Part shown: positions 1-64,000 of the stretch, piece by piece
How the letters are laid out: every line of letters starts with the position of its first letter
Position numbering within the stretch: the first letter of the stretch is position 1
Program-made: the position numbers and the translations under genes
The notes under the pieces: generated by a model
The model's database searches: none
Told to the model about the DNA's origin: nothing
What the model saw: the letters and a program-made list of their open reading frames with translations, nothing else
NCBI GenBank assembly: GCA_913056235.1
Contig: CAJXMW010000002.1
Location: forward strand, 124,001-188,000
Source: an uncultured Fodinibius sp.
GTDB lineage: Bacteria > Bacteroidota > Rhodothermia > Balneolales > Balneolaceae
Reading direction: 5' to 3'
DNA: 64,000 nt

Positions 1-277
1 GATCGATTGGTTCGTCAACATTTTCAAAGGTTTCTTCCAGGCGTTTTAAGTATATATCATTTGGACAGTCCGGTGGTAAGGGCACTGTGATCAGTTCAAG
101 TCCGAGGTGGTTCGCTTGCGTTTTGATATCCTTGAGAGGGATATTCTGATGCGGCACAAGGTCGGTGCTCTCATTATAGGTGGTGAGTAATTTGATGGTT
201 GCTTTGGGATTCGACTCACGATAAAAATGATAGGCCAAGTATGCATCTTTACCGCCACTCCAAAATAAGATATCCAT
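1..277 (-). CDS. Dph6/DUF71-like ATP pyrophosphatase, partial (C-terminus outside window)
   Basis: Reading the minus strand from the ATG at 277 gives an uninterrupted frame to the window edge (92 codons). The protein begins with a short beta strand followed by the PP-loop SGGKD at residues 7-11, the nucleotide-binding signature of ATP pyrophosphatases; the SGGKDA context is typical of the DUF71/Dph6 (diphthine-ammonia ligase) family, which activates a carbonyl with ATP. In bacteria the substrate of these proteins is generally unknown. The C-terminal part with family-specific residues is missing, so a related PP-loop enzyme is possible. It is divergent from the EVE-domain gene at 403. Confidence 0.7.
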   Translation of the reverse strand, partial: MDILFWSGGKDAYLAYHFYRESNPKATIKLLTTYNESTDLVPHQNIPLKDIKTQANHLGLELITVPLPPDCPNDIYLKRLEETFENVDEPID

Positions 278-402
278 ATCAGTAGAAATCAGGTAGAAAT
301 CAGGAGCCAGGATCTTCTGTAATACGATTCTGAATTCTGACTTCTGAATTCCTATATTAAGGGGCAATTCAATGATAGTAAAGATATTAAAATTACGTAG
401 CG

Positions 403-876
403 ATGAGTAAACGAAATTATTGGTTAATGAAATCAGAGCCGGATGCCTACAGCATTGACGACCTTGAGCGCGACCAGGTGGAGCCGTGGGATGGTATTCG
501 GAATTATGAGGCGAGAAACTATATGCGCGATGAAATGGAAGTTGGAGATGGTATTCTGTTTTATCACTCGAACGTTCGCCCGCCTGTGATCGTAGGCAAG
601 ATGGAGGTAGCCAGTGAGCCCTATCCCGATCCCACCCAGTTCAATCCCGATTCCAAGTATTTTGATGAAAAAAGCAGCGAGGATGATCCTACCTGGAAAC
701 TTGTTGACGTCAAGTTTGTGCAAAAATTTGATAATTCCGTAACGCGTGATGCTATTAAGGAAGAGCCGGCGCTAGAAGATATGGTGATTCTGAACCGCTA
801 TCGGCTCTCGATTACCCCAGTGACTGAGGCCGAGTGGAAAAAGATCCATGAAATGGCCGGCGCCGAAATTAAATAG
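403..876 (+). CDS. EVE domain-containing protein
   Basis: The 157-residue protein matches the EVE (thymocyte nuclear protein 1-like) family over its full length: it opens with YWLMKSEP, followed by WDGIRNYEARNYMR and GDGILFYHSN, the usual conserved blocks of this PUA-like fold. EVE domains bind modified bases in DNA or RNA; the exact ligand here is not known. The length is normal for a single-domain EVE protein. It is followed after 36 bases by the DCD-family gene on the same strand, so the two may be co-transcribed with the [2Fe-2S] protein and rsmE. Family assignment is firm, function is not. Confidence 0.88.
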   Translation: MSKRNYWLMKSEPDAYSIDDLERDQVEPWDGIRNYEARNYMRDEMEVGDGILFYHSNVRPPVIVGKMEVASEPYPDPTQFNPDSKYFDEKSSEDDPTWKLVDVKFVQKFDNSVTRDAIKEEPALEDMVILNRYRLSITPVTEAEWKKIHEMAGAEIK

Positions 877-912
877 CATTATCAGATCACATTAAATTAT
901 TTACCAACGCAA

Positions 913-2124
913 ATGAGCAGCGATATTAAGAAAGTACATCTTCGCACCAAGGGAATTTTGCCTATCCAAAAACTCCGCGTACTGGCGGAAGCGGGAATCA
1001 TTGACCATACGGAAGGATATCCGTTGAAAGAGGATCAGTTTCAGCCCAACTCTATTGACTTGCGTCTGGGCGAAAAAGCCTACCGGGTACGGTGCAGTTT
1101 TCTTCCTGAGGATGAATCGGTGGATGAAAAGCTGGATAAGCTGAGCCAGTACGACTTCTCGATTACCGACGGGGCGATCCTCGAACCCAACTGTGTATAC
1201 ATCATCCCGCTGCTTGAGGAACTGCATCTGCCGTCGCACATATCGCCACAAAAAACGTTGTTTAATGGCAATTCTAATGGCGTGGATTACCAGATTATTT
1301 CCGGTGAACATCTCTCTGCCAAGGCCAATCCCAAAAGCACCACAGGACGCCTGGATGTATTTACACGGGTGATTACCGATCATTCGCACCGCTTTGAAGA
1401 GATCCGTTCGGGATATGACGGGCGCATGTATCTGGAGGTTGTGCCCAAATCATTTCCTATTAAAGTGCGGACTGGGCAGCGGCTCAATCAGCTTCGCATA
1501 CGTCACGGCTACACGGTATTGTCGGATCAGGATATTTTGCGAACGCACAGCTCGGATCCGCTGCTTTTTGAAGAGGGCGGTGACCCGGTCCCGGTGGATG
1601 ATCTGAAGGTGAATAATGGTTTATTTTTGAGCGTAAACCTGCATGCCGAAGAAGATCAGATTGTAGGTTATAAGGCAAAAAAGCATCGCGATTACATCGA
1701 TCTGGATAACATTAATTACTATGAGGTATCGGAGTTTTGGGAGCCAATTTACTACCAGCACGATGATCACCTTATTTTAGAGCCGGAAGCTTTTTATATT
1801 TTTGCCTCCAAAGAGCGGTGTCGTATTCCAGAGTACCTGGCGGCCGAGATGATTGCCTATGATACCGGCTCCGGTGAGCTGCGAACACATTACGCCGGCT
1901 TCTTTGACAGCGGCTTCGGTGGTCGTGTGGAAGATAAAGGGGCCCGTGCTGTGCTGGAGGTTCGTTCGCACGACGTGCCGTTCTTGATTGAGGACGGCCA
2001 AACATTTTGCAGTATGAAGTTTGAGCCCAATACCGAGGTACCCGAATCGATCTATGGGGATGATATTAAGAGTAATTACCAAGGGCAGGAGCTCCGGCTG
2101 GGAAAACATTTCAAGCAAGATTGA
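913..2124 (+). CDS. 2'-deoxycytidine 5'-triphosphate deaminase family protein (two DCD/dUTPase-like domains)
   Basis: At 403 residues this is about twice the length of classical Dcd and matches the long DCD family with two tandem dUTPase-like folds. The first half carries QPNSIDLRLG (about residues 45-54) and STTGRLDVFTR; the second half carries GSGELRTHYAGFFDSGFGG (about 316-334), the counterpart of the DPG-F nucleotide-site loop. Classical Dcd converts dCTP to dUTP, the source of dUMP for thymidylate; this gene could share that role, and a dut gene lies at 14504. Whether the deaminase residues are all active cannot be settled by eye. It sits between the EVE gene and a small [2Fe-2S] protein gene. 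Confidence 0.82.
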   Translation: MSSDIKKVHLRTKGILPIQKLRVLAEAGIIDHTEGYPLKEDQFQPNSIDLRLGEKAYRVRCSFLPEDESVDEKLDKLSQYDFSITDGAILEPNCVYIIPLLEELHLPSHISPQKTLFNGNSNGVDYQIISGEHLSAKANPKSTTGRLDVFTRVITDHSHRFEEIRSGYDGRMYLEVVPKSFPIKVRTGQRLNQLRIRHGYTVLSDQDILRTHSSDPLLFEEGGDPVPVDDLKVNNGLFLSVNLHAEEDQIVGYKAKKHRDYIDLDNINYYEVSEFWEPIYYQHDDHLILEPEAFYIFASKERCRIPEYLAAEMIAYDTGSGELRTHYAGFFDSGFGGRVEDKGARAVLEVRSHDVPFLIEDGQTFCSMKFEPNTEVPESIYGDDIKSNYQGQELRLGKHFKQD

Positions 2125-2133
2125 GATAGTATA

Positions 2134-2358
2134 ATGGGTCGGAATAAGGTCATAAAGTGTATTTGTCACAAGCGATCGTTTGAGGAGATTAAATCGTATG
2201 CTTCTAAACACGATCTGTCATTGGTAGATGAGTTACAAAATCGTGATTATTGTAGCAATAGCTGTGGTCTTTGTGCGCCCTACGTCGAGGTTACGTTGGA
2301 AACGGGACAGACCGAATTTAGTCCCGGTGAGCCCTTTCGAAAAAAGCGGGATAAGTAA
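2134..2358 (+). CDS. small BFD-like (2Fe-2S)-binding protein
   Basis: The 74-residue protein has cysteines at 9, 11, 40, 44 and 47. The CxC near the start and the CxxC some 33 residues later match the [2Fe-2S] ligand arrangement of the BFD (bacterioferritin-associated ferredoxin)-like domain, with the extra C40 as a possible variation. BFD-like modules pass electrons or act as scaffolds in small iron-sulfur proteins. The ATG is 9 bases after the DCD gene stop, and its TAA overlaps the rsmE ATG by one base (TAATG), so translation is likely coupled. Its partner is not evident; ferritins are absent from the window. Confidence 0.72.
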   Translation: MGRNKVIKCICHKRSFEEIKSYASKHDLSLVDELQNRDYCSNSCGLCAPYVEVTLETGQTEFSPGEPFRKKRDK

Positions 2359-3047
2359 TGAATATATTTTATGCTCCGCCGTCCCAAATCAACAATGGAT
2401 TTATTGAATTGCTTGATCAGGAAGCGGCCCATGCCTCGAAAGTGCTTCGAGCAAGTGAAGGGGATGTTCTACATGTTGTTGATGGCCAGGGCGGGCGCTA
2501 TAAGGGGCCTATTCGAAGGATTACTAAGAATTCAATTCAACTTGAAATCGAAGAGCAGCGGAAGATATCGGCTCCTAATCCAGAGTTGATACTTGGAATG
2601 GGCATCATTAAAAAGAGGGACCGCCTGGAGTTTGCGGTAGAGAAGGCCATTGAGCTGGGCGTCTCGGAAATTATGCTCTTTCGCAGCGATCATTCCATCA
2701 AAGAGAACGTGCGTATGGATCGCCTGGAATCTATTGCGGTGTCGGCTATGAAGCAGAGCCTGCGCGCTTGGCTGCCGCAAATTTCGCTATATCGATCATT
2801 GGAATTGCTGTTAGATGACGTTCAGGATGCCGATATCTTGGCGGCGCACGAAAAGGTGGATGGCAACGGGAAACAGAAGATTCATTCGGGAAGGGATAAA
2901 AAACTACTGCTGGTAGGCCCGGAAGGTGGTTTTTCGGACAGCGAAATCAGCATGTTTACGGAACGCGACGCGCAATTGGTTTCACTGGGAGAAAATCGGT
3001 TGCGGACTGAAACGGCTGTTGTGGCATTTCTAAGTCAGTACTTGTAG
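2358..3047 (+). CDS. rsmE: 16S rRNA (uracil-1498-N3)-methyltransferase RsmE
   Basis: The 229-residue protein has the RsmE architecture: an N-terminal PUA-like RNA-binding domain (about 1-70, with HASKVLRAS and GDVLHVVDG) and a SPOUT/trefoil-knot methyltransferase domain. The knot motifs are visible: AVEKAIELGV (about 93), GPEGGFS (about 192) and LGENRLRTETA near the C-terminus, which form the SAM pocket. The enzyme methylates N3 of U1498 in 16S rRNA on the assembled 30S subunit. Length is normal. It is the last gene of the plus-strand block that starts at 403 and overlaps the preceding gene by one base. Confidence 0.93.
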   Translation: MNIFYAPPSQINNGFIELLDQEAAHASKVLRASEGDVLHVVDGQGGRYKGPIRRITKNSIQLEIEEQRKISAPNPELILGMGIIKKRDRLEFAVEKAIELGVSEIMLFRSDHSIKENVRMDRLESIAVSAMKQSLRAWLPQISLYRSLELLLDDVQDADILAAHEKVDGNGKQKIHSGRDKKLLLVGPEGGFSDSEISMFTERDAQLVSLGENRLRTETAVVAFLSQYL

Positions 3048-3065
3048 CGCATTCCTTAAGCTTAT

Positions 3066-3165
3066 GACAGTATTCATAGGGGGCTACGTTAAAGGCACAG
3101 AGTCATCCTGAATTCAGCCTACGGAGTTCGTTGGTACTTTGGCGAAGTGGCTTTGGTTCAGGATC
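3066..3165. repeat. degenerate intergenic inverted repeat
   Basis: Between rsmE and ctpA the sequence holds TCATCCTGAA near 3103 and an oppositely oriented TTCAGGAT near 3158, with further weak symmetry around them. This resembles decayed copies of palindromic intergenic elements common in Bacteroidota and relatives. No second copy of the whole unit was found in this window, so it is only a candidate. Confidence 0.3.
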
Positions 3166-3246
3166 TTATGAGTCTAAATCGTTTTCTTAAACCCTGTTGC
3201 TCCAAAGTGATGCTTTTATCAGGGAGCAGTAAGTCTATCATCCCAA

Positions 3247-3278
3247 ATAAAAAAGCCCGACTCATCAGAGCCGGGCTT
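3247..3278 (-). terminator. rho-independent terminator for ctpA
   Basis: In the minus-strand transcript an 11-bp stem (AAGCCCGGCTC pairing with GAGTCGGGCTT, one G-U pair) with a short loop is followed by a run of six U. The G-U pair and the U-run are correct only for the minus direction, so it terminates the ctpA transcript 26 bases after its stop codon. The plus-strand rsmE operon lacks a U-run here. Confidence 0.85.
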
Positions 3279-3303
3279 CCAATCATCTAACAATATTAAC
3301 TGA

Positions 3304-5193
3304 TTATTGGTGGTCGTTTATTGGTTTGCTCGTATGGTTCGAGGCGTATTCTTGTAAATGAGCAACCTCATCCCACATTTCCATGGCCTTGTCAATAGTA
3401 TCATCAAGTTTGTTACGGATGGGATAGTATTTTTTGAGTCCCCAAACCTGTTTGGCCAGTTCGGCTTTCATCAGGCCGCGTGGCATCCATTCGATTTCTT
3501 CAAAGTGTCCTTTGGGCACAAACAGCGTATCTGACTTGAACACCGGCTCAGAGAGTGTATCCCGGACAGCCATTTTGTTGTTTTTGAGTCGTGTAAAGAC
3601 TTCTTGCATCTGTTTGTCGCTCCATTCGAATTCTTTTTCAAACTGATCGAAATTATTTTCCCATTTTTTGCGGAACTCAGTTCCATTCTTGTCGAGGAAG
3701 TCACGGACATATTCAAAGCCAATCTGCTTTCGCAGCATAAAGTTAGCTACAATCTTGGACTGCGTGGTATCCGGCTGCACGATATGATCGGGCACGATGC
3801 CGCCACCTCCGTAAACCGTTCGTCCGGCGTCAGTGTTATACTTCAATGAATCGGGCACATGGGAGATAAATTCCATTACATCGCCTTTGGCATCGGTTCC
3901 GCGTTTGTAAATTTCATACGCATACTCTTCGCCACCTCTTTTGTCATAGGGCTTCTGAATAAGCCGACCTGAAGGCGTATAATACTTCGATATGGTGACG
4001 CGGATTTTGCTCGAATCAACGAGTTCGTACTGCTGCTGGACTAGACCTTTGCCGAAAGTACGTTGCCCAACAATCCAACCGCGATCGTGATCCTGAATGG
4101 CTCCACTAACAATTTCGCTAGCCGAGGCCGACCCTTCGTTCACCAGAATGATGAGCGGTTTATTTTTGAAATAACCATCACGTCGAGAATAGTAGGCCGA
4201 TGTAAAACGCGTATGCCGGCTCTTGGTTGAAACTATTTTTGTTCCTTTTGGGAAGAATTCTTCTGTAATAGTAATAGCTTGGTGCAAATAACCGCCGGGA
4301 TTTCCGCGCAGATCCAGCACCAGCCGGTCCATGCCTTTATCCTCGAGCTCTTTCATGGAGGTCATAAACTCTTCGTGGGTAGTCTGGATGAACTTATCCA
4401 TTTTGATATACCCAGTTTTATCATCAAGCATATACGAGGCTCCGATCGAATAAAGTGGTATGTCATCCCGTGTAATAGTAAAATGCAGGTTCTCATTCAC
4501 ATTGGGGCGTTTGATGGTTACATCCACTTTTGAACCTTTGGGGCCGCGCAGATGATTGCGGACATCCTCGTTGTCAAAACCGACGGCGCTCTTCCCGTTA
4601 ATTTTGATGATGCGATCTCCGGATTGAATCCCCAGCTGATCACTGGGCCCTCCCGCAATGGAAGTGATGACCGTAATCGTATCCTGTATCACATTAAATT
4701 GTACACCAATACCTTGAAATTTACCCGAAAACGAGTCATCAATATTTTCACTCAGCTTAGGCTCAATATAAATGGAATGCGGGTCCAGTCCCCGAAACAT
4801 GCTTTGTAGTGCATCCTCGGTTCGCTGCGTCATGTCCTCTTTGGGAAAATTGTTGGACATATAGAGATATGCCTCCTCGAACTTTTCGACCGACTCACTG
4901 AGATCCTCAATCGACACATTCCCAAAGGTAGTATCGATGGGCGTATTTTTTATTTTCGCGGTGCTGTCAGACATGTTTTTGACAAGTCCGCGGATGCTGT
5001 TTTTGTATAGTGTATTGATATCCACCTTATCCACATAGTTATCAATAATGCGGCGCTGAGTCTGGACATATTTTTTGATGTTTTTCTGGTGCGTATCATC
5101 ACCCGGTACCACATTTTCGACACCGGCTAGCCAGAAAATTGATAAAACAGCAAGAATTGCAAAGTTCGGGGCCAGAAATTTTTTCATGCTCAT
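3304..5193 (-). CDS. S41 family C-terminal processing peptidase (CtpA/Prc-like)
   Basis: The 629-residue protein has an N-terminal hydrophobic segment (about residues 6-24) acting as signal peptide or anchor, then a helical region, a PDZ domain (about 145-235, with GIGVQF and GIQSGDRIIKING) and an S41 peptidase core. The catalytic serine is in NEGSASASE (about 355) and the general-base lysine in TFGKGLVQ (about 380), the Ser-Lys dyad of this family. The enzyme acts in the periplasm on proteins with exposed C-termini. It is the last gene of the rng-hslV-hslU-ctpA run, 128 bases after hslU, and has its own terminator. The C-terminal extension of about 150 residues is usual for Bacteroidota-type members. 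Confidence 0.9.
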   Translation of the reverse strand: MSMKKFLAPNFAILAVLSIFWLAGVENVVPGDDTHQKNIKKYVQTQRRIIDNYVDKVDINTLYKNSIRGLVKNMSDSTAKIKNTPIDTTFGNVSIEDLSESVEKFEEAYLYMSNNFPKEDMTQRTEDALQSMFRGLDPHSIYIEPKLSENIDDSFSGKFQGIGVQFNVIQDTITVITSIAGGPSDQLGIQSGDRIIKINGKSAVGFDNEDVRNHLRGPKGSKVDVTIKRPNVNENLHFTITRDDIPLYSIGASYMLDDKTGYIKMDKFIQTTHEEFMTSMKELEDKGMDRLVLDLRGNPGGYLHQAITITEEFFPKGTKIVSTKSRHTRFTSAYYSRRDGYFKNKPLIILVNEGSASASEIVSGAIQDHDRGWIVGQRTFGKGLVQQQYELVDSSKIRVTISKYYTPSGRLIQKPYDKRGGEEYAYEIYKRGTDAKGDVMEFISHVPDSLKYNTDAGRTVYGGGGIVPDHIVQPDTTQSKIVANFMLRKQIGFEYVRDFLDKNGTEFRKKWENNFDQFEKEFEWSDKQMQEVFTRLKNNKMAVRDTLSEPVFKSDTLFVPKGHFEEIEWMPRGLMKAELAKQVWGLKKYYPIRNKLDDTIDKAMEMWDEVAHLQEYASNHTSKPINDHQ

Positions 5194-5321
5194 AGCTCAA
5201 TGGTATTGGTATTTACAGATAGTACTTCACAACGTTACAAATGGGTAGAAATTATGTACTTGGTAAGTGTGAGATAGCTGTCTGTAAATAGTTGAATTAA
5301 TTAGCTTAAGTCAATGCTTGT

Positions 5322-6764
5322 TTAAAGAATATATTGACTGAGATCTTTGTCCTTAACAAGATCGTCCAGTTGTTTGTTCACATAATCCTTGTCGATGGTG
5401 ATATCGCCCGAGCTGATATCGTCCGGAATAGCAAACAGTAGTTCGTCCAACAGCGACGAAAGAATCGTATGTAATCGCCGTGCGCCAATATTTTCTACAC
5501 GTTCATTTACTTGGGCGGCAATAGAGGCCACTTCTTTGAGGGCACCTTCCGTGAATTCCACATCCACGCCTTCCGATTTCAGCATGGCTTGGTATTGCTT
5601 GGTGAGCGCATTTTTCGGCTGCGTCAGGATATCAAAGAAGTCCTGCTCGGTCAGTGAATTCAGCTCAACGCGAATCGGGAAACGTCCCTGCAGTTCGGGG
5701 ATGAGGTCCGACGGCTTGGAAACGTGAAACGCCCCGGATCCAATAAACAGCATGTGATCGGTCTGTACCATGCCATGCTTGGTAGAGACATTACTTCCCT
5801 CCACAATGGGCAGCATATCGCGCTGTACGCCCTGGCGACTAACATCGGGACCGCCGCCTCCACCTTTACCATCATTGGAGGATTCAGCCACTTTGTCAAT
5901 TTCGTCGATGAACACGATACCTTGCTTTTGTACGCGCTCGAGTGCTTCTTGTACGGCCGATTCGTGATCGATTAGCTTTTCAGATTCTTCTTCCAAAAGG
6001 ATTTCACGCGCTTCCTCAATCGTTACATTACGTTTGGTTTTCTTCTGGCCACCCATGTTACCAAACATATCCTGCAGGTTGATGCCCATCTCTTCCATAC
6101 CACCTTGCGGGCCAAAAACCTGCATCATTGGCGACTTGCCAGATTTGCTGACCTCCACCTCAATTTCGCGGTCATCGAGCTCACCATTGCGCAATTTTTC
6201 ACGAAACTTTTCGCGTGTGCGCTGATTAAGCTCCTGATCGGAAGCCTGCTGGGGACTGAAATCTTCATCGTTCGCATTAAATCCCGGTCCGGTGTTGTTC
6301 CCATCTGATCCACCTTTTTTAACAGGGGGGATCAAAATATCCAGAATACGATTTTCAACCTTTTTCTTGGCTTCCTCTTTAACACGATCGCGCATTTCTG
6401 TCTTCACCATATTGATGGCGATATCGGTCAGATCGCGAATCATAGATTCTACATCGCGGCCCACGTAGCCCACTTCAGTAAACTTACTGGCTTCAACTTT
6501 GATAAAGGGTGCGTCTGCCAAGTTGGCCAAGCGACGTGCAATTTCGGTTTTACCAACGCCGGTGGGTCCAATCAAAAGAATATTGTTGGGAAGGATCTCA
6601 TCGCGAATTTCTTCATCGGCATTCATGCGTCGCCAGCGGTTACGCAGGGCAATAGCTACCGAACGCTTGGCATCATCCTGTCCAACAATGTACTTATTCA
6701 ACTCAGCAACAACCTGCTGCGGAGTAAGATTTTTCTGTGTAACTGTCTTTTGTAGGGTGTTCAT
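5322..6764 (-). CDS. hslU: ATP-dependent protease ATPase subunit HslU
   Basis: This AAA+ ATPase unfolds substrates for the HslV peptidase. Walker A is GPTGVGKT (residues 66-73), Walker B is VFIDEIDK (about 285), and the insertion I-domain of about 100 residues lies between them, rich in charged residues and glycine as usual. The extreme C-terminus DLSQYIL is the hydrophobic tail that docks into HslV and activates it. I place the start at the ATG at 6764 rather than the TTG just upstream: the ATG shares its A with the hslV stop (TGATG), giving translational coupling. Length is 480 residues, slightly above E. coli HslU because of the I-domain. Confidence 0.96.
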   Translation of the reverse strand: MNTLQKTVTQKNLTPQQVVAELNKYIVGQDDAKRSVAIALRNRWRRMNADEEIRDEILPNNILLIGPTGVGKTEIARRLANLADAPFIKVEASKFTEVGYVGRDVESMIRDLTDIAINMVKTEMRDRVKEEAKKKVENRILDILIPPVKKGGSDGNNTGPGFNANDEDFSPQQASDQELNQRTREKFREKLRNGELDDREIEVEVSKSGKSPMMQVFGPQGGMEEMGINLQDMFGNMGGQKKTKRNVTIEEAREILLEEESEKLIDHESAVQEALERVQKQGIVFIDEIDKVAESSNDGKGGGGGPDVSRQGVQRDMLPIVEGSNVSTKHGMVQTDHMLFIGSGAFHVSKPSDLIPELQGRFPIRVELNSLTEQDFFDILTQPKNALTKQYQAMLKSEGVDVEFTEGALKEVASIAAQVNERVENIGARRLHTILSSLLDELLFAIPDDISSGDITIDKDYVNKQLDDLVKDKDLSQYIL

Positions 6765-7312
6765 CAATCTTCAATTTCTAGGATACTCAAATTACTATTT
6801 GTATAAATGCAGATATCTGCAGCGATGTTCAGAGATTTCTCGACGATCTCACGGGCCGATAAATCGGGCGCATTTTTTTTGAGGGCACGGGCGGCGGCCA
6901 AGGCATAGTGCCCGCCACTGCCAATCGACAGAATTTGATCGTCAGGTTCAATAACATCACCCTGACCTGAAATCAACAATGCCTCGTCTTTACTCATTAC
7001 GACCAAGAGAGCTTCAAGTTTTCGCAGAAATTTATCTTTTCTCCACTCTTTGGCCATCTCAACGGCTGCGCGCTGCAGGTTGCCATTATACTGTTTTAAC
7101 TTTTCTTCGTACTTCTCAAAAAGAGTAAAAGAGTCGGCAGTAGAGCCGGCAAAGCCAGCCACAATTTTTCCTTCATACAGCCGACGTACTTTCTTTACTG
7201 TTGCTTTCATGACGGTGTTTTCCATTGTGGCCTGGCCGTCACCGCCAATGGCTGCTTCGCCATTGTGGATAATGCCCAGCACCGTCGTAGCTTTCATTTC
7301 GGGTAAACTCAT
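6764..7312 (-). CDS. hslV: ATP-dependent protease peptidase subunit HslV
   Basis: HslV is the proteasome-like threonine peptidase of the HslUV cytosolic protease. The sequence starts with an eight-residue propeptide MSLPEMKA followed by TTVLGI; Thr9 is the predicted N-terminal nucleophile after processing. Downstream the family blocks [21 protein letters not shown] and [16 protein letters not shown] are intact. In E. coli only Met is removed, whereas propeptides of this type occur in Bacteroidota and Firmicutes. The gene ends one base into hslU, so both subunits are made from one message. It starts 49 bases after rng on the same strand. Confidence 0.96.
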
Positions 7313-7361
7313 CTTTTAGATCTGTGTTTCAAATTCTTTTTTCCATTGATTGAACGAACGA

Positions 7362-9137
7362 TCAGGAGTCGGATTTCTTATAATATTTCGACTTCGAGCT
7401 GCCTCCAGAGTTGGTTGGTCGTGGCTTGCGGTCATCTCGTTTTTTGCGACCCGATTTCGATCCGTTGTCCTTTTTGTAATAATCCAAGTTATCGCGGTTT
7501 GGACGTCCTGAATCGAGCTCTTTTAGTTCGCCTTCTTCGTTCTGAATAAGCTCATCAATGTTTTTCTCCTGCATGACTACGTCCGTGATGTCGATATCCG
7601 ATCCGGCGATAGTTGCCTTGTATTCGTTCAGCGAAATTGAATCATCGGCAATGAGCGTAATTTTCAGCCAGTAACGGAACATCCACTTGCGGCGAATGCT
7701 CAATAATCCTTTTTCGAGATAAGCCTTCAAATATGGGTTGATGTAAATATCAACCGCACGATATTCCGTCGTTGTGCGGAATTTGCTGAGCCATGCATCC
7801 AGATCGGCAATGATCGTATTCTTGGTGACTACACTTCCGGATCCACCGCATGTTGGGCAAACCTTGGAGACAGAATTAACCACACTTGGTCGAATGCGCT
7901 GTCGTGTTATCTGCACCAGCCCGAAATCGCTCATGCCAATAACATTAGTCTTGGCGGGATCTTTCTTAAACTCTTTCTTGAGTTCATCGTAAATCTTCTT
8001 GCGATTTTTGTCACTGCGCAGATCAATAAAGTCAACAACAATAATACCGCCGATGTCGCGCAGACGAAGCTGTTTAGCTACTTCACGGGCCGCTTCAAGG
8101 TTGGTTTTAAGCGAGTTGTCTTCCTGCTTTTCTTTGGCAGCGTAGGGACCCGAGTTTACATCTACCACGTACATTGCCTCGGTTTGCTCAAAGATCAGAT
8201 AACCGCCGGACGGCATGCGAACACGCGGACTAAAGATAGAGTCTACGTCTTTGGCAATCTTCATGAAATCGAAGATGTGTTCGCGCCCCTTGTAGAGCTC
8301 CACATTAGGAAGCATCTGTGGGGCCACCTGGCTCACATACGACTTAATTTTCTTGTGCATTTTGGGATCATCCACAAGCACGCGGTCGTACTGCTTGGCA
8401 AAGAGATCGCGCACAAGACTCTCGGTCATATCCAGATCTTTGTAGAGCAGTTCTGGTGGTTTGGCCGTCTCAAGTCGTTCAAGGATGCGCTCCCATTTTT
8501 TAAGCACATCGCGCATGTCATCTTCAATAGACTGCTCGTCCTGGCCCTCGGCTACCGTTCGGATAATGACGCCAAATCCGTCGGGTACCATCGAACTAAC
8601 AATGCTTTTGAGGCGTCGCCGTTCTTTGTAGTTGTTGATCTTGCGGGATACAGCAACATAATCACCCATAGGAATCAACACGAGAAAGCGTCCTGCCACG
8701 GTAATGTCTGTAGAAATGCGCGGCCCTTTGGTCCCAATCGGTTCTTTAACAATCTGAACCAACAGTTTTTGACCGGGATTTAGAATCTTGCCGGCCCAGT
8801 TCTGTTTTTCGTAGTTCGATATTTGGTTAAAATCAGTCTTTTTAAGCTGATCGCGCACATTCTTATGAATAGCATCTCGGCCGTTCAGCATCTGAACATA
8901 TTCTTTCAGATGATCGCCGGCGTCTGAAAAGTGAAGGAAAGCGTCCTTCGGGGTACCCATGTCGATAAAGGCCGCACGGATACCGCTCATAACCTTATGA
9001 ACCTTTGCTAAGTAAATATTACCAACAGTACGTTGGTTTTCTTCTGACTCAATAAAGAGCTGAGCTAGCTCTCCATCTTCCAGAAGAGCTATACGGGTCT
9101 GTTTGCCCGATGCGTGAATAATGATTTGATTTTTCAT
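7362..9137 (-). CDS. rng: ribonuclease E/G family endoribonuclease
   Basis: This 591-residue protein is an RNase E/G catalytic core without the long degradosome scaffold of RNase E. It has an N-terminal S1 RNA-binding domain (about residues 35-130, interrupted as usual by an insertion), catalytic magnesium ligands in VVDVNSG (about 324) and VVDFIDLR (about 368), and the zinc-link CPTCGGSG (about 429) that joins dimers. The tail after about residue 545 is basic and Ser/Gly rich and could bind RNA. The role is processing and decay of rRNA, tRNA and mRNA 5' ends. It heads the minus-strand run with hslV and hslU; an almost 900-base leader region lies upstream. Confidence 0.93.
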   Translation of the reverse strand: MKNQIIIHASGKQTRIALLEDGELAQLFIESEENQRTVGNIYLAKVHKVMSGIRAAFIDMGTPKDAFLHFSDAGDHLKEYVQMLNGRDAIHKNVRDQLKKTDFNQISNYEKQNWAGKILNPGQKLLVQIVKEPIGTKGPRISTDITVAGRFLVLIPMGDYVAVSRKINNYKERRRLKSIVSSMVPDGFGVIIRTVAEGQDEQSIEDDMRDVLKKWERILERLETAKPPELLYKDLDMTESLVRDLFAKQYDRVLVDDPKMHKKIKSYVSQVAPQMLPNVELYKGREHIFDFMKIAKDVDSIFSPRVRMPSGGYLIFEQTEAMYVVDVNSGPYAAKEKQEDNSLKTNLEAAREVAKQLRLRDIGGIIVVDFIDLRSDKNRKKIYDELKKEFKKDPAKTNVIGMSDFGLVQITRQRIRPSVVNSVSKVCPTCGGSGSVVTKNTIIADLDAWLSKFRTTTEYRAVDIYINPYLKAYLEKGLLSIRRKWMFRYWLKITLIADDSISLNEYKATIAGSDIDITDVVMQEKNIDELIQNEEGELKELDSGRPNRDNLDYYKKDNGSKSGRKKRDDRKPRPTNSGGSSKSKYYKKSDS

Positions 9138-10024
9138 TGAAATACTCTTCTTTCACGCAGTTGCTGTCTTCCGGACTTTTAATCCTGATCAAAAAGTCAA
9201 TAAGCTTCATAGCTACAACAGTCTTAAAATTCGTTCGTCTTAGCGGAAATCCAGCAACCGCTAAATTAAAATTCCTGTTAGGGGAAAAATTTGTTTGTGT
9301 AATATTGTAGCATTCAGAGAAGGGCAAATATTGCAGATCAACTGCACAAGAAATCAGCGATTGCATTAAAACCGCTGCCTGTTGCAAAAAGAAAATCAAA
9401 TGCTTTTGAAAAGCTTGTAAAACCTTTAATAGTGCTTGTGAGTTTAACAAATGCTGCAAAAAACCTGTTAATTAAAAATCTCTGAATACGTTCTACAAAG
9501 TATCACACTAATATACAAGGAGTTTTACTATTATGTAAATGGTAATATGACACCGGTTACATTCCAGTATAGTAGCTTATTAAATTAGAGCTTTTCTTTG
9601 ATTCCCTTGCCTGAGGGCATGTCAGGCGGTTTCATCGTCGTTTTTAAAGTAATTTGAAATTTTATGATGGGAGGGGTTTCTGTTTTAAAAACAATTCGGC
9701 ATCCGGCAAGGTAATGGGAAAATGCAGCATGGTTAAAAGGCAGAACTGAAAAGAGCATATTCAGTTGAACGGGGAATATTACAGTGATATTCAATACCCG
9801 ATAACCGAAAAATAATTTGTGGACCAGAATAAGTAAGATTCTACTAAAAGCTGAAGGGAGGAGAATGGCAGAAACCGGTAGTGCCGCCATCAAAAGAAGG
9901 CGCAAAAAATTACGTAGGAAGCTTTTCTAGAATTGTCACTTAGGACTGAACTGTTGGTATAACATTTTCTATGCTTGTTCGTAGGCCAAGCGTTCGAAAA
10001 ATTCCAATCTGAAAAACTTAAATA
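9138..10024. other. 887-base gap without a convincing gene
   Basis: The region separates the divergent genes rng and the DUF5694 gene. I see no RNA gene or clear operator. A plus-strand frame without a start codon (about 9308-9484) reads as a lysine-rich peptide, and a minus-strand frame at 9585-9905 is hydrophobic and unlike known families; neither has a ribosome binding site. The only well-supported translation signal is that of the tiny frame at 9865. Confidence 0.5.
9865..9930 (+). CDS. possible 21-residue very basic peptide
   Basis: A strong Shine-Dalgarno stretch GGGAGGAG ends three bases before an ATG at 9865 and the frame stops at 9928-9930. The product is MAETGSAAIKRRRKKLRRKL plus a final Phe: an acidic-neutral start and a tail with nine Arg/Lys. 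The composition recalls small ribosome-associated proteins (the bS22/AURKAIP1 type), but the length is shorter and the match is too weak for a name. It could also be a regulatory leader peptide for the DUF5694 gene 95 bases downstream, or chance. Confidence 0.3.
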   Translation: MAETGSAAIKRRRKKLRRKLF

Positions 10025-10900
10025 ATGATGGGTCAGTCATTTTTGAAGACGAAAAAATCCAGCGTAATTGTTTGTACTCTTTTAATTTTTCTTACTCTGA
10101 CCACTGCCAACTTGGGAAGAGCTCAGGCTCAGGAGCAAACGAAAGAGCCGATTAAAGTCATGTTGCTGGGTACCGTGCATCTTGATAACCCTGGACGCGA
10201 TGCCATTAATCCCAAGGTGCCTAATATCTTGACAGAGCAAAAACAGAACGAACTTCGTGAAATGCGCCAAAGGCTGGCGGATTTTCAGCCAAATAAAGTA
10301 GCGCTGGAAGTTGAGATGAAGCATCAGGCGGACTTTGATTCGCTTTACCGGCAATTTCATGCCGGAAAATTAGACAGCTTTTCTACCGGTGATTTTGTTT
10401 CCAAGCGAAGTGAGCAGTACCAAATAGGATTTAAGTTGGCCAAGAAACGGGGACTCGAACATGTCTACGCCGTTGATCATCAAAAACCGATGGAGATGGG
10501 CCGATTAATGAAAGCCGCTAAAAAGCATGATCCAGACTTTTTGGAATATTTTAGCCGGTATAAAAAGAGTAATGCGGTACAAAACACCGATAGCCTGCTG
10601 CAAAACGGTTCACTGGTAGAACTTTATCAATCATTGAATACAGCCGAGCGCGTTGATAAATATCACGAGCCTTATGTGCGATCGTCAACGGTGACTACTG
10701 ACTCTGCGTATGTAGGAGCCGAGGTGACAACCCAGTACTACGAGCGCAACCTGCGCATTTATGCCAACCTGATGAAAGTGGCCGAGCCGGGGGATCGTAT
10801 TTTTGTGATGTTCGGAGCGGGACACCAGCCATTTTTGCGACCCTTGCTTAAGGATTCCCCACGCGTGGAATTTGTGGATCCGATGGGGTACCTGAAGTGA
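10025..10900 (+). CDS. DUF5694 domain-containing exported protein (TraB/TIKI-like fold)
   Basis: The 291-residue protein has a signal peptide (hydrophobic core about residues 14-30, cleavage near AQA/QEQ). The mature part has the marks of the TraB/PrgY/TIKI superfamily: MLLGTVHLDNPG near the start, ALEVE about residue 96, and FGAGHQPFLRPLL near the end. In TIKI proteins the GxxH and Glu/His residues form a metallopeptidase-like site; DUF5694 proteins have not been assigned a reaction. Two ATG codons are adjacent (10025 and 10028) and either could start translation. It is convergent with murA with a gap of only 35 bases and no evident U-run terminator. Confidence 0.75.
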   Translation: MMGQSFLKTKKSSVIVCTLLIFLTLTTANLGRAQAQEQTKEPIKVMLLGTVHLDNPGRDAINPKVPNILTEQKQNELREMRQRLADFQPNKVALEVEMKHQADFDSLYRQFHAGKLDSFSTGDFVSKRSEQYQIGFKLAKKRGLEHVYAVDHQKPMEMGRLMKAAKKHDPDFLEYFSRYKKSNAVQNTDSLLQNGSLVELYQSLNTAERVDKYHEPYVRSSTVTTDSAYVGAEVTTQYYERNLRIYANLMKVAEPGDRIFVMFGAGHQPFLRPLLKDSPRVEFVDPMGYLK

Positions 10901-10935
10901 TCGCTCATTAGACCCAGAATTAACTCCGGGGTTTA

Positions 10936-12207
10936 TTAAGCATCCTGATCTACGCGTTTAATATTGGCGCCTACGTTCCTAAGCTTTTGTTCCAGATCCT
11001 CGTAGCCACGGTCGAGGTGGTAGATCCGCAGTACATCGGTTGTGCCCTTGGCGACCATGCCAGCTAGCACCAGGCTTACGCTGGCACGCAGATCGGTACT
11101 CATTACCGAAGCGCCTTTGAGCGGTGTCTTGCCCTTGATATGGACCGTGTTTTGTTCCACATCCATGTCGGCGCCCAATCGTGTAACTTCGGGGACATAG
11201 CTAAATCGATCATCATAAATAGTGTCGGTGACCGAACAACTGCCTTCGGCTTGTGTCATCATCGTTGACCACTGGGCCTGCAAATCTGTTGGAAAGCCGG
11301 GATAAACTTTTGTTTTAATTGAAGTCGGGTTGATGGTGTCGGGCGCTTTAATGTGGATGGTGCTGTCTTCAATCGTCATATCCACACCTGTTTTGCGAAA
11401 GGTCTCGGGAAAGTGTCCCAAGTCATCCACATCCGCATTGGTGATGGTCACGTCCGACTCGGGATGCATGGCGGCGGCAATCATAAAGGTACCGGTTTCG
11501 ATGCGGTCGGAAGCGTTGCGGACTTCAATACCACTCAGGCTGTCCACGCCACGAATGGTGAGCGTGTCGGTACCAATGCCTTCAATATTAGCCCCCATCT
11601 CGGATAGCGTTTCACAAAGCAGTACCGCATCGGGTTCGCGGGCGGCATTTTTGATGGTAAATTCTTCAGCGCGCAGCACGGAAGCCAGCACGAGATTAAT
11701 TGTAGCTCCCACGCTGCTGGGTTCGAGTTTGAACGTGCCGCCCTTCATCTGCTTAGGGGCACTGGCAATTACATAGCCTTGGTCGAGCTCGATATCGACA
11801 CCCATTTCGCGCATGCCATCGAGGTGAAGGTCAACGGGACGAGGTCCCCATGCACAGCCGCCCGGCAATGAAACTTTAGCCTGGCCAAACTTACCGACCA
11901 GAGCGCCCAGCATATAAAAAGAGGCGCGCATTTTCCGCACGAGCTCATAGGGAGCTTCCAAATGTGAAAGATGTTTGGGGTCGATAGTGAGCGTTGCTTC
12001 CTCCTCATTAAAGTCCACATGTGTCCCGGTTACGCGAATCACATTATTAAATGTATAAACATCCCGGAGCTTGGGGACATTAGTAATGGTAGTGGGCGAA
12101 TCGCCGAGGATGGCGGTGGCCATCAAGGGGAGGGCCGCATTTTTTGAACCGCTAATGGGGATGGTTCCTTTGAGAGGGGTAGGTCCTTCTATAACAAATT
12201 TATCCAC
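10936..12207 (-). CDS. murA: UDP-N-acetylglucosamine 1-carboxyvinyltransferase MurA
   Basis: MurA transfers enolpyruvate from PEP to UDP-GlcNAc, the first committed step of peptidoglycan synthesis in the cytosol. The 423-residue protein has SGSKNAALP near residue 20 (the conserved Lys and Asn that bind substrate) and the catalytic cysteine in GGCAWGPRP (about 116), so it should be sensitive to fosfomycin. The only in-frame start that preserves the family N-terminus (MDKFVIEGP) is a GTG at 12207, eight bases inside the end of the biotin-carrier gene, which implies coupling to that gene. Length is normal. Confidence 0.96.
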
Positions 12208-12709
12208 TTGCTTCGATTTCTAAGATTACTGCATTTTTATCGAGAGAGTCTCCTTTGGATACGGCAATGGAGGTAACCGTCCCCTTGATCGGGGCTTTGA
12301 GTTCGTTTTCCATCTTCATGGCTTCCAGAATGGCCACGGGATCGCCCAGCTCCACGTCGTCGCCTTCGCTGACGAGTACTTCTAGAATCTTGCCCGGCAT
12401 GGGAGCATTGAGTTCGCCTTCAGCGATTTCGCCGGCACGCTTGAATCCAAGGCGATCGAGCAGCAGGTCCTGCTCATTGCGTACATCTACTTCGTACCAG
12501 TGGCCGTCGAGGGTGAACGTTACTGTATGCTTGTCGTACTCTACGTTATCGATTTTGTAGAGCTTTGTTCCCATCCGCAGCAGATAGCGTCCATTGGGCT
12601 GCCGGTGAAACTGATACGGTTGCTTTTCGTCTCCAAACTGTACTTCGCCGGACTCTTCCAGCAGTTCCAGTTCGGTTACGTTGTCATTTATATTGGCTTC
12701 AAACTTCAT
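12200..12709 (-). CDS. biotin carboxyl carrier protein / biotin-lipoyl domain protein
   Basis: The 169-residue protein has an N-terminal beta-rich domain (about 1-95) and a C-terminal biotinyl domain (about 96-169) with the biotinylation motif AMKM (Lys about residue 131) inside ILEAMKMENELKAP. It resembles the carrier part of acetyl-/propionyl-CoA carboxylase or of 3-methylcrotonyl-CoA carboxylase, where biotin shuttles carboxylate between biotin carboxylase and carboxyltransferase. Neither partner lies next to it here. The N-terminal domain is like the BT domain of PCC-type alpha subunits, suggesting a stand-alone carrier from a split acyl-CoA carboxylase. The ATG follows the upstream gene's stop after one base (TGATATG). 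Confidence 0.85.
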   Translation of the reverse strand: MKFEANINDNVTELELLEESGEVQFGDEKQPYQFHRQPNGRYLLRMGTKLYKIDNVEYDKHTVTFTLDGHWYEVDVRNEQDLLLDRLGFKRAGEIAEGELNAPMPGKILEVLVSEGDDVELGDPVAILEAMKMENELKAPIKGTVTSIAVSKGDSLDKNAVILEIEASG

Positions 12710-12710
12710 A

Positions 12711-12986
12711 TCATCGGGATTTAATTTCAGCGAGCCCCTTACTTGTGGCTCGGAAGGTAAAATCTTGCAGGTTATCAGAATCGTAAAAGCTGGTTAGCGC
12801 AATTTTGGTGCCGCTGCGCTCGTAGGCCTCAATGAATCCGAAACTCAACAGGTTGATCAAATCGTCGCGCAGTTCACCATATAGCAAGCCCGTTTCGTCC
12901 AGGATATCCTGGAATGTCTCGGGAAAAATTAGCTTCTCGAGTACTTGCTGTTCTGTTTTCGTGATCTTTTTCTTTCGCTTACTCAT
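12711..12986 (-). CDS. hypothetical protein, winged-helix-like
   Basis: I do not recognise this 91-residue protein. It begins with a basic segment (KRKKK), then a helix-rich region with hydrophobic spacing (VLEKLIFPETFQDILDETG, LRDDLINLLSFGFIEAY) that resembles the helix-turn-helix plus wing arrangement of small MarR/ArsR-type domains, followed by a beta-like end. A DNA- or protein-binding role is plausible only from this pattern. Its stop codon is one base before the biotin-carrier ATG, so it is the first gene of a coupled trio ending with murA. It may be an accessory to the carboxylase. Confidence 0.6.
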   Translation of the reverse strand: MSKRKKKITKTEQQVLEKLIFPETFQDILDETGLLYGELRDDLINLLSFGFIEAYERSGTKIALTSFYDSDNLQDFTFRATSKGLAEIKSR

Positions 12987-13042
12987 ACAATTCTGCGCTT
13001 TTTGGAAACTTGAAAATAGGAGCCAAAGTTCTTTTTAACAAC

Positions 13043-13573
13043 TTATTCGATACGGATATCTCCGTAGGTAATAACGTTTTGCTGGCCATCATAAATCAGT
13101 ATGCGATATAGGCCTGAAGCCTGACTGCCACCGGTGGATCCGGAAATGATTTGTCCGCTTAGGTTGATAGTTTCAAGGGTTGGGGAAGAAATGTCATTAA
13201 TAGGAGAGTAGGGGCCATTGGGTCGTTCATTAACATTTTCGAATATGAAAACTTCTATCTGGTTTAAAGTTTCTATATTCCGAATATAGAGGTTTATCTT
13301 CAAATCTTGGTTGTATGATAATGGGTTTGGGTAGGGTGGTTGTTCATCGGGAGTACCAACTACCACAAGCCCTCTGTACATTGGACTAATGCGCCAATCG
13401 TCGGAGTCAGTAGAAATTATATTACCTTGATCGTCAGTTTCAGTAATTTTATCTGGCTGACTATTTGCTTCTCTTTCAAACTCCCGCTGGTCATTACTCT
13501 TGGAGCAGGTGGCCATCGAAAATCCTATAAACAGCAGGACGACAATATACGTTGCAGATAAATGTATGCGCAT
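13043..13573 (-). CDS. predicted lipoprotein of unknown function
   Basis: The frame remains open to 13663, but I choose the ATG at 13573: it gives MRIHLSATYIVVLLFIGFSM followed by ATC, a signal peptide ending with a lipobox cysteine, and avoids overlap with the divergent gene start at 13662. The mature protein of about 150 residues has an acidic linker (QPDKITETDDQGN) and a beta-rich domain with alternating hydrophobics (LKINLYIRN, QIEVFIFEN, YRILIYDGQQNVITYGDIRI), likely an immunoglobulin-like fold. I recognise no family. It lies 56 bases before the small gene at 12986 and could be in the same transcript. Confidence 0.6.
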   Translation of the reverse strand: MRIHLSATYIVVLLFIGFSMATCSKSNDQREFEREANSQPDKITETDDQGNIISTDSDDWRISPMYRGLVVVGTPDEQPPYPNPLSYNQDLKINLYIRNIETLNQIEVFIFENVNERPNGPYSPINDISSPTLETINLSGQIISGSTGGSQASGLYRILIYDGQQNVITYGDIRIE

Positions 13574-13661
13574 GAACGAAATAATTCTGTGATACCTTAA
13601 ATAATGCTTCAAATTAAGGATAATAATATCGAACTTTGGACGCTTAATTAAAATAATTTCC

Positions 13662-14507
13662 ATGCCGGCCTTGAAACCTGTGACGCGCTTGAAAAAAATT
13701 GGACTACTACTTGGGATCGTCTTGCTAGTTATACCATCTAACGAAATTATGGCCCAGGATTCGCTGCTTACCTTCGAGCATCCGGATCGGCCGCCTACAA
13801 TGGATGAGTTGCTGCAATGGAAAGAGGTGTTTACCTATGAAGTGCGGTTCAGCTTTTTTAAGCTGGGCGAAGTACAGACGACCATCGTGCGCGATACCAC
13901 GTATCAAGGTGAAAAAATGTGGTGGCTGCGCACGATTATCACGTCGAATCCCGGCATCCCGTTCGTAGGCAAAGAGGAAAATCACTATAACACCTTAATG
14001 GTTGAGTCCGATAGCCTGCCCTATACACAACTTTATTGGCGCGACAATGTTGATGAGCAGGAGTTCGATAGCGAGCGTTACGTCTTCGACTATGAAAATG
14101 AGCAAGTATATTATTTCGAGAAAGGAGCCCCGGTAGATACGCTGGAACTGACGGAGCCTTCGAGTTCAGGACAGCTTATCTTTTACTATTCGCGGCTTTT
14201 TGCGGGCACGAATAAAGACTACCGGCTGCCGGTCTACCTAAAGCAGGAAAAAGGCTACATCAACGGCACCAATAGCACTGAGATTGAGATGCGGGAATAC
14301 AAAGCATTCGAGGATCCGGTCAAAACATACTACAGCGAAGGGAATGCTGATATTGACGGTCCGTTTGGTTTTCGGGGTGAGTACAAAGCGTGGTATATTG
14401 CGGATGATCTTCGCATCCCCGCCGAAGCCCATGCCAAGGTTTGGCTTGGCAACGTTAAGGTTAAACTTATTGATTACAAAAAGATACTAAGAACACTATT
14501 GCCATGA
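13662..14507 (+). CDS. DUF3108 domain-containing exported protein
   Basis: A signal peptide ([15 protein letters not shown], cleavage near IMAQ/DS) leads into a beta-rich domain typical of DUF3108: [19 protein letters not shown], a [17 protein letters not shown] block, the [12 protein letters not shown] core and the terminal [13 protein letters not shown]. Such proteins are periplasmic or outer-membrane associated and often found with envelope biogenesis genes; their biochemical role is unknown. Length (281) is normal. The stop overlaps the dut start by four bases (ATGA), so both are translated from one message. The start is divergent from the lipoprotein gene. Confidence 0.78.
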
Positions 14508-14947
14508 ACATCCAGTTTAAGAAACTACCTCATGCTAAAGATTTGCCTCTGCCATCCTATGAGTCTAGATATGCGGCAGGAATGGATATCCGGGCCGCCC
14601 TTGACGAGCCGGTGGAACTGTCTCCCGGCCAGCGTAAGCTCATTCCCACGGGCTTACAGATGGCTATGCCTGAAGGGTACGAGGCGCAAATACGTCCCCG
14701 CAGTGGACTGGCCTACCGTAACGGAATCACCATGTTGAATACACCCGGTACTATTGACGCTGACTATCGCGGAGAAGTAAAAGTGCTGGCCGTAAACCTT
14801 GGAGATGAACCCTTCGTTATCCAACACGGCGACCGCGTGGCCCAGATGGTCATTGCTCCGGTCACCCAGGCAGATGTTCAGGAAGTGGACGACCTCTCTG
14901 AAACAGAACGTGCCGACGGCGGGTTTGGCAGTACCGGTGTTAAATAA
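14504..14947 (+). CDS. dut: deoxyuridine 5'-triphosphate nucleotidohydrolase (dUTPase)
   Basis: The 147-residue protein has all five trimeric-dUTPase motifs: AGMDIRA (motif 1), [10 protein letters not shown] (2), [16 protein letters not shown] (3, with the catalytic Asp), [13 protein letters not shown] (4) and [11 protein letters not shown] (5, the C-terminal arm that closes over the nucleotide). It hydrolyses dUTP to dUMP and pyrophosphate, keeping uracil out of DNA and feeding thymidylate synthesis. It is translationally coupled to the DUF3108 gene and followed by an MFS transporter gene; this neighbourhood does not add to its function. Confidence 0.97.
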
Positions 14948-15010
14948 GCCACAGATCAATACAGATTTATCAGATAAATCAGTTGGAATCCGTGTACATC
15001 AGTGGCAAAA
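14948..15010. repeat. degenerate palindromic intergenic element
   Basis: The gap after dut begins GCCACAGAT and ends ATCAGTGGC, an inverted pair with one mismatch, with a further internal pair of TTTATCAGATAAA (near 14966-14979). Elements with this kind of wording are scattered between genes in Bacteroidota and relatives. It may also act as a weak transcription stop for dut. Confidence 0.35.
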
Positions 15011-15016
15011 TAAATT

Positions 15017-16309
15017 ATGCTCGATAAGATACGTCCATATATCAACCTAGTATCCAACAACCAGAACTACCGCCGGTTGTGGCTCAGCCAGGTTGTATCC
15101 AATTTTGGGGATTGGTTTGGTATTCTTGCCGTGTACGCCCTTATCACGAAATATTCTGATTCCGAATTTCTGTTGGGACTTATTATTGTAGTCAAAATGA
15201 TGAGTCTTGCCAGCTTTTCGCCCTTTGCCGGCTACCTGACCGATCGTTTCAACCGCCGCCGTATCATGATTACTTGCGACTTGCTTCGCGGGATGCTCGT
15301 GCTGGGATTGTTGCTGGTCGTTTCTTACGATACACTCTGGCTGGCTTACGTGCTTACGGCTCTGCAGATGATGCTTTCAGCTATCTTTGAGCCGGCCAAG
15401 ACCTCGTCTATCCCAAACGTAACTACCGAGGACGAGCTTGTTGATGCCAATGTGTTATCTTCTGCAAGCTGGAGCATTATCTTTACTATGGGGATGGGAT
15501 TTGGCGGGCTGGCCACGGCTTGGTTGGGCACCGATCTCGTTTTTATCATTGATGCCGGCAGTTATGTCGTCTCGTCGTGGTTTATATATCAGGCCGTGAT
15601 TCCTCAGAAGCAGATGTCCGAGGCCGAACTCAAGCGCACACGGAATCCACTCACAGGCATCAAAGAAGGATTTCAGTATCTGTGGAGTAATCGTCAGGTG
15701 CTGCGTCCCACCTTGGCTAAAGGTTGTTTTACGATGTTTTTGGGTGCTCTTACCTACATGCTGATTTTAGTATCCGAGGATGTGCTGATGATGGGCAGCG
15801 TCGGTATTGGACTTCTCTATGCGGCGCGGGGCGTAGGTACGGGTATTGGGCCGGTGATTGGGCGTCGCATTTTTAATCGCGAACGCGACTGGGTGCGAGC
15901 GATGGGTTTTTGTATGATCTTTGGTGGATTGATGTATTCTATAGTAGGACTGACAACTAGTTTTACCATCATGATGATTTTCGTTTTTATCGCTCATGCG
16001 GCATCAGGGGCTAACTGGGTGATGAGTACGGTGCTGCTGCAGCGCCGTACGCCAGACACGTTTCGCGGCCGTGTTTTTAGTACGGAGTGGCTGTTGTTTA
16101 CACTGGCGCAGTCAGCCTCCGTGATCGTTGCCTCATGGGTGCTTGAAAACGGCTGGCTTAACATTCAGGATACGATGATCATCTTCGCATTGGGATTGGC
16201 CGTAGTTGGAATAGTCTGGCACTGGATGGTGGCATCGCAGGAAGAGACTTATCAACAAATAGTAAAAGAAAGGGAGCAATCGTCAGCTGTGAAAACTGCT
16301 GAACCATAG
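15017..16309 (+). CDS. MFS transporter (EntS/LmrP-like exporter group)
   Basis: The 430-residue protein has about twelve hydrophobic segments. The N-terminal part (NYRRLWLSQVVSNFGDWF) and the inter-helix loop GYLTDRFNRRRIMITCDLLR (the MFS motif A position) match the multidrug/enterobactin-exporter group of the major facilitator superfamily. Loops are short and the C-terminus is charged and cytosolic. Substrate cannot be read from the sequence. It starts 69 bases after dut, past a repeat-like element, so co-transcription is uncertain. A perfect hairpin lies 150 bases after its stop. Confidence 0.85.
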   Translation: MLDKIRPYINLVSNNQNYRRLWLSQVVSNFGDWFGILAVYALITKYSDSEFLLGLIIVVKMMSLASFSPFAGYLTDRFNRRRIMITCDLLRGMLVLGLLLVVSYDTLWLAYVLTALQMMLSAIFEPAKTSSIPNVTTEDELVDANVLSSASWSIIFTMGMGFGGLATAWLGTDLVFIIDAGSYVVSSWFIYQAVIPQKQMSEAELKRTRNPLTGIKEGFQYLWSNRQVLRPTLAKGCFTMFLGALTYMLILVSEDVLMMGSVGIGLLYAARGVGTGIGPVIGRRIFNRERDWVRAMGFCMIFGGLMYSIVGLTTSFTIMMIFVFIAHAASGANWVMSTVLLQRRTPDTFRGRVFSTEWLLFTLAQSASVIVASWVLENGWLNIQDTMIIFALGLAVVGIVWHWMVASQEETYQQIVKEREQSSAVKTAEP

Positions 16310-16460
16310 CTATAAAACGTAACATTGATAAGAATATGCACTATCAAAGAAGCTTTTAATAACACCTTAGAATAATTTTCGGGATGGTACCGCGCAATCG
16401 GTCTGTCAGGAATGGGGCTGGTTGAGAAGTTCTATCAATGGATTTGAAAGGACATACTAA

Positions 16461-16493
16461 AACCCTTCCAGGGTTTGGAACCCTGGAAGGGTT
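16461..16493. terminator. perfect 15-bp hairpin between convergent genes
   Basis: AACCCTTCCAGGGTT, loop TGG, then its exact complement form a 15-bp stem with a three-base loop. It lies between the convergent MFS (ending 16309) and S9 peptidase (ending 16544) genes, so it can stop transcription from both sides; the minus transcript continues with GTTTTAG, which is a better terminator tail. The wording is also that of a common Bacteroidota REP-like palindrome (AACCCTnnAGGGTT). Confidence 0.7.
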
Positions 16494-16543
16494 GATTATT
16501 TATTACCAAAGTGTAGGGACTGTATAAAACCAGAGTTAAAAGA

Positions 16544-18904
16544 TCAGTTATCCTGCTCCGGGATATTGTAGTCAATGCGATCCGGGCGGTAATCCCCAAG
16601 CAGATGTTCAGCAAAATATCGCCAGCGCAGTCGCTCGAAATAGGCTCCATATTCCCCTTGATAGCCATGCCGTTGCCCTGGAAGCATCATGAAATCGAAT
16701 TTCTTTTCGTGCTTGATCAGCGCGTTGGCCAGACGGATGGTGTTGGCCGGATGCACATTGTCGTCAACCGTGCCGTGGACCAGCAGCAGATCACCCTCAA
16801 GGTTGCCGGCCAGATCAATATTTGTTTCGATTTCAGACTTAAACTCAGTCTTGGTCGAATCTGAGGAGGTACTATCTGTTTTTACTTTTCGGGTCACGGC
16901 CTCAACCCCGTCGTGGATTTCGCTCCACCACATATTGTAGACATTATTGTCATGGTTACCTGAGGAAGAAACAGCCACATCATAAAAATCGGGATAGGTT
17001 AATAGGGCGGCAGTACTCATGAATCCGCCGCCGGAGTGCCCGTAGATACCTACTTTATCCAAATTGATATAATCGTGCCGTGCCGCGAGTTGCTCAATGC
17101 CGTACTTATTGTCTTTGAGGGGATAATCCCGAAGGTTACCATAACCGAAATTGTGATAATATTTGCTGCGAATGGGGCTGCCGCCGCGTTGGCCCATGGC
17201 AACAACGATGAAACCAAGCTCAGCCAGCGCTTTTTCATCTTCATGGCTAAATCCAATGGGAAAAGGCTCGGTCTGCGGTCCGGGATAGACGTAGCTAATA
17301 ATGGGATAGCTTTTTGTGGAATCGAAATCATTTGGTTTCCACATCACCCCGTAGATGTCGGTAGCGTCATCGGCAGCTTTTACTTTAAACGTTTCAGGTG
17401 CCTGCCAGCCGGCCTCTTTCATGCGGCTGACGTTGGTTTGCTCGAGCGTGGTAATTACTTCGCCGTCTCCGTTACGGAGCACTGATCGCGTTGGCAGATC
17501 TACGCGCGAATAGTTATCCACAAAGTAGTTGCCTTCCTCTGATGCGCTGATCTCGTGTGTTGCGTTCTCGGCTGTCAGCCGTTCCATATCAGAGCCGTCA
17601 AAATTTACTTTGTAAAGCTGCCCGTAATACGGATTCATTCCGTCTTCCTTGCCGTAGGCGGTGAAGTAGAGCGCACGGTCGTTAGTATCGATTTTGGCAA
17701 TATTTCCGGCCGTATAATAACCATCCGTGATGCGATTCTTGAGGTTGCCGTTTTCATCGTAGAGATAGTACTGTCCCCAGCCGGTGCGTTCGCTCCACCA
17801 AATAAACTCTTCACCTCCATTGATAATAGCCAGATTCGAGAGCATTACGTTAAAATAGGGCTTGCTCGTTTCTGAAAATAGTACCTCGGTTTCGCCAGTC
17901 GAGGTGTTGGCTTTGAGCACGTCAACTTTATTCCACTCGCGGTTGCGGCGCAGCATATACAGATAATCGGAGTCCATGCCGGGATAGATGCCGCCATTAT
18001 TGAAAAAGGCGCCGCCGATCACATCATCTTTCCACTCTTTTTTGTCGGTCTCCAGCTTGACGCCATCAGTGTCCTTTAGCGTGTCAGCCTCAAAGGTCCA
18101 TACTTCATGCTGTGGCACATTTTCTTCTCCGGGCATTGGATATTTGTAGGTTTCCAGGGAGGGACGTTCTTTCAGCGAATTAATGACCCAGAGTTCGTTA
18201 ACTTTTCGTTCATCAGTACGTCGTGCATAGAGTTTATTCGAATCTTCAAACCATTCAGCTACTGATCGTAATTTTTTATTGCTGGTCGTATCACCGGCCT
18301 CGGCCTGGAAACTGTACCAGCGTTCGCCGCTGGTAGTGAGCTGGTATTCGGTACTGTCGGGATCGTCGGTCTGCATCAGGTAGAGGTTGTGGTTTTTAGC
18401 GTAGGCAATCCAGGTGCTGTCTGGCGAATAGGTTGCCCATCGTTCACGCTCTTTTTTCTTAACCGAATCGCCTTTAATCAGCCTGTTGTTTTCGAGCTTA
18501 TAGGTAAAGTTGATGCTGTCAACATGGAAAGTGAAAAGCTGATCCTTGGTGTTGTATTTAAACTCTTTCAGGTCAAGCTCTTTGTGATTAAACGGCTTGT
18601 TAAAAATAGTTGCAAGCTGGGCTGACATTTGCTGCCGGTCGAAAAGCGGACGTTTTTCACCTTCTTCGGCATCCACAAAATACCAGTGTTTACCGGATGA
18701 TGTATCATAGCTGTACCAAAATCGGTCTTGATCTTCAATCCAGTGCGGGTTGACTTCGGTACTGCCAGTCATTTTTTCCATCATCCGTTCGGTAAAACGT
18801 TCGGCCTGCTCAAAATTGGCTTTTTGAGCAGTGGCGGATTGAATGGAAGTCACAAAAATGAAAAGGATTGCAAGGGCAATATACCGTGGGATCACAGAAA
18901 GCAT
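16544..18904 (-). CDS. S9 family peptidase (dipeptidyl-peptidase IV type)
   Basis: I choose the ATG at 18904, giving a signal peptide (MLSVIPRYIALAILFIFVTS, cleavage near ATAQ); the frame's earlier start is a TTG. The 786-residue enzyme has an N-terminal beta-propeller (DPPIV_N, about 60-510, with the EWFEDSNKLYARR block) and a C-terminal alpha/beta hydrolase. Catalytic residues: Ser in GHSGGG (about 625), Asp in HGTVDDNV (about 713) and His in GQRHGY (about 743). It would cleave dipeptides, usually after proline, from peptides in the periplasm or outside the cell. Single gene, no operon partners. Confidence 0.92.
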   Translation of the reverse strand: MLSVIPRYIALAILFIFVTSIQSATAQKANFEQAERFTERMMEKMTGSTEVNPHWIEDQDRFWYSYDTSSGKHWYFVDAEEGEKRPLFDRQQMSAQLATIFNKPFNHKELDLKEFKYNTKDQLFTFHVDSINFTYKLENNRLIKGDSVKKKERERWATYSPDSTWIAYAKNHNLYLMQTDDPDSTEYQLTTSGERWYSFQAEAGDTTSNKKLRSVAEWFEDSNKLYARRTDERKVNELWVINSLKERPSLETYKYPMPGEENVPQHEVWTFEADTLKDTDGVKLETDKKEWKDDVIGGAFFNNGGIYPGMDSDYLYMLRRNREWNKVDVLKANTSTGETEVLFSETSKPYFNVMLSNLAIINGGEEFIWWSERTGWGQYYLYDENGNLKNRITDGYYTAGNIAKIDTNDRALYFTAYGKEDGMNPYYGQLYKVNFDGSDMERLTAENATHEISASEEGNYFVDNYSRVDLPTRSVLRNGDGEVITTLEQTNVSRMKEAGWQAPETFKVKAADDATDIYGVMWKPNDFDSTKSYPIISYVYPGPQTEPFPIGFSHEDEKALAELGFIVVAMGQRGGSPIRSKYYHNFGYGNLRDYPLKDNKYGIEQLAARHDYINLDKVGIYGHSGGGFMSTAALLTYPDFYDVAVSSSGNHDNNVYNMWWSEIHDGVEAVTRKVKTDSTSSDSTKTEFKSEIETNIDLAGNLEGDLLLVHGTVDDNVHPANTIRLANALIKHEKKFDFMMLPGQRHGYQGEYGAYFERLRWRYFAEHLLGDYRPDRIDYNIPEQDN

Positions 18905-19077
18905 AACCTGAGATTGGTTTACTGATGGTGAGTGAATCAAAGATTAACTCACTAATTATAAAAATGAATTAAAGGTTACCAATGAAAGGAGCGTAAAAGA
19001 AAGTAAAAGGAGGGAGGAGATAACGATTTGAAAATTCTCAACTACAAAACGGTACCGGATTGAGACGATATATTAAT

Positions 19078-19605
19078 CTATTCGAAATGCTTTTTCTCTT
19101 TTTCATAATCTTCATCAGAGACCAGTCCCTGTTGCCATAATCCTGTCAGATAATCCATCCGCTCCATTGTGCCAGGATCATGTTCCGGCTCTTGAGGCTT
19201 TGTTTTTTGCTTTTTCTGCTGCCGTTCTTTTTCAGCGGCAACGGCCTTGTCGAGCATGCCTTTTAGATTATGGGGATTTTCCAGTCCCCGCAGGACCATT
19301 TCGGAAGCTGATGTATGTACTACAATATTTCCAACATCCAATTTGTTCTGCAACCAGGATTGTTGAACCTCAATCTGTTCAATATTTACCAAGTCAATGT
19401 TACGCTGGTATTTGTTATCCTTTGATGATATCTGGGTATCACTAAAGGTGTAGGAATACGTTTTCTGGCGCTGATAAACCCAGTACAGTCCAATCAGTCC
19501 CACACCAAACAAGGGCACGAATAACAGGGAAATAACATATCCAAGGATATGGTTTTTCCAGCTCGGTTCCAGGGCAACGGTTTTTTGTTTTGATTGGTCA
19601 GTCAT
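19078..19605 (-). CDS. PH domain and SHOCT-like membrane protein
   Basis: The 175-residue protein starts with a basic tail and two closely spaced hydrophobic segments (about 21-42), followed by a bacterial PH-like domain (about 45-110: TFSDTQISSKDNKYQRNIDLVNIEQIEV and VLRGLENPHNLKGMLDKAV). The C-terminal MDYLTGLWQQGLVSDEDYEKEKKHFE is a SHOCT motif, a short helical hairpin often found at protein ends and thought to mediate oligomerisation. Function is unknown. It is divergent from ccmC with a 170-base intergenic region. Confidence 0.7.
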   Translation of the reverse strand: MTDQSKQKTVALEPSWKNHILGYVISLLFVPLFGVGLIGLYWVYQRQKTYSYTFSDTQISSKDNKYQRNIDLVNIEQIEVQQSWLQNKLDVGNIVVHTSASEMVLRGLENPHNLKGMLDKAVAAEKERQQKKQKTKPQEPEHDPGTMERMDYLTGLWQQGLVSDEDYEKEKKHFE

Positions 19606-19777
19606 AAGATAGTTGGTTTATGAGTGCGGCTTCATTAAACCTTAAAATTAGTATCATAAACTTAGGCAAAATTCGCCAAATCCGAAGGTGAAAAAACTAA
19701 TTTTTCCATATCAGATTTCGTATATTAGAAAGCTTTTTTAGTTTCTTATAAAGGATTGATGATAAATAAGTTGATTG

Positions 19778-20446
19778 ATGAGTCTTAAGCCCTGGAAATA
19801 CATTGTTGCCATCTGGATGACAGGGGTGATTATAGCTGGATTCTTGATCCCCATTCCAGAGATTCCCATCCTCTTGGAATCGGCACGCAACCTGTTTTTG
19901 CACGTGCCCATGTGGTTTACGATGGCCGTTTGTTTTGCTGCAGGCCTATATTACAGTATTCGCTACTTGAATAATCCGCAGAGGAAATTTGATCGCAAAG
20001 CGGAAACAGCGACCCAGGTGGGACTTATTTTTGGTATTTGCGGGCTGATTACCGGGTCGGTCTGGGCGCGATTTACATGGGGTACATGGTGGACATTTGC
20101 AGAGCCGCGTATGAACCTGTCGGCTTTGGGAATGATGATATACGTCGCTTATTTTGTGTTGCGAACGGCCTTTGACAATCCGGAGAAACGCGCTAAAATT
20201 GCAGCAGTCTTTAATGTGTTTGCGGCAACGACAATCCCATTTTTACTGTATATTATTCCCCGGCAGTTGCCGAGTTTGCATCCCGGGGCCGATGGAAATC
20301 CCGCATTCAGCGAAATAACAGCACCTGAGTTGCGGTATATTTTTTACCCGGCCGTGATAGGATTTATTGCCTTGGCCGTTTGGCTCAATGATATTTTAAA
20401 TCGGTACAAAACTGTTAAGCATATAACCGAACAGCAGCGAGCATGA
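19778..20446 (+). CDS. ccmC: cytochrome c maturation protein CcmC (haem handling)
   Basis: CcmC loads haem on CcmE in the inner membrane. The 222-residue protein has six predicted membrane segments and the periplasmic tryptophan-rich loop WGTWWTFAEPRMN (about residues 101-113), the WWD region; note that the usual Asp of WxWD appears here as FAEP, a variant form. The external histidine ligand is likely His in LFLHVPMWF (about 41). I start at the ATG 19778, not the preceding TTG. The stop overlaps the next gene by four bases. The usual upstream neighbours ccmA and ccmB are absent; a PH-domain gene on the other strand lies there instead. Confidence 0.88.
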   Translation: MSLKPWKYIVAIWMTGVIIAGFLIPIPEIPILLESARNLFLHVPMWFTMAVCFAAGLYYSIRYLNNPQRKFDRKAETATQVGLIFGICGLITGSVWARFTWGTWWTFAEPRMNLSALGMMIYVAYFVLRTAFDNPEKRAKIAAVFNVFAATTIPFLLYIIPRQLPSLHPGADGNPAFSEITAPELRYIFYPAVIGFIALAVWLNDILNRYKTVKHITEQQRA

Positions 20447-20715
20447 TATTTAACCTCATTCAGGTACAAGAAGATACGGTTGCAGCCGTTGATACATTGA
20501 CAAAGAGTTATTCCCAGAAATGGGATGCTGCTTCCGGGTTGGAGCACGCGAGCCCTATGATCAAGGCAGTAGCATCGAACGATCTTATTTTTATCGTACT
20601 TGGAGTAAGTCTTATAATCTGGTTTGTACTGCTATTTTTTATCATTCGAGTAGATAAAAAGGTGGGCAAGCTGGAAGAAGAAATTGAACAATCTAAGGCA
20701 AAAAAAGCATCATGA
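20443..20715 (+). CDS. ccmD: CcmD family protein
   Basis: The 90-residue protein has a polar N-terminal half, one hydrophobic membrane segment (FIVLGVSLIIWFVLLFFII, about 50-68) and a charged cytosolic tail (VDKKVGKLEEEIEQ). CcmD proteins are small and poorly conserved; this one is named from its single membrane helix and its place between ccmC and ccmE, overlapping each by four bases. In E. coli CcmD helps release haem-loaded CcmE from CcmABC. The N-terminal stretch is longer than usual for CcmD (about 45 residues before the helix). Confidence 0.75.
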   Translation: MIFNLIQVQEDTVAAVDTLTKSYSQKWDAASGLEHASPMIKAVASNDLIFIVLGVSLIIWFVLLFFIIRVDKKVGKLEEEIEQSKAKKAS

Positions 20716-21113
20716 AACCAAAGGTATTAGTTGGCATAATTGCTATTGTCGGGTTTACCTCTCTTTTGATGTACAACTTTGGCAACAGCATCAGCACATA
20801 TGTGAATTTTGAGCAAGCTTCCGGCATGGAAGGCGCCCACGTAGTTGGTACACTCGACAAGTCGAAAGATTTCGGCTTTTCGATGGAGAGCAAACAATTC
20901 TCTTTCCATTTGAAAGATCAGGCCGGTAACGTGCGACGCGTAGTGTATCCGAAGCCCAAACCCAACAACTTTGAACAGGCCGACCGCATCGTCGTTATCG
21001 GCAAGATGAAGGGTGATGTCTTCTATGCCAACGACATGCTGATGAAATGCCCCTCGAAGTACAACAACACGGATGCTTCTCAATTCAAACAAGCGAACGC
21101 CTCTAAGAGTTAG
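20712..21113 (+). CDS. ccmE: cytochrome c maturation haem chaperone CcmE, cysteine (CxxxY) form
   Basis: The 133-residue protein has an N-terminal signal-anchor (VLVGIIAIVGFTSLLMYNFG) and an OB-fold periplasmic domain with the FEQAxRIVVIGKM block. The haem-binding site of CcmE is normally HxxxY (His130 in E. coli); here the motif is CPSKY with Cys113 and Tyr117. CxxxY forms are known from archaea and Desulfovibrio, where the cysteine binds haem covalently. There is no His at the position, so the classical chemistry is not used. It overlaps ccmD and is followed by ccmF. Confidence 0.92.
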   Translation: MKPKVLVGIIAIVGFTSLLMYNFGNSISTYVNFEQASGMEGAHVVGTLDKSKDFGFSMESKQFSFHLKDQAGNVRRVVYPKPKPNNFEQADRIVVIGKMKGDVFYANDMLMKCPSKYNNTDASQFKQANASKS

Positions 21114-21119
21114 TACCCC

Positions 21120-23609
21120 ATGATCGGATTTGTCGGAGAATTATTTGTCAATGCCGCCTTCCTGTGTTCTATCTTAGCGGTCGTTGGCTACTTTTTATAC
21201 GCCCAAAAAGAAAACAAACGCTATTTCAAGATTTCGAACTGGTTGTTTGGTCTGCAGGGATTATTCCTGCTTGCGGCCTCGGGATTGCTGCTCTATATCA
21301 TCCTAACCCACCAGTTTAATTTCTATTATGCATTTAACTACACCAGTAGTGATCTACAGCTTAAATACCTGATATCAGCCTTCTGGGGCGGCCAGGAGGG
21401 GAGCTTTATGCTCTGGATCCTGTTTTCTACGCTTATTGGGTTTGGCCTGATGCGGTGGACACGAGAGCCCTATCGGGGTCCTGTGCTTTTCTTCTTAACG
21501 CTCACGCAGGTATTTCTGTTTACCATGATTTCGGGGATCCACATCGGGGATTTTACGCTCGGCGCTTCGCCCTTCCGCACGCTGGCCGAGGCGATGCCCA
21601 ACGCTCCCTTTCTGCAATCCAATCCCGATTTTGTGCCGGAGGATGGCAAGGGACTTAACGACCTGCTAAAAAGTCCCTGGATGATGATTCATCCGCCGAT
21701 CCTGTTTCTCGGTTTCTCCATGATGACCATCCCATACTGTTTTGCGATGGCTGCTCTCTGGAAGCGAAAATACAACGAGTGGGTAGATCATGCGCTGCCA
21801 TGGACGCTCGGTGCGAACATTGCACTGTTGACAGCCATTTTTCTCGGCGGCTACTGGGCGTATGTCACGCTTTCCTTTGGCGGCTACTGGGCCTGGGATC
21901 CCGTAGAAAATGCTTCCTTTGTACCGTGGTTGTTAGGTACGGCGGGCATCCACATGATGATTATCCAGCGCAAAAGTTCGACCTCCCAAAAAGCATCCAT
22001 TGCTTTTGCCATATTGGCCTACGTGGCCGTTGTGTATGAGACGTTCCTTACACGGTCAGGGATTTTGGCAGATTCCTCGGTCCATAGTTTCGTAGATCTT
22101 GGCCTCTATAATCAGCTTATCTTGTTTATGGTGGCTGTTACCGGCATTGGGTTGGGCCTGTTCTTTTATCGATATAAAGAGCTGCCAACCCAAGATAAAG
22201 AGTCGAAATTTTTGAGCCGCGAGTTCCTGACCTTTAGCGGGTCTATGGTACTATTTCTGATAGGACTAATTATTGCTCTTGGCACCAGTTCGCCCGTGAT
22301 TGGAAGGTTGTTCGTTGAGAATCCCACGCCACCAGAGGTGAGTTTCTATAACGAGTGGACGATGCCAATGGCGATTCTTGCTGGATTCTTGACGGTGTTG
22401 GGACAGTACATGTTTTGGAAAAAGCAGGATGCTGAATCGCTGGCAGAAGAACTTACATGGCCGGTAGCTATTACCTGCGTAGCTACGTTAGCTACTATTA
22501 TGATTGGCGGAGTGCGGGATCTTTACTATATGCTTTATTTACTGGCCGCCTGGTTTGCGGTGATTGGCAATAGTGTTATCATGTGGCGACTGATTCGTAA
22601 AAAAGCACTTCTGATTGGTGGTACCTTATCGCATGTAGGCTTTGGTATTTTGCTTCTTGGGATTTTAGCGTCATCGGCCTACAACGAAAATTTATTAAGC
22701 TCTTCCGTCCAACAATATAATAATGCCATAGAGCGAGGCGAAGTGACCGACGAACAGGGCTTCCAGGTGACGCAAAAAGTAAACCTGATGGAATTGAAGC
22801 TTAATGAGCCGAAAATAATTAATGATAAGTACAAAGTTACCTACGAAGGATACACGTTGAAAGATCAGGCCCGTCCGGGTCAGCAGCAATATCGCATCAA
22901 GTTTGAACCCGCTGACGGTGAGGGTAGTCAATTTATGATGAAACCGGAGGTGTATCCGATGTTGTCGTCCTCTTCTGCCTCCAATATACAGTGGTCGGTG
23001 GATCCCGATGTACGTTCTGGCCTGTTCAGTGATATTTATCTCTACGTTTCGGGAAGCTCCTATGTGAAGCGCAAAAACGACGAAGCCAAAGAACAGGCAA
23101 AGCAGGCGCAACCTGCCTCCATGGAAAGCCAAACAGATTCGGCCAACGTCCAGAAAGTGACTGTTAAACGGGGCGAAACTATTCCGGTTGGACCCTTCGA
23201 TTTGACCTTTAACAGCTATGGAGAGGTCAGTGATTCCACTTTTACCGATAGCGTATCAGTAGCCATTCGAGCAAACCTAAAACTGACCGAGCGCGGTAGC
23301 GATAGTTCGGTCTCACTTCGTCCACTATTCTCGGTGTATACCCAAGATGGTGAAAACTGGTCGTATTCACCGCCAGTGACTATTCCGGGTCACGACGCCA
23401 CCATTCGATTTACGAGCGTAGATCCTTCGCAGGGAGGAATTGAGTTGTCAATCACCGGCATCGATGAGAATGTAGAAAAAGAATGGGTGTTGGTAACCGC
23501 AGAGGAAAAACCGTTTATTTCGGTCGTTTGGCTGGGCACATTTCTGTTGATGGCTGGATTTAGCGTTTCCATTTTCCGACATTGGGATCGAGAGCGCAAA
23601 AAAACCTAA
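21120..23609 (+). CDS. ccmF: cytochrome c haem lyase subunit CcmF
   Basis: CcmF is the large membrane subunit that joins haem to apocytochrome c. The 829-residue protein has many membrane segments, a WGGQEGS block near residue 91 and the WWD loop GGYWAWDPVENASFVPW (about 253-269), plus a large C-terminal periplasmic domain (about 505-800) and a last helix (ISVVWLGTFLLMAGFSVSIF). It is longer than the E. coli protein (about 650), as in Bacteroidota-type CcmF. Its ATG is six bases after the ccmE stop. No ccmG or ccmH thioredoxin-type genes follow. Confidence 0.95.
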   Translation: MIGFVGELFVNAAFLCSILAVVGYFLYAQKENKRYFKISNWLFGLQGLFLLAASGLLLYIILTHQFNFYYAFNYTSSDLQLKYLISAFWGGQEGSFMLWILFSTLIGFGLMRWTREPYRGPVLFFLTLTQVFLFTMISGIHIGDFTLGASPFRTLAEAMPNAPFLQSNPDFVPEDGKGLNDLLKSPWMMIHPPILFLGFSMMTIPYCFAMAALWKRKYNEWVDHALPWTLGANIALLTAIFLGGYWAYVTLSFGGYWAWDPVENASFVPWLLGTAGIHMMIIQRKSSTSQKASIAFAILAYVAVVYETFLTRSGILADSSVHSFVDLGLYNQLILFMVAVTGIGLGLFFYRYKELPTQDKESKFLSREFLTFSGSMVLFLIGLIIALGTSSPVIGRLFVENPTPPEVSFYNEWTMPMAILAGFLTVLGQYMFWKKQDAESLAEELTWPVAITCVATLATIMIGGVRDLYYMLYLLAAWFAVIGNSVIMWRLIRKKALLIGGTLSHVGFGILLLGILASSAYNENLLSSSVQQYNNAIERGEVTDEQGFQVTQKVNLMELKLNEPKIINDKYKVTYEGYTLKDQARPGQQQYRIKFEPADGEGSQFMMKPEVYPMLSSSSASNIQWSVDPDVRSGLFSDIYLYVSGSSYVKRKNDEAKEQAKQAQPASMESQTDSANVQKVTVKRGETIPVGPFDLTFNSYGEVSDSTFTDSVSVAIRANLKLTERGSDSSVSLRPLFSVYTQDGENWSYSPPVTIPGHDATIRFTSVDPSQGGIELSITGIDENVEKEWVLVTAEEKPFISVVWLGTFLLMAGFSVSIFRHWDRERKKT

Positions 23610-23630
23610 TTGAGTTAAACGGACTTTGAG

Positions 23631-24293
23631 ATGAATCGGGCCCTGCCGATAATTATTGTTTTATTGGGAATTATTCTCGGGGCCAATACATCCGCTACGG
23701 CACAAACCGATGCCGATTTACCCGATCCCAAAATTGCTTTTCTGAAGTCGCTGGCAGTTCCCGGATGGGGGCATTACTATGTCAACAAATCCAACTGGAC
23801 GCGGGGTCAGTATCACCTAGCTGCTGAAGCCACCCTCATTTTGAGCTACTTCGGGTTTTCCATCCATTCAAACAATTTGCAGCAGAACTGGTACTCCTAT
23901 GGTCGTGCCAAAGCGGGTGTTCCCATTGAGGGGCGCAGTCGTCGGTTTCAATTGGCCGTGGGGGATTTTGATAATCTACAAGCCTATAACGATTATCAGC
24001 TCCGCAGGCGAAACTGGGATCGCCTGTTTGAAAATACGCCCGAAAACCAGTGGAACTGGGATAGCCCGTCCGAACGCTCACAATATGAAGATATTCGCAG
24101 CCGGTTTGAGCGTATCGATCAACAGTTGCCGGCTCTACTGGCCCTGATGGCGGTAAATCGAGTGATAAGTGGCATCAGTGCCTATAACCGTGCCCAGAAG
24201 CAAGCAGCGGAACGTTCGGTAAGCAGTGCAGTTTATCTATCTCCGTACCATTTTACCGGCGGTATTGTAGCAAATGTTAAAGTTGGATTTTAA
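23631..24293 (+). CDS. DUF5683-like exported protein
   Basis: The 220-residue protein has a signal peptide (ALPIIIVLLGIILGANTSATAQ) and a conserved block KIAFLKSLAVPGWGHYYVNKSNW that marks the DUF5683 family of Bacteroidota and relatives, followed by a hydrophobic segment and a helical region with many aromatic and charged residues. Its role is unknown; the family may be envelope associated. The gene lies 21 bases after ccmF and three bases before truA, so it is likely in the same transcript. Confidence 0.72.
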   Translation: MNRALPIIIVLLGIILGANTSATAQTDADLPDPKIAFLKSLAVPGWGHYYVNKSNWTRGQYHLAAEATLILSYFGFSIHSNNLQQNWYSYGRAKAGVPIEGRSRRFQLAVGDFDNLQAYNDYQLRRRNWDRLFENTPENQWNWDSPSERSQYEDIRSRFERIDQQLPALLALMAVNRVISGISAYNRAQKQAAERSVSSAVYLSPYHFTGGIVANVKVGF

Positions 24294-24296
24294 GCA

Positions 24297-25034
24297 ATGC
24301 CTAGGTACAAGCTCACCATCGAATTTGACGGTACCAACTACAGCGGTTGGCAAAAACAGCCCAATGCCAACACCGTAGAGGAGGAAGTTGAAGCAGGTTT
24401 ATCCCGCATTTTGACAGAGACCGTAGATGTGATAGGGCAGGGGCGCACCGACAGCGGGGTTCATGCTCAAGGGCAGGTGGCACATTTTGATTTTCCCGAG
24501 CCGCTTGATCCCGACCGTATCTTGTATGCCTTGCTGGGTGTGCTGCCCCATGATATCGCCGTTTGGAAGATGCAGGAAGTGTCAGACGATTTTCATGCTC
24601 GTTTTGATGCGAAAAGCCGATATTACAAATATCAAATTGCCCGCCGCCCGGTTTCGCTGTTGCGAAACATCAGCGAAATGGTGCTCGACGATTTGGATGT
24701 GGAAGCTATGCGGTACTGCGCACAGAAAATTATTGGCACGCACAATTTTGACAGCTTTACCAAGCCCGATAATGACAATCCGGATTCGACCTGTGAGGTA
24801 AGCCGATCGGAATTTATAGATGAAGATCCTTTACTGATATATCACATAGAAGCGAATCGTTTTGTGCGTCACATGGTACGCAGGCTGGTTGGCACTATCA
24901 TAGAGGTGGGAAAAGGCAAACGAGCTGTCGATGAATTTACCGATATGATTGAGAATCCGAGTAAACAAAAGAACGCTCACGGGGCCTCAGCCAAGGGGTT
25001 AATCCTCAAAGATGTGAATTACAAAAAGAGTTAA
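24297..25034 (+). CDS. truA: tRNA pseudouridine(38-40) synthase TruA
   Basis: TruA converts uridines 38-40 of the tRNA anticodon stem to pseudouridine. The 245-residue protein begins RYKLTIEFDGTNYSGWQKQP and carries the catalytic Asp in GQGRTDSGVHA (about residues 46-56), and the NRFVRHMVRRLVGTIIEVG motif near the C-terminus. Length is normal. It is the last gene of the ccm-containing run and ends 83 bases before the tRNA-Asn gene, with the tRNA promoter just downstream. Confidence 0.96.
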   Translation: MPRYKLTIEFDGTNYSGWQKQPNANTVEEEVEAGLSRILTETVDVIGQGRTDSGVHAQGQVAHFDFPEPLDPDRILYALLGVLPHDIAVWKMQEVSDDFHARFDAKSRYYKYQIARRPVSLLRNISEMVLDDLDVEAMRYCAQKIIGTHNFDSFTKPDNDNPDSTCEVSRSEFIDEDPLLIYHIEANRFVRHMVRRLVGTIIEVGKGKRAVDEFTDMIENPSKQKNAHGASAKGLILKDVNYKKS

Positions 25035-25041
25035 AAAAATC

Positions 25042-25073
25042 TTGACTTGAATTACCATTATCCGTTATATTTG
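25042..25073 (+). promoter_or_regulatory. promoter of tRNA-Asn
   Basis: TTGACT at 25042-25047, then a 17-base spacer and TTATAT at 25065-25070; the last box also reads TATATTTG (25066-25073), an exact match to the Bacteroidota -7 consensus TAnnTTTG. It is 44 bases upstream of the tRNA, the expected distance for a short leader. Confidence 0.7.
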
Positions 25074-25117
25074 TGCTCTCTTTGAAACGGTTGCTACAAA
25101 TTGTTGAGAAGATACAA

Positions 25118-25192
25118 TCCTCGGTAGCTCAGGGGCAGAGCAAGCGGCTGTTAACCGCTGGGTCGTAGGTTCGAATCCTACCCGGGGAGCCA
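25118..25192 (+). tRNA. tRNA-Asn(GTT)
   Basis: The 75-base gene folds into a full cloverleaf with the CCA tail encoded: acceptor stem TCCTCGG with CCGGGGA (one T-G pair), D-arm GCTC/GAGC, anticodon stem AGCGG/CCGCT with loop CTGTTAA (anticodon GTT at 25150-25152), T-stem GTAGG/CCTAC with loop TTCGAAT, discriminator G. The anticodon reads Asn codons. A strong hairpin with a T-run follows 12 bases after the 3' end, and the decayed serine recombinase ends five bases after the CCA. Confidence 0.97.
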
Positions 25193-25196
25193 CGCA

Positions 25197-25932
25197 TCAC
25201 TTAGTGCGAACCTGAACTTTTTCGGGTTCGCACTTTTTTATTTCAGTCCATTCTGCTTCCAGCTTTTTGTCAGCTATATAACTGCTCTCTACCTTTCCTG
25301 AGTTATCAGTGTCTACATGAAAAATAACTGATTGGATCACAGTTTTCATTAAGTCTTCTATCAGCACAGAATTAGTTTCATCGCACAGTTTTAAAAATTC
25401 TTGGAGAATAGATTGCAGGTATCATCATCTATTACTTGTCTGTTTTCGGAGCCTCTTTTCTTTTTTTACAATACTCCAGTTCATGTTCAATCCTTTACCT
25501 CTCTAGCTGCCGGTTATCAAGCTGCTCTTGGTACAGCTCAGCGGATGGGGCATCAGGTTTTTTTGCGAGGAGTTTAAGCGTATTGTTGATGTCCTTTTTG
25601 GTGACCTTTAGAGCATCTGTCAACTGCTTGGTTTTTTGATCAGTAGACTCCAGTTCAGTCTCATTTTCAAACGAAGCTCTATCCTTCATGGCCTTAGAAG
25701 TTCAGGCTCTTTCAACAGGAATTTTACAGTATGGCGGACAAAATCATCAGTGATCAAACAGATAAATCTTTTGGAGCATGGTCTTTAGTTTTGCCTTCCT
25801 TATTTTTCTTGATGCATCTGTAGTAATGGTACTTCTTACTAGTGCTTGATTTGGTGGTTCTGGTAGTAGTGAAGGGGCTGTCACAAAAGCCACATCCTAT
25901 CAGGTCATTTAAGACTGCAGGTAGAGCAGTAT
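25197..25932 (-). pseudogene. decayed serine recombinase (C-terminal half)
   Basis: On the minus strand the pieces of a large serine recombinase C-terminus can be read in order but in different frames: the zinc-ribbon start (LNDLIGCGFCDSPF with the third ligand in KYHYYRC) at about 25910-25770, then DDFVRHTVKFLLKEPELL, a coiled-coil helix (TKQLTDALKVTKKDINNTLK, about 25690-25495), and a C-terminal tail ending VQVRTK with a TGA at 25197. At least three frame changes or stops separate them. The N-terminal resolvase domain with the catalytic serine is not found upstream. It is the remnant of an integrated element beside the tRNA-Asn. Confidence 0.75.
25204..25239 (+). terminator. terminator after tRNA-Asn
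   Basis: A 13-bp stem (GTGCGAACCTGAA with its near-complement, one G-T pair), a CTTT loop and six T make a strong rho-independent terminator for the tRNA transcript. It lies inside the reading frame of the recombinase remnant on the other strand. Confidence 0.82.
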
Positions 25933-25953
25933 GGACCTGTTATTATAACGTAG

Positions 25954-25979
25954 CCACGACCACACCATGCCGGTCGTGG
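25954..25979. repeat. 8-bp inverted repeat CCACGACC/GGTCGTGG
   Basis: A perfect 8-bp inverted repeat with a 10-base centre lies just beyond the recombinase remnant. It could be a transcription stop or part of the former element's end; nothing decides. Confidence 0.35.
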
Positions 25980-26220
25980 AATAGAACCGAGAGCGCTAGC
26001 AGGCCATCCAGAATACTTGAGTCTACTTACTTATCTTCTTTTGTAAAATCGTTTCGTACTATAATAGTTAAGAAGTGTTTATTCTGCCCCTACCGAAGAA
26101 CTCATCTCAAAATGCCTTTCGCTATTTGCCCTCTATATCATTTCCCAGTATAATAGTATTTTAAGATAGAATAACTTCTTTATCTATCTCCACGTTGAAT
26201 GCTTTAGGGATTGTCAAGAT

Positions 26221-29200
26221 ATGAACATCAAGAATGCCGATTTGTTATTTGCTGATAATCCTAATCCCATGTGGATTTATAACCCCTCAGATCTCTCTAT
26301 AAAACAAGCAAATGATGCAGCCTGTAAGCTTTATGGATATTCGAAGGACGAGTTTAGCTCGTTGACAATAACGGATCTGCGTCCAGAAAGCGAGATTCCA
26401 AAACTGAAAGAGGAGGTATCCAATCTGGAAGATACCTATAACGATGCGGGCAGGTGGAAGCATCAAAAAAAGAATGGAGATATTCTTTTTGTCCATGTGC
26501 AATCCCATCCCATTTCTGAGGGAAATAACCGATACAGACTTGTTACGGTCCAAGATGTAACGAATACCATGCAATATCGTCAAGAATTCCAACTACTGCT
26601 TGAAAATAGCTTGGATGGGATCATGCTTACGGGCCCAGATGGACAAATATACAAGGCCAACGACGCGGCTTGCGATATCTTAGGAATGTCGGAAGAACAA
26701 CTTATCGAGGTAGGGCGAGATGGCATTGTCCTTAGGGATGACAAACTTCAACGGGCCTTGGAAAAACGTAATCGAACGGGGCAATTTGCTGGGGAATTAA
26801 CGTTTCTTCACAGCTCGGGTAGGCAGATTCCGGTGGAATTGAGCAGCTCTGTGTATACGAATCCACGAGGCGAGCAACGGACAAGCTTGATCTTTCGAGA
26901 TATTACCGGGCGCAAGGAAACTGAGCAAAAACTACAGGATATTGTCACCCACAGTACCAATATGTTTTATCGGCACGGTCCCGATCATAAGCTTACCTAC
27001 GTGAGCCCGCAGTCCGAAGAATTTTTAGGATGTTCTCCAGAAGAGGCGAAACAACAATGGACAGAATTTCTTACCGATCATCCCACCAATCAAGAAGGAA
27101 TAAAACATACGGAAAAGGCCATCGAAACAGGTGAAAAACAACCGCCTTTCGAATTACAGTTGCAAAAGAAAACGGGTGAACGAATATGGGTTAAAGTAAA
27201 CGAAGCCCCGATTGTGGAGAATGGAGAGACCGTAGCTATTGTCGGCTCACTGGCTGATATTACCCAGCAAAAACAATATGAGCAGCAACTGGAAGAAAGT
27301 CTGGAGCGCTATGAATATGCCAGGAAAGCCACCAACGATGTTATTTATGAGTGGGATATAGAGGATGATACCCTTCATTTAGGAGAGGCGTTTAACACAA
27401 TATTTGGTCATTCCACGAGTTCAAATGGGGTTCCATTGGAGGAGTATACCCAGTTTGTTCATCCTGAAGACCACTCAGAAGCTCAGAAATCACTTGATCA
27501 CACCCTAAAAGATCCTTCAAAGCATCACTGGAGCCATGAATACCGGCTGAAGAAGTCTGACGGGGAGTATGCTATTGTCATCGAAAATGGGTACATCATT
27601 CGCAATGAAGAAGGCGTTGCTATGCGCATGATTGGCGCGATACGGGACGTCACGGAGCAACGGGAACTGGAGCAACTTCTTGAACAAGCCTATAGCATGG
27701 CACGCATCGGCGTTTGGGAATTAGACCTGCAGAAAGATACGCTGTATTGGTCCCCCATGACCAAAGAACTTCACGAAGTTGACCCAGATTTTGAGCCCGA
27801 TTTAGAAACGGGCATTTCCTTTTACAAAGAGGGGGAAAGCCGAAACACCATCAAGGAAGTTGTTGACAAAGCCATTGCGGACGGTACTCCCTGGGATGAA
27901 GAGCTACAGATCGTGACAGCCAACGGGAACGAGCGGTGGGTTCGATCGAAAGGGGAGCCCGAAATGGTGGAGGGGGAGTGCCGACGCCTATATGGAGTAT
28001 TCCAAGACATCCATGACCGCATGCAGGCGGAACAAGATCTGAGACGTATGTCACACATCATGAAAAATGCCCAGGAGATTGCCCATCTTGGAAGTTTTGA
28101 ATATGTAGTTGCCGATCAAACTACTATCTGGTCTGAAGAGGAATATCGCATTTATGGTCTTGACCCTAATAGTCCATCACCGGATTATCATGAGATGTTG
28201 GGAAAATATATTCATCCCGATGATGCTAACTTGCTTAATGACACGTTCATGACTGCCCTGCAAAATGAGGAGTTTTACGAGTTAGAACATCGCATAGTAC
28301 GACCAAACGGTGATGTAAGATGGGTACATGATAAAGCGCTTCCTTATTTTGATCAGGATGGCAACCTTTTGCGATACGTTGGAGCAACCCTTGATATTAC
28401 AGACCGGAAACAGAATCAAATCGAACTTGAAAAGGCCTACCAGGAAAAGGAAATCATTTTAGAAAGTATCGAGGACGGCTTCTTCACGGTAAACAGAAAT
28501 TGGATCGTTACCTATTGGAATAGTGCCGCTGAGCGCATGTTGCAGACCCCCAAAGAGACCATTCTGGGTGAACACTTATGGGACGTATTTGAAGATGCTA
28601 AAGACCTACCATCCTATACCAATTATCATAAGGTTATGGAGAAAGGCGTCTCCGTTGATTTTGAAGACTACTATGCCCCCTTAGATCGGTGGTATGATGT
28701 TAGTGCCTACCCTTCCGCGGATGGAATATCCGTATATTTTAAAAACATAACAGAACAAAAACAGAAAGAAGAGCAGCTGCAAAAATCTCTAAAAGAAAAA
28801 GAAACCCTACTGGCTGAGATTCATCATCGGGTAAAAAATAATTTGGCCGTGGTCTCGAGCATGATGCAGCTCCAGGCCTTCGATGAAAGTGACCAAAAGT
28901 TCAAACAAAAGTTACACGATAGTGTTAGCCGTATTCAAACCATGGGAACGATCCACGAGCTACTTTATCAATCAGAAAGCTTTTCGAGCTTGGCCGTTGA
29001 TCAGAATATCAAGAAATTAGTAACCGATATATCTCATACATTTCAGCCTAAGATTGATTTAGATATTTCATATGATATAGAAAAAATTAACTTGAATATT
29101 AATCAAGCGCTGCCGGTTTCCCTCATTATTAATGAGGTTGTTACAAATGTCTTTAAACATGCATTTGATGGCAAGGAAGAGGGGACACTTCAGATAGCTA

Positions 29201-29442
29201 TGAACAAAAAGAAGGACAATATTACACTTCGAATATCAGATAATGGGAAGGGGCTCCCACCTAATTTCCACATATCAAAAGATACCGGTTCGTTAGGAAT
29301 ACAATTAATCGATACGCTATCTCAACAGTTGGAAGGTAACTATAAGTATGAGTCTAACAACGGAGAAACTCAATTCATGCTCACCTTTACCAAGGCCGAT
29401 GTAAAAGGATCAAGTAATGCCTTGGGAAATAACTATGAGTAA
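26221..29442 (+). CDS. soluble sensor histidine kinase with about seven PAS domains
   Basis: This 1073-residue protein has no signal peptide or membrane segment. Seven PAS-type units of about 115-125 residues fill residues 1-850; several end with the PAC wording (for example RYVGATLDITDRK, RLYGVFQDIHDR, VAIVGSLADITQQ). The kinase is of the HisKA_2 type: EIHHRVKNNLAVVSSMMQLQ with the phospho-acceptor His at 868/869, a DHp hairpin, and an HATPase with NEVVTNVFKHAF (N box), DNGKGLPP and GSLGIQLIDTLSQQL. It would autophosphorylate in response to redox, light or small-molecule cues, but no cofactor is predictable. No response regulator is next to it; it is followed by a small unknown ORF and an MscS gene. 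Confidence 0.88.
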   Translation: MNIKNADLLFADNPNPMWIYNPSDLSIKQANDAACKLYGYSKDEFSSLTITDLRPESEIPKLKEEVSNLEDTYNDAGRWKHQKKNGDILFVHVQSHPISEGNNRYRLVTVQDVTNTMQYRQEFQLLLENSLDGIMLTGPDGQIYKANDAACDILGMSEEQLIEVGRDGIVLRDDKLQRALEKRNRTGQFAGELTFLHSSGRQIPVELSSSVYTNPRGEQRTSLIFRDITGRKETEQKLQDIVTHSTNMFYRHGPDHKLTYVSPQSEEFLGCSPEEAKQQWTEFLTDHPTNQEGIKHTEKAIETGEKQPPFELQLQKKTGERIWVKVNEAPIVENGETVAIVGSLADITQQKQYEQQLEESLERYEYARKATNDVIYEWDIEDDTLHLGEAFNTIFGHSTSSNGVPLEEYTQFVHPEDHSEAQKSLDHTLKDPSKHHWSHEYRLKKSDGEYAIVIENGYIIRNEEGVAMRMIGAIRDVTEQRELEQLLEQAYSMARIGVWELDLQKDTLYWSPMTKELHEVDPDFEPDLETGISFYKEGESRNTIKEVVDKAIADGTPWDEELQIVTANGNERWVRSKGEPEMVEGECRRLYGVFQDIHDRMQAEQDLRRMSHIMKNAQEIAHLGSFEYVVADQTTIWSEEEYRIYGLDPNSPSPDYHEMLGKYIHPDDANLLNDTFMTALQNEEFYELEHRIVRPNGDVRWVHDKALPYFDQDGNLLRYVGATLDITDRKQNQIELEKAYQEKEIILESIEDGFFTVNRNWIVTYWNSAAERMLQTPKETILGEHLWDVFEDAKDLPSYTNYHKVMEKGVSVDFEDYYAPLDRWYDVSAYPSADGISVYFKNITEQKQKEEQLQKSLKEKETLLAEIHHRVKNNLAVVSSMMQLQAFDESDQKFKQKLHDSVSRIQTMGTIHELLYQSESFSSLAVDQNIKKLVTDISHTFQPKIDLDISYDIEKINLNINQALPVSLIINEVVTNVFKHAFDGKEEGTLQIAMNKKKDNITLRISDNGKGLPPNFHISKDTGSLGIQLIDTLSQQLEGNYKYESNNGETQFMLTFTKADVKGSSNALGNNYE

Positions 29443-29465
29443 CATTAGGGAATAAGATGTGAGAA

Positions 29466-29705
29466 TCACACAGATCGTTTCAATTCCAAGAGGGCTTTAT
29501 CTTCGGCATAATTTCGTATCTGTTCGGGTTCATTCTCCGGATCATCGCCATTCCATACCTCCCAGCTCCAAGGAATTTGAGTGGAATGTTTAGCGAATTT
29601 TAACATAGGTGTCAGGCTATCGATCCCACCATGGCTTTGCTGCCAGTTATATCTGAATAGCTTAATGGGGCAGGGTGTGCCTATCCCATTAAATTTAAAT
29701 CCCAT
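29466..29705 (-). CDS. hypothetical protein, small
   Basis: A 79-residue frame on the minus strand starting at an ATG (29705). The product is rich in Trp and in acidic and polar residues (TQIPWSWEVWNGDDPENEPE) and shows no signal peptide or helix pattern. No family recognised. It is convergent with the kinase gene (24 bases apart) and I find no clear ribosome binding site. It may be a real small gene or a chance frame. Confidence 0.35.
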   Translation of the reverse strand: MGFKFNGIGTPCPIKLFRYNWQQSHGGIDSLTPMLKFAKHSTQIPWSWEVWNGDDPENEPEQIRNYAEDKALLELKRSV

Positions 29706-30011
29706 AATAAATTTCAAAAAATTTGCTCACCATCTCATCTTTTTGATCGGAATGAGAACATTGTTACTACTAATTTAAATGTGTCCCTTCTATAGGACTG
29801 CTACCAACTTTTATTATCGGGGCATTTTGAGTCTGCTATTTATACTTCCTTTAGTAATTAATGGTACCAAAGATTCAGCTAAAAGAATTGTAAGAGAATA
29901 GAAGTATATTCTATAATTATAAGTGCTCAGGATCTAATGTAGGGTTATTCCAAGTCTACTAAACTGCAACTTCTATCTCTGCTTATTTAAACCTAACTAT
30001 ATTTGAAGATC
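29706..30011. other. 306-base gap, nothing recognised
   Basis: AT-rich region between the small minus-strand frame and mscS. I see no hairpin with a T-run, no RNA gene and no coding frame with plausible composition. It should hold the mscS promoter. Confidence 0.5.
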
Positions 30012-30872
30012 ATGAAGGAAATATTGAAACAGATTAACCTGAAAATTTCAGAACTATTTTCTCCTGAAATCATAGGTAACCTTTTGGCTGAAGGCATTAT
30101 TGACTTAGCTGTGGTTATTGCGGTCTTTATTGCTTTTTACCTGCTATGGAAATTCGTTAGTGTGGTTTCAAAACCTATTTTTCGAAAAAGCAACTTGGAT
30201 GAGACTACCACCATTTTTGCCAATTCTATTATAAAGTATGGGATTTTGATATTTGGTCTCATTACAGCATTGGATTCGGTTGGTATTAAAACCTCGGCTG
30301 TTTTAACCTCTTTGGGTATTGTAGGTTTAACCATTGGTTTTGCAGCACGGGATTCACTGTCAAATATCATATCAGGTGTAATTATATATTTAGATAGACC
30401 ATTTGTAATTGGTGACCTGGTTGAGATAGACAACAAGTATGGAAAAGTGGACCGAATAACATTACGGTCCACTCGTATTGTAACTGTTGATGGCAAGATG
30501 CTTGCAGTGCCTAATATAGATGTAGTAAATAAAACAGTAGCTTCATACACCAATTTCCCTCACCTTAGGATTGATATACCCGTAACAGTTGGTGTAAACG
30601 AAGACCTGGACAAAGCACGATCTATATTATTAAAATTGGTAGATAATAGTCCTCTATACATGAGCGATCCGGAACCAGCTGTGGTAGTTAAAGAGCTTAA
30701 CGACTATAACGTGTTGATAGAACTGCGAGTTTGGATTAAAAATGAACGTGATCACCTTTCAATACGCTTTGCATTGCGGGAGAATATTTTCAAAGCCTTT
30801 AATGAGGCCAACGTCCAAATGCCTTATGAAACCATTCAATTAGCACCATTTAATGCAAGTATTAAAAATTGA
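30012..30872 (+). CDS. MscS family small-conductance mechanosensitive channel
   Basis: I start at the ATG 30012 rather than the TTG at 30003. The 286-residue protein has three membrane segments; the pore helix region TSLGIVGLTIGFAARDSLSNIISGVIIYLDRPF contains the conserved Gly/Ala packing of TM3 and the GDxVEI beta-domain motif (DLVEIDNKYGKVDRI). The C-terminal cytosolic domain ends with VQMPYETIQL. Such channels release solutes during hypo-osmotic shock, which fits a saline habitat. Length matches E. coli MscS (286). It has no close operon partner. Confidence 0.93.
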   Translation: MKEILKQINLKISELFSPEIIGNLLAEGIIDLAVVIAVFIAFYLLWKFVSVVSKPIFRKSNLDETTTIFANSIIKYGILIFGLITALDSVGIKTSAVLTSLGIVGLTIGFAARDSLSNIISGVIIYLDRPFVIGDLVEIDNKYGKVDRITLRSTRIVTVDGKMLAVPNIDVVNKTVASYTNFPHLRIDIPVTVGVNEDLDKARSILLKLVDNSPLYMSDPEPAVVVKELNDYNVLIELRVWIKNERDHLSIRFALRENIFKAFNEANVQMPYETIQLAPFNASIKN

Positions 30873-31283
30873 ATGTTGAATAGTGCAGAGAATTAATGAA
30901 TTATGGCTAACGGCCTTGTGCATAAGGGGCCTAGCTTTTTTGAGCCTGGAAGGTGTTTGGCGCCCTTAACTGCTTGAGTTGATGCCATCGTCGTATTAGA
31001 TGATTAGCACTTCCAGTATGCAGGCTATTGTCAGTGCAGCGAATTATGTATGCAAAACAAGTTTTCACCGGGCAGAGTTAATTAGCGATTAGTGGATGTG
31101 CCCTGATTATAACTAGCCATTGCAAAAGTGACAGGGATAATTTTGTTCCTTATACGTGGAGCTCAAGAATTAAAGGACTAATCAGTTTTGTTCGTTAGTC
31201 CTTTATATTTTGGAATGGTTATGGTTTACTTTTTTATAGTTTGGAGAACGAATTCTTCTGAAGAGATCATAGTAAGATTATAG
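30873..31283. other. 411-base gap with a terminator-like hairpin
   Basis: Nothing coding is recognised. A weak GC-rich stem around 30912-30933 (GGCCTT and AAGGGGCC) followed by TTTTTT could end the mscS transcript; a better hairpin follows at 31172. The gap ends at the remnant of a binding-protein gene. Confidence 0.5.
31172..31204. terminator. 10-bp perfect hairpin
   Basis: AAAGGACTAA and its exact complement TTAGTCCTTT with a 13-base loop, followed by ATATTTT. It may terminate transcription coming from mscS. The AT-rich stem makes it weaker than the other terminators here. Confidence 0.5.
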
Positions 31284-31467
31284 CCTACTATTAATTATGA
31301 ACTTTCTTTGGAAGAGTGTGCGCTACTTTTACTGGAGGACCAGCAGCAATGGGTACGAGAAAAAGGCTATGTTGGATCTCCAAAAGGCAAGGCAAGTTTT
31401 GAGGAGTACCTTGACTTTACTTCCATGAAATGGGGTTCATCCAGAAGGGTTAACCAGAATCCGATAA
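31284..31467 (+). pseudogene. frameshifted C-terminal remnant of an SsuA/NMT1-like binding protein
   Basis: The plus strand encodes INYELSLEECALLLLEDQQQ followed by W and a variable stretch, matching the ends of the two intact binding proteins on the other strand (DIDYELSLSERMITLLDDQ and YELTIGERMLFLLNEQ). After about residue 48 the frame must shift by one base to read VHPEGLTRIR and stop (31435-31467), the counterpart of VYPEGITVIQ. The N-terminal two-thirds is absent and a TAG precedes the segment. So this is a third, decayed paralogue in the opposite orientation. Confidence 0.7.
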
Positions 31468-31483
31468 ATTTAACGCTTAGAAA

Positions 31484-33256
31484 TTAGTTCAGGTTTGTGC
31501 TTCCTACCCCTTTAACGTCAGCCATCTCAAACTGTAATATGAACTTGCTTCCATTATCTCGTTGATATTCAATGGAGGCATTCAATTGTTCGCAGAGCGT
31601 TTGTATTATACGCATACCTAATGTTGCGGGCTGATGAATGTCAAAATCGTCCGGCAATCCAACACCATTGTCGGCAATAGTTAGGGTTACTACCTGGTGG
31701 TTGGTTTTCAGCGTGATATTGATGGTGCCTTTGGCTCTCTGTTTAAAGGCATGTTTGAAAGCGTTAGTAACCAGCTCGTTAACAATTAATGCGGCGGGAA
31801 TAGCCTGATTTACATTGAGTGTCGCATTCTCCAACTCATAATTAATGTCGACCTTTGTATCAGTTCGTAAGGTTTCATCTATGGTGGTTACCAGCTTTTT
31901 TATCTGCTTTGTAAAGTTAAGTTCTGTAAAGCTCTCCGTATCGTACAATAACTCATGGATGGAGGCCATTGACTGTATCCGAAGTTGGCTATCATGAAGT
32001 TTGTTGGATAAATGTTCACTCTCACTTTCCATAGCCTGCAGTTGCATCATCCCGGAAATAACCGCCAGATTATTTTTTACCCGGTGGTGTATTTCCTGCA
32101 GCAGTACTGATTTTTCACTTAGTGTTTCTTGCAATCGTTCTTCATAACTAATGTGCTCTGTAATATCCAACCCAACCGTTTGGGTAGCATTTTTGCCATT
32201 ATATACGATAGGTACAGATTCAAATTGAACGTAACGGTTTTGTCCACCGAGCCGCTCTATAACATAAACTTCTGGTGCTAGTTGTTCCTTCTCTTCTTCT
32301 ATTCTTTTTATTCGGTCAATAGCCTGACTTTTTTGTGCTTGATCGATATAGTCAAAAATTGATTCACCAATAAGATTTTCGGCTGAATCGGCACCTATCA
32401 TCTTGGCACCACCTTCATTAATAAATTGAACTTTTCCATCTATATGAATGAGTATCAGGCTCGGGTCTTGCTCGACCAGTGTCTCCCACCGCTTGAGGTT
32501 CTGCTCAGCTTTTTTGCGTATTTTTTGTTCTTCCTTGATATGTTCCTGTAACTTTTCTGTCATTTCATTAAAGGCTTGAGCAAGCTCGTCATGTTCCTCA
32601 AAACCGTCAATAGTAATCTTATCGTCAAGGTTACCGTTTGCTATAGACTTGGTTCCTTCAAGAAGTTTTCCGAGTGAATCAAGGATTTGTTTTCGTACTC
32701 GAAAGATCATATAAACGACAAATCCTATACCGGGAATCAAAATGAATAAAAACTGAAGGCGCTGATATACTTGTAAGGTCCGAACTTCTTGCAAGCGATT
32801 TTTTTCAAGTCTATGTGAGGCTGCCAGCAGCAACTGGATATCCGATCGGATACGTGCGGTCGCACGTTCCAGCAGGCGTTCTCGTTTTTCCGGTTGGTCC
32901 CGATATAATGATGGATTGTTATAAACTTCTTGAATAAGGGAAAATGACTGTTTTATTGAGGGAAGCGCATTAGTAACAACTCTGCGCGTCGGAAATTTTT
33001 CTATTTCAGTCTTTTTTTCTTGAAGGTCCTCGTATAACGTATTCCACTTATCGTAGTATCGTTGTTCTTCATAAGCCAGAAATTGTTCGGTAATAATATT
33101 AAGTTCTGACGCTCTTTTTGCGAATTTATTTACCCGATCTATTTGGTCAAGTTCATCACTTATCTGCCAGGTCGTGTAGAACAAAAATCCGAATAGCACC
33201 ACAACAGTGGCAACTGACAAAAGGGCGACAATATTCAGACGAGATTTTATAGTCAT
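31484..33256 (-). CDS. membrane histidine kinase (4HB sensor, HAMP, PAS, HisKA_2)
   Basis: The 590-residue kinase has TM1 (about 9-28), a helical periplasmic sensor of about 140 residues, TM2 (about 170-187), a HAMP linker (about 188-240), a coiled coil, one PAS domain (about 262-370, with PAC-like QTVGLDITEH) and a HisKA_2 kinase with EIHHRVKNNLAVISGMMQLQ (phospho-His about 389/390), NELVTNAFKHAF and DNGVGLPDDFD. Its ATG overlaps the stop of the upstream binding-protein gene by four bases, so the two are made together. The periplasmic helical domain is a good docking site for a liganded binding protein. No response regulator adjoins it. Confidence 0.88.
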   Translation of the reverse strand: MTIKSRLNIVALLSVATVVVLFGFLFYTTWQISDELDQIDRVNKFAKRASELNIITEQFLAYEEQRYYDKWNTLYEDLQEKKTEIEKFPTRRVVTNALPSIKQSFSLIQEVYNNPSLYRDQPEKRERLLERATARIRSDIQLLLAASHRLEKNRLQEVRTLQVYQRLQFLFILIPGIGFVVYMIFRVRKQILDSLGKLLEGTKSIANGNLDDKITIDGFEEHDELAQAFNEMTEKLQEHIKEEQKIRKKAEQNLKRWETLVEQDPSLILIHIDGKVQFINEGGAKMIGADSAENLIGESIFDYIDQAQKSQAIDRIKRIEEEKEQLAPEVYVIERLGGQNRYVQFESVPIVYNGKNATQTVGLDITEHISYEERLQETLSEKSVLLQEIHHRVKNNLAVISGMMQLQAMESESEHLSNKLHDSQLRIQSMASIHELLYDTESFTELNFTKQIKKLVTTIDETLRTDTKVDINYELENATLNVNQAIPAALIVNELVTNAFKHAFKQRAKGTINITLKTNHQVVTLTIADNGVGLPDDFDIHQPATLGMRIIQTLCEQLNASIEYQRDNGSKFILQFEMADVKGVGSTNLN

Positions 33257-33276
33257 TGTATGACGGTTATGCCTTC
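33248..33276. repeat. 29-bp exact direct repeat, copy 1
   Basis: The 29 bases spanning the kinase start and the end of the binding-protein gene are identical to 34370-34398. They encode the last residues (EGITVIQ and stop) of each binding protein and the first codons ATGACTATA of a kinase. This shows that the whole binding-protein/kinase junction was duplicated. Confidence 0.85.
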
Positions 33277-34302
33277 TGGATAAACTTTCTGGAGTGCCTC
33301 AAAATAGATAGCACTGTGAACGTCGGATTGTTTCGTAGTGTCATCAATACGTTGTTTTTCTTGTATAAACCAGCGCTGTTGTTCATTGAGTAAAAAAAGC
33401 ATTCTTTCACCTATCGTAAGCTCATACTCAATAGAAGCCCAAAGATCCTCAATAATACTCAAAGAAGTCTTCGTTTTTTCCGATACCAGTAATTTTGTTT
33501 GCTCTGGATGGCTTTTGATATAATCTTGCGCTTTTTTGAGAGCTTGAAGATATTTTACGATCGTCTCAGGGTGTTGTTGTATATACGTCTCAGAGGATAC
33601 GCCCAACCACAATGTTGAATGACCCAGTACAGAATTAAGTTTGAAAGTATTATCCTTCAACTTTTTCAGTATTTCAGAGGCATAAGGTTCCCAGCTGACT
33701 ACTGCATCTACCTGACCATTTTTTAACGCCATATAATGTTGTGATATATCGATATTTACCTTCTCAACCTGCTGCTCCTGAATGCCATGTTCCAATAAGA
33801 ACGTATCGAAAAAGTACTCCGATGTTGTTTCATAATATAAACCCACCTTTTTGTTCCTTAAATCCCGGGGGTTCTCTATGCCATGGTCGCGACGAGCAAT
33901 AATTTTTTGACTATTGCTCGTGTAAATCATCCCTGTAAATATTTTGAGGTTGAATTCCTTGTACTTCGAATAAGGCTTTGCCCCGGACAGAGCTCGCACC
34001 ACTGGAATTTCAGCAACATGTGCTATATCGAGGGTTCCTTGGTATAGCTCTTTCAATGATTTCTTTCCCGCTGTATGGGGATGGGCAATGACTTCCAGCC
34101 CCTCTTCCTCGAAAAAACCTTCAGACTGTGCAACAAAAAAAGCAGCTTCGCCCCAGAATGTGGTAACACCAACTTGAACGGTTGTAAGATCGGTAGGATT
34201 ATCATCGTTATTACTACAACCTACAAGTAGACCCAAAGCTAATATTGATATTAGCTTCATAACAAAAGCAAGATGCTTATTCTTTAATAAGAATACATCC
34301 AT
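33253..34302 (-). CDS. SsuA/THI5/NMT1-like lipoprotein binding protein coupled to a kinase
   Basis: The frame is open from 34344, but aligning with the paralogue at 34375 (MDIFLSNKSYL) places the start at 34302 (MDVFLLKNKHL). The 349-residue product has a lipobox LLVGC, then the type-2 periplasmic binding fold of the SsuA/NMT1 group: TVQVGVTTFWGEAAFFVAQSEGFFEEEGLEV, DIAHVAEIPVVRAL, NKKVGLYYETTSEYFFDTFL, GQVDAVVSWEPYA and STLWLGVSSETY. Relatives bind thiamine precursors, sulfonates, taurine or nitrate for ABC import, but no permease or ATPase gene is near. Its stop overlaps the kinase start, so it is probably the kinase's ligand receptor. Confidence 0.82.
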   Translation of the reverse strand: MDVFLLKNKHLAFVMKLISILALGLLVGCSNNDDNPTDLTTVQVGVTTFWGEAAFFVAQSEGFFEEEGLEVIAHPHTAGKKSLKELYQGTLDIAHVAEIPVVRALSGAKPYSKYKEFNLKIFTGMIYTSNSQKIIARRDHGIENPRDLRNKKVGLYYETTSEYFFDTFLLEHGIQEQQVEKVNIDISQHYMALKNGQVDAVVSWEPYASEILKKLKDNTFKLNSVLGHSTLWLGVSSETYIQQHPETIVKYLQALKKAQDYIKSHPEQTKLLVSEKTKTSLSIIEDLWASIEYELTIGERMLFLLNEQQRWFIQEKQRIDDTTKQSDVHSAIYFEALQKVYPEGITVIQ

Positions 34303-34369
34303 AACATTTGGTTGAATGCTAAACGCAGTTTCATATATCAACACAATCTTATGACTTTGAACGCCATAC

Positions 34370-34398
34370 TATAGTCATTGTATGACGGTTATGCCTTC
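34370..34398. repeat. 29-bp exact direct repeat, copy 2, with a vestigial kinase start
   Basis: Identical to 33248-33276. Here the frame begun by ATGACTATA runs only nine codons (M T I V W R S K S) to a TAA, whereas in copy 1 it opens the 590-residue kinase. So a kinase start was once attached to this binding-protein gene as well. Confidence 0.8.
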
Positions 34399-35409
34399 GG
34401 GATAAACAGCTTGCATTGGTTCGAAATTGATTAGTGTTCTAAAATCGATATCGGAGGTATCGGTGATATTATTCCGTTTCATCCACCGTGCCTGATCATC
34501 CAGTAGGGTAATCATGCGTTCACTGAGGGACAGTTCATAGTCGATATCATCCCAGGAAGCTTTAACGGCTGCTATCGAAACCCCGGTTCGCTGAGCTAAC
34601 AGCTGCTGGGTTTCATTCGGATATTTGCTGATATATTTCTGTGCCTGTCGAAGGGCCCGCATGTACTGGACTATAACCTCTGGATGTTGTTCTGCATAAC
34701 GGTCACGCGCAGTAGCTAGCCACAAGGTAGAATACGTAAGTTTGGTATCAAGAAAAATGGCGTTATTTCCGAGTTCTTGTTTGATATAGGTGGCATAGGG
34801 TTCCCAGTTTACGGCTATATCAACCTCTCCGTTTGTTATGGCCTTAACCTGCTCGTTGGGCTTCTTATCCACAAGAGTGAATTCTTCTTTTGCAATTTGA
34901 TGCTCCAGCAGAAATGAATCCAGAAAATAATCCAGTTGCGTACCTTGATATATAGCCACCTTTTTTCCGGTGATATCCCGTGGACCTGAAATGCCATGAT
35001 CTCGACGTCCGATAATATGCTGTATATCGTCCGAATAGATCATATCGGCAAATATTTGGAAGGAAGGAATTTCTTTTCTCGTGTAATACGAACTATCGAG
35101 AAGGGCGTACATAATAGGTGTTTCCGCTACATGGGCAATATCAATTTCTTCATCGAATAACTCCCGTATGGATACTGCACCGGAAGAATTTTGCTCCAGC
35201 TGAATATCAAGTCCTTCGTCCTTAAAGTACCCCTGTTGCTGTGCTACAAAGGTAGCGGCTTCTCCTAGAAATGATTTCGTAATGCCCACTCGAACGGTAG
35301 TAAGATCTGCTGAATCATCCTTGCCGTTGCAACCTGTAAATAAAGCCAAAGCCAAGATCAGCTCTATCGTAACGGTAAGATAACTCTTATTTGATAAGAA
35401 TATATCCAT
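34375..35409 (-). CDS. SsuA/THI5/NMT1-like lipoprotein binding protein, paralogue
   Basis: The 344-residue protein is a close paralogue of the product of 33253-34302, with the same lipobox (LFTGC), TVRVGITKSFLGEAATFVAQ, DIAHVAETPIMYAL, GKKVAIYQGTQLDYFLDSFL, GEVDIAVNWEPYA, STLWLATARDRY and the PEGITVIQ end. Some surface positions of the ligand cleft differ (TKSFLG versus TTFWG; YQGTQL versus YYETTS), so the two may bind different ligands. It is upstream of the other gene in the same direction, separated by about 70 bases that contain a vestigial kinase start. No ABC permease or ATPase follows. Confidence 0.82.
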   Translation of the reverse strand: MDIFLSNKSYLTVTIELILALALFTGCNGKDDSADLTTVRVGITKSFLGEAATFVAQQQGYFKDEGLDIQLEQNSSGAVSIRELFDEEIDIAHVAETPIMYALLDSSYYTRKEIPSFQIFADMIYSDDIQHIIGRRDHGISGPRDITGKKVAIYQGTQLDYFLDSFLLEHQIAKEEFTLVDKKPNEQVKAITNGEVDIAVNWEPYATYIKQELGNNAIFLDTKLTYSTLWLATARDRYAEQHPEVIVQYMRALRQAQKYISKYPNETQQLLAQRTGVSIAAVKASWDDIDYELSLSERMITLLDDQARWMKRNNITDTSDIDFRTLINFEPMQAVYPEGITVIQ

Positions 35410-35566
35410 CAGTTTTGGCTGTAACCTTCAATAGTTTTTGTAAGTCCAACAACTCTTAGTATTTAACCCTAAGCCGGATGAACTATTGCCAAGGGCATCC
35501 TAAAAAAATTATTAATATGGTACGATAAATTTAAAACGCATTAAAAACAAAACATTCTTCCCCTTA

Positions 35567-36694
35567 TCACTGTTCAAACTCCAACGTAAATGTTGTCCCC
35601 TGATCAGTTGAGTTAAAACGGAATTTCCCATCCAGTTGATTACTAAGTGTTTCAATGAGATTCATGCCCAGAGATCCTTGGGGACTTTCAAAATCGCCCG
35701 GAAGTCCCACGCCATTATCGCTGATCTTTAGTTGGATATCACCGTCGTCCTCATTGAGCTGAATATGGATACGCCCGGTTTCTCGTCCTTCAAAAGCATG
35801 TTTAATGGCATTAGTCACAACCTCGTTAGCAATCAAGGAGCAAGGCAGCGTTTGGGTGATGTCCAAGTAAACCGTATCGCAGTCACTTTCCAATTTAATG
35901 TGGGCATCTGCTTGCATGCTGTTAATTAATTCGCCGGCCAGATTTTTGAGATTCTCTCCCAGACTCACATTCTCTAAGTTATCCGACTGATACAACTGTT
36001 GGTGGATGCCGGCAACCGTTTTTATACGATTGGTACTTTCTCGCAATGACTTAACAACTTCGGGATCATCTTCTTGAAGCCACTGGAGCTGTAACATACC
36101 AGCAACCACTGCCAAGTTGTTTTTTACCCGGTGATGGATTTCCTGCAGCAGGGTATCTTTGGTATCTAAAGATTTTAGTATTTTATTTTTTTCTAACTCC
36201 CTTTCGGTTACATTTTGATTGGTTCCTATCGTAAGCTCAGGGTTTCCGTCTTCGTCATAAAAATGCTTCGCATGTGCTTCTACAAATTTTGTGATATCAT
36301 CGTCTGTTTGTATCCGAAAGACTACATGATAAAACTCTCCGTTTTGTAATGACTTTTTATACGCTTTCTCTATTCGCTCTCGGTCTTCGGGATGAACACA
36401 GTCAATAAATAATTCATAGGAAGGCGTAACGGAATAGGGGGCAAATCCAAATATCCGATAGGTTTCCTCTGACCAAAAAATTTCATTCTTCTGGTGATAA
36501 TCTTCCCAAGCACCGAGATCAGATATTTTTTGTGCTGATTCAACCCACTTGCGAAACCTTTGGAAATAATCCCTGGTCTCCGTTAGCTTATCCAACAACT
36601 TCTGCTTTTGATCTGCAGAAAAATCTCCCTCCTTTTCCAGCTGCTGAATCAGTTGGTTAAGATTCTCCTGAATTGTTGATTGAAGTGATTGCAT
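35567..36694 (-). CDS. soluble PAS histidine kinase (HisKA_2)
   Basis: I start at the ATG at 36694; the upstream start at 36700 is a TTG. The 375-residue protein has an N-terminal coiled coil (about 1-45, with ENLNQLIQQLEKEGD), a PAS domain (about 50-160, containing YRIFGFAP and a PAC-like IGTNQNVTER) and a HisKA_2/HATPase kinase with LLQEIHHRVKNNLAVVAGML (phospho-His about 187), NEVVTNAIKHAF and DNGVGLPGDF. There is no membrane segment. It belongs to the same kinase subfamily as those at 26221 and 31484 and is upstream of the binding-protein genes by about 160 bases. Confidence 0.86.
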   Translation of the reverse strand: MQSLQSTIQENLNQLIQQLEKEGDFSADQKQKLLDKLTETRDYFQRFRKWVESAQKISDLGAWEDYHQKNEIFWSEETYRIFGFAPYSVTPSYELFIDCVHPEDRERIEKAYKKSLQNGEFYHVVFRIQTDDDITKFVEAHAKHFYDEDGNPELTIGTNQNVTERELEKNKILKSLDTKDTLLQEIHHRVKNNLAVVAGMLQLQWLQEDDPEVVKSLRESTNRIKTVAGIHQQLYQSDNLENVSLGENLKNLAGELINSMQADAHIKLESDCDTVYLDITQTLPCSLIANEVVTNAIKHAFEGRETGRIHIQLNEDDGDIQLKISDNGVGLPGDFESPQGSLGMNLIETLSNQLDGKFRFNSTDQGTTFTLEFEQ

Positions 36695-37102
36695 AGTCAA
36701 ATGAAGTCTTGAGTAATGATTTTTTCGTTCATATTGACCAAACAGGCATTGAATCAGCTAGATTACCTGCATAACTCTTCATAGTAAAGATTTTGGGAGA
36801 GCTATACCAAGTAAAAACTTCGTATTTAAGAAGATGCCTACCGTAGTATGTGACAAGTACTCCCGTTTTAATATACCCCCCCCCTTATTTTCTAGATCAT
36901 AACGACATTATCTTCTTGATGTAATAGTTTCAGCAGTCACTGGCGAAAAGATTCAGTTAAGAAACTATTTTTTTGAAGGCCTGCTCTATGGTAAACATGT
37001 AGGGCAGGGTATCAACAATAGGATATGGATAAAAAAATCTCCCAAAATTTTTGAAGACATTGCCAGAGAGGATAAAGCTCGGACGACGGCCGATCAGTAT
37101 TT
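36695..37102. other. 408-base gap with an orphan open frame
   Basis: Between the kinase and the racemase genes. It contains a run of nine C at about 36876-36884 and the plus-strand open frame described at 36903. I see no terminator with a clear T-run. Confidence 0.5.
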
Positions 37103-37106
37103 CTAA
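36903..37106 (+). pseudogene. orphan 67-codon open frame without start (possible decayed gene tail)
   Basis: The frame reads YLLDVIVSAVTGEKIQL, then a stretch with RNYFFEGLLYGKHVGQGINN, and ends EDIAREDKARTTADQYF and TAA, overlapping the racemase stop by four bases. It has a protein-like composition but no Met or ribosome binding site and follows a stop at once. The wording faintly recalls the C-terminus of NmrA-type SDR oxidoreductases. I take it as the degraded tail of a gene whose front is lost. Confidence 0.35.
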
Positions 37107-37783
37107 CTTAAAATGAAATCGATGGCCATGTTTGCATGCAGTTCGGTGGTAGAGAGTAATGGAACATCATAGTCGGTTTCCTTAAATAAAATGGGCAGTT
37201 CTGTACACCCCAAAATAATTCCTTCCGCTCCCTTATCTCTTAGTAAATTCATCTGTTTCAAGAAGAACTCTTTTGCCTCCTGTGAAAAAATACCTTGTGT
37301 AAGTTCTTTGGAAACATAGTAATGAGCCTGATCCAAGTGTTTTTCGTCAGGAATAACGGTTTCAATAGCAAACTTTTCTTCTAAAATATCTGGGATAAAT
37401 GTGCCGGTCATCGTGGGTTTATTGCCGATTAGGCCTAGCGATTTTAATCCATATTTCTTGGCCTTAATACCCGTAGCTTCCGCAATGTGAAGAATTGGGA
37501 TATCAATTTTTGGTTTGACATATGGATAAGCCATGTGTGGTGTATTGGCACATATTATGATTGCTTCAGCACCGGCTTTTTGTAATTTTTTGGATACGTC
37601 AAGGTATTTTGTATTGATCTTCTGTTTGTCCTGCTCCCGCATCAGTTCAATATTAATACTATGAATAATGAGTGGGGGATTACCTTGTGTTCCGATACTT
37701 TGTTCCACCCCTTCATTTATGAGTTTATAGTATTCAATAGTTGAATGCCAAGATGTACCACCTATCATGCCTAGTGTTCTCAT
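37103..37783 (-). CDS. aspartate/glutamate racemase family protein
   Basis: The 226-residue protein begins MRTLGMIGGTSWHSTIEYYK, the typical opening of the YgeA/aspartate-racemase family, followed by CANTPHM (about residue 79) and LGCTELP (about 194). The second cysteine (GCTE) is the conserved catalytic thiol; at the first catalytic position an Ala takes the place of the usual Cys (CANT with Cys one place earlier), so racemisation by a two-thiol mechanism is uncertain. Such proteins may interconvert D- and L-amino acids for peptidoglycan or signalling. It follows the DUF2231 gene on the same strand after 107 bases. Confidence 0.82.
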   Translation of the reverse strand: MRTLGMIGGTSWHSTIEYYKLINEGVEQSIGTQGNPPLIIHSINIELMREQDKQKINTKYLDVSKKLQKAGAEAIIICANTPHMAYPYVKPKIDIPILHIAEATGIKAKKYGLKSLGLIGNKPTMTGTFIPDILEEKFAIETVIPDEKHLDQAHYYVSKELTQGIFSQEAKEFFLKQMNLLRDKGAEGIILGCTELPILFKETDYDVPLLSTTELHANMAIDFILS

Positions 37784-37890
37784 ACAAATACCGATATTGG
37801 GTTAAATAATAGGTCCAATTTGGGATAAAAATAACTACTTAAAAATAAATGTTTTGTCCCAATTCAAATCAATAGAATAAAACAACTCTG

Positions 37891-38967
37891 TTAATGTTCT
37901 GAGAGGTTGGTGAGTTGGATGGCGTCAATAAGTATCGTTCCGTTTCCATCCAACTTGAGTCCCACTGATCCAGCATCTGGGGCATCCCCATGGCCATGCA
38001 CGGCCATCTCTTTGTTGATGTAGCCGCGGAAATGAGTGCCATTTCCAACCGTTCGAATAAACAGCATGCCCGAGGCTGAATAAGATTCTTCTGCAAACAC
38101 TTCACGATTACCGTCGCTTACTCTGCCTTGGGATATATTACCGTCGGAAGTTAAGGTTACGAAATCATAGTGTTGGGCATCCTGTACGTGGTTGACGAGC
38201 GAAACATCTCCCTCAAAATCAGACAAATCCAGGTAATAATCGACCTGCACGTTTTGAAAAGAGCTTTTCCCCACAAATAAATTAGTTGTAGAATCGACAG
38301 ATATTTTAAGCAGGTGATTGCCATCGCTGCCGACAACGGTAGGTTGGAGTTCTACGGCCGACCCCTCCAGCCACCGGAACTCGGAAAGCAACGTGCTTAC
38401 CCCATTCGGTCCGACCTGCCACGACCAGTTGCCATTGTCTTTGATTGTAAAGGTTGAATTCATCTGTTGCAGACTGTCGGAAGCGGTAGATGAAGCGCTT
38501 TGTTGTTTGACCAGCTGTCCGGTGCCGGTCCCGTAACCGAATACCATTTTAGCGCCGTGGTCACCGGTTTCATATAGGAAGAACACTCCAGGCAGGGCGA
38601 TTACAAACAGCCCAATTCTGATCATTCTTTGATCCATCTTGTGATACCAGTGCAGCAGAATCCGGAGTAGGGCATAAATCCCAAAGAACCAGACCGTCCA
38701 AAGGGCCCAGTTGGCGTGTTCATTCAAAACCGATTGTGCACCCGATGGCAAAAACACACTGTCAGCCGCCAAGGTGCCGGTATAATAAGCAGCTGTGGCT
38801 AAAATGGCACCAATGCCATACAAAATTGTTGTTTTAATATCTTCCCACCATTTGTCAGGCAGAAAGAAGGTTAACAAGTCAATCAGCACTGCCAGCAACA
38901 GAATGGCAATAGGAAAATGAACTATTAACGGGTGAATGTTGGGAGCCCATTCGGGAATTAGTTCCAT
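37891..38967 (-). CDS. DUF2231 membrane protein with a C-terminal jelly-roll-like domain
   Basis: The first about 155 residues hold four membrane segments with the DUF2231 opening HPLIVHFPIAILLLAVLID and GDHGAKMVFGYG. The rest (about 170-355) is a predicted periplasmic beta domain with alternating strands (NHLLKISVDSTTNLFVG, VQVDYYLDLSDFEGDVSLVN, AGSVGLKLDGNGTILIDAIQL), like LamG/family-16-type carbohydrate-binding folds. The histidine-rich membrane part may bind metal or haem. It is 18 bases after the permease gene in the copper operon. This domain pairing is unusual. Confidence 0.72.
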   Translation of the reverse strand: MELIPEWAPNIHPLIVHFPIAILLLAVLIDLLTFFLPDKWWEDIKTTILYGIGAILATAAYYTGTLAADSVFLPSGAQSVLNEHANWALWTVWFFGIYALLRILLHWYHKMDQRMIRIGLFVIALPGVFFLYETGDHGAKMVFGYGTGTGQLVKQQSASSTASDSLQQMNSTFTIKDNGNWSWQVGPNGVSTLLSEFRWLEGSAVELQPTVVGSDGNHLLKISVDSTTNLFVGKSSFQNVQVDYYLDLSDFEGDVSLVNHVQDAQHYDFVTLTSDGNISQGRVSDGNREVFAEESYSASGMLFIRTVGNGTHFRGYINKEMAVHGHGDAPDAGSVGLKLDGNGTILIDAIQLTNLSEH

Positions 38968-38985
38968 AATGAGAGGTTTTATTTG

Positions 38986-40191
38986 TTATAGCAGTTGGGT
39001 GTAAGCAAATGCTGATATCCCTAAAAGATTGATAACAATAAATACGGTAACCGCAAATTTCTTAATCTTGCCACCGCCTTCCATATCCATCATCTTCATT
39101 TCATGGTCTTGGATGTATTTTTTGTGGAGCCAGACCAATCCTCCCGCGATCCAAACAAATACGAGGTTCATCCAGAAGGTGTAGTCAATTTTAAATTGCG
39201 TAATTTCTGATACTACGCGTCTGCTCTCTGGTATGATGTCAAGAAAGGTAAACAAACTGTTCAGGATTAAAGCCGTTAGTACAATACTGACAAACATTAC
39301 ACCGGCAATATACAATGCCACCCGCCATCCGTAGTATTTGGCATTGATGTGCACCAATGGGGGTACCATCAGGTCGGAATATATAAAGCCCATGATACCG
39401 GCAAAGAGTACCCCGTTTTGATTAAGCACCGTAGCGAGCGGAATGTTACCCATTGATCCAATGAACGTAAAGGCTGCTACGAAGGGTGCAATAGCGGCAT
39501 TTTCCAAAGCAATTACCCAGTCAGGCAGGTGCTGGACATCAGCCAGGAAAAGGCTTGCCCAGAACGATTCGGGCACCAGCACAGCCACAAAGCCGGCGAT
39601 GGTAAACCCGATGAGGATATCCTCCCAGGCCATCTTCCAGTCATTAACGAATTTATGGCCCACCAGCTGCCAGCCCTCCTTACTTCTGATACGCTTTTTC
39701 CAGTCAAAATCTTCGGTGAGTCCGTCACCCTCATGTTCTACTTTTTCACGGGCTGCCTTCAGCCAGCTTTCGGGATAGGTCCATTTAATGAGTAAGCTGC
39801 TAATAACAATAAGCACGAGTCCGCCGATAAGTTCCGCAGCAAGGAATTGCCATCCAAGAAAGATGAGAATCAGTATCCCTAGCTCAATGACCAGGTTTGT
39901 GGACGCAAACATAAAAGCCACAGCCGCCACAAAGTGAGCTCCTTTTTTTACGAGCGATCGCGCGGCTGCCAGGGCAGCAAAGGAGCAGGAAGAAGATGCC
40001 GCTCCGAAAAAGGTGGACAGGGAAATACTTCTTAGATCAGCGTCGCCCATGTATTTGGTGAGCTCTTTCTTGGGCACAAAGGCTTGGATCATCCCGCTCA
40101 CAAAGTAGCCGAGCACAAAGGCCCAGCCGGATTTCCAGAAAAAGCCTAGTGCCGTTTTCGCTGATTCACCATACAGACTTAAAAAATCCAT
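38986..40191 (-). CDS. DUF318/ArsP-type membrane permease in the copper operon
   Basis: I use the ATG at 40191 (MDFLSLYGESAKTALGFF); the longer frame starts with a GTG inside the copB end. The 401-residue protein has about eight to ten membrane segments and the family's first repeat FGAASSSCSFAALAAARSLV (with serines and a Cys in place of charged residues) and FIGSMGNIPLATVLNQNGVL. PF03773-type permeases move metal or metalloid species such as organoarsenicals; a Cu/Zn export role has been proposed for some members. Given copA and copB upstream, copper or another soft metal is the best guess. Confidence 0.8.
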   Translation of the reverse strand: MDFLSLYGESAKTALGFFWKSGWAFVLGYFVSGMIQAFVPKKELTKYMGDADLRSISLSTFFGAASSSCSFAALAAARSLVKKGAHFVAAVAFMFASTNLVIELGILILIFLGWQFLAAELIGGLVLIVISSLLIKWTYPESWLKAAREKVEHEGDGLTEDFDWKKRIRSKEGWQLVGHKFVNDWKMAWEDILIGFTIAGFVAVLVPESFWASLFLADVQHLPDWVIALENAAIAPFVAAFTFIGSMGNIPLATVLNQNGVLFAGIMGFIYSDLMVPPLVHINAKYYGWRVALYIAGVMFVSIVLTALILNSLFTFLDIIPESRRVVSEITQFKIDYTFWMNLVFVWIAGGLVWLHKKYIQDHEMKMMDMEGGGKIKKFAVTVFIVINLLGISAFAYTQLL

Positions 40192-40262
40192 ACAGACAAT
40201 AGGGTTGGTTTTTTGGAAATTGCGTTTTAAAAAACTGCTACTCAAATTAACCAATAACCAAT

Positions 40263-41027
40263 TTAAAACCACATGCGAACGCCGCCAAGCATACTTAGAT
40301 TGCTGACATGGCCGCCACCGGTGCGAGCCATGTCGGCGGTTTCGCCCAGCTTTCGCTCCCAGTTGATGCCGATATAGGGAGCAAATTCCCGTGCAAACTC
40401 ATAGCGAAGTCGGAAGCCAAGTCCAATATTGTTGAATCCGGATCCGACGCCCCACTCGGGTACCTCTTGCAGGGCAACACTAGTTTCAAAAACGGGCTGG
40501 CCGATCAATCGCTGGGTAAATAACAGATCATACTCGGCTTCCAGCGAAGCCGAAATATTGCCGTTTTCGCTGATGAACATCCCCCCATCAACATGGAAGA
40601 AATAGGGCGCCATACCCTGCAAGCCAATCACGGCAAACCCTCTGGATTTGTTCCCTCCACCTTCATAAGCTAGGTCGTAGCGGATCCCTCCCTGAATGTC
40701 GAAATACGGACCAATGGCTCGACTGTATAGGCCTTGAAACTCCATTTCAGCTTCCCGTTTGGTGGTTAGTGCTTCGCCATGGGATTTAAACCAGAACTTA
40801 TTTAAGCTTCCACCCACGTAGCCCTGCACTTCCCACATTAACGGATCAATGCCACTTACGCTGCGATACTCCAGCTTTTCAGCAATCAGATAGACGTAGG
40901 TTTTATCGTCCATCATCAGGTCGTTGCTGAACTCAGGGGCTTTTTGAGCAAAGGCCGAGCTGCTGGTTATTACAATGATAGCTAAGGTAGTGAGAATGAA
41001 TATTGACGTGCGTTTAATCATGGTCAT
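40263..41027 (-). CDS. copB: copper resistance protein B (CopB/PcoB outer-membrane protein)
   Basis: I choose the ATG at 41027 (MTMIKRTSIFILTTLAI), which gives a signal peptide cleaved near AFAQ. The mature part matches CopB: DDKTYVYLIAEKLEYR, a W-rich beta-barrel region, GYVGGSLNKFWFKSHGE, EYDLLFTQRLIGQP, FNNIGLGFRLRYEFAREFAPYIG and the terminal GVRMWF. CopB is an outer-membrane beta-barrel that works with CopA in copper resistance. The N-terminal Met-rich extension of many CopB proteins is missing here. The gene is 57 bases after copA. Confidence 0.9.
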   Translation of the reverse strand: MTMIKRTSIFILTTLAIIVITSSSAFAQKAPEFSNDLMMDDKTYVYLIAEKLEYRSVSGIDPLMWEVQGYVGGSLNKFWFKSHGEALTTKREAEMEFQGLYSRAIGPYFDIQGGIRYDLAYEGGGNKSRGFAVIGLQGMAPYFFHVDGGMFISENGNISASLEAEYDLLFTQRLIGQPVFETSVALQEVPEWGVGSGFNNIGLGFRLRYEFAREFAPYIGINWERKLGETADMARTGGGHVSNLSMLGGVRMWF

Positions 41028-41084
41028 TGTGGTGCAAATTTGTAAACAAAATAGCATTCGTTCGTAAAGGTTTCTTAGATCTAC

Positions 41085-42902
41085 TTAAGAGTAATCCTGT
41101 CCATAAATGCTGCCGTCTTCATCGGCCACCTGGACAACGCGAAACATGCCACGCTCCATGTGATAGAGAATATGGCAGTGGAAAGCCCATCGCCCTTTAT
41201 CACGCGGCGTAATGAGGGCTGAGATTCGCTGGGCCGGTTGTACGAGCAGGGTGTGTTGCCGGGGATTATACTGCTCATTTCCGTTTTCCAGCTCCATCCA
41301 CATGCCGTGGAGGTGAATGGGATGTTCCATCATGGTGTCGTTGACCAGCGTAAGCCGCAGGCGTTCGTTGTGTTTAAATTCGATGGGACCATCCACTTCA
41401 TGGAACTGTTTTCCATCAAACGACCACATGTAGCGTTCCATATTGCCGGTCAGATGGAGTTCTACGTCACGCTGCGCATCGCGGGTGTCTTTATTGGGAC
41501 GCAGGCTTTTCAGATCGTTATATACCAGCACTTTTCGTCCGTCGTTGCCGAGGCCGATACCGGGATCGCCGAGTCGGTCAAACTGGTTCTGGGCAATAGC
41601 TGCTGCGCCTGGGCCGTGCTTGTCTGGGCCATGTTTGATGGGGGATTTTGGATCTTTGGACATATCCATGTTGCCATGATCCATATTTCCGTGATTCATA
41701 TCCCCATGATCCATTTTTCCCATGTCGTCACCTTCCATATCCATGCCGTCCATCGACATCATCATGCCCATATCTTTCATATCGCGCTTGGGCCGTGGGC
41801 GTAGCTCGGGAACTGAGGCTTCCATGTCTTCACGGGGCGCAAGCGTTCCACGGGCATAGCCGCTTCGATCAAGCGATTCGGCAAAAATGGTATAAGGCTT
41901 TTCTTCTTTGGGCTCTACAACCACATCATAGGTTTCGGCAATACCGATGCGAAATTCGTCAATGGGTACCGGCTCTACATTTTGGCCATCGGCTGCTACC
42001 ACGGTCATCTCCAGGCCGGGAATGCGAACATCAAAAGCGGTAGTACCGGCTGATGCATTAATAAATCGCAGGCGTACTTTTTCGCCTTTCTTAAATAGGG
42101 CATTCCAGTTAGAGCCCGGACCGCGTCCGTTCATCAGGTAGGTGTAGGTGGCACCGGTGACGTCCAGCAGATCGGTTGCACTCATGCGCATGTTGCCGAA
42201 CATGGCATAGTCTTTAATGGCGTTGCCAAGACCGTTCTTTTTAACATCACTGAAAAATTCTCCAAGGTCTCGCTTCTGGTAATTGTAATATCCCTCCATT
42301 TTGATATTATTTGCCAACACGTCGTGGGGATCTTCGAAGGTCCAGTCAGAAAGCACAATCGGGTAGTCGCGATCATATTCAACAGGATCTTTCTCTGCGG
42401 GATCAATGACCAGCGGCCCGTAATGCCCCAACTGTTCCTGCAGACCAGAGTGACTATGGTACCAATACGTCCCGTTCTGCCGCACCGGATATCGGTATTC
42501 AAAGGTTTCACCGGGAGCTATGCCGTCAAAGCTGACACCGGGAACGCCATCCATCTGGAACGGCAGCAGGATACCATGCCAGTGGATAGAAGTTGTATCT
42601 TCCAGTTTATTTGTAACCCGAAGCATCACGTCCTGTCCTTCCTGCAATCGAATCAGCGGGCCCGGCACCGAACCGTTGATGCCAATGGCTTCCCCTTGTT
42701 TCCCATCAATTTTGTGCGGCATTTTGCCAATGGTCAGATCAATGATATTATCGGGGCCTTTAGGAGTTAACACATCTCGCTTTTCACTGCCGAAGCCTGC
42801 TAAGGCGTAACTCGGCAATACCGCACTTGCACCGGCAAAAGCTGCCAGTGAACCGGCATAGCGCAGGAATTTTCGACGTGTGATCGTGTTGTCGTCACTC
42901 AT
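41085..42902 (-). CDS. copA: multicopper oxidase CopA/PcoA (TAT-exported)
   Basis: The 605-residue protein has a twin-arginine signal (RRKFL at 9-13, then AGSLAAFAGASAVLPSYALA). Three cupredoxin domains supply the copper sites: IHWHG (about 103) and WYHSHSG in domain 1, and HPIHLHGMW and HCHILYHMERGM at the C-terminus, which hold the trinuclear centre and the type-1 site. The Met/His-rich insertion (about 375-425, many MDHGDM/MNHGNM units) is typical for CopA and can bind extra Cu(I). It oxidises Cu(I) or organic substrates in the periplasm. It starts the copA-copB-permease-DUF2231 run and is divergent from copR. Confidence 0.95.
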   Translation of the reverse strand: MSDDNTITRRKFLRYAGSLAAFAGASAVLPSYALAGFGSEKRDVLTPKGPDNIIDLTIGKMPHKIDGKQGEAIGINGSVPGPLIRLQEGQDVMLRVTNKLEDTTSIHWHGILLPFQMDGVPGVSFDGIAPGETFEYRYPVRQNGTYWYHSHSGLQEQLGHYGPLVIDPAEKDPVEYDRDYPIVLSDWTFEDPHDVLANNIKMEGYYNYQKRDLGEFFSDVKKNGLGNAIKDYAMFGNMRMSATDLLDVTGATYTYLMNGRGPGSNWNALFKKGEKVRLRFINASAGTTAFDVRIPGLEMTVVAADGQNVEPVPIDEFRIGIAETYDVVVEPKEEKPYTIFAESLDRSGYARGTLAPREDMEASVPELRPRPKRDMKDMGMMMSMDGMDMEGDDMGKMDHGDMNHGNMDHGNMDMSKDPKSPIKHGPDKHGPGAAAIAQNQFDRLGDPGIGLGNDGRKVLVYNDLKSLRPNKDTRDAQRDVELHLTGNMERYMWSFDGKQFHEVDGPIEFKHNERLRLTLVNDTMMEHPIHLHGMWMELENGNEQYNPRQHTLLVQPAQRISALITPRDKGRWAFHCHILYHMERGMFRVVQVADEDGSIYGQDYS

Positions 42903-42974
42903 AGCTGGTCTTTAGTTCTCAGTTTTAGTTTTCTTACAATCTAACTTTAGCATAGAATCGGAATATAACAGGTG

Positions 42975-43006
42975 AACCTTAAATCAAGCTTAAAACATTT
43001 AAGGTT
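42975..43006. promoter_or_regulatory. perfect inverted repeat, candidate CopR operator
   Basis: AACCTTAAAT and its exact complement ATTTAAGGTT with a 12-base centre lie in the 157-base region between the divergent copA and copR starts, where a two-component regulator is expected to bind. The half-site occurs again at 48411. Operator role is inferred. Confidence 0.55.
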
Positions 43007-43018
43007 AGAGTCTGTTAT

Positions 43019-43046
43019 TTTTGGTATGAAAATTTTTATACCAAAA
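43019..43046. promoter_or_regulatory. perfect inverted repeat next to the copR start
   Basis: TTTTGGTAT and its exact complement ATACCAAAA with a 10-base centre end 13 bases before the copR ATG. It could be an operator for autoregulation or a leader hairpin; it lies in the 5' part of the copR message. Confidence 0.5.
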
Positions 43047-43059
43047 TGTAGAGTCATCT

Positions 43060-43773
43060 ATGTGGATATTATTAGTGGAAGATGAAAAGCAGCTTGCCGG
43101 TAACCTCAAGCGGGGATTGGAAGAGGAAGGTCACGTCGTTGAAGTCATCCACGATGGAGAAGAAGCCGAGCTTCAGGGGATGGTCAGCGATTATGATGTT
43201 GTTATCCTTGACTGGCGGTTACCTAACCGGGATGGTAAGCAGATCCTGCAACACTGGCGCGAAGAGGATCGGACCTTCCCAGTTCTCATGCTGACGGCAC
43301 TGGGTGATCTGGATCACAAGGTTTCCGGGCTGGATGCGGGTGCTGATGACTACATGAGCAAGCCCTTCTCCTTCGAAGAGTTGCTGGCTCGCGTGCGTGC
43401 TCTGGGCCGGCGAAAGTCCGAAATTAAGGATACCGAAACGGTCTCTTTGGGACCTATTGAGCTGGACAGCCGGAAGCACAAGCTAAATATCTGTGGCATC
43501 GAACGGCCGCTTCGTCCCAAGGAGTTTACCTTGCTGGAACTGCTGCTTAAAGAACCGGAAGCAGTATTTTCCAAGACACAGATCGCCGAACGCGTGTGGG
43601 GATCGGCCTATTACGTGAGCGATAATACGATTGAAGCTACGATTTCGACGCTTCGCCAAAAGCTGGGCGAATCGTTTGAGGAATGTGATGAGGTAGCATG
43701 GGATGATTCCAATAGCATTATTGAAACCATTCGGGGTGCTGGATACCGACTGAATAGTGAGTTTATTAACTAG
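43060..43773 (+). CDS. copR: OmpR-family response regulator (CopR/CusR-like)
   Basis: The 237-residue protein has a receiver domain (LLVEDEKQLAGNLKRGL with acidic Glu/Asp pocket, phospho-Asp 51 in LDWRLP, Thr in MLTALG, Lys in MSKPFSF) and a C-terminal winged helix (about 140-235: RKHKLNICGIERPLRPKEFTLL). The pair with the kinase gene two bases downstream fits a two-component system. Its place opposite copA and the inverted repeats between them suggest copper-responsive control of copA-copB and itself. The name follows context and similarity, not test. Confidence 0.82.
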   Translation: MWILLVEDEKQLAGNLKRGLEEEGHVVEVIHDGEEAELQGMVSDYDVVILDWRLPNRDGKQILQHWREEDRTFPVLMLTALGDLDHKVSGLDAGADDYMSKPFSFEELLARVRALGRRKSEIKDTETVSLGPIELDSRKHKLNICGIERPLRPKEFTLLELLLKEPEAVFSKTQIAERVWGSAYYVSDNTIEATISTLRQKLGESFEECDEVAWDDSNSIIETIRGAGYRLNSEFIN

Positions 43774-43775
43774 AA

Positions 43776-45221
43776 ATGAGTAGAATTGTGAGTAGTATAA
43801 CGAGCTTTTTTGATCGCCTGTCTATCTCCAAGAAGCTGGCTTTTTGGTACGGCCTTAGCCTTTTCGTGATGCTCAGCCTGTTTGGGTATTTTCTGTATGA
43901 GACCTTTCATAATTCCATTCATCACAATTATGATCGGCACCTTCGATTTGAAGCCGAGCAGTTGCTTTCCTATATCCATACCGGAGATTCACTCTCTATT
44001 GATCTTACCGGATATAGCCGGAACGCAGCACTTGAAAGCGGGGTCGAATATGGGACCTATGTTCGGCTGTATAACAAGCACGATAGCCTGATTTATAAAA
44101 GCCCCAACTTTGCGGAGGCAAAACAAGCGCTAACTACAGAACTTCCTGACAGGCCCGAAGAATATTCCTTTAGCAGCCAGTGGCAGGATCTTCCCGCACG
44201 GACATTGTTTTATCCAATAATGAATGAGAGTAATGAATTTTGCGGATGGCTGGAAGTCACCGGCTTCGAGTGGACCCTACATGAGGAGCTAAGTCGGTTC
44301 AGGCAGTATCTGTTGGTTCTGATTGCGATAAGTGTGGCGTTTTCTATTCTGGGAGGATACTGGCTATCACGAAGAGCGCTAACGCCAGTAGCTTCTATTA
44401 ATGAAGCAGCCAAATCCATTACGGCTACCGATTTGGATAAACGCATTCCGGTAAACTACCAAGTGAAAGATGAATTGACGGACTTGGCCGAAACTTTTAA
44501 CATGATGCTGAACCGCCTGCAAAAGGGTTTTGAGCGAGAAAAACGCTTTACATCCGATGCCGCCCATGAACTTATGACTCCTCTGTCGTCGATGCGCAGT
44601 GATGCCGAGATCATGCTCCGAAAACCGCGTTCCAAGGAGGAGTACCAGGAAACGATCCAGCGCATGCTGACTGAAGTTCGAAAAATGAGTGAAATGGTGC
44701 ATCTGTTGCTACAACTTTCACGGGTAGAATCGGTGCACCGATCCAAGCCCGATACCGTGAATATAAGCCGAATTACCGAAGCAGTAGTCGATCAGCACCG
44801 GGAAGATGCCGATCGCAAAGAGATTACAGTCCAAACGCAGATTGATCCTGAACTGCAAGTCCAGGCGCATGGAGCCTATATCGAAGAGGTTCTCAACAAT
44901 CTGCTGGAAAATGCGGTAAAGTATACACCGGAAGGTGGGCAGGTCACCATTCAATTGCAACGCAGCAGTGGCAAAGCCGTTATTCACCTTAGCGATACCG
45001 GGATCGGTTTTGATGAGGAGACTAAAAAGCACCTGTTTGAGCGATTCTATCGTGCGGATGAATCGGAAGTACAGGAGCAAACTGGGAGCGGCCTGGGACT
45101 TCCACTCGTTAAAGCTATCGTAGAATTATATGGGGGGAGAATTAGAGCTTACAGCGAAGGAGAGGGGAAAGGAAGTACGTTCGTGGTCGAACTCCCGCTG
45201 GCAGAAGATAAGCAGGCTTAA
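43776..45221 (+). CDS. copS: sensor histidine kinase of the copper two-component system (CopS/CusS-like)
   Basis: The 481-residue kinase has two membrane segments (about 18-40 and 165-185) enclosing a periplasmic sensor of about 130 residues, HAMP, HisKA and HATPase. The H-box is DAAHELMTPLSSM with His264, where the usual Arg or Lys of the HELRTPL wording is Met. HATPase boxes: NNLLENAVKYTP (N), DTGIGFDEETKK and GSGLGLPLVKAIVELYGG. It overlaps the methyltransferase gene end by four bases from the opposite side. Signal sensed is inferred (copper) from the neighbouring genes. Confidence 0.83.
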   Translation: MSRIVSSITSFFDRLSISKKLAFWYGLSLFVMLSLFGYFLYETFHNSIHHNYDRHLRFEAEQLLSYIHTGDSLSIDLTGYSRNAALESGVEYGTYVRLYNKHDSLIYKSPNFAEAKQALTTELPDRPEEYSFSSQWQDLPARTLFYPIMNESNEFCGWLEVTGFEWTLHEELSRFRQYLLVLIAISVAFSILGGYWLSRRALTPVASINEAAKSITATDLDKRIPVNYQVKDELTDLAETFNMMLNRLQKGFEREKRFTSDAAHELMTPLSSMRSDAEIMLRKPRSKEEYQETIQRMLTEVRKMSEMVHLLLQLSRVESVHRSKPDTVNISRITEAVVDQHREDADRKEITVQTQIDPELQVQAHGAYIEEVLNNLLENAVKYTPEGGQVTIQLQRSSGKAVIHLSDTGIGFDEETKKHLFERFYRADESEVQEQTGSGLGLPLVKAIVELYGGRIRAYSEGEGKGSTFVVELPLAEDKQA

Positions 45222-45865
45222 TGTGGCTTGGTAGCTTCAATGTTTTTGAAGATACCCTTTGCCGTTAAATCCTGAACCTTGTCGATATCCCAGCCAGCCT
45301 TTCTAACATTTGCTACGGTTTGCCGGGCGATATGAACACCACTTAAGAAATGGATAGGAGCATCCAGTGATTCCATTATACTGGCCAGAAAGGATTGTTC
45401 TGGCTTCATGTGTTCAAGCAGATGCAACCTGCCATAAGGCTTGGTAACGCGCAGGGCTTCTTTTAATCCCAATATGGGATCGGGTACTGAGCAAAATACA
45501 AAAGTGGCTACGACTTCGTCGAAGGTATCGTCGGGGAATTCCATCTGCTGGGCATCCATTTCGCAGAAGGTTACCGAATCATTTATCAATTTTGGTAATA
45601 ATTTTTTGGCCCGTTTCAGCATACCAGGAGAAAGATCAATACCTGTTAGTTCAACATTTTTAGGATAATACGGGATGTTTTTGCCGGTACCCACGCCAAT
45701 TTCCAGCACTTTTGGTCCTGTTACCTTTTGCCAGAGCTTTTGCCTCCATTTCTTGTACCAAAGCTGTTCAACAGGCCACTCCATCAGGTCGTAAATGGTC
45801 GATACAGTGTTATATCGTTTTCGTGTAAACTCCGTTTGCTCGTTTTCCGGCTCCTTCATAAACAT
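45218..45865 (-). CDS. class I SAM-dependent methyltransferase (UbiE/COQ5-like)
   Basis: I start at the ATG 45865 because the longer frame overlaps the upstream gene. The 215-residue protein has the SAM-binding motif VLEIGVGTGKNIPYYP (motif I), ELTGIDLSPGMLKRAKK, DAQQMEFPDDTFD (motif II) and VFCSVPDP (III). The family includes UbiE/MenG-type C-methyltransferases and arsenite methyltransferases; here the motif spacing suits UbiE-like enzymes, and no extra Cys for arsenic is evident. Its substrate is unknown. It is at the end of the minus run that starts with the Met-rich protein; 36 bases separate it from the repeat lipoprotein gene. Confidence 0.8.
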   Translation of the reverse strand: MFMKEPENEQTEFTRKRYNTVSTIYDLMEWPVEQLWYKKWRQKLWQKVTGPKVLEIGVGTGKNIPYYPKNVELTGIDLSPGMLKRAKKLLPKLINDSVTFCEMDAQQMEFPDDTFDEVVATFVFCSVPDPILGLKEALRVTKPYGRLHLLEHMKPEQSFLASIMESLDAPIHFLSGVHIARQTVANVRKAGWDIDKVQDLTAKGIFKNIEATKPH

Positions 45866-45900
45866 GTACAAATAGAGGTGAGAAAAACTAAAATTAGGGA

Positions 45901-46533
45901 TTAATGATTTCCTCCGCCCATGCCGTGACCGTGTCCATGCCCGCGTCCGCCTTCTTCCCAATAATCACAGGTTCCATTTTGGTTTGCATCCGTAAATCCG
46001 GGGCCATGCCAAGTGGGGCTGCCGTCTTGGGCATAATCACAAATTCCGTCTCCGTTTTGATCCACAAAGTTATGATCAGGTCCCATGTGTGTTTCTCTTT
46101 CGAAATAGTCATTCATATTATTGCCATTTTCATCATGGTATCTCATGCCTTCGTGACGTTGATGCCTAGCATGAGAGATATCCCAGTAATCACAGATCCC
46201 GTTATTGTTGTCATCTACAAATCCCGGTCCGTGCCAGGTTGGACTCCCATTTTGAGCATAGTCGCAAATACCATCGCCATCTTGATCAATAAAATTATGA
46301 CCGCGCCCGCCGAAATGTTGGTCCTGCATAAGCTTGCTATTAGTACTTATCGATGTGGCAATTGAACCTGCTTCATGGGTGGACTGTTCTACATAGTCAT
46401 TGATGCCGTTATTGTTTTCATCCACGTACATGGGATATACAGCGTCCTCTTCTTGCTGGCTATCGGTGGTACCACAACTGTTAAGTAGCAACAGGGCTAT
46501 TATAAATACGGGAAAAATATTTAGGCTTTTCAT
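45901..46533 (-). CDS. lipoprotein with duplicated DxDGDGICDY repeats (thrombospondin-3-like)
   Basis: The 210-residue protein has a lipobox (LLLNSC) and then acidic loops such as DENNNGINDY, DQDGDGICDY, DDNNNGICDY, DENGNNMNDY, DQNGDGICDY and DANQNGTCDY. The pair NFIDQDGDGICDYAQNGSPT and NFVDQNGDGICDYAQDGSPT starts two copies of a unit of about 80 residues. DxDxDG loops bind calcium in dockerins and thrombospondin repeats; here each loop carries a Cys, so disulfides or metal binding are possible. The end is His-rich (GHGHGHGMGGGNH), which suits copper binding. No family name fits the whole. Confidence 0.68.
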   Translation of the reverse strand: MKSLNIFPVFIIALLLLNSCGTTDSQQEEDAVYPMYVDENNNGINDYVEQSTHEAGSIATSISTNSKLMQDQHFGGRGHNFIDQDGDGICDYAQNGSPTWHGPGFVDDNNNGICDYWDISHARHQRHEGMRYHDENGNNMNDYFERETHMGPDHNFVDQNGDGICDYAQDGSPTWHGPGFTDANQNGTCDYWEEGGRGHGHGHGMGGGNH

Positions 46534-46673
46534 CTTGATCCTTTGTAATAATGTTGAGTAGCTAGTTTATAGATCACATAATTAAATATACGTTTGTCTA
46601 TCCGGCGATAGCAGAAGATTTATCGTCTTATTGTGTCGTGCAAATACCTACAAAGCTTTCGTGACATGTTAGT

Positions 46674-47591
46674 TTACTCATCAGTTGTTTGTTGAAGTTC
46701 TGACGCGGTCCAGGGACGGGTACGTTCGCTATAATTTTTAGAAACCTGCATAACATCATCTTGGGTAATCGCCGGATATTCGCCCTGATTTTGGGCGCGG
46801 AGATAGTTGAGTATAGAGGCGATTTCCGCAGCACTTAGGCGCGCTTTAAACGAGGGCATGATACCTTGATAGGTTTGTCCCTGTACTTCAATTTCGCCTT
46901 GCAGGCCATGAAGCAGAATACGAATAGGAGTAGATTTGTCGCCTGTTAGCCACTCTGAATCTACCAGGGGAGGGAAGCCGTTGCCAATACCTTCGGCATT
47001 GCTTCCATGGCAGGAGGCACAGTTTTGAGAAAATAAGTTTTCACCATTTAATAACGCTGGGTCACCCTCCTCATTGAAAGGTATCTCGCTTGGTTCATCC
47101 AGGTCGGGAATCATCTTTCTCATCTTGCCATACTCTTCGGAGAGGCGGCGGTTCATCCGGGCCATATTTTGCTGCCCCATTCGTTGGTGCATCCGCGCCA
47201 TCTGCTCGTGCATGCCCATCATCTGGCTATACCACTCACCAGTCATGTGGCCCTGCATATGTATACCCATTCCTTGTCTCATCATTTTATTACCTTCCAT
47301 ATGACGTCCCATGTTGCCAGCCATCATTTGTCGGTGGCTGACATCCATGTCGCTGTGCATCCTCTGCATCTGGCTGTAGAGAGATTGTAAGTCCGAAGGC
47401 AGAGTGTCCGTTGTACCTTCGTAGTTTGCCAGCAGCATTTTGTAATTAGACTCCAGAGAATCATAGGCAACTTGAAGTTGCTCTCGTTGTTCTTCACTCA
47501 TGTAGTTTGAGCGTCCCATCTGGCAAGAAGACAATATAATTACTAATAAAATGAGTCCACTGGATATTTTAAGTTGTTTAAAAGGTACCAT
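46674..47591 (-). CDS. Met-rich cytochrome c-type lipoprotein
   Basis: The 305-residue protein has a lipobox (VIILSSC), a helical N-terminal part (about 30-175) very rich in Met and His (for example HMEGNKMMRQGMGIHMQGHM), and a C-terminal cytochrome c domain (about 180-290) with the haem motif CASCH and the axial Met in the GIMPSFKARLSAAE block. The Met-rich part may bind Cu(I) while the haem passes electrons. Apocytochrome needs the Ccm system at 19778-23609. It lies in the minus run between the SHOCT gene and the repeat lipoprotein gene, in the copper island. Confidence 0.8.
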   Translation of the reverse strand: MVPFKQLKISSGLILLVIILSSCQMGRSNYMSEEQREQLQVAYDSLESNYKMLLANYEGTTDTLPSDLQSLYSQMQRMHSDMDVSHRQMMAGNMGRHMEGNKMMRQGMGIHMQGHMTGEWYSQMMGMHEQMARMHQRMGQQNMARMNRRLSEEYGKMRKMIPDLDEPSEIPFNEEGDPALLNGENLFSQNCASCHGSNAEGIGNGFPPLVDSEWLTGDKSTPIRILLHGLQGEIEVQGQTYQGIMPSFKARLSAAEIASILNYLRAQNQGEYPAITQDDVMQVSKNYSERTRPWTASELQQTTDE

Positions 47592-47615
47592 AATGGTTGA
47601 TAGTTAGAATGATAA

Positions 47616-47834
47616 CTAGTCGGTATTATTTTTGATGATTTGCTTACGTTCTTCGAACTCTTCTTTCTCAATTTCTCCCCGGGCAAACCGTTTCTTTAGG
47701 ATGTCCAGCGCATCGTCATTAAGGTCGCGCCTGCTGCGATAGGGTATAATATTAAAAACCAACAGCAGTGTGATTCCAACCACAATGAGCCACCAGATCC
47801 AGTGCATGCCTATAAAGTGATGATTGTAAAACAT
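47616..47834 (-). CDS. small SHOCT-domain membrane protein
   Basis: The 72-residue protein has an N-terminal membrane segment (HWIWWLIVVGITLLLVFNII) preceded by a His-rich start (MFYNHHFIGMH), and a C-terminal SHOCT motif (ALDILKKRFARGEIEKEEFEERKQII). SHOCT proteins of this type occur in metal-resistance operons, often near CopZ or Met-rich genes; their function is unknown. The gene is nine bases after the Met-rich gene and 24 bases before the cytochrome gene. Confidence 0.75.
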   Translation of the reverse strand: MFYNHHFIGMHWIWWLIVVGITLLLVFNIIPYRSRRDLNDDALDILKKRFARGEIEKEEFEERKQIIKNNTD

Positions 47835-47843
47835 AGTATTTAA

Positions 47844-48326
47844 TCAGTTGTGATGTTGCTGATGATTACTACCGTTCATGCCATCCTTTTTGTTCATCAT
47901 TCCCTGGCTGTCCATCATGCCACTCTGCATCATCTGCATGCACATCATATGCATTTTCATCATGGATGAGTCGCCCATCATCTCCATCATTTTGGAATGA
48001 TTCATATTGCCATCCATCATGGATTGCATCATGTCCATGTGCTTTTGCATGCGCTGCTTCATCTGGGGACTGTTCATCATCTTCTGCATATTCCCCATCA
48101 TCATGGTGTTGTCCATGTTCATCGAGCCCATCATCTGCTGCATCATTTGCCGTCGCATCTGTGGGTTCTGGGCCATGTGCTTCATCATCATGGTACGCAT
48201 GGTGGAATCTTGCATTATTTCCTGCATCTGTTGTTTCTTTTTGTTCATCTCACCTTGTTTTTGCTGGCCAAACGTTGTTCCGGCTAATAAGAGTGAAATT
48301 GATAGCATTAGTATTAAACGTTTCAT
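47844..48326 (-). CDS. Met-rich periplasmic protein, putative copper binder
   Basis: I start at the ATG 48326, which has GAAGGTG eight bases upstream; a TTG lies at 48341. The 160-residue protein has a signal peptide (MKRLILMLSISLLLAGTTFG) and a mature part with 48 Met in total (30 percent), arranged as MM/HM pairs (for example MMKHMAQNPQMRRQMMQQMM), one Cys and a His-rich end (HQQHHN). This composition matches periplasmic Cu(I) buffers or PcoE/CopZ-like Met-rich proteins, although no exact family is recognised. The first gene of the minus run in the copper island. Confidence 0.7.
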   Translation of the reverse strand: MKRLILMLSISLLLAGTTFGQQKQGEMNKKKQQMQEIMQDSTMRTMMMKHMAQNPQMRRQMMQQMMGSMNMDNTMMMGNMQKMMNSPQMKQRMQKHMDMMQSMMDGNMNHSKMMEMMGDSSMMKMHMMCMQMMQSGMMDSQGMMNKKDGMNGSNHQQHHN

Positions 48327-48403
48327 AGTAGGCACCTTCAATTTTATAATGATTTAATTAACAATCGTTGAACTCATTTATCTTGAATATAATGATGCTT
48401 TAC

Positions 48404-48575
48404 TTAAAGCAACCTTAAATTTCCTACGTTAATTAAGAATGTTGAACCTTGGTTGTCATCTTGTATGTGGGTTTCTTGTTCAAATGGGATGATATAAATG
48501 ATACCGTTTCCTTTACGACCAGTGTGACTGTGTTTACTGATCGTTTGAACAATTGATTCTATATTTTTTGATTGG
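48404..48575 (-). pseudogene. P-II-like protein C-terminal remnant
   Basis: The minus strand reads IESIVQTISKHSHTGRKGNG, then IIYIIPFEQETHIQDDNQG and ends in LRLL and TAA. P-II (GlnB-like) proteins carry TGxxGDGxIFVxPVE in this order, and the spacing fits. There is no start codon and a stop stands just upstream of the fragment, so only the tail remains. The identification is by motif only. Confidence 0.4.
48411..48420. promoter_or_regulatory. half-site AACCTTAAAT, possible CopR site
   Basis: The same ten bases as the left arm of the inverted repeat before copR (42975). It lies 85 bases upstream of the Met-rich gene start, with only a 7-of-10 match to the right arm nearby (48431-48440). It overlaps the P-II-like remnant, so chance is possible. 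Confidence 0.35.
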
Positions 48576-48956
48576 CTACTATTTTTAATTTCGCTACTTG
48601 GAGCTGCACCAAATTTTCGAGCAATTCATGCAGACAAAATTTCTAAAGAGCCAATACTTGTAGGTGGGAGGGATTGTGATTTATGTTAAATCAACTTCAG
48701 AATAGAAAAATTATGAACTGCATTGCCAACTGATTTGTTTTTTTATCACTTTTCCAAGTGAAGGCTTATCAATGAACAGTCTGGTTATGTACAGGAGTAA
48801 AATTAAAACAGACTTGTCAACATCTACTAGCCAGAAGTGATATAAAACTCCAACCAGAATATTTAGGAGGGCCAAGTAGTATTACTTGAACCTGCCTAAA
48901 CTTCTGGTGATTGAGAGGAAGGCTACTTTGTTATGCAAATGGGATAATAGCCAGTC

Positions 48957-49178
48957 TCAAAATTTGTGTTCGGGCATTCCTTTTGATCTGGAAAAATGAT
49001 CAATTTGTTTAAATATTTTGGTTAGTGCTTCTTCAGAAAATTTGCCGAATCCGAAAATTTTTCGGTTTCCGTCACTAAAAACCATAGTAGTTATGTTAGA
49101 CTTGTTACTATAAGAGTGGATTTTTCGAAAACCTTTATAGGTGCCCGTCACATAATATTTTAAAAACTTTTTTCCCAT
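48957..49178 (-). CDS. hypothetical small protein
   Basis: The 73-residue protein is basic with aromatic residues (MGKKFLKYYVTGTYKGFRK, FGFGKFSEEALTKIFKQID). No signal peptide, helix or motif allows a name; the predicted beta then alpha order resembles a small PH-like or DUF-type fold. It has a start at 49178 and lies alone between the copper island and xylB on the other strand. Confidence 0.45.
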   Translation of the reverse strand: MGKKFLKYYVTGTYKGFRKIHSYSNKSNITTMVFSDGNRKIFGFGKFSEEALTKIFKQIDHFSRSKGMPEHKF

Positions 49179-49305
49179 AGTTAGTTCTTGCTATATCGGG
49201 GTTTACTTGGTCAGGCCTATACTAATGATTTTTTTCTATTAAGATAAACTAATGTTTGTAAAAATATTGTCTGAGCGTTTTTAATTTGAGCTAGGTTTAA
49301 ATGAT

Positions 49306-50796
49306 ATGCAACTATTAGGATATGATATTGGCAGTTCCAGTATTAAAGCATGCTTGTTGGATGCAACAGATGGGAAGATTGTAGCCTCTGCTACGTCACC
49401 CGACGAAGAGCTCGACATTAACGCTCCACGGCCAGGGTGGGCCGAGCAGGATCCGCAGGTATGGTGGCATCACCTCAAGGCGGCGACCCGGCAGGTATTG
49501 GCAGCAGATGGGGCTGCTCCCGGCGCGATTGCTGGTATTGGCATTGCTTATCAGATGCACGGGCTGGTGTTGGTAGATGAACAGCAGCAGGTACTGCATC
49601 CAGCGATCATCTGGTGTGATGGCCGCGCTGTAGAGATTGGCAGTAAGGCGTTCGATGAGTTGGGCCAAGCGTATTGCCTGGAACACTATCTCAATTCGCC
49701 GGGCAATTTTACGGCTTCAAAACTGCGGTGGATTCGTGAGAACAAACCCGAAATTTTTGCCAAAGTCCACAAGGCAATGTTGCCGGGCGACTATATTGCG
49801 ATGAAGATGTCCGGCGAAGTGCGTACGTCGGTATCGGGACTTTCAGAAGGTATTTTTTGGGATTACCAATCCGGTGGCCTTGCTCATAAGTTGTTGGCTC
49901 ACTATGGCATCCCTGATGAACTGCTGCCCGAATACGATGCCAACTTTGCAGAATCCGGGACACTTATGGATGAAGCCGCAAGTGAGTTAGGCCTGAAAGC
50001 CGGGATCCCTATTGGATATCGGGCTGGTGACCAACCCAATAATGCGCTGTCGCTCAACGTCATGGATCCCGGAGAAGTGGCTGCCACGGCCGGCACCTCC
50101 GGTGTTATTTATGGGGTAACCGATCAGCCGTTGTATGATGATCATTCAAGGGTTAATACGTTTGTGCACGTCAACAGCAAAGAGGGCAAACCTCGATATG
50201 GTGTGTTGCTGTGCATAAACGGCACGGGCATCCAAAATAGCTGGCTCAAAAGTAAGTTGTTTAACGACCGACACAGCTATGATGAGATGAACTGGCATGC
50301 GGGAGATATCACTATTGGATCAGAGGATGTGATTGTGTTGCCATTCGGCAATGGACCGGAACGCGTCCTGGGGAATAGAGACCCGGGAGCGGTGATCAAA
50401 AATATTAATTTCAATCGCCATGGAGAGGCTCATGTTATGCGAGCTGCTCAAGAGGGCATTGCCTTTTCATTAAATTACGGGCTCCAAGTGATGAAACAGA
50501 TGGGGATGGATATTGACACAATCCGCGTAGGCAGCGACAACATGTTTCAGAGTCCCGTGTTTCGGGAAGCCTTTACCAACGCGACCGGTACCAGGGTTGA
50601 GCTGTATAATTCCAACGGCGCGTTAGGAGCAGCTATTGGAGCGGGATTTGGCACAGGCGTATTTGATTCCCGCGAAGAAGCGTTTCAAAACCTTGAGCAA
50701 ATAGCTACGCTGGAGCCGACTGCGGAAAAAGTGGAAGCCTATCAACAGGCCTACGAACGATGGGAGCAGGAACTAAACAAGGAACTTGACCACTAA
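49306..50796 (+). CDS. xylB: xylulokinase XylB
   Basis: The 496-residue FGGY kinase phosphorylates D-xylulose at O5 with ATP. It opens with GYDIGSSSIKACLLD (phosphate-1 loop) and carries the WAEQDPQVWW block, GIAYQMHGLVLVD, the GYRAGDQPNNAL sugar site, AATAGTSGVIYG (phosphate-2) and the C-terminal GxxGAAIGAG. The ATG at 49306 gives the family start. It lies 47 bases before xylA on the same strand, so the two form a xylose operon; a xylose transporter or regulator is not within the window. Confidence 0.93.
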   Translation: MQLLGYDIGSSSIKACLLDATDGKIVASATSPDEELDINAPRPGWAEQDPQVWWHHLKAATRQVLAADGAAPGAIAGIGIAYQMHGLVLVDEQQQVLHPAIIWCDGRAVEIGSKAFDELGQAYCLEHYLNSPGNFTASKLRWIRENKPEIFAKVHKAMLPGDYIAMKMSGEVRTSVSGLSEGIFWDYQSGGLAHKLLAHYGIPDELLPEYDANFAESGTLMDEAASELGLKAGIPIGYRAGDQPNNALSLNVMDPGEVAATAGTSGVIYGVTDQPLYDDHSRVNTFVHVNSKEGKPRYGVLLCINGTGIQNSWLKSKLFNDRHSYDEMNWHAGDITIGSEDVIVLPFGNGPERVLGNRDPGAVIKNINFNRHGEAHVMRAAQEGIAFSLNYGLQVMKQMGMDIDTIRVGSDNMFQSPVFREAFTNATGTRVELYNSNGALGAAIGAGFGTGVFDSREEAFQNLEQIATLEPTAEKVEAYQQAYERWEQELNKELDH

Positions 50797-50843
50797 TATT
50801 TTTAAGTAAGCAAGATTCACTAACTAAATAGAATATCGCTATC

Positions 50844-52172
50844 ATGGACATTACCACAGGCACAACAGAGTATTTCGAGGATATAGATGAGATCACATTT
50901 GAGGGAAAGGATTCTGATAATCCTCTGGCCTTTAAGTATTATAATCCCGAAGAAGAAGTTGGTGGACAGACGATGCGAGAGCATCTGCGGTTTGCGGTTG
51001 CCTACTGGCATACCTTCTGTGAGCAGGGCGGCGACCCCTTTGGCAGCAGCACGCGCGTTTGGCCGTGGATGCAATATGATGATGCCATCGATCGGGCCCG
51101 TGCCAAGATGGATGCAGCCTTTGAGTTTATCACCAAGCTTAATGTGCCGTTCTACTGTTTCCATGATGTGGATATGGTAGATGAAGCTGAGACTATCAGC
51201 GAGTCGGAGGAGCGACTGCAAACGATGGTTGAGCATGCCAAGCAGAAACAGCAGCAGAGTGGCGTGCAACTACTCTGGGGTACGGCCAATCTCTTTAGTC
51301 ACCCACGATATATGAATGGCGCTGCCACCAACCCTGACTTTGAGGTGCTGGCTCATGCGGGGGCACAGGTTAAACGAGCGCTGGATGCGACAATTGAGCT
51401 TGGCGGTTCAAATTATGTGTTCTGGGGCGGCCGCGAAGGCTACCAGTCGCTGCTCAATACCGATATGAAGCGCGAGCGGGATCACTTGGCTCGTTTCCTG
51501 CATATGGCCAAAGATTATGGACGCAAAAATGGTTTTGATGGCACATTCCTGATTGAGCCGAAGCCAATGGAGCCAATGAAGCACCAGTATGATTTTGATG
51601 CGGCAACCGTGACCGGGTTCTTGCAGGAATATGGGCTGGATGAGGATTTCAAGATCAACCTGGAAGTCAATCACGCTATCCTGGCCAAACACACCTTTGA
51701 GCATGAACTCCAGGTAGCGGCCGACGCCGGGCTTTTGGGCAGTATTGATGCCAATCGGGGTGACTACCAAAACGGCTGGGATACCGACCAGTTTCCCGCC
51801 GATATTTTTGAGGTCACGCAGGCTATGTTGGTAATCTTGCAAAATGGTGGATTTGAAACCGGTGGAATCAACTTTGATGCCAAAATTCGACGGAATTCAA
51901 CAGATCTCAAGGATCTCTTTTATGCTCACATAGGTGGGATGGATATCTTCGCCCGGGCCCTGAAAACAGCTCATGCGATTCTGGAGGATTCAGAATATAA
52001 AAAGCTCCGGAAACAGCGGTATGCCTCTTATGATGCTGGAAAAGGAGCCGAGTTTGAAAATGGCAATCTCTCGCTTGAAGATCTGCGCAGCATTGCCGGG
52101 GAAAGTGGTGAACCCCAGCAACGCAGTGGCCATCAGGAGTATTACGAAAACCTGATCAATCAATATATCTGA
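50844..52172 (+). CDS. xylA: xylose isomerase XylA
   Basis: The 442-residue enzyme converts D-xylose to D-xylulose with two divalent metals. Recognised blocks: [18 protein letters not shown] (TIM-barrel start), FYCFHDVDM (catalytic His and Asp), [36 protein letters not shown] (metal and substrate), LIEPKPMEP (Glu ligand), [18 protein letters not shown] and [17 protein letters not shown]. It is a class II xylose isomerase by length. It works with xylB just upstream to feed xylulose 5-phosphate into the pentose phosphate pathway. Confidence 0.97.
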
Positions 52173-52489
52173 CAACACTGTCACCCAGAAAATTAGAATG
52201 CTGCTTCATTTCTTGAAGGGAAGGAATAAATCTTATAATTTAAGAGTAGATTGTCTTAAATAGAAATGCAACTAATATGTCTTGGAGTTCTTCTGGTTAT
52301 GATATTATAGTTGATAGGCAATTAGGGAATTACAAGGCTCTGGCTGTTGCTGATCTTTAAAAGATAATCTTCTGTAATTCTAAGGTTCAGTTTGATGGAC
52401 GAACGCCTAGCATGTGTCAATTGTTGAATCATGTAATAGAAGATAAAATACTATTAAATATTAATTAGTGATATTTAAGGTGAGTATTT
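52173..52489. other. 317-base gap before nirK
   Basis: AT-rich. A 27-codon frame at 52277-52360 (MSWSSSGYDIIVDRQLGNYK then ALAVADL) has no clear ribosome site and I do not call it. No FNR/NNR-type inverted repeat is evident; the nirK ribosome site AAGGTGAG is at 52478-52485. Confidence 0.5.
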
Positions 52490-53608
52490 ATGACGAATGA
52501 CAAACAACATATCGATGAAACCGAACAAAAAGTCGAATCGCAGAGTGGTGTAAGCCGCAAGCAGTTTATGAAGAATATTGGTGGTGCGATGCTATCCGGT
52601 GGTTTGCTGGCTGGCTTGCCGCTTGGAGATAATGCAGCACGGGCCGCATCGAATGGCAGCCGAAAGTCTGCTCGCAATGCACCAAAGGTCGACCGCGTAG
52701 CTGCTGATCCCACGGATATTCCGTCGCCAATAAATCGAAACAGATCCGTAACGCATGATATCACGCTGGAAAGCAAGGATTTGATCAGCGAGATTGAGCC
52801 GGGCGTAGAGTTCAAATACATGACCTACGGTGGACAGGTACCGGGCCCGATGATACGCGTGCGGCAGGGCGACAAGATCAACCTGACGTTCAAAAATAAC
52901 TCGCAGAATACGTTGCTACACAATGTGGACTTTCATGCTGTTTACGGCACTGGTGGTGGATCTAAAGCCACACTTTGCCCTCCGGGACAATCCAAAGATC
53001 TGCATGTGAAGATGATGTATCCAGGAGCTTTTATTTATCACTGCGCGGTGCCGAAGCTGGACCAGCACATCAGCAGCGGCATGTTCGGGATGATCGTTGT
53101 GGAGCCACACGAAGGTCTGCCCGAGGTTGATCACGAATTCTATCTCGGTCAGCACGAAGTGTATACCAACAAAGAAGCGGGTGAAAAAGGGTTCCACGAT
53201 ATTGACGTCGAATCGATGAAGGCCGAAAATCCTACATACGTGTTGCTCAACGGAGAGAAGAAAGCATTGACGGAAAAAGGCTACGGTACGATGAAGACGA
53301 ACGTTGGTGATACGGCGCGCGTATTCATGGTTACCGGCGGGCCCAATCTGACGAGCAGCTTTCATGCTATTGGCAATGTCTGGAAAAAGGCCTGGCGCGA
53401 AGGTGCCATTGCCAGCGAGCCGGAAAAATATGTTCAAACTTGTGCTGTAGCACCGGGAAGCTGCGGCATTTTTGAGATGGATTTTCCCGTGCCCGAAAAA
53501 AGCTTCTTGGTTGATCATGCCCTCACACGATACAATCGCAAGGGCATGTTGGGCGTCATTGAGGTCGAAGGCGAAGAGCAGCCAAATATTTTTAATCCAC
53601 AAGGTTAA
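52490..53608 (+). CDS. nirK: copper-containing nitrite reductase NirK
   Basis: The 372-residue protein has an N-terminal RKQFMK signal (TAT-like) and two cupredoxin domains. Type-1 copper ligands: His144, Cys185, His193 and Met198 (YHCAVPKLDQHISSGM). Type-2 site: His149 (VDFHAVYG, with Asp147), His184 (YHC) and His292 (SFHAIG); these distinguish NirK from multicopper oxidases, which have a different C-terminal motif. It reduces nitrite to NO in the periplasm. The spacing C-x7-H is one shorter than in the best-known NirK. An auracyanin-type cupredoxin 72 bases downstream is its likely donor. Confidence 0.92.
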   Translation: MTNDKQHIDETEQKVESQSGVSRKQFMKNIGGAMLSGGLLAGLPLGDNAARAASNGSRKSARNAPKVDRVAADPTDIPSPINRNRSVTHDITLESKDLISEIEPGVEFKYMTYGGQVPGPMIRVRQGDKINLTFKNNSQNTLLHNVDFHAVYGTGGGSKATLCPPGQSKDLHVKMMYPGAFIYHCAVPKLDQHISSGMFGMIVVEPHEGLPEVDHEFYLGQHEVYTNKEAGEKGFHDIDVESMKAENPTYVLLNGEKKALTEKGYGTMKTNVGDTARVFMVTGGPNLTSSFHAIGNVWKKAWREGAIASEPEKYVQTCAVAPGSCGIFEMDFPVPEKSFLVDHALTRYNRKGMLGVIEVEGEEQPNIFNPQG

Positions 53609-53617
53609 ATACCGACT

Positions 53618-53651
53618 ATTGCCGCACTGCGCTAATTAGTAGTGCGGCAAT
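53618..53651. terminator. 11-bp hairpin between nirK and the cupredoxin gene
   Basis: ATTGCCGCACT and its exact complement with a 12-base loop sit 10 bases after the nirK stop, with TACTTTTA behind. It could act as a leaky terminator or stabilise the nirK message, setting different levels of the two proteins. The cupredoxin ATG is 30 bases later. Confidence 0.65.
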
Positions 53652-53680
53652 TACTTTTAATTCAAAAACTATTAATCATT

Positions 53681-54151
53681 ATGATTTCCGATAAAATTAT
53701 TCGATTTACGTTCGCTGTAATTTTCATCACAGGAGTATTATTTCAGGCAGCTGATGCGCAGGATGTCAAAACGGTGACCATGGAAGGCAGCGACGATATG
53801 AAATTTTCGGTCACGGAAATTACGGCCGAACCAGGTCAAAAGATTAAAGTTGAGCTGACTACCATCAGCGATTTCCCTAAAAATGCGATGGCTCACAATT
53901 TTGTGCTGCTCAAAGCTGGGGTTGATGCTACGGCTGTGGCCAATAAATCAGCAAGTGCTGCCGACAATGAGTATATCGCTCCAAGTATGACCGACAAGAT
54001 AATTGCACATAGTGGCTTGGCCGGTGGGGGCGAAACGGTGACGGTAACATTTGACGCCCCAGAAAAACCGGGCAGATACCAGTACATCTGTACTTTCCCG
54101 GGGCACTATGCCGGCGGTATGAAAGGCACGCTCATCGTCCGAGAAAATTAG
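53681..54151 (+). CDS. cupredoxin, azurin/auracyanin-like
   Basis: I choose the ATG at 53681 (MISDKIIRFTFAVIFITGVL), a signal peptide cleaved near ADAQ; the longer frame starts in the preceding hairpin. The 156-residue blue copper protein has ligands His72 (AHNFVLL), Cys137, His142 and Met147 in YICTFPGHYAGGMKG. The His-to-Met distance is five, as in auracyanin, not four as in classical azurin. It carries electrons in the periplasm, probably to NirK, which precedes it. No lipobox is seen. Confidence 0.88.
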   Translation: MISDKIIRFTFAVIFITGVLFQAADAQDVKTVTMEGSDDMKFSVTEITAEPGQKIKVELTTISDFPKNAMAHNFVLLKAGVDATAVANKSASAADNEYIAPSMTDKIIAHSGLAGGGETVTVTFDAPEKPGRYQYICTFPGHYAGGMKGTLIVREN

Positions 54152-54175
54152 AACTTACAGGTCAAATAGTTATTT

Positions 54176-55438
54176 ATGTGCAGATTTAAAAAGATCACGC
54201 TATTGGGTCTTTCGATGATATTATTGATGCCGGCTTTCCTCCATGCTCAGCTGAGTGTTGAGGGGGAGTTCCGGCCGAGAACTGAATATCGAAACGGCTA
54301 TCAACAGTTGCGAACACCTGCTACGGAGCCGGCCTATTTTGTCTCGCAACGTATGCGCCTGTCGGCCATGTACGAATCCGACAATTACAAAATAAAAGTG
54401 GCTGGCCAGGATGTGCGCGTATGGGGAGAGGTCGAGCAGTTGCAGGATAACGCCAACCTGAATATCCACGAAGCCTGGGCTCAGCTAAATATATCGAAAG
54501 GGATACAACTCAAACTGGGTCGGCAAGAGCTAGTGTATGATAACCAGCGCTTGTTGGGAAGCGTAAACTGGACGCAGCAGGGACGTAGCCACGATGCGAT
54601 GGTGGCCCGGTATCGAGCACCTTCATCCGATTTACGTATAGATATCGGTGGAGCCTATAACCAGGAATCAGCTAATATACTTGGCAATAATTATACTCTT
54701 AGCAACTACAAGATACTCTCTTATTTCTGGATAAATCGCTCATTCGGCGATGTTGTTGATGCATCAGTAATTTTTGTAACCGATGGATTTGAGCCTCAAA
54801 CAGATATTAATTACCGTTATACCTATGGAACGCAGCTGAAATTTAACAGCCAACCGTTGCAGCTATCGGGTGAAGTATATCTGCAGCAAGGAGACGATGC
54901 AACACGGCGCAATATTTCGGCTTATATGGTTGCTATTCAGGGCGCATATAATGTAGATAGATTAGGTTTAAAAGCCGGCTATGACTACTTATCAGGAGGA
55001 GAGGCCGGGGATGCAAATCCTGCCCGAAATGCATTTAGCACGCTGTATGCAACCAATCATAAGTTTTACGGGCATATGGATTATTTCCTGAGTATTCCAT
55101 CTGATACCCGGGGCGGTGGCTTGCAGGATGCTCATTTTGGAGCAGTCTACCAGCTCAATGAGGCAGCTGATTTAAATTTGACCTATCATCATTTTGCATT
55201 GGCAAATAATATTATGAATCCGAGTAATGTCTCAGAGAGACTTGATCAAAATCTGGGTTCGGAATTTGACTTGTCACTAAGTTACCAATTTACGGAAGAC
55301 ATCCTCTTGAAGGCAGGCTATTCGATGATGTTGCCGACATCGTCCTTGCAAAACCTGCAGAGTCGAAATGCAAAAGAAACGCAACACTGGGGGTGGGCAA
55401 TGTTGCAAATCAGTCCACAATTTTTTCGTTCAGACTAA
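54176..55438 (+). CDS. alginate_export-family outer-membrane channel
   Basis: The 420-residue protein has a signal peptide (ITLLGLSMILLMPAFLHAQ) and a beta-barrel pattern throughout: LSVEGEFRPRTEYRNGYQ, the GxxIKLGRQELVYDNQRLLG block typical of the AlgE-like (alginate export) porins, then many aromatic strands ending LQISPQFFRSD. Porins of this type are common next to nirK, nosZ or other anaerobic-respiration genes in Bacteroidota and may carry substrates or nitrite across the outer membrane. Substrate is unknown. It starts 24 bases after the cupredoxin gene. Confidence 0.82.
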   Translation: MCRFKKITLLGLSMILLMPAFLHAQLSVEGEFRPRTEYRNGYQQLRTPATEPAYFVSQRMRLSAMYESDNYKIKVAGQDVRVWGEVEQLQDNANLNIHEAWAQLNISKGIQLKLGRQELVYDNQRLLGSVNWTQQGRSHDAMVARYRAPSSDLRIDIGGAYNQESANILGNNYTLSNYKILSYFWINRSFGDVVDASVIFVTDGFEPQTDINYRYTYGTQLKFNSQPLQLSGEVYLQQGDDATRRNISAYMVAIQGAYNVDRLGLKAGYDYLSGGEAGDANPARNAFSTLYATNHKFYGHMDYFLSIPSDTRGGGLQDAHFGAVYQLNEAADLNLTYHHFALANNIMNPSNVSERLDQNLGSEFDLSLSYQFTEDILLKAGYSMMLPTSSLQNLQSRNAKETQHWGWAMLQISPQFFRSD

Positions 55439-55570
55439 CGATCATCGAATCAAAGAATCATAAGGATATCATTACAAGAAAAGCCTGATGTTGCTTACAA
55501 AAAAGGGGATGGGATTGCTACACTTTTAGATTAACTACTTACTACGAAACTGTTTAAGTCAATACAGAAG

Positions 55571-55876
55571 ATGAAAAGGGCGTTGATCCTCAGTAAGGTG
55601 GCTGGCATAAGGATACAGGTTCACTGGACCTTCGTGTTACTCATTTTGTGGATCACTTTTGCTGGCATATGGGGTGGAAGCAGCACGGCAGGCATTGTGT
55701 GGAACATCATTTTTGTGATTGTTCTGTTCGGATGCGTGGTCCACAATAATAGTATCAAAGCTCTTGGGATCGACATCGGTGGAACTTACAATCGAAACAC
55801 TCATGTCCATCACCATTGGGTTCATCATGCACATTTCGCGCCCCTCTCTGAGTTGTTTGCTTCACTAGACCCATGA
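55571..55876 (+). pseudogene. truncated site-2 protease (M50) remnant
   Basis: The frame starts KRALILSKVAGIRIQVHWTF, the typical opening of S2P/CBS-type M50 proteases, but the catalytic HExxH has become VVHNNSIKALG and the frame then drifts into a His-rich, frameshifted end that stops at 55876. The family normally runs about 380 residues with six membrane helices and two CBS domains. Only about 100 codons remain and the key residues are lost, so I call it a pseudogene. Confidence 0.7.
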
Positions 55877-56128
55877 ATAATAACTCCGTAGTTGCTTTGG
55901 ATGTTCGTCATTAGATTTTTAGGCGCTTAAAAAAGGTAAGCGAATTGCTGGTTACAGGGTAGAAGAGAAAAGAGATGTTTAGATTAGGAAAATCTCCTAC
56001 AGCAATGAAGTCCATAGGATTATAGCAATTAACAAATGTCTTTCGCAGTTTCTATGTATTGCTATATTTAAAACATAAATTTATAACAGTTCTGGTTATT
56101 CAATTTTAGCTCCTAAATAACTACCATC

Positions 56129-57403
56129 ATGGATTCACAACCACACATCCTTGTTTTAGGCACCAACTTTGCCGGTTTGACTACTGCCCGATACATTCGA
56201 GAATATGCTGGTGAAAAAGTTCGTATAACCTGTATCGATCGCAAACCCTATCTGACCTTTATACCCAATATTCCGCTTGAAGTTTGGAACAACAATAACC
56301 CGGAACAATCGCTGCATATGGGGTTCATAAAATTTCTGGATCGAGACAATATTGATTTCATCCAGGCCGAAGTGCGGCAAATTGATGTAGAGAGTAAACA
56401 GGTTGAGTACACTCCTGTAGAACGATTGGGATCGGCTGCAGAAGAAATTTCGTACGATTACCTCGTGATTGCGTTAGGGAATAGACTTGCATTCGACGAA
56501 ATCGAGGGATTTGGTAAATATGGACATACCTTCTCTGATACCTATTATGGTGACAAGGTGCGCAGGTATCTACACGGTGGTGGCTATAAAGGGGGGCCGG
56601 TAGCCATTGGTTCAGACCTGTTTGTACAGGGTAAAAGTGAAAAGTTGCCTGATATTCCCGTAGCAGAAGCAGCCTGTGAAGGCCCACCCGTGGAAATTTC
56701 TTTCTCTATGGCTTCCTGGCTTGAAAAGAAAGGGTTAGGCGGAGCTGAAAATATCACCATGTTTACACCAGCAGAGGTAATTGCCGAGGATGCCGGAGAG
56801 CAGATTTTGGAACAGTTGCTACCGATGGTCAAGGAGATGGGCTTTGGCTATCAAGCTAATACAAAAGGGATAAAACGTATTTACGAGGATGGCATTGAGT
56901 TTAGAGACGGCAGCAGCCTGGAAGCAGAACTTAAAATCATTTTCCCAAACTGGAAGCCACATGCCTTTTTGAAAGGGCTACCCATTTCGGATGACCAGGG
57001 ATTCATAGTTACCGATTTGCACATGCGTAACCCCGATTACCCTGAAGTATTTGCGGTAGGTGATGCAGCATCTGTAACAGTTCCAAAGCTTGGTTCCCTC
57101 GGGCACCTGGAAGCAGAAGTGCTGGCGAAAGTAATTGGCAAAGAGGTGGGAGGTTATGAACCTAAGGACTCCATTGATCCGCTTAAATTCAAGTTGATCT
57201 GCATGGGGGATATGGGCGACCACAAAGGTTTTTATATGCATACCGATGAATGGTGGGGCGGAGATACCAGTATTCTCAAAATGGGCTACACCCCGCATAT
57301 GCTCAAAATGGGATTTAAGACCATGTATTATACTCTTGGTGGTAAAATACCTGGTTGGGGAATGCCTATGTCCGAGCTGATTGCCGATCATACGGTAGTC
57401 TAA
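56129..57403 (+). CDS. FAD/NAD(P)-dependent oxidoreductase, sulfide:quinone reductase-like
   Basis: The 424-residue flavoprotein starts with the dinucleotide-binding fold LVLGTNFAGLTTARYI, an acidic second strand (ITCIDRK) and PYLTFIPNIPLEVWN (the SQR-type ring contact), a middle DYLVIALGNRL, and the FAD-binding VFAVGDAASV. This is the SQR/FCSD-like family. SQR needs three cysteines; of the cysteines here, Cys183 (AACEGP) occupies the place of one, but the others are not clear. So it may oxidise sulfide, or be a type-II NADH-dehydrogenase-like enzyme. The C-terminal MGFKTMYYTLGGKIPGW helix suits membrane association. Confidence 0.8.
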   Translation: MDSQPHILVLGTNFAGLTTARYIREYAGEKVRITCIDRKPYLTFIPNIPLEVWNNNNPEQSLHMGFIKFLDRDNIDFIQAEVRQIDVESKQVEYTPVERLGSAAEEISYDYLVIALGNRLAFDEIEGFGKYGHTFSDTYYGDKVRRYLHGGGYKGGPVAIGSDLFVQGKSEKLPDIPVAEAACEGPPVEISFSMASWLEKKGLGGAENITMFTPAEVIAEDAGEQILEQLLPMVKEMGFGYQANTKGIKRIYEDGIEFRDGSSLEAELKIIFPNWKPHAFLKGLPISDDQGFIVTDLHMRNPDYPEVFAVGDAASVTVPKLGSLGHLEAEVLAKVIGKEVGGYEPKDSIDPLKFKLICMGDMGDHKGFYMHTDEWWGGDTSILKMGYTPHMLKMGFKTMYYTLGGKIPGWGMPMSELIADHTVV

Positions 57404-57739
57404 AATTACACTCAAGTATTCCTATTATGGGGACAGATAAATAACTACTTACTACAAAAAAAAGTCGGAGTACGTGAACTTCATCAAGTTAACTTTGTTT
57501 GGTTGCCCATAAGAAAAGGTATGGTTGAGCTCGGGAAATTTGATACTGATAAAGAAGCTTTATAAAAAACGAATACACTTTTTATAATAAGGTAACGTCC
57601 TGTCCATCTTGCTGTAATGTTAACAAGAAGCATAGTACAACTGCAGTTAATAAACAGGAAAATTAAGTGACTGATCTAGAATTTACCGGTTTTTAACAGT
57701 TACTGTTCGTGCTGTTATTCCTGGAGGGAGAATCTGAAA
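57404..57739. other. 336-base gap after the SQR-like gene
   Basis: A 53-codon frame in phase with the SQR-like gene continues after its TAA to 57565 (for example QKKVGVRELHQVNFVWLPIR) and has protein-like composition, but nothing supports readthrough. The stretch TAACTACTTACTAC at 57443 also occurs at 55532. No terminator or RNA gene seen. Confidence 0.45.
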
Positions 57740-58525
57740 ATGGATATTAAAAACATTCTGGTACCGACTGATTTTTCAACCTGCTCCGAAACTGCTGTTT
57801 CTTTTGCTATTGAGTTTGCATTAGCTACAGAGGCACAACTTTTCTTAATGCACTCGGTCAGCAGTACCTTTTCAATTGCATCAGAGAGACTAACAGAACG
57901 GATGATGAGCGATGACCGGTTTAGAGAAATTGAATCTCAGGCCGTTACAGAGATTGGAGATCCCGGCCCTGCAATTCTTCGACAGGCGGAAGAAAAACAA
58001 GCTGACCTGATCCTGATAGGCAATAAAGGGAGCTCCGGCGGCAGAAGATTGCTTGGGAGCACTGCAATGGAAGTTCTTTCAAAAGCAAAAATTCCTGTGC
58101 TTTCTGTTCCTGAAAAAAGTACCTATACGGGTTTTGAAGACATCTTATTTATGACTGATTTCAACAACGGGGATTTATCAGCACTTGAAGACACCTTGAA
58201 ATGGGCAAAATATTTTAACGCTCAGCTACACGTGTTGCATGTATTTACCGAGGACAGCTTTAACGAGCTTATCAAATACAGGGGATTTCGAGAGGTCGTC
58301 AAAGAACGGCTAAAATATGAAAAGATGTCTTTCCAACGGGTTTTTAATCCGTCTTTTTACGACGGATTGCTAGACTATATGGAAACTCGAAATGCTAACC
58401 TTATAACCTTGACTCGTTATCAAAAAAACATTTTCCAAAAGATCATGGAAAAAGATCACACGCGTGAGGTCAGCTATGAAATTGAAACTCCCTTCATGGT
58501 ACTGAATGGAGACAAATATTTGTAA
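57740..58525 (+). CDS. universal stress protein, two UspA domains
   Basis: The 261-residue protein has a first UspA domain (about 1-130) with the opening KNILVPTDFSTCSETAVSFA and the ATP-binding motif GNKGSSGGRRLLGSTAME (G-2x-G-9x-G-S/T, about 94-111). The second domain (about 135-261) keeps the fold (DILFMTDFNNGDLSALEDTL) but lacks the full ATP motif. Such tandem Usp proteins respond to stress and low oxygen; here it is beside NirK and SQR-like genes. It starts 336 bases after the flavoprotein and has a GGAGGGAG ribosome site at 57722-57729. Confidence 0.85.
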   Translation: MDIKNILVPTDFSTCSETAVSFAIEFALATEAQLFLMHSVSSTFSIASERLTERMMSDDRFREIESQAVTEIGDPGPAILRQAEEKQADLILIGNKGSSGGRRLLGSTAMEVLSKAKIPVLSVPEKSTYTGFEDILFMTDFNNGDLSALEDTLKWAKYFNAQLHVLHVFTEDSFNELIKYRGFREVVKERLKYEKMSFQRVFNPSFYDGLLDYMETRNANLITLTRYQKNIFQKIMEKDHTREVSYEIETPFMVLNGDKYL

Positions 58526-59154
58526 CCCAAATTAGAAGGTATTATTGCTGAAAATCCCTGGACGGGTCATTTGCATCTGTTCGTTAAACCGGTGCATCAT
58601 CTGATACTGATTTTTCTTCTGTTTACTTTGGCATGTTGCATGCGCTGATTCATTTCTTGGTTCATAGTTTGGGTTTAGTAGCTGCCAGCAATTTGTATAT
58701 ACAGATGCAAAAAAGAGATGCTGATATAGTATAAATAGTTGAAGTTTAATTGCTTGGGTCAGCGTAGAGCAAAGTATTACACTTTTAATCGAATATTTAC
58801 GCCTATATGTAGTCGTCTTGAAATGGTGTAACCTCGGTATTGGGAAAAGCAGCTTATTATTGCCGAAGAGTGAAACCCATAAGGCAATAAGATCTGGTAA
58901 TACAGGTTATACGGATTTTAAAATGAAGAGCAATTGACAAACAAATCCTATGGAGTGATAGAATGATGGAAATGTGATAAGCCGGGATGTCCACTACTGT
59001 CGGTATTTCCTGAGAAGTGGCTGTAGTAAGGTTTAAAAGGTCATTTTATTGTAAGATTTAAAACCTTATTACGTCTGTCTGGTTGCTTATCATCAATAAT
59101 TTTGATAAGTATGCCACAGAAAAGAAGGCCATTTTCACCTAACCTTATTTATTC
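58526..59154. other. 629-base gap with a Met-rich remnant
   Basis: Besides the minus-strand remnant at 58532-58665, I see no gene, RNA or terminator in this AT-rich stretch. It must hold the promoter of the beta-propeller gene at 59155. Confidence 0.5.
58532..58665 (-). pseudogene. frameshifted Met-rich fragment
   Basis: The minus strand reads MNQEMNQRMQHA and then, after a frame change, KNQYQMMHRFNEQMQMTRPG to a TAA. The Met/Gln-rich wording resembles the Met-rich copper-island proteins. It is short and broken, so a remnant of such a gene is the best reading; chance cannot be excluded. Confidence 0.35.
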
Positions 59155-61542
59155 ATGAAACGGTTTATTACAACAGTCTCTCTATTTCTTTTTTCACTTG
59201 CTTGTTTTTCAGCAAATGCGCAGACCACACCAACGAGCAATGCGGAAGCCATGATGGGTTTTGCTCGTGCGGTGGATGTTGCTGACGGTTCGGTATTTAT
59301 CGGCGAACCGTCGAATGCTCATCAGCCCGGTATGGTTTATATTTTTCGTCGTTCGAATTCCGAATGGGCGCAACAGGCCCAGCTATCGGCTTCGGATGGT
59401 GAGATTGGTGATGGCTTTGGTACCTCACTGGATGCTGCCGGCCGTCAGATCTTGATCGGCGCTCCTGAAAAGAATAATGAGCGTGGAGCTTTTTATGTTT
59501 TTGAAAAAGGAAGCGATGGCTCATGGAGTCAGGGAGCTCGCATTACTTCGCCTGACACCTCAGAAATCGAGTTTGGAGCCAGTGTAGCACAGCATAATGA
59601 TCTTGCATTTATTGGTGCACCCGGCGAAAATGATGGTGCTGGTGCTGTTTATGTCTTTAAGAAAGGGAACGGTTCATGGTCGCAGCAGGCACGGTTGGCT
59701 AATCCCGATACGTCGCGTGGTACTAGTTTTGGATCGGCGTTGGCTGTTGAAGGGTCGCAATTGTTCATTGGTGCTCCCCGCCACAAAGGTGGTGCCGTTT
59801 ATGTGTTTGGCAACGAAATGGGAAGCTGGAAAAAACAGGCAACCCTGGTGAATGATAATGTTGATGAAGAAGCACGCTTTGGCTCTACAATAAACCTGCG
59901 GGGGAAATTGGCGCTCATTGGTGCTCCTCGTCAGACTGGAGGATCGGGAGCTGTATTTGTGTTTCAAAATAATAATGGATGGAAAGCAACCGGTCAGCTG
60001 GTGGCCTACGATGGAGGTCCGCGCTATGGATTCGGTTCTGCGATAGCATTTGTAGGAAATGAAGCATGGATTGGCGCGCCTGGTGCCGATGGACGAAAAG
60101 GTGCGCTTTACGAGTACAAATGGGACAAAGACAGCAAGAACTGGGCAGGCGTTTCCAAGCTCAACGGCCCTGATCGTAAACATGGAGACCGTTTTGCTGG
60201 AACTATTGCAGTAGGTGAAGATATCGCCGTTGCCGGACTTGTTGGTGCCGATTATGGTGCTGGAACAGCTGCCATTATGCAAAAAGATAACCAGACCGGA
60301 TGGTCTGTTATGTCCACAGTGCTTAGCAAGAGCTCAGTGCTCGAGCCTATCACTGAAAAAGTTAAATGTGAAAATGGCACGGCTAATCTCTTTGGATGTA
60401 ATAACGTTAATTTGCTTTCCTTCCTGCCCAACGATGCAATAGGAGCAGATCGCGGTGTTCGCCTCAACGATATTTGGGGATGGACCGATCCGCAGACTGG
60501 CAAAGAGTACGCACTCGTCGGACGAATGGACGGTACTTCGTTTGTCGATGTCAGTAATCCTTCCAGTCCGGTTTATGTCGGTAACTTACCCAAGCCCGAT
60601 AGTGCGAATGCCAGCGTTTGGCGCGACATCAAGGTGTATAAAAATCACGCTTATGTTGTATCGGATAACGCCGGTGAACACGGCATGCAGGTTGTTGATC
60701 TCACTAAGCTTCGCGACTATAACGGCGAACCTCTCACACTAGAAGAGGATGCCCATTACGGGAAGGTTCATAGTGTACATAACGTGGTTATCAATACTGA
60801 TACTGGTTTTGCTTATGCTGTGGGTAGCAGCGGCGGTGGAAAAACCTGTGGTGGTGGCTTGCACATGATCAATATTCAGGATCCTACAAATCCAACTTTT
60901 GCAGGTTGCTTTGCTGATCCCTCTACCGGACGAAGCGGAACGGGGTATACTCATGACGCGCAGTGCGTAACTTACCACGGGCCGGATAAAGAACATAAAG
61001 GAGACGAAATCTGCATTGGTGCTAATGAAACAGCTATCAGTATTGCCAATGTAACGGACAAAAAGAATCCGAAAGCGTTGTCAACAGCTTCCTATCCTGA
61101 TTATGCTTACGTACACCAGGGATGGTTGACTGAAGATCACAAGTATTTTCTCCAGAATGATGAGCTGGATGAACTGACGGGAAATGTTGATCGTACGCGT
61201 ACTCTCATTTGGGATGTGACCGACCTGGATGATCCGCAGTTTGTCCGTGAATACTTTTTCGACAATGCATCCTCTGATCACAACTTATATATCAAAGGTG
61301 ATATGATGTATCAGTCGAACTATGTTAGTGGCCTGCAGGTGCTTGATGTAAGCGATCCAGCAAATCCTGTGAAGAAAGGATACTTCGACACGGAGCCATT
61401 TGGAGAGGATAAGCCGGGCTTTGCCGGAACCTGGAGCAACTATCCTTACTTTGACAGCGGTATTGTCATTATGAGTAGTTCAGCAGAAGGGCTGTTCATC
61501 CTGAATCCTATGCCTACTACCAAGAAGAAAAATTCTCGGTAA
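59155..61542 (+). CDS. choice-of-anchor B family secreted protein (FG-GAP-type and LVIVD repeats)
   Basis: The 795-residue protein has a signal peptide (KRFITTVSLFLFSLACFSANAQ). Residues about 30-385 hold about seven repeats of a FG-GAP/integrin-like blade with the wording IGAPxxxxxGAVYVF (for example FGTSLDAAGRQILIGAPE). Residues about 400-795 carry LVIVD-type propeller repeats (DVSNPSSPVYVGNLPKPDSA, NIQDPTNPTFAGCFADP, DVSDPANPVKKGYFDTE), the choice-of-anchor B architecture, with many Asp and conserved HSVHN and SDHNLYIKGDMMY blocks. It is extracellular or surface bound. Function unknown; two related propeller genes follow. Confidence 0.86.
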   Translation: MKRFITTVSLFLFSLACFSANAQTTPTSNAEAMMGFARAVDVADGSVFIGEPSNAHQPGMVYIFRRSNSEWAQQAQLSASDGEIGDGFGTSLDAAGRQILIGAPEKNNERGAFYVFEKGSDGSWSQGARITSPDTSEIEFGASVAQHNDLAFIGAPGENDGAGAVYVFKKGNGSWSQQARLANPDTSRGTSFGSALAVEGSQLFIGAPRHKGGAVYVFGNEMGSWKKQATLVNDNVDEEARFGSTINLRGKLALIGAPRQTGGSGAVFVFQNNNGWKATGQLVAYDGGPRYGFGSAIAFVGNEAWIGAPGADGRKGALYEYKWDKDSKNWAGVSKLNGPDRKHGDRFAGTIAVGEDIAVAGLVGADYGAGTAAIMQKDNQTGWSVMSTVLSKSSVLEPITEKVKCENGTANLFGCNNVNLLSFLPNDAIGADRGVRLNDIWGWTDPQTGKEYALVGRMDGTSFVDVSNPSSPVYVGNLPKPDSANASVWRDIKVYKNHAYVVSDNAGEHGMQVVDLTKLRDYNGEPLTLEEDAHYGKVHSVHNVVINTDTGFAYAVGSSGGGKTCGGGLHMINIQDPTNPTFAGCFADPSTGRSGTGYTHDAQCVTYHGPDKEHKGDEICIGANETAISIANVTDKKNPKALSTASYPDYAYVHQGWLTEDHKYFLQNDELDELTGNVDRTRTLIWDVTDLDDPQFVREYFFDNASSDHNLYIKGDMMYQSNYVSGLQVLDVSDPANPVKKGYFDTEPFGEDKPGFAGTWSNYPYFDSGIVIMSSSAEGLFILNPMPTTKKKNSR

Positions 61543-61606
61543 TTAATCTAAGCTGAACTAATTATATTACTTTAATCGCAATGAATGAGTAGTCGTTTTT
61601 GTGCTT

Positions 61607-62722
61607 ATGCAATGTTTCAAAAACTCTGTATTTGGTACGTTACTGTTAACAATTGCTTTGATTATAAGCTCTGGTTCACCGGTTGCGGGCCAGAGTAATT
61701 CCGGTGGGGATACCGGGACTACTAGCAGTACAAAGCAGCATATCTACGTTTGCAACCAGGGCGAAGCTACGCTGGCTGTTATTGACGTGGAAACCAATGA
61801 GATTGTTGACAGAATTGACCTCCAAGAGCTGGGGTTTTCGGAAAATGCCAAGCCCCATCACACGGTGGCAGAGCCTGATGGATCGTTTTGGTATGTAACG
61901 TTGATTGGAGAAAATCGCGTGCTCAAATTCAACCGGCAAAACGAACTTGTGGGACAAGCCTCCATGGAGGTGCCGGGACTGCTGTCTCTGCATCCCACAA
62001 AGGATCTGCTTCTCGTGGGGCGATCGATGAGTGCAGTGAATCCGCCGCAGAGTTTGGTAATGATCCGTCGCTCGGATATGACGGTTCAGAAAAAAGTCGA
62101 TACCTTCTTTGCGCGTCCGCATGCTCTTACGACTACTCCCGACGGTACCTGGTCCTATATAGCGAGTCTGGCAGAAAATCAGATTCTATCCATTAATAAC
62201 GACAGCGGAGAAACAAATCTTACAACCATGGGCGGCCAAACACATGTATTTGTAGATTTTACCATGTCACCCGACGGCAAGACGATGGTTGTTACCGGTC
62301 AGGTTACGGGTAAAGCACTTGTCTTTGATCTCAGTGATCCATCGTCGCCTGCGGTAACTGATACCATCGATGTAAATGCCCAGCCTTGGCATCCCGTGTA
62401 CTCACCGGATGGACGGTATGTCTATTTTGGAAATAAAGAGGCCCATACGATCACGAAGCTGGATATGAAGACGCGTACGGTGGATGCCGTATTTGAAGGA
62501 GAGGGCATTGCCCAGCCTCATGGCAGCGCGTTGTCGGCGGATGGAAAATACCTCTACATTTCGAATAACAATCGGAAGGGGACATATATGGCAGATCAGT
62601 CTGCACCTGCCAGTGAACAGCCGGGTACTGTCACGGTGATTAACACAGAAAGCGGGGTAATCGAAAAGGTGATTGAAGTTGATAGTTATCCGTCCGGTAT
62701 TGGTACCAATGCCCGCTGGTAA
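61607..62722 (+). CDS. YVTN-type beta-propeller secreted protein
   Basis: I use the ATG at 61607 (MQCFKNSVFGTLLLTIALII), not the GTG at 61601. After the signal peptide the 371-residue protein repeats units of about 42 residues such as IYVCNQGEATLAVIDVETNE, TVAEPDGSFWYVTLIGENRV and YSPDGRYVYFGNKEAHTITK, the YVTN/40-residue seven-bladed propeller pattern. Such proteins sit outside the cell or in the periplasm and bind proteins, haem or sugars; the ligand here is unknown. It lies 64 bases after the anchor B protein. Confidence 0.86.
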   Translation: MQCFKNSVFGTLLLTIALIISSGSPVAGQSNSGGDTGTTSSTKQHIYVCNQGEATLAVIDVETNEIVDRIDLQELGFSENAKPHHTVAEPDGSFWYVTLIGENRVLKFNRQNELVGQASMEVPGLLSLHPTKDLLLVGRSMSAVNPPQSLVMIRRSDMTVQKKVDTFFARPHALTTTPDGTWSYIASLAENQILSINNDSGETNLTTMGGQTHVFVDFTMSPDGKTMVVTGQVTGKALVFDLSDPSSPAVTDTIDVNAQPWHPVYSPDGRYVYFGNKEAHTITKLDMKTRTVDAVFEGEGIAQPHGSALSADGKYLYISNNNRKGTYMADQSAPASEQPGTVTVINTESGVIEKVIEVDSYPSGIGTNARW

Positions 62723-62814
62723 TATCCATTCAACATCAGGCAGATATCTGACAAAAGTACCGGATCTGTCGGTCATTCAAATCCCTAACAGCTATCTTTT
62801 TATCCTTAGAGAAC

Positions 62815-64000
62815 ATGCCTGATATGCGCTTTATTCTATTTACTATTACTGCACTAATGACTGTGGGATGTCAAAGCCCGCGATCCATAACGGGAAGTAC
62901 AAAGCAAAAGCCGAGTAATTTTGAGCGTGAGATAACCCCATTCCCCGTACATGATGCCCAGGAGCAGTTAATCGAATATCCATTTCTCGGTGGATTTAAT
63001 ACGCCGCGTCCCCAGTTTGTGGATATCGATGCCGACAAGGATCCGGATCTGTTTGTCCAGGAGAATTCGGATGAACTTATGTTTTTTGAAAACAAAGCAG
63101 GGGAATCGAAGTCTGAGTTGACCTGGAGAACGGATCGTTATCGTGATCTGGCGATAGGAGAATGGTTCCGTTTTGCCGATTTGGATCAGGATGGAGATTT
63201 CGACCTATTAACGGAACAGCCCTACAGCTATATCCGTTATTATCGCAATGACGGTTCGCCTGAGAATCCTGACTTTACGCTTGTTTCCGATTCACTGAAG
63301 GATGTCAATGGCAAACCCATTTTTTCGGATCGACAGAATATACCCAATGTCACAGATATTGATTGTGACGGCAAGCTCGACCTTTTTATTGGTCGGTTGG
63401 ATGGCACCGTAATGCGGTATGAATCAACAGGCTTGGATGATCGGGAAGTGCCAAAATTTAAGCTGGTCAGTAAGCAGTTTGAAGGCATTGAGATTGTTAA
63501 ACAGATTGGGACCATGCACGGGGCCAACACGCTAACTTTCGCTGATATCGATAACGACAATGACCAAGATCTTTTCTGGGGCGATTTCTTTGAGCCGAGC
63601 CTCTTACTTATCAGAAATGAAGGTTCCTGCAGTAACCCTGAGCTCCAGGGAGAACCGGAATCTTTCCCCTTGTCTGATCCCATAAAGTCGAGCGGTTATA
63701 ATGCTCCTGCCTTTGCAGATTGGGGACAGGATGGTGATCTGGATCTTTTTGTCGGTGTATTGGGCGGCGCCTATAATGCCAATCAGACACTTGCTGAGAA
63801 CTTCTACTTTTATGAGCAGACGGAAAACGGAAACTTTAAACAGCGATCAAAGCAATTTTTGAGCAACGTAGATATTGGCAATGAAAGCATTCCGGCCTCG
63901 GGAGATCTCGATGGCGATGGTGACAACGATCTACTTCTTGCCAACAAGATTGATCCCGGAAACGGAAACACCTCCCTCGTCTATAAGTTCGAAAACCGCG
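62815..64000 (+). CDS. FG-GAP/VCBS repeat lipoprotein, partial (C-terminus outside window)
   Basis: The frame starts at the ATG 62815 (a second ATG at 62824 gives MRFILFTITALMTVGC with a lipobox) and is open to the window edge. After the lipobox it has calcium-type repeats FVDIDADKDPDLFV, FADLDQDGDFDLLTEQ, DIDCDGKLDLFIG, FADIDNDNDQDLFWG, GDLDGDGDNDLLL, the FG-GAP or VCBS pattern of integrin-like propellers. It follows the YVTN gene by 92 bases and is probably co-expressed. Substrate unknown. Truncated here, so length cannot be compared. Confidence 0.82.
   Translation, partial: MPDMRFILFTITALMTVGCQSPRSITGSTKQKPSNFEREITPFPVHDAQEQLIEYPFLGGFNTPRPQFVDIDADKDPDLFVQENSDELMFFENKAGESKSELTWRTDRYRDLAIGEWFRFADLDQDGDFDLLTEQPYSYIRYYRNDGSPENPDFTLVSDSLKDVNGKPIFSDRQNIPNVTDIDCDGKLDLFIGRLDGTVMRYESTGLDDREVPKFKLVSKQFEGIEIVKQIGTMHGANTLTFADIDNDNDQDLFWGDFFEPSLLLIRNEGSCSNPELQGEPESFPLSDPIKSSGYNAPAFADWGQDGDLDLFVGVLGGAYNANQTLAENFYFYEQTENGNFKQRSKQFLSNVDIGNESIPASGDLDGDGDNDLLLANKIDPGNGNTSLVYKFENR

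Follow-up and report, generated by a model that had tools for sequence, protein, structure and literature searches.

Conserved pairing of NMT1-type binding proteins with a HisKA_2 kinase in Balneolales suggests sensing rather than uptake

In the genome of an uncultured Fodinibius sp., two lipoproteins of the SsuA/NMT1 type lie directly beside a membrane histidine kinase, and no importer gene is near. Do these binding proteins serve uptake, or do they serve sensing? The window, meaning the whole stretch of DNA that was analysed (64,000 nucleotides), holds the cassette on its minus strand in the order BP2 (34375..35409), BP1 (33253..34344) and then HK1 (31484..33256), a two-TM sensor histidine kinase. 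The ORF positions given in an earlier, sequence-only reading were borne out when the DNA was re-inspected, and the stop of BP1 is indeed shared with the start of HK1 in a 4-base ATGA overlap (33253..33256, minus strand). The domains named in that reading were likewise recovered by Pfam: HAMP, PAS and HisKA_2 in HK1, and PAS and HisKA_2 in HK2, a soluble kinase upstream of the cassette (35567..36700, minus strand) whose start codon is either the TTG at 36700 or the ATG at 36694. Promoter and terminator scans were uninformative, with 18 promoter-like sites against 14.9 expected.

Both binding proteins are NMT1-family lipoproteins, as had been claimed. Against PF09084 (cut-off 20.5 bits), BP1 scored 100.3 bits and BP2 79.9 bits; the two are 45% identical, and a lipobox cysteine is visible in each (...LGLLVGC in BP1, where it is residue 43, codon 34216-34218; ...LALFTGC in BP2). 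Translation of BP1 probably begins at 34302 or 34260. Both proteins missed the curated cut-off of 163.5 for TIGR01728, the NCBIfam SsuA_fam model named for aliphatic sulfonate binding (BP1 109.4, BP2 94.7), and therefore the name "sulfonate ABC SBP" is unwarranted. For the Pfam family Phosphonate-bd (PF12974), BP1 reached 22.8 against a gathering score of 27 bits and BP2 had no match. The structure model of BP1 (pLDDT 92.1) has the fold of the ABC importer SBPs SsuA (2x26_A; Z 29.8, rmsd 3.0 over 284 residues) and TauA (6ssy_B; Z 29.8, sequence score 88 bits), at 17-20% identity. By analogy with these nearest solved relatives, the first ligand candidate would be a small anion, for example a sulfonate.

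The transmitter of HK1 consists of HAMP (residues 187-238, 30.3 bits), PAS_9 (270-367, 31.5 bits) and HisKA_2 (388-460, 78.2 bits), followed by HATPase_c (42.8 bits), and its H, N and G boxes are readable as HHRVKNN, NELVTNAFKHAF and DNGVGLP. The sensor module that precedes it (TM1, helical outer domain and TM2; residues 1-190, 32687..33256, minus strand) gave only sub-threshold matches in a Pfam search at E up to 10, and a Pfam-based name was dropped; by sequence, no solved relative was better than E 0.18. In an AlphaFold model of residues 1-250 (pLDDT 86.5; helices 3-62, 65-85, 91-113 and 122-206), the outer domain, approximately residues 30-165, is predicted to be a four-helix bundle, with TM2 next. 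The sensor model matched LytS of XylFII-LytS with Z 13.8 and rmsd 1.9 over 116 residues, a score to be read in light of how easily helical bundles match: designed and unrelated bundles score similarly (6egc, Z 13.5), and LytS ranked 11th in Foldseek (E 0.088). The TorS bundle gave Z 11.0. Since Z near 13 is common among helical bundles, we make no claim of LytS-type ancestry.

The pairing extends well beyond the source genome. Among 92 genomes of the family, 11 encode a BP1 relative above 200 bits (next best 75), and the same 11 encode a full-length HK1 sensor at E<1e-100 (next best 56 bits). Across 244 genomes of the class, the HK1 sensor module is found at 13 places in 12 genomes. At 12 of these 13 Balneolales loci, binding protein and kinase overlap by exactly 4 bases, and at the remaining one they are convergent and 27 bases apart, which upholds the claim that the two are conserved as neighbours. 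The overlap is kept across approximately 10 distinct flanking contexts. Comparison of flanking genes showed that the pairing is not a trivial by-product of conserved synteny, because seven or more flanking genes are common only within G010/G015b and within G065/G067/G068; at least one, mostly a kinase, is common to 28 of the 78 locus pairs. Distances among paired binding proteins and sensors are correlated (r 0.53, equalled in 1 of 10,000 permutations), and the two trees have only 6 of 10 splits in common. In two genomes (G058 and G078), HisKA takes the place of HisKA_2 behind the same sensor.

Many orphan SBPs pair with transporters encoded far away. The binding proteins could accordingly serve a distant ABC importer, with the adjoining kinase as its regulator or a chance neighbour, and the source genome does have seven PF00528 permease matches, which lie on contigs C1 and C4 and not on C2, where the cassette is. 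Adjacency can also mislead: in the portion of PMC11113362 available, no binding is shown for AgtS and AruS despite their SBP/kinase gene adjacency. We nonetheless regard this explanation as very unlikely. The absence of a permease near the cassette, pointed out in the sequence-only reading, holds for the entire 603-kb contig (PF00528), and none of the homologous loci in the 11 clade genomes carries an importer, with no PF00528 match within 280 kb of a clade binding protein on the same contig (some contigs are short). A TauC/SsuC-type permease query found no match in 7 of the 12 pair-bearing genomes and only partial matches in the other five (39-44 bits, ORFs of 505-543 aa), the sole one in the source genome being of 39 bits in a 543-aa ORF. 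The search is able to detect such genes, since a permease lies within ~3 kb of three of five weakly similar NMT1 proteins of the same family. Against a chance neighbour stands the 4-base overlap, kept in all but one locus.

The outer bundle of HK1 might instead sense ligand directly, as NarQ and McpS do, while the binding protein merely concentrates ligand or modulates the response. For the sensor model, Foldseek ranked NarQ first (E 5.5e-4) and VIA ranked McpS first (Z 14.8), but two points make direct sensing unlikely: the strict co-occurrence of binding protein and sensor among the family genomes and the behaviour of the CuaDSR kinase, which, in the accessible part of PMC10384115, can respond weakly without its SBP, although the SBP makes the system efficient. 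It is possible, though we lean against it, that BP1 alone signals to HK1 and that BP2 is a relic or has another role. HK1 overlaps BP1 alone, and the kinase that once abutted BP2 appears to have been lost: ATGACTATA and the 9 codons up to the stop 3' of BP2 (34349..34378, minus strand) are probably what is left of an earlier kinase start, and in G018 the TM1-like remnant after BP2 is longer, at 31 codons, which suggests that BP2 formerly had its own kinase. On the other hand, the source genome, G013 and G018 all keep BP2 intact, with the gene order unchanged, and its dN/dS (source genome versus G013) of 0.18 is close to the 0.14 of BP1, indicating purifying selection on both. These values, the remnant and the presence of three binding proteins at one kinase in G018 lend some support to the proposal that two paralogues report to one kinase.

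HK2 (PAS_3 69.8 bits, HisKA_2 84.3 bits) had been counted as part of the cassette. Of the remaining 12 Balneolales loci, only that of G018 has an ortholog of HK2 (72% identity) next to the cassette, which rules HK2 out as a fixed part and leaves it an optional neighbour outside the conserved core. A third HisKA_2 kinase (26221-29442, plus strand) lies on the other flank. The statement that no response regulator is near was correct for HK1, which has none beside it, but a regulator does lie ~6.4 kb from HK2 (43060-43773), with its own kinase directly after it (43776-45221) and copper genes alongside; it is the nearest to HK2 of 36 REC matches in the source genome. Short REC frames, of 127-159 aa, number 10 in this genome.

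Exact peptide patterns from BP1 alone found no relatives, but an alignment-based search did, yielding 79 loci, 14 of which had no called binding-protein ORF and were left unscored. Neighbours were labelled from phmmer seeds and motif scans rather than Pfam, and the label "sensor-linked" was assigned by hand for 16 Balneolaceae proteins and L073. The sensor-linked binding proteins form one lineage, with taxa that include Desulfobacterales, Nitrospirae and Proteobacteria. In a quick tree, built without L053-L056 and L058 because these duplicate genomes present in it, 25 sensor-linked and 2 unassigned proteins fall on one side of a branch with SH-aLRT 96. A C-terminal (Q/E)xxW is carried by 25/25 sensor-linked proteins (in BP1, residues 322-325 of the C-terminal helix, codons 33370..33381, minus strand), by 2/19 unassigned and by 0/31 ABC-linked relatives; L098, which sits among the ABC-linked rows and has A and F in place of Q/E and W, was kept out of the 25-row set. 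BP1 thus differs from TauA and SsuA in this signature as well as in having no permease or ATPase partner.

The output side of the partner varies. Binding proteins of the lineage adjoin a HisKA kinase plus a NarL-type regulator (L060), a kinase plus REC (L062), a hybrid kinase (L066) or a GGDEF protein, that is, a diguanylate cyclase partner (L061, L064 and L065), and L069 and L078 have no transducer alongside. The sensor of the GGDEF partner is weakly like that of HK1 (hhalign probability 41%, E 2.8e-4). In an independent check on plasmids (8 records taken from 484), all three signature-bearing binding proteins are directly followed by a two-TM GGDEF protein; in L134 and L137, the binding protein was missed by the ORF caller, and both adjoin ABC genes or ABC-like ORFs.

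TorS and LuxQ are hybrid kinases, and XylFII comes from a family of sugar-binding SBPs, in contrast to the NMT1/SsuA-type BP1. SBP-activated kinases being already known, the type of system is not new, a point counted against the sequence-only reading. Our literature search found no report of an SBP-dependent kinase that uses an NMT1/SsuA-type SBP, and the cassette is best read as an SBP-dependent sensor kinase of a known kind with an SBP family not found reported there. In the available text of PMC11113362, the two genes lie side by side for 10 of the 11 SBP-kinase couples that have been characterised. XylFII-LytS, a solved complex (PDB 5XSJ, D-xylose; cited in the portion seen of PMC6321045), resembles BP1-HK1 in joining an extracytoplasmic SBP to a kinase with a helical-bundle outer domain, such as is modelled for HK1, and differs in that the HK1 transmitter is HisKA_2 with PAS and no regulator lies beside it. 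TorT-TorS and LuxP-LuxQ, given in the same portion as SBP-activated kinases with solved complexes, differ in SBP family and outer domain. In AioX-AioS-AioR (arsenite), a stand-alone SBP adjoins the kinase outside any transporter (PMC5908839, available part); AioX is PhnD-like, whereas BP1 and BP2 fall below the Phosphonate-bd cut-off, and its three-gene operon includes a regulator, unlike the surroundings of HK1. CuaD-CuaS-CuaR (cellobiose) has a signalling-only lipoprotein SBP next to the kinase, with two-hybrid binding (PMC10384115, accessible part), but its SBP is a sugar SBP, its operon includes the regulator gene and its target operon an ABC importer. ArtI-STM1987, in which the SBP is required for signalling via a membrane GGDEF protein (PMC8846402, in excerpt), resembles the relatives L064, L065, L133 and L135 and differs in its dCACHE outer domain and its SBP; according to the same review excerpt, only SBP_bac_3 has been studied in c-di-GMP networks among 27 PBP-clan families.

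The conserved pairing, the 4-base overlap, the lack of a nearby importer, a binding-protein lineage with a signature of its own and the exchange of output domains behind a similar input support the original proposal of sensing rather than uptake. The most probable role of the binding proteins is to sense a chemical outside the cell, because an importer is absent and the same pairing is kept in several bacterial groups. We think it likely that BP1, and probably BP2, are tethered receptors that signal solute occupancy to HK1 and import nothing. As periplasmic, membrane-tethered receptors, they would hold a small solute in their SsuA-type cleft and dock onto the four-helix outer domain of an HK1 dimer; occupancy would alter the bundle, HAMP and PAS, and the HisKA_2 kinase would then change how it phosphorylates a response regulator whose gene lies elsewhere. 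We infer the membrane side, the docking and its ligand dependence, the response regulator and the direction of the response.

A broader proposal, which we hold to be about as probable as its opposite, is a receptor cassette that crosses phyla. An NMT1-fold lineage would have left ABC transport and fixed (Q/E)xxW as a docking signature, and with the unnamed four-helix outer domain it would form a plug-in input for HisKA_2, HisKA, hybrid-kinase and diguanylate-cyclase outputs. A multi-ligand nose would result where two to three receptors share one kinase, as in the Fodinibius group. If so, a recognisable share of the NMT1 family would be receptors, and the signature would let annotators split these from importers and locate the partner kinase or cyclase. 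One input module with varied outputs would offer a natural way to ask how an outer signal leads to phosphorylation in some bacteria and to c-di-GMP in others, and kinases with two to three receptors would permit a direct test of signal integration. Proteins of this kind, such as those on the plasmids, are currently annotated as "ABC transporter substrate-binding protein".

The four genes of the cassette lie on the minus strand in the order HK2, BP2, BP1, HK1. HK2 (35567-36700) encodes a soluble kinase with PAS_3 and HisKA_2 domains (Pfam), and BP2 (34375-35409) and BP1 (33253-34344) encode lipoprotein binding proteins that share 45% identity and match NMT1 (PF09084) with 79.9 and 100.3 bits, respectively. 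HK1 (31484-33256), which overlaps BP1 by ATGA, encodes a two-TM sensor kinase with HAMP, PAS, HisKA_2 and HATPase_c domains. ORFs and Pfam domains agree with the sequence-only reading of two NMT1 proteins between a PAS-HisKA_2 and a HAMP-PAS-HisKA_2 kinase. Its claim that no response regulator is near stands for the immediate surroundings of HK1, which none adjoins, but needs qualifying: the nearest one lies ~6.4 kb from HK2, with its own kinase, inside a copper gene group. This copper-response group (38986-45221) comprises an ArsP-type permease, CopB, a multicopper oxidase and a divergent OmpR-type regulator with a HisKA kinase. The plus strand at 26221-29442 encodes a soluble 1073-aa kinase that combines HisKA_2 with numerous PAS domains; several cassette loci likewise have HisKA_2 kinases in their flanking DNA.

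The cassette most probably encodes a sensor kinase that depends on a substrate-binding protein (SBP), in which the receptor is of NMT1 fold and the input comes from an as yet unnamed four-helix domain. SBP-activated kinases are already represented by LytS, TorS and LuxQ (PMC6321045), AioXSR (PMC5908839) and CuaDSR (PMC10384115), and SBP and kinase are neighbours in 10 of 11 couples, with AgtS and AruS as counter-examples (PMC11113362). Published counts give 13 SBP families known to interact with receptors (PMC9602780) and, for c-di-GMP networks, SBP_bac_3 as the only one studied of 27 PBP-clan families (PMC8846402). Among the top matches listed in a literature search of partial coverage, none paired an NMT1, SsuA or THI5-like SBP with a kinase or cyclase, and none reported such a pairing in Balneolaceae.

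BP1 matched proteins in 17 of 92 family genomes, exceeding 200 bits in 11 (16 proteins); below these came a 75-bit fragment in genome G044 and five matches of at most 54 bits. A profile of HK1 residues 1-250 gave full-length matches of at least 337 bits in the same 11 genomes (the clade genomes), at 12 places in all, and the next-best match (56 bits) lay mostly over TM2 and HAMP. Class-wide (244 genomes), the sensor alone was found at 13 places in 12 genomes, the extra genome, G126, belonging to the same taxonomic order; in an evenly drawn phylum sample it occurred in 7 of 394 genomes, all known already. The expectation that BP and kinase are kept as neighbours elsewhere held at every locus: the exact 4-base overlap is present at 12 of the 13 places, and at the last (G014) the genes are convergent with 27 bases between them. 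The 13 loci sit in about 10 flanking contexts, and in G058 and G078 HisKA replaces PAS-HisKA_2 behind the sensor. BP and sensor tree distances correlate across the 13 pairs (r 0.53, as high in 1 of 10,000 permutations), and the trees agree in only 6 of 10 splits. In G044 (locus L034, 5396-5818) there is only a BP fragment of 138-141 residues with an internal stop, which is a decayed copy; the HK1 sensor profile found no HK1-type sensor in that genome. In G058 (L031, 1471-4785, minus strand), 2 bases separate the BP from a soluble HisKA kinase on its upstream side, which a B12-binding-domain protein precedes in turn; this kinase is unrelated to HK2 but takes its place.

No BPD permease was found on the window's whole 603-kb contig. 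In the 11 clade genomes, no PF00528 match lies on the same contig nearer than ~280 kb (several of these contigs have none, and some are short), which upholds the claim that no ABC importer is near. The search works, since PF00528 matches were obtained in 16 of the 17 genomes searched, and a permease lies within ~3 kb in three of the five genomes with weak NMT1 matches (G039, G003, G001). A TauC/SsuC-type permease query had no match in 7 of the 12 pair-bearing genomes; in the other five, including the window's own (G000), the match was partial (39-44 bits) and fell within a frame of 505-543 aa. About 3 kb past HK1 on its downstream side, G018 encodes an untyped ABC ATPase and a many-TM protein of 850 aa, whose size would fit an exporter-like pair.

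When genome contigs were scanned with the BP alignment, 79 loci were recovered, and the ORF caller found the BP frame in 65. In twelve of these (five being Balneolaceae loci again) the profile match runs to the C-terminal end (position at least 343 of 346), and each of the 12 has a kinase or GGDEF gene no more than 200 bases away. Among the other 53, two have such a gene at this distance (L066, L098), L073 has a HAMP-PAS transducer truncated by the contig end, and 31 lie within 3 kb of a gene resembling an ABC permease or ATPase. Partners outside Balneolales are HisKA kinases (L060, L062, L063), a hybrid kinase (L066) and GGDEF proteins (L061, L064, L065); a NarL-type regulator and a REC protein adjoin the L060 kinase, and a REC protein that of L062. 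A quickly built tree of 76 BPs, flagged by the program for long branches among its distant rows, has one branch (SH-aLRT 96) that separates 25 sensor-linked and two unassigned BPs (L069, L078) from 31 ABC-linked, 17 unassigned and one sensor-linked BP (L098). A C-terminal (Q/E)xxW signature (BP1 residues 322-325), in a region that the contig-scan patterns do not cover, follows this division: Trp occupies position 325 in 25/25 sensor-linked, 0/31 ABC-linked and 2/19 unassigned BPs (L069, L078), and every one of the 25 sensor-linked rows has Q or E at position 322. L098, excluded from the 25, has neither residue. The signature region is not an extra domain, because the SsuA structure aligns up to residue 311 of 321 of the BP1 model. 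L069 and L078, the Marinicaulis and Aurantiacibacter BPs carrying (Q/E)xxW, had no adjoining transducer in the neighbour scan.

On plasmids, tblastn of BP1 returned 484 records, of which eight were examined and six yielded a BP frame. Three of the six carry the signature, and immediately after each of them a two-TM GGDEF protein is encoded, with a 7-base overlap in Vibrio nigripulchritudo, a 4-base overlap in Pseudoalteromonas xiamenensis and a 3-base gap in Vibrio sp. THAF191d. Of the three without it, two adjoin ABC genes and one is an orphan. Trp alone is not diagnostic, since the ABC-linked plasmid BP L140 has Trp aligned at 325, with Ala at 322. Taken by comparison of sequences, a sensor function is well supported: the conserved BP/kinase pairing, the lack of a nearby importer and the sensor-linked BP lineage with its signature all favour the earlier proposal of sensing rather than uptake.

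The BP1 model (pLDDT 92.1) best matches SsuA and TauA, then CmpA/NrtA and the regulatory domains of CmpC/NrtC. The HK1 sensor (TM1, helical outer domain, TM2), for which Pfam gave no family at threshold, is modelled as a four-helix bundle (pLDDT 86.5). In Foldseek only NarQ reached E <0.001, and LytS, from its XylFII complex, ranked 11th (E 0.088, target TM 0.80); VIA-align Z scores were 14.8 for McpS, 13.8 for LytS, 13.5 for a designed bundle, 12.8 for NarQ, 11.9 for QseE and 11.0 for TorS. As the designed bundle and others score alongside LytS, the modelled match is compatible with SBP docking without proving it. The sensor profile aligned with the distant kinases L060, L062 and L063 (hhalign probability 90%, E 1.5e-6) and weakly with the GGDEF partners (41%).

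BP2-type proteins elsewhere come with their own kinase (G065, G067, G068, G058, G078, G010, G015b, G126), the branch joining these BPs to BP2 having SH-aLRT 93. A 31-codon frame resembling a kinase TM1 overlaps the BP2 stop in G018 (L024, about 11275-11370, minus strand), as does a 9-codon frame in G000; these short frames probably remain from a second kinase that has since been lost. Between G000 and G013, dN/dS is 0.18 for BP2, 0.14 for BP1, 0.12 for HK1 and 0.09 for the sensor, indicating that BP2 is still constrained. G018 has three BPs around a single kinase: BP2, BP1 and a third that is convergent. Given the relic, the constraint and the G018 arrangement, several receptors may share HK1, which lends some support to the proposal that two paralogues report to one kinase. 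The last ~25 bases of BP1 (33253-33285) and BP2 (34375-34405) are nearly identical within G000, as they are within G013 (L023), and differ between these genomes; G018 lacks such identity. This pattern looks like gene conversion.
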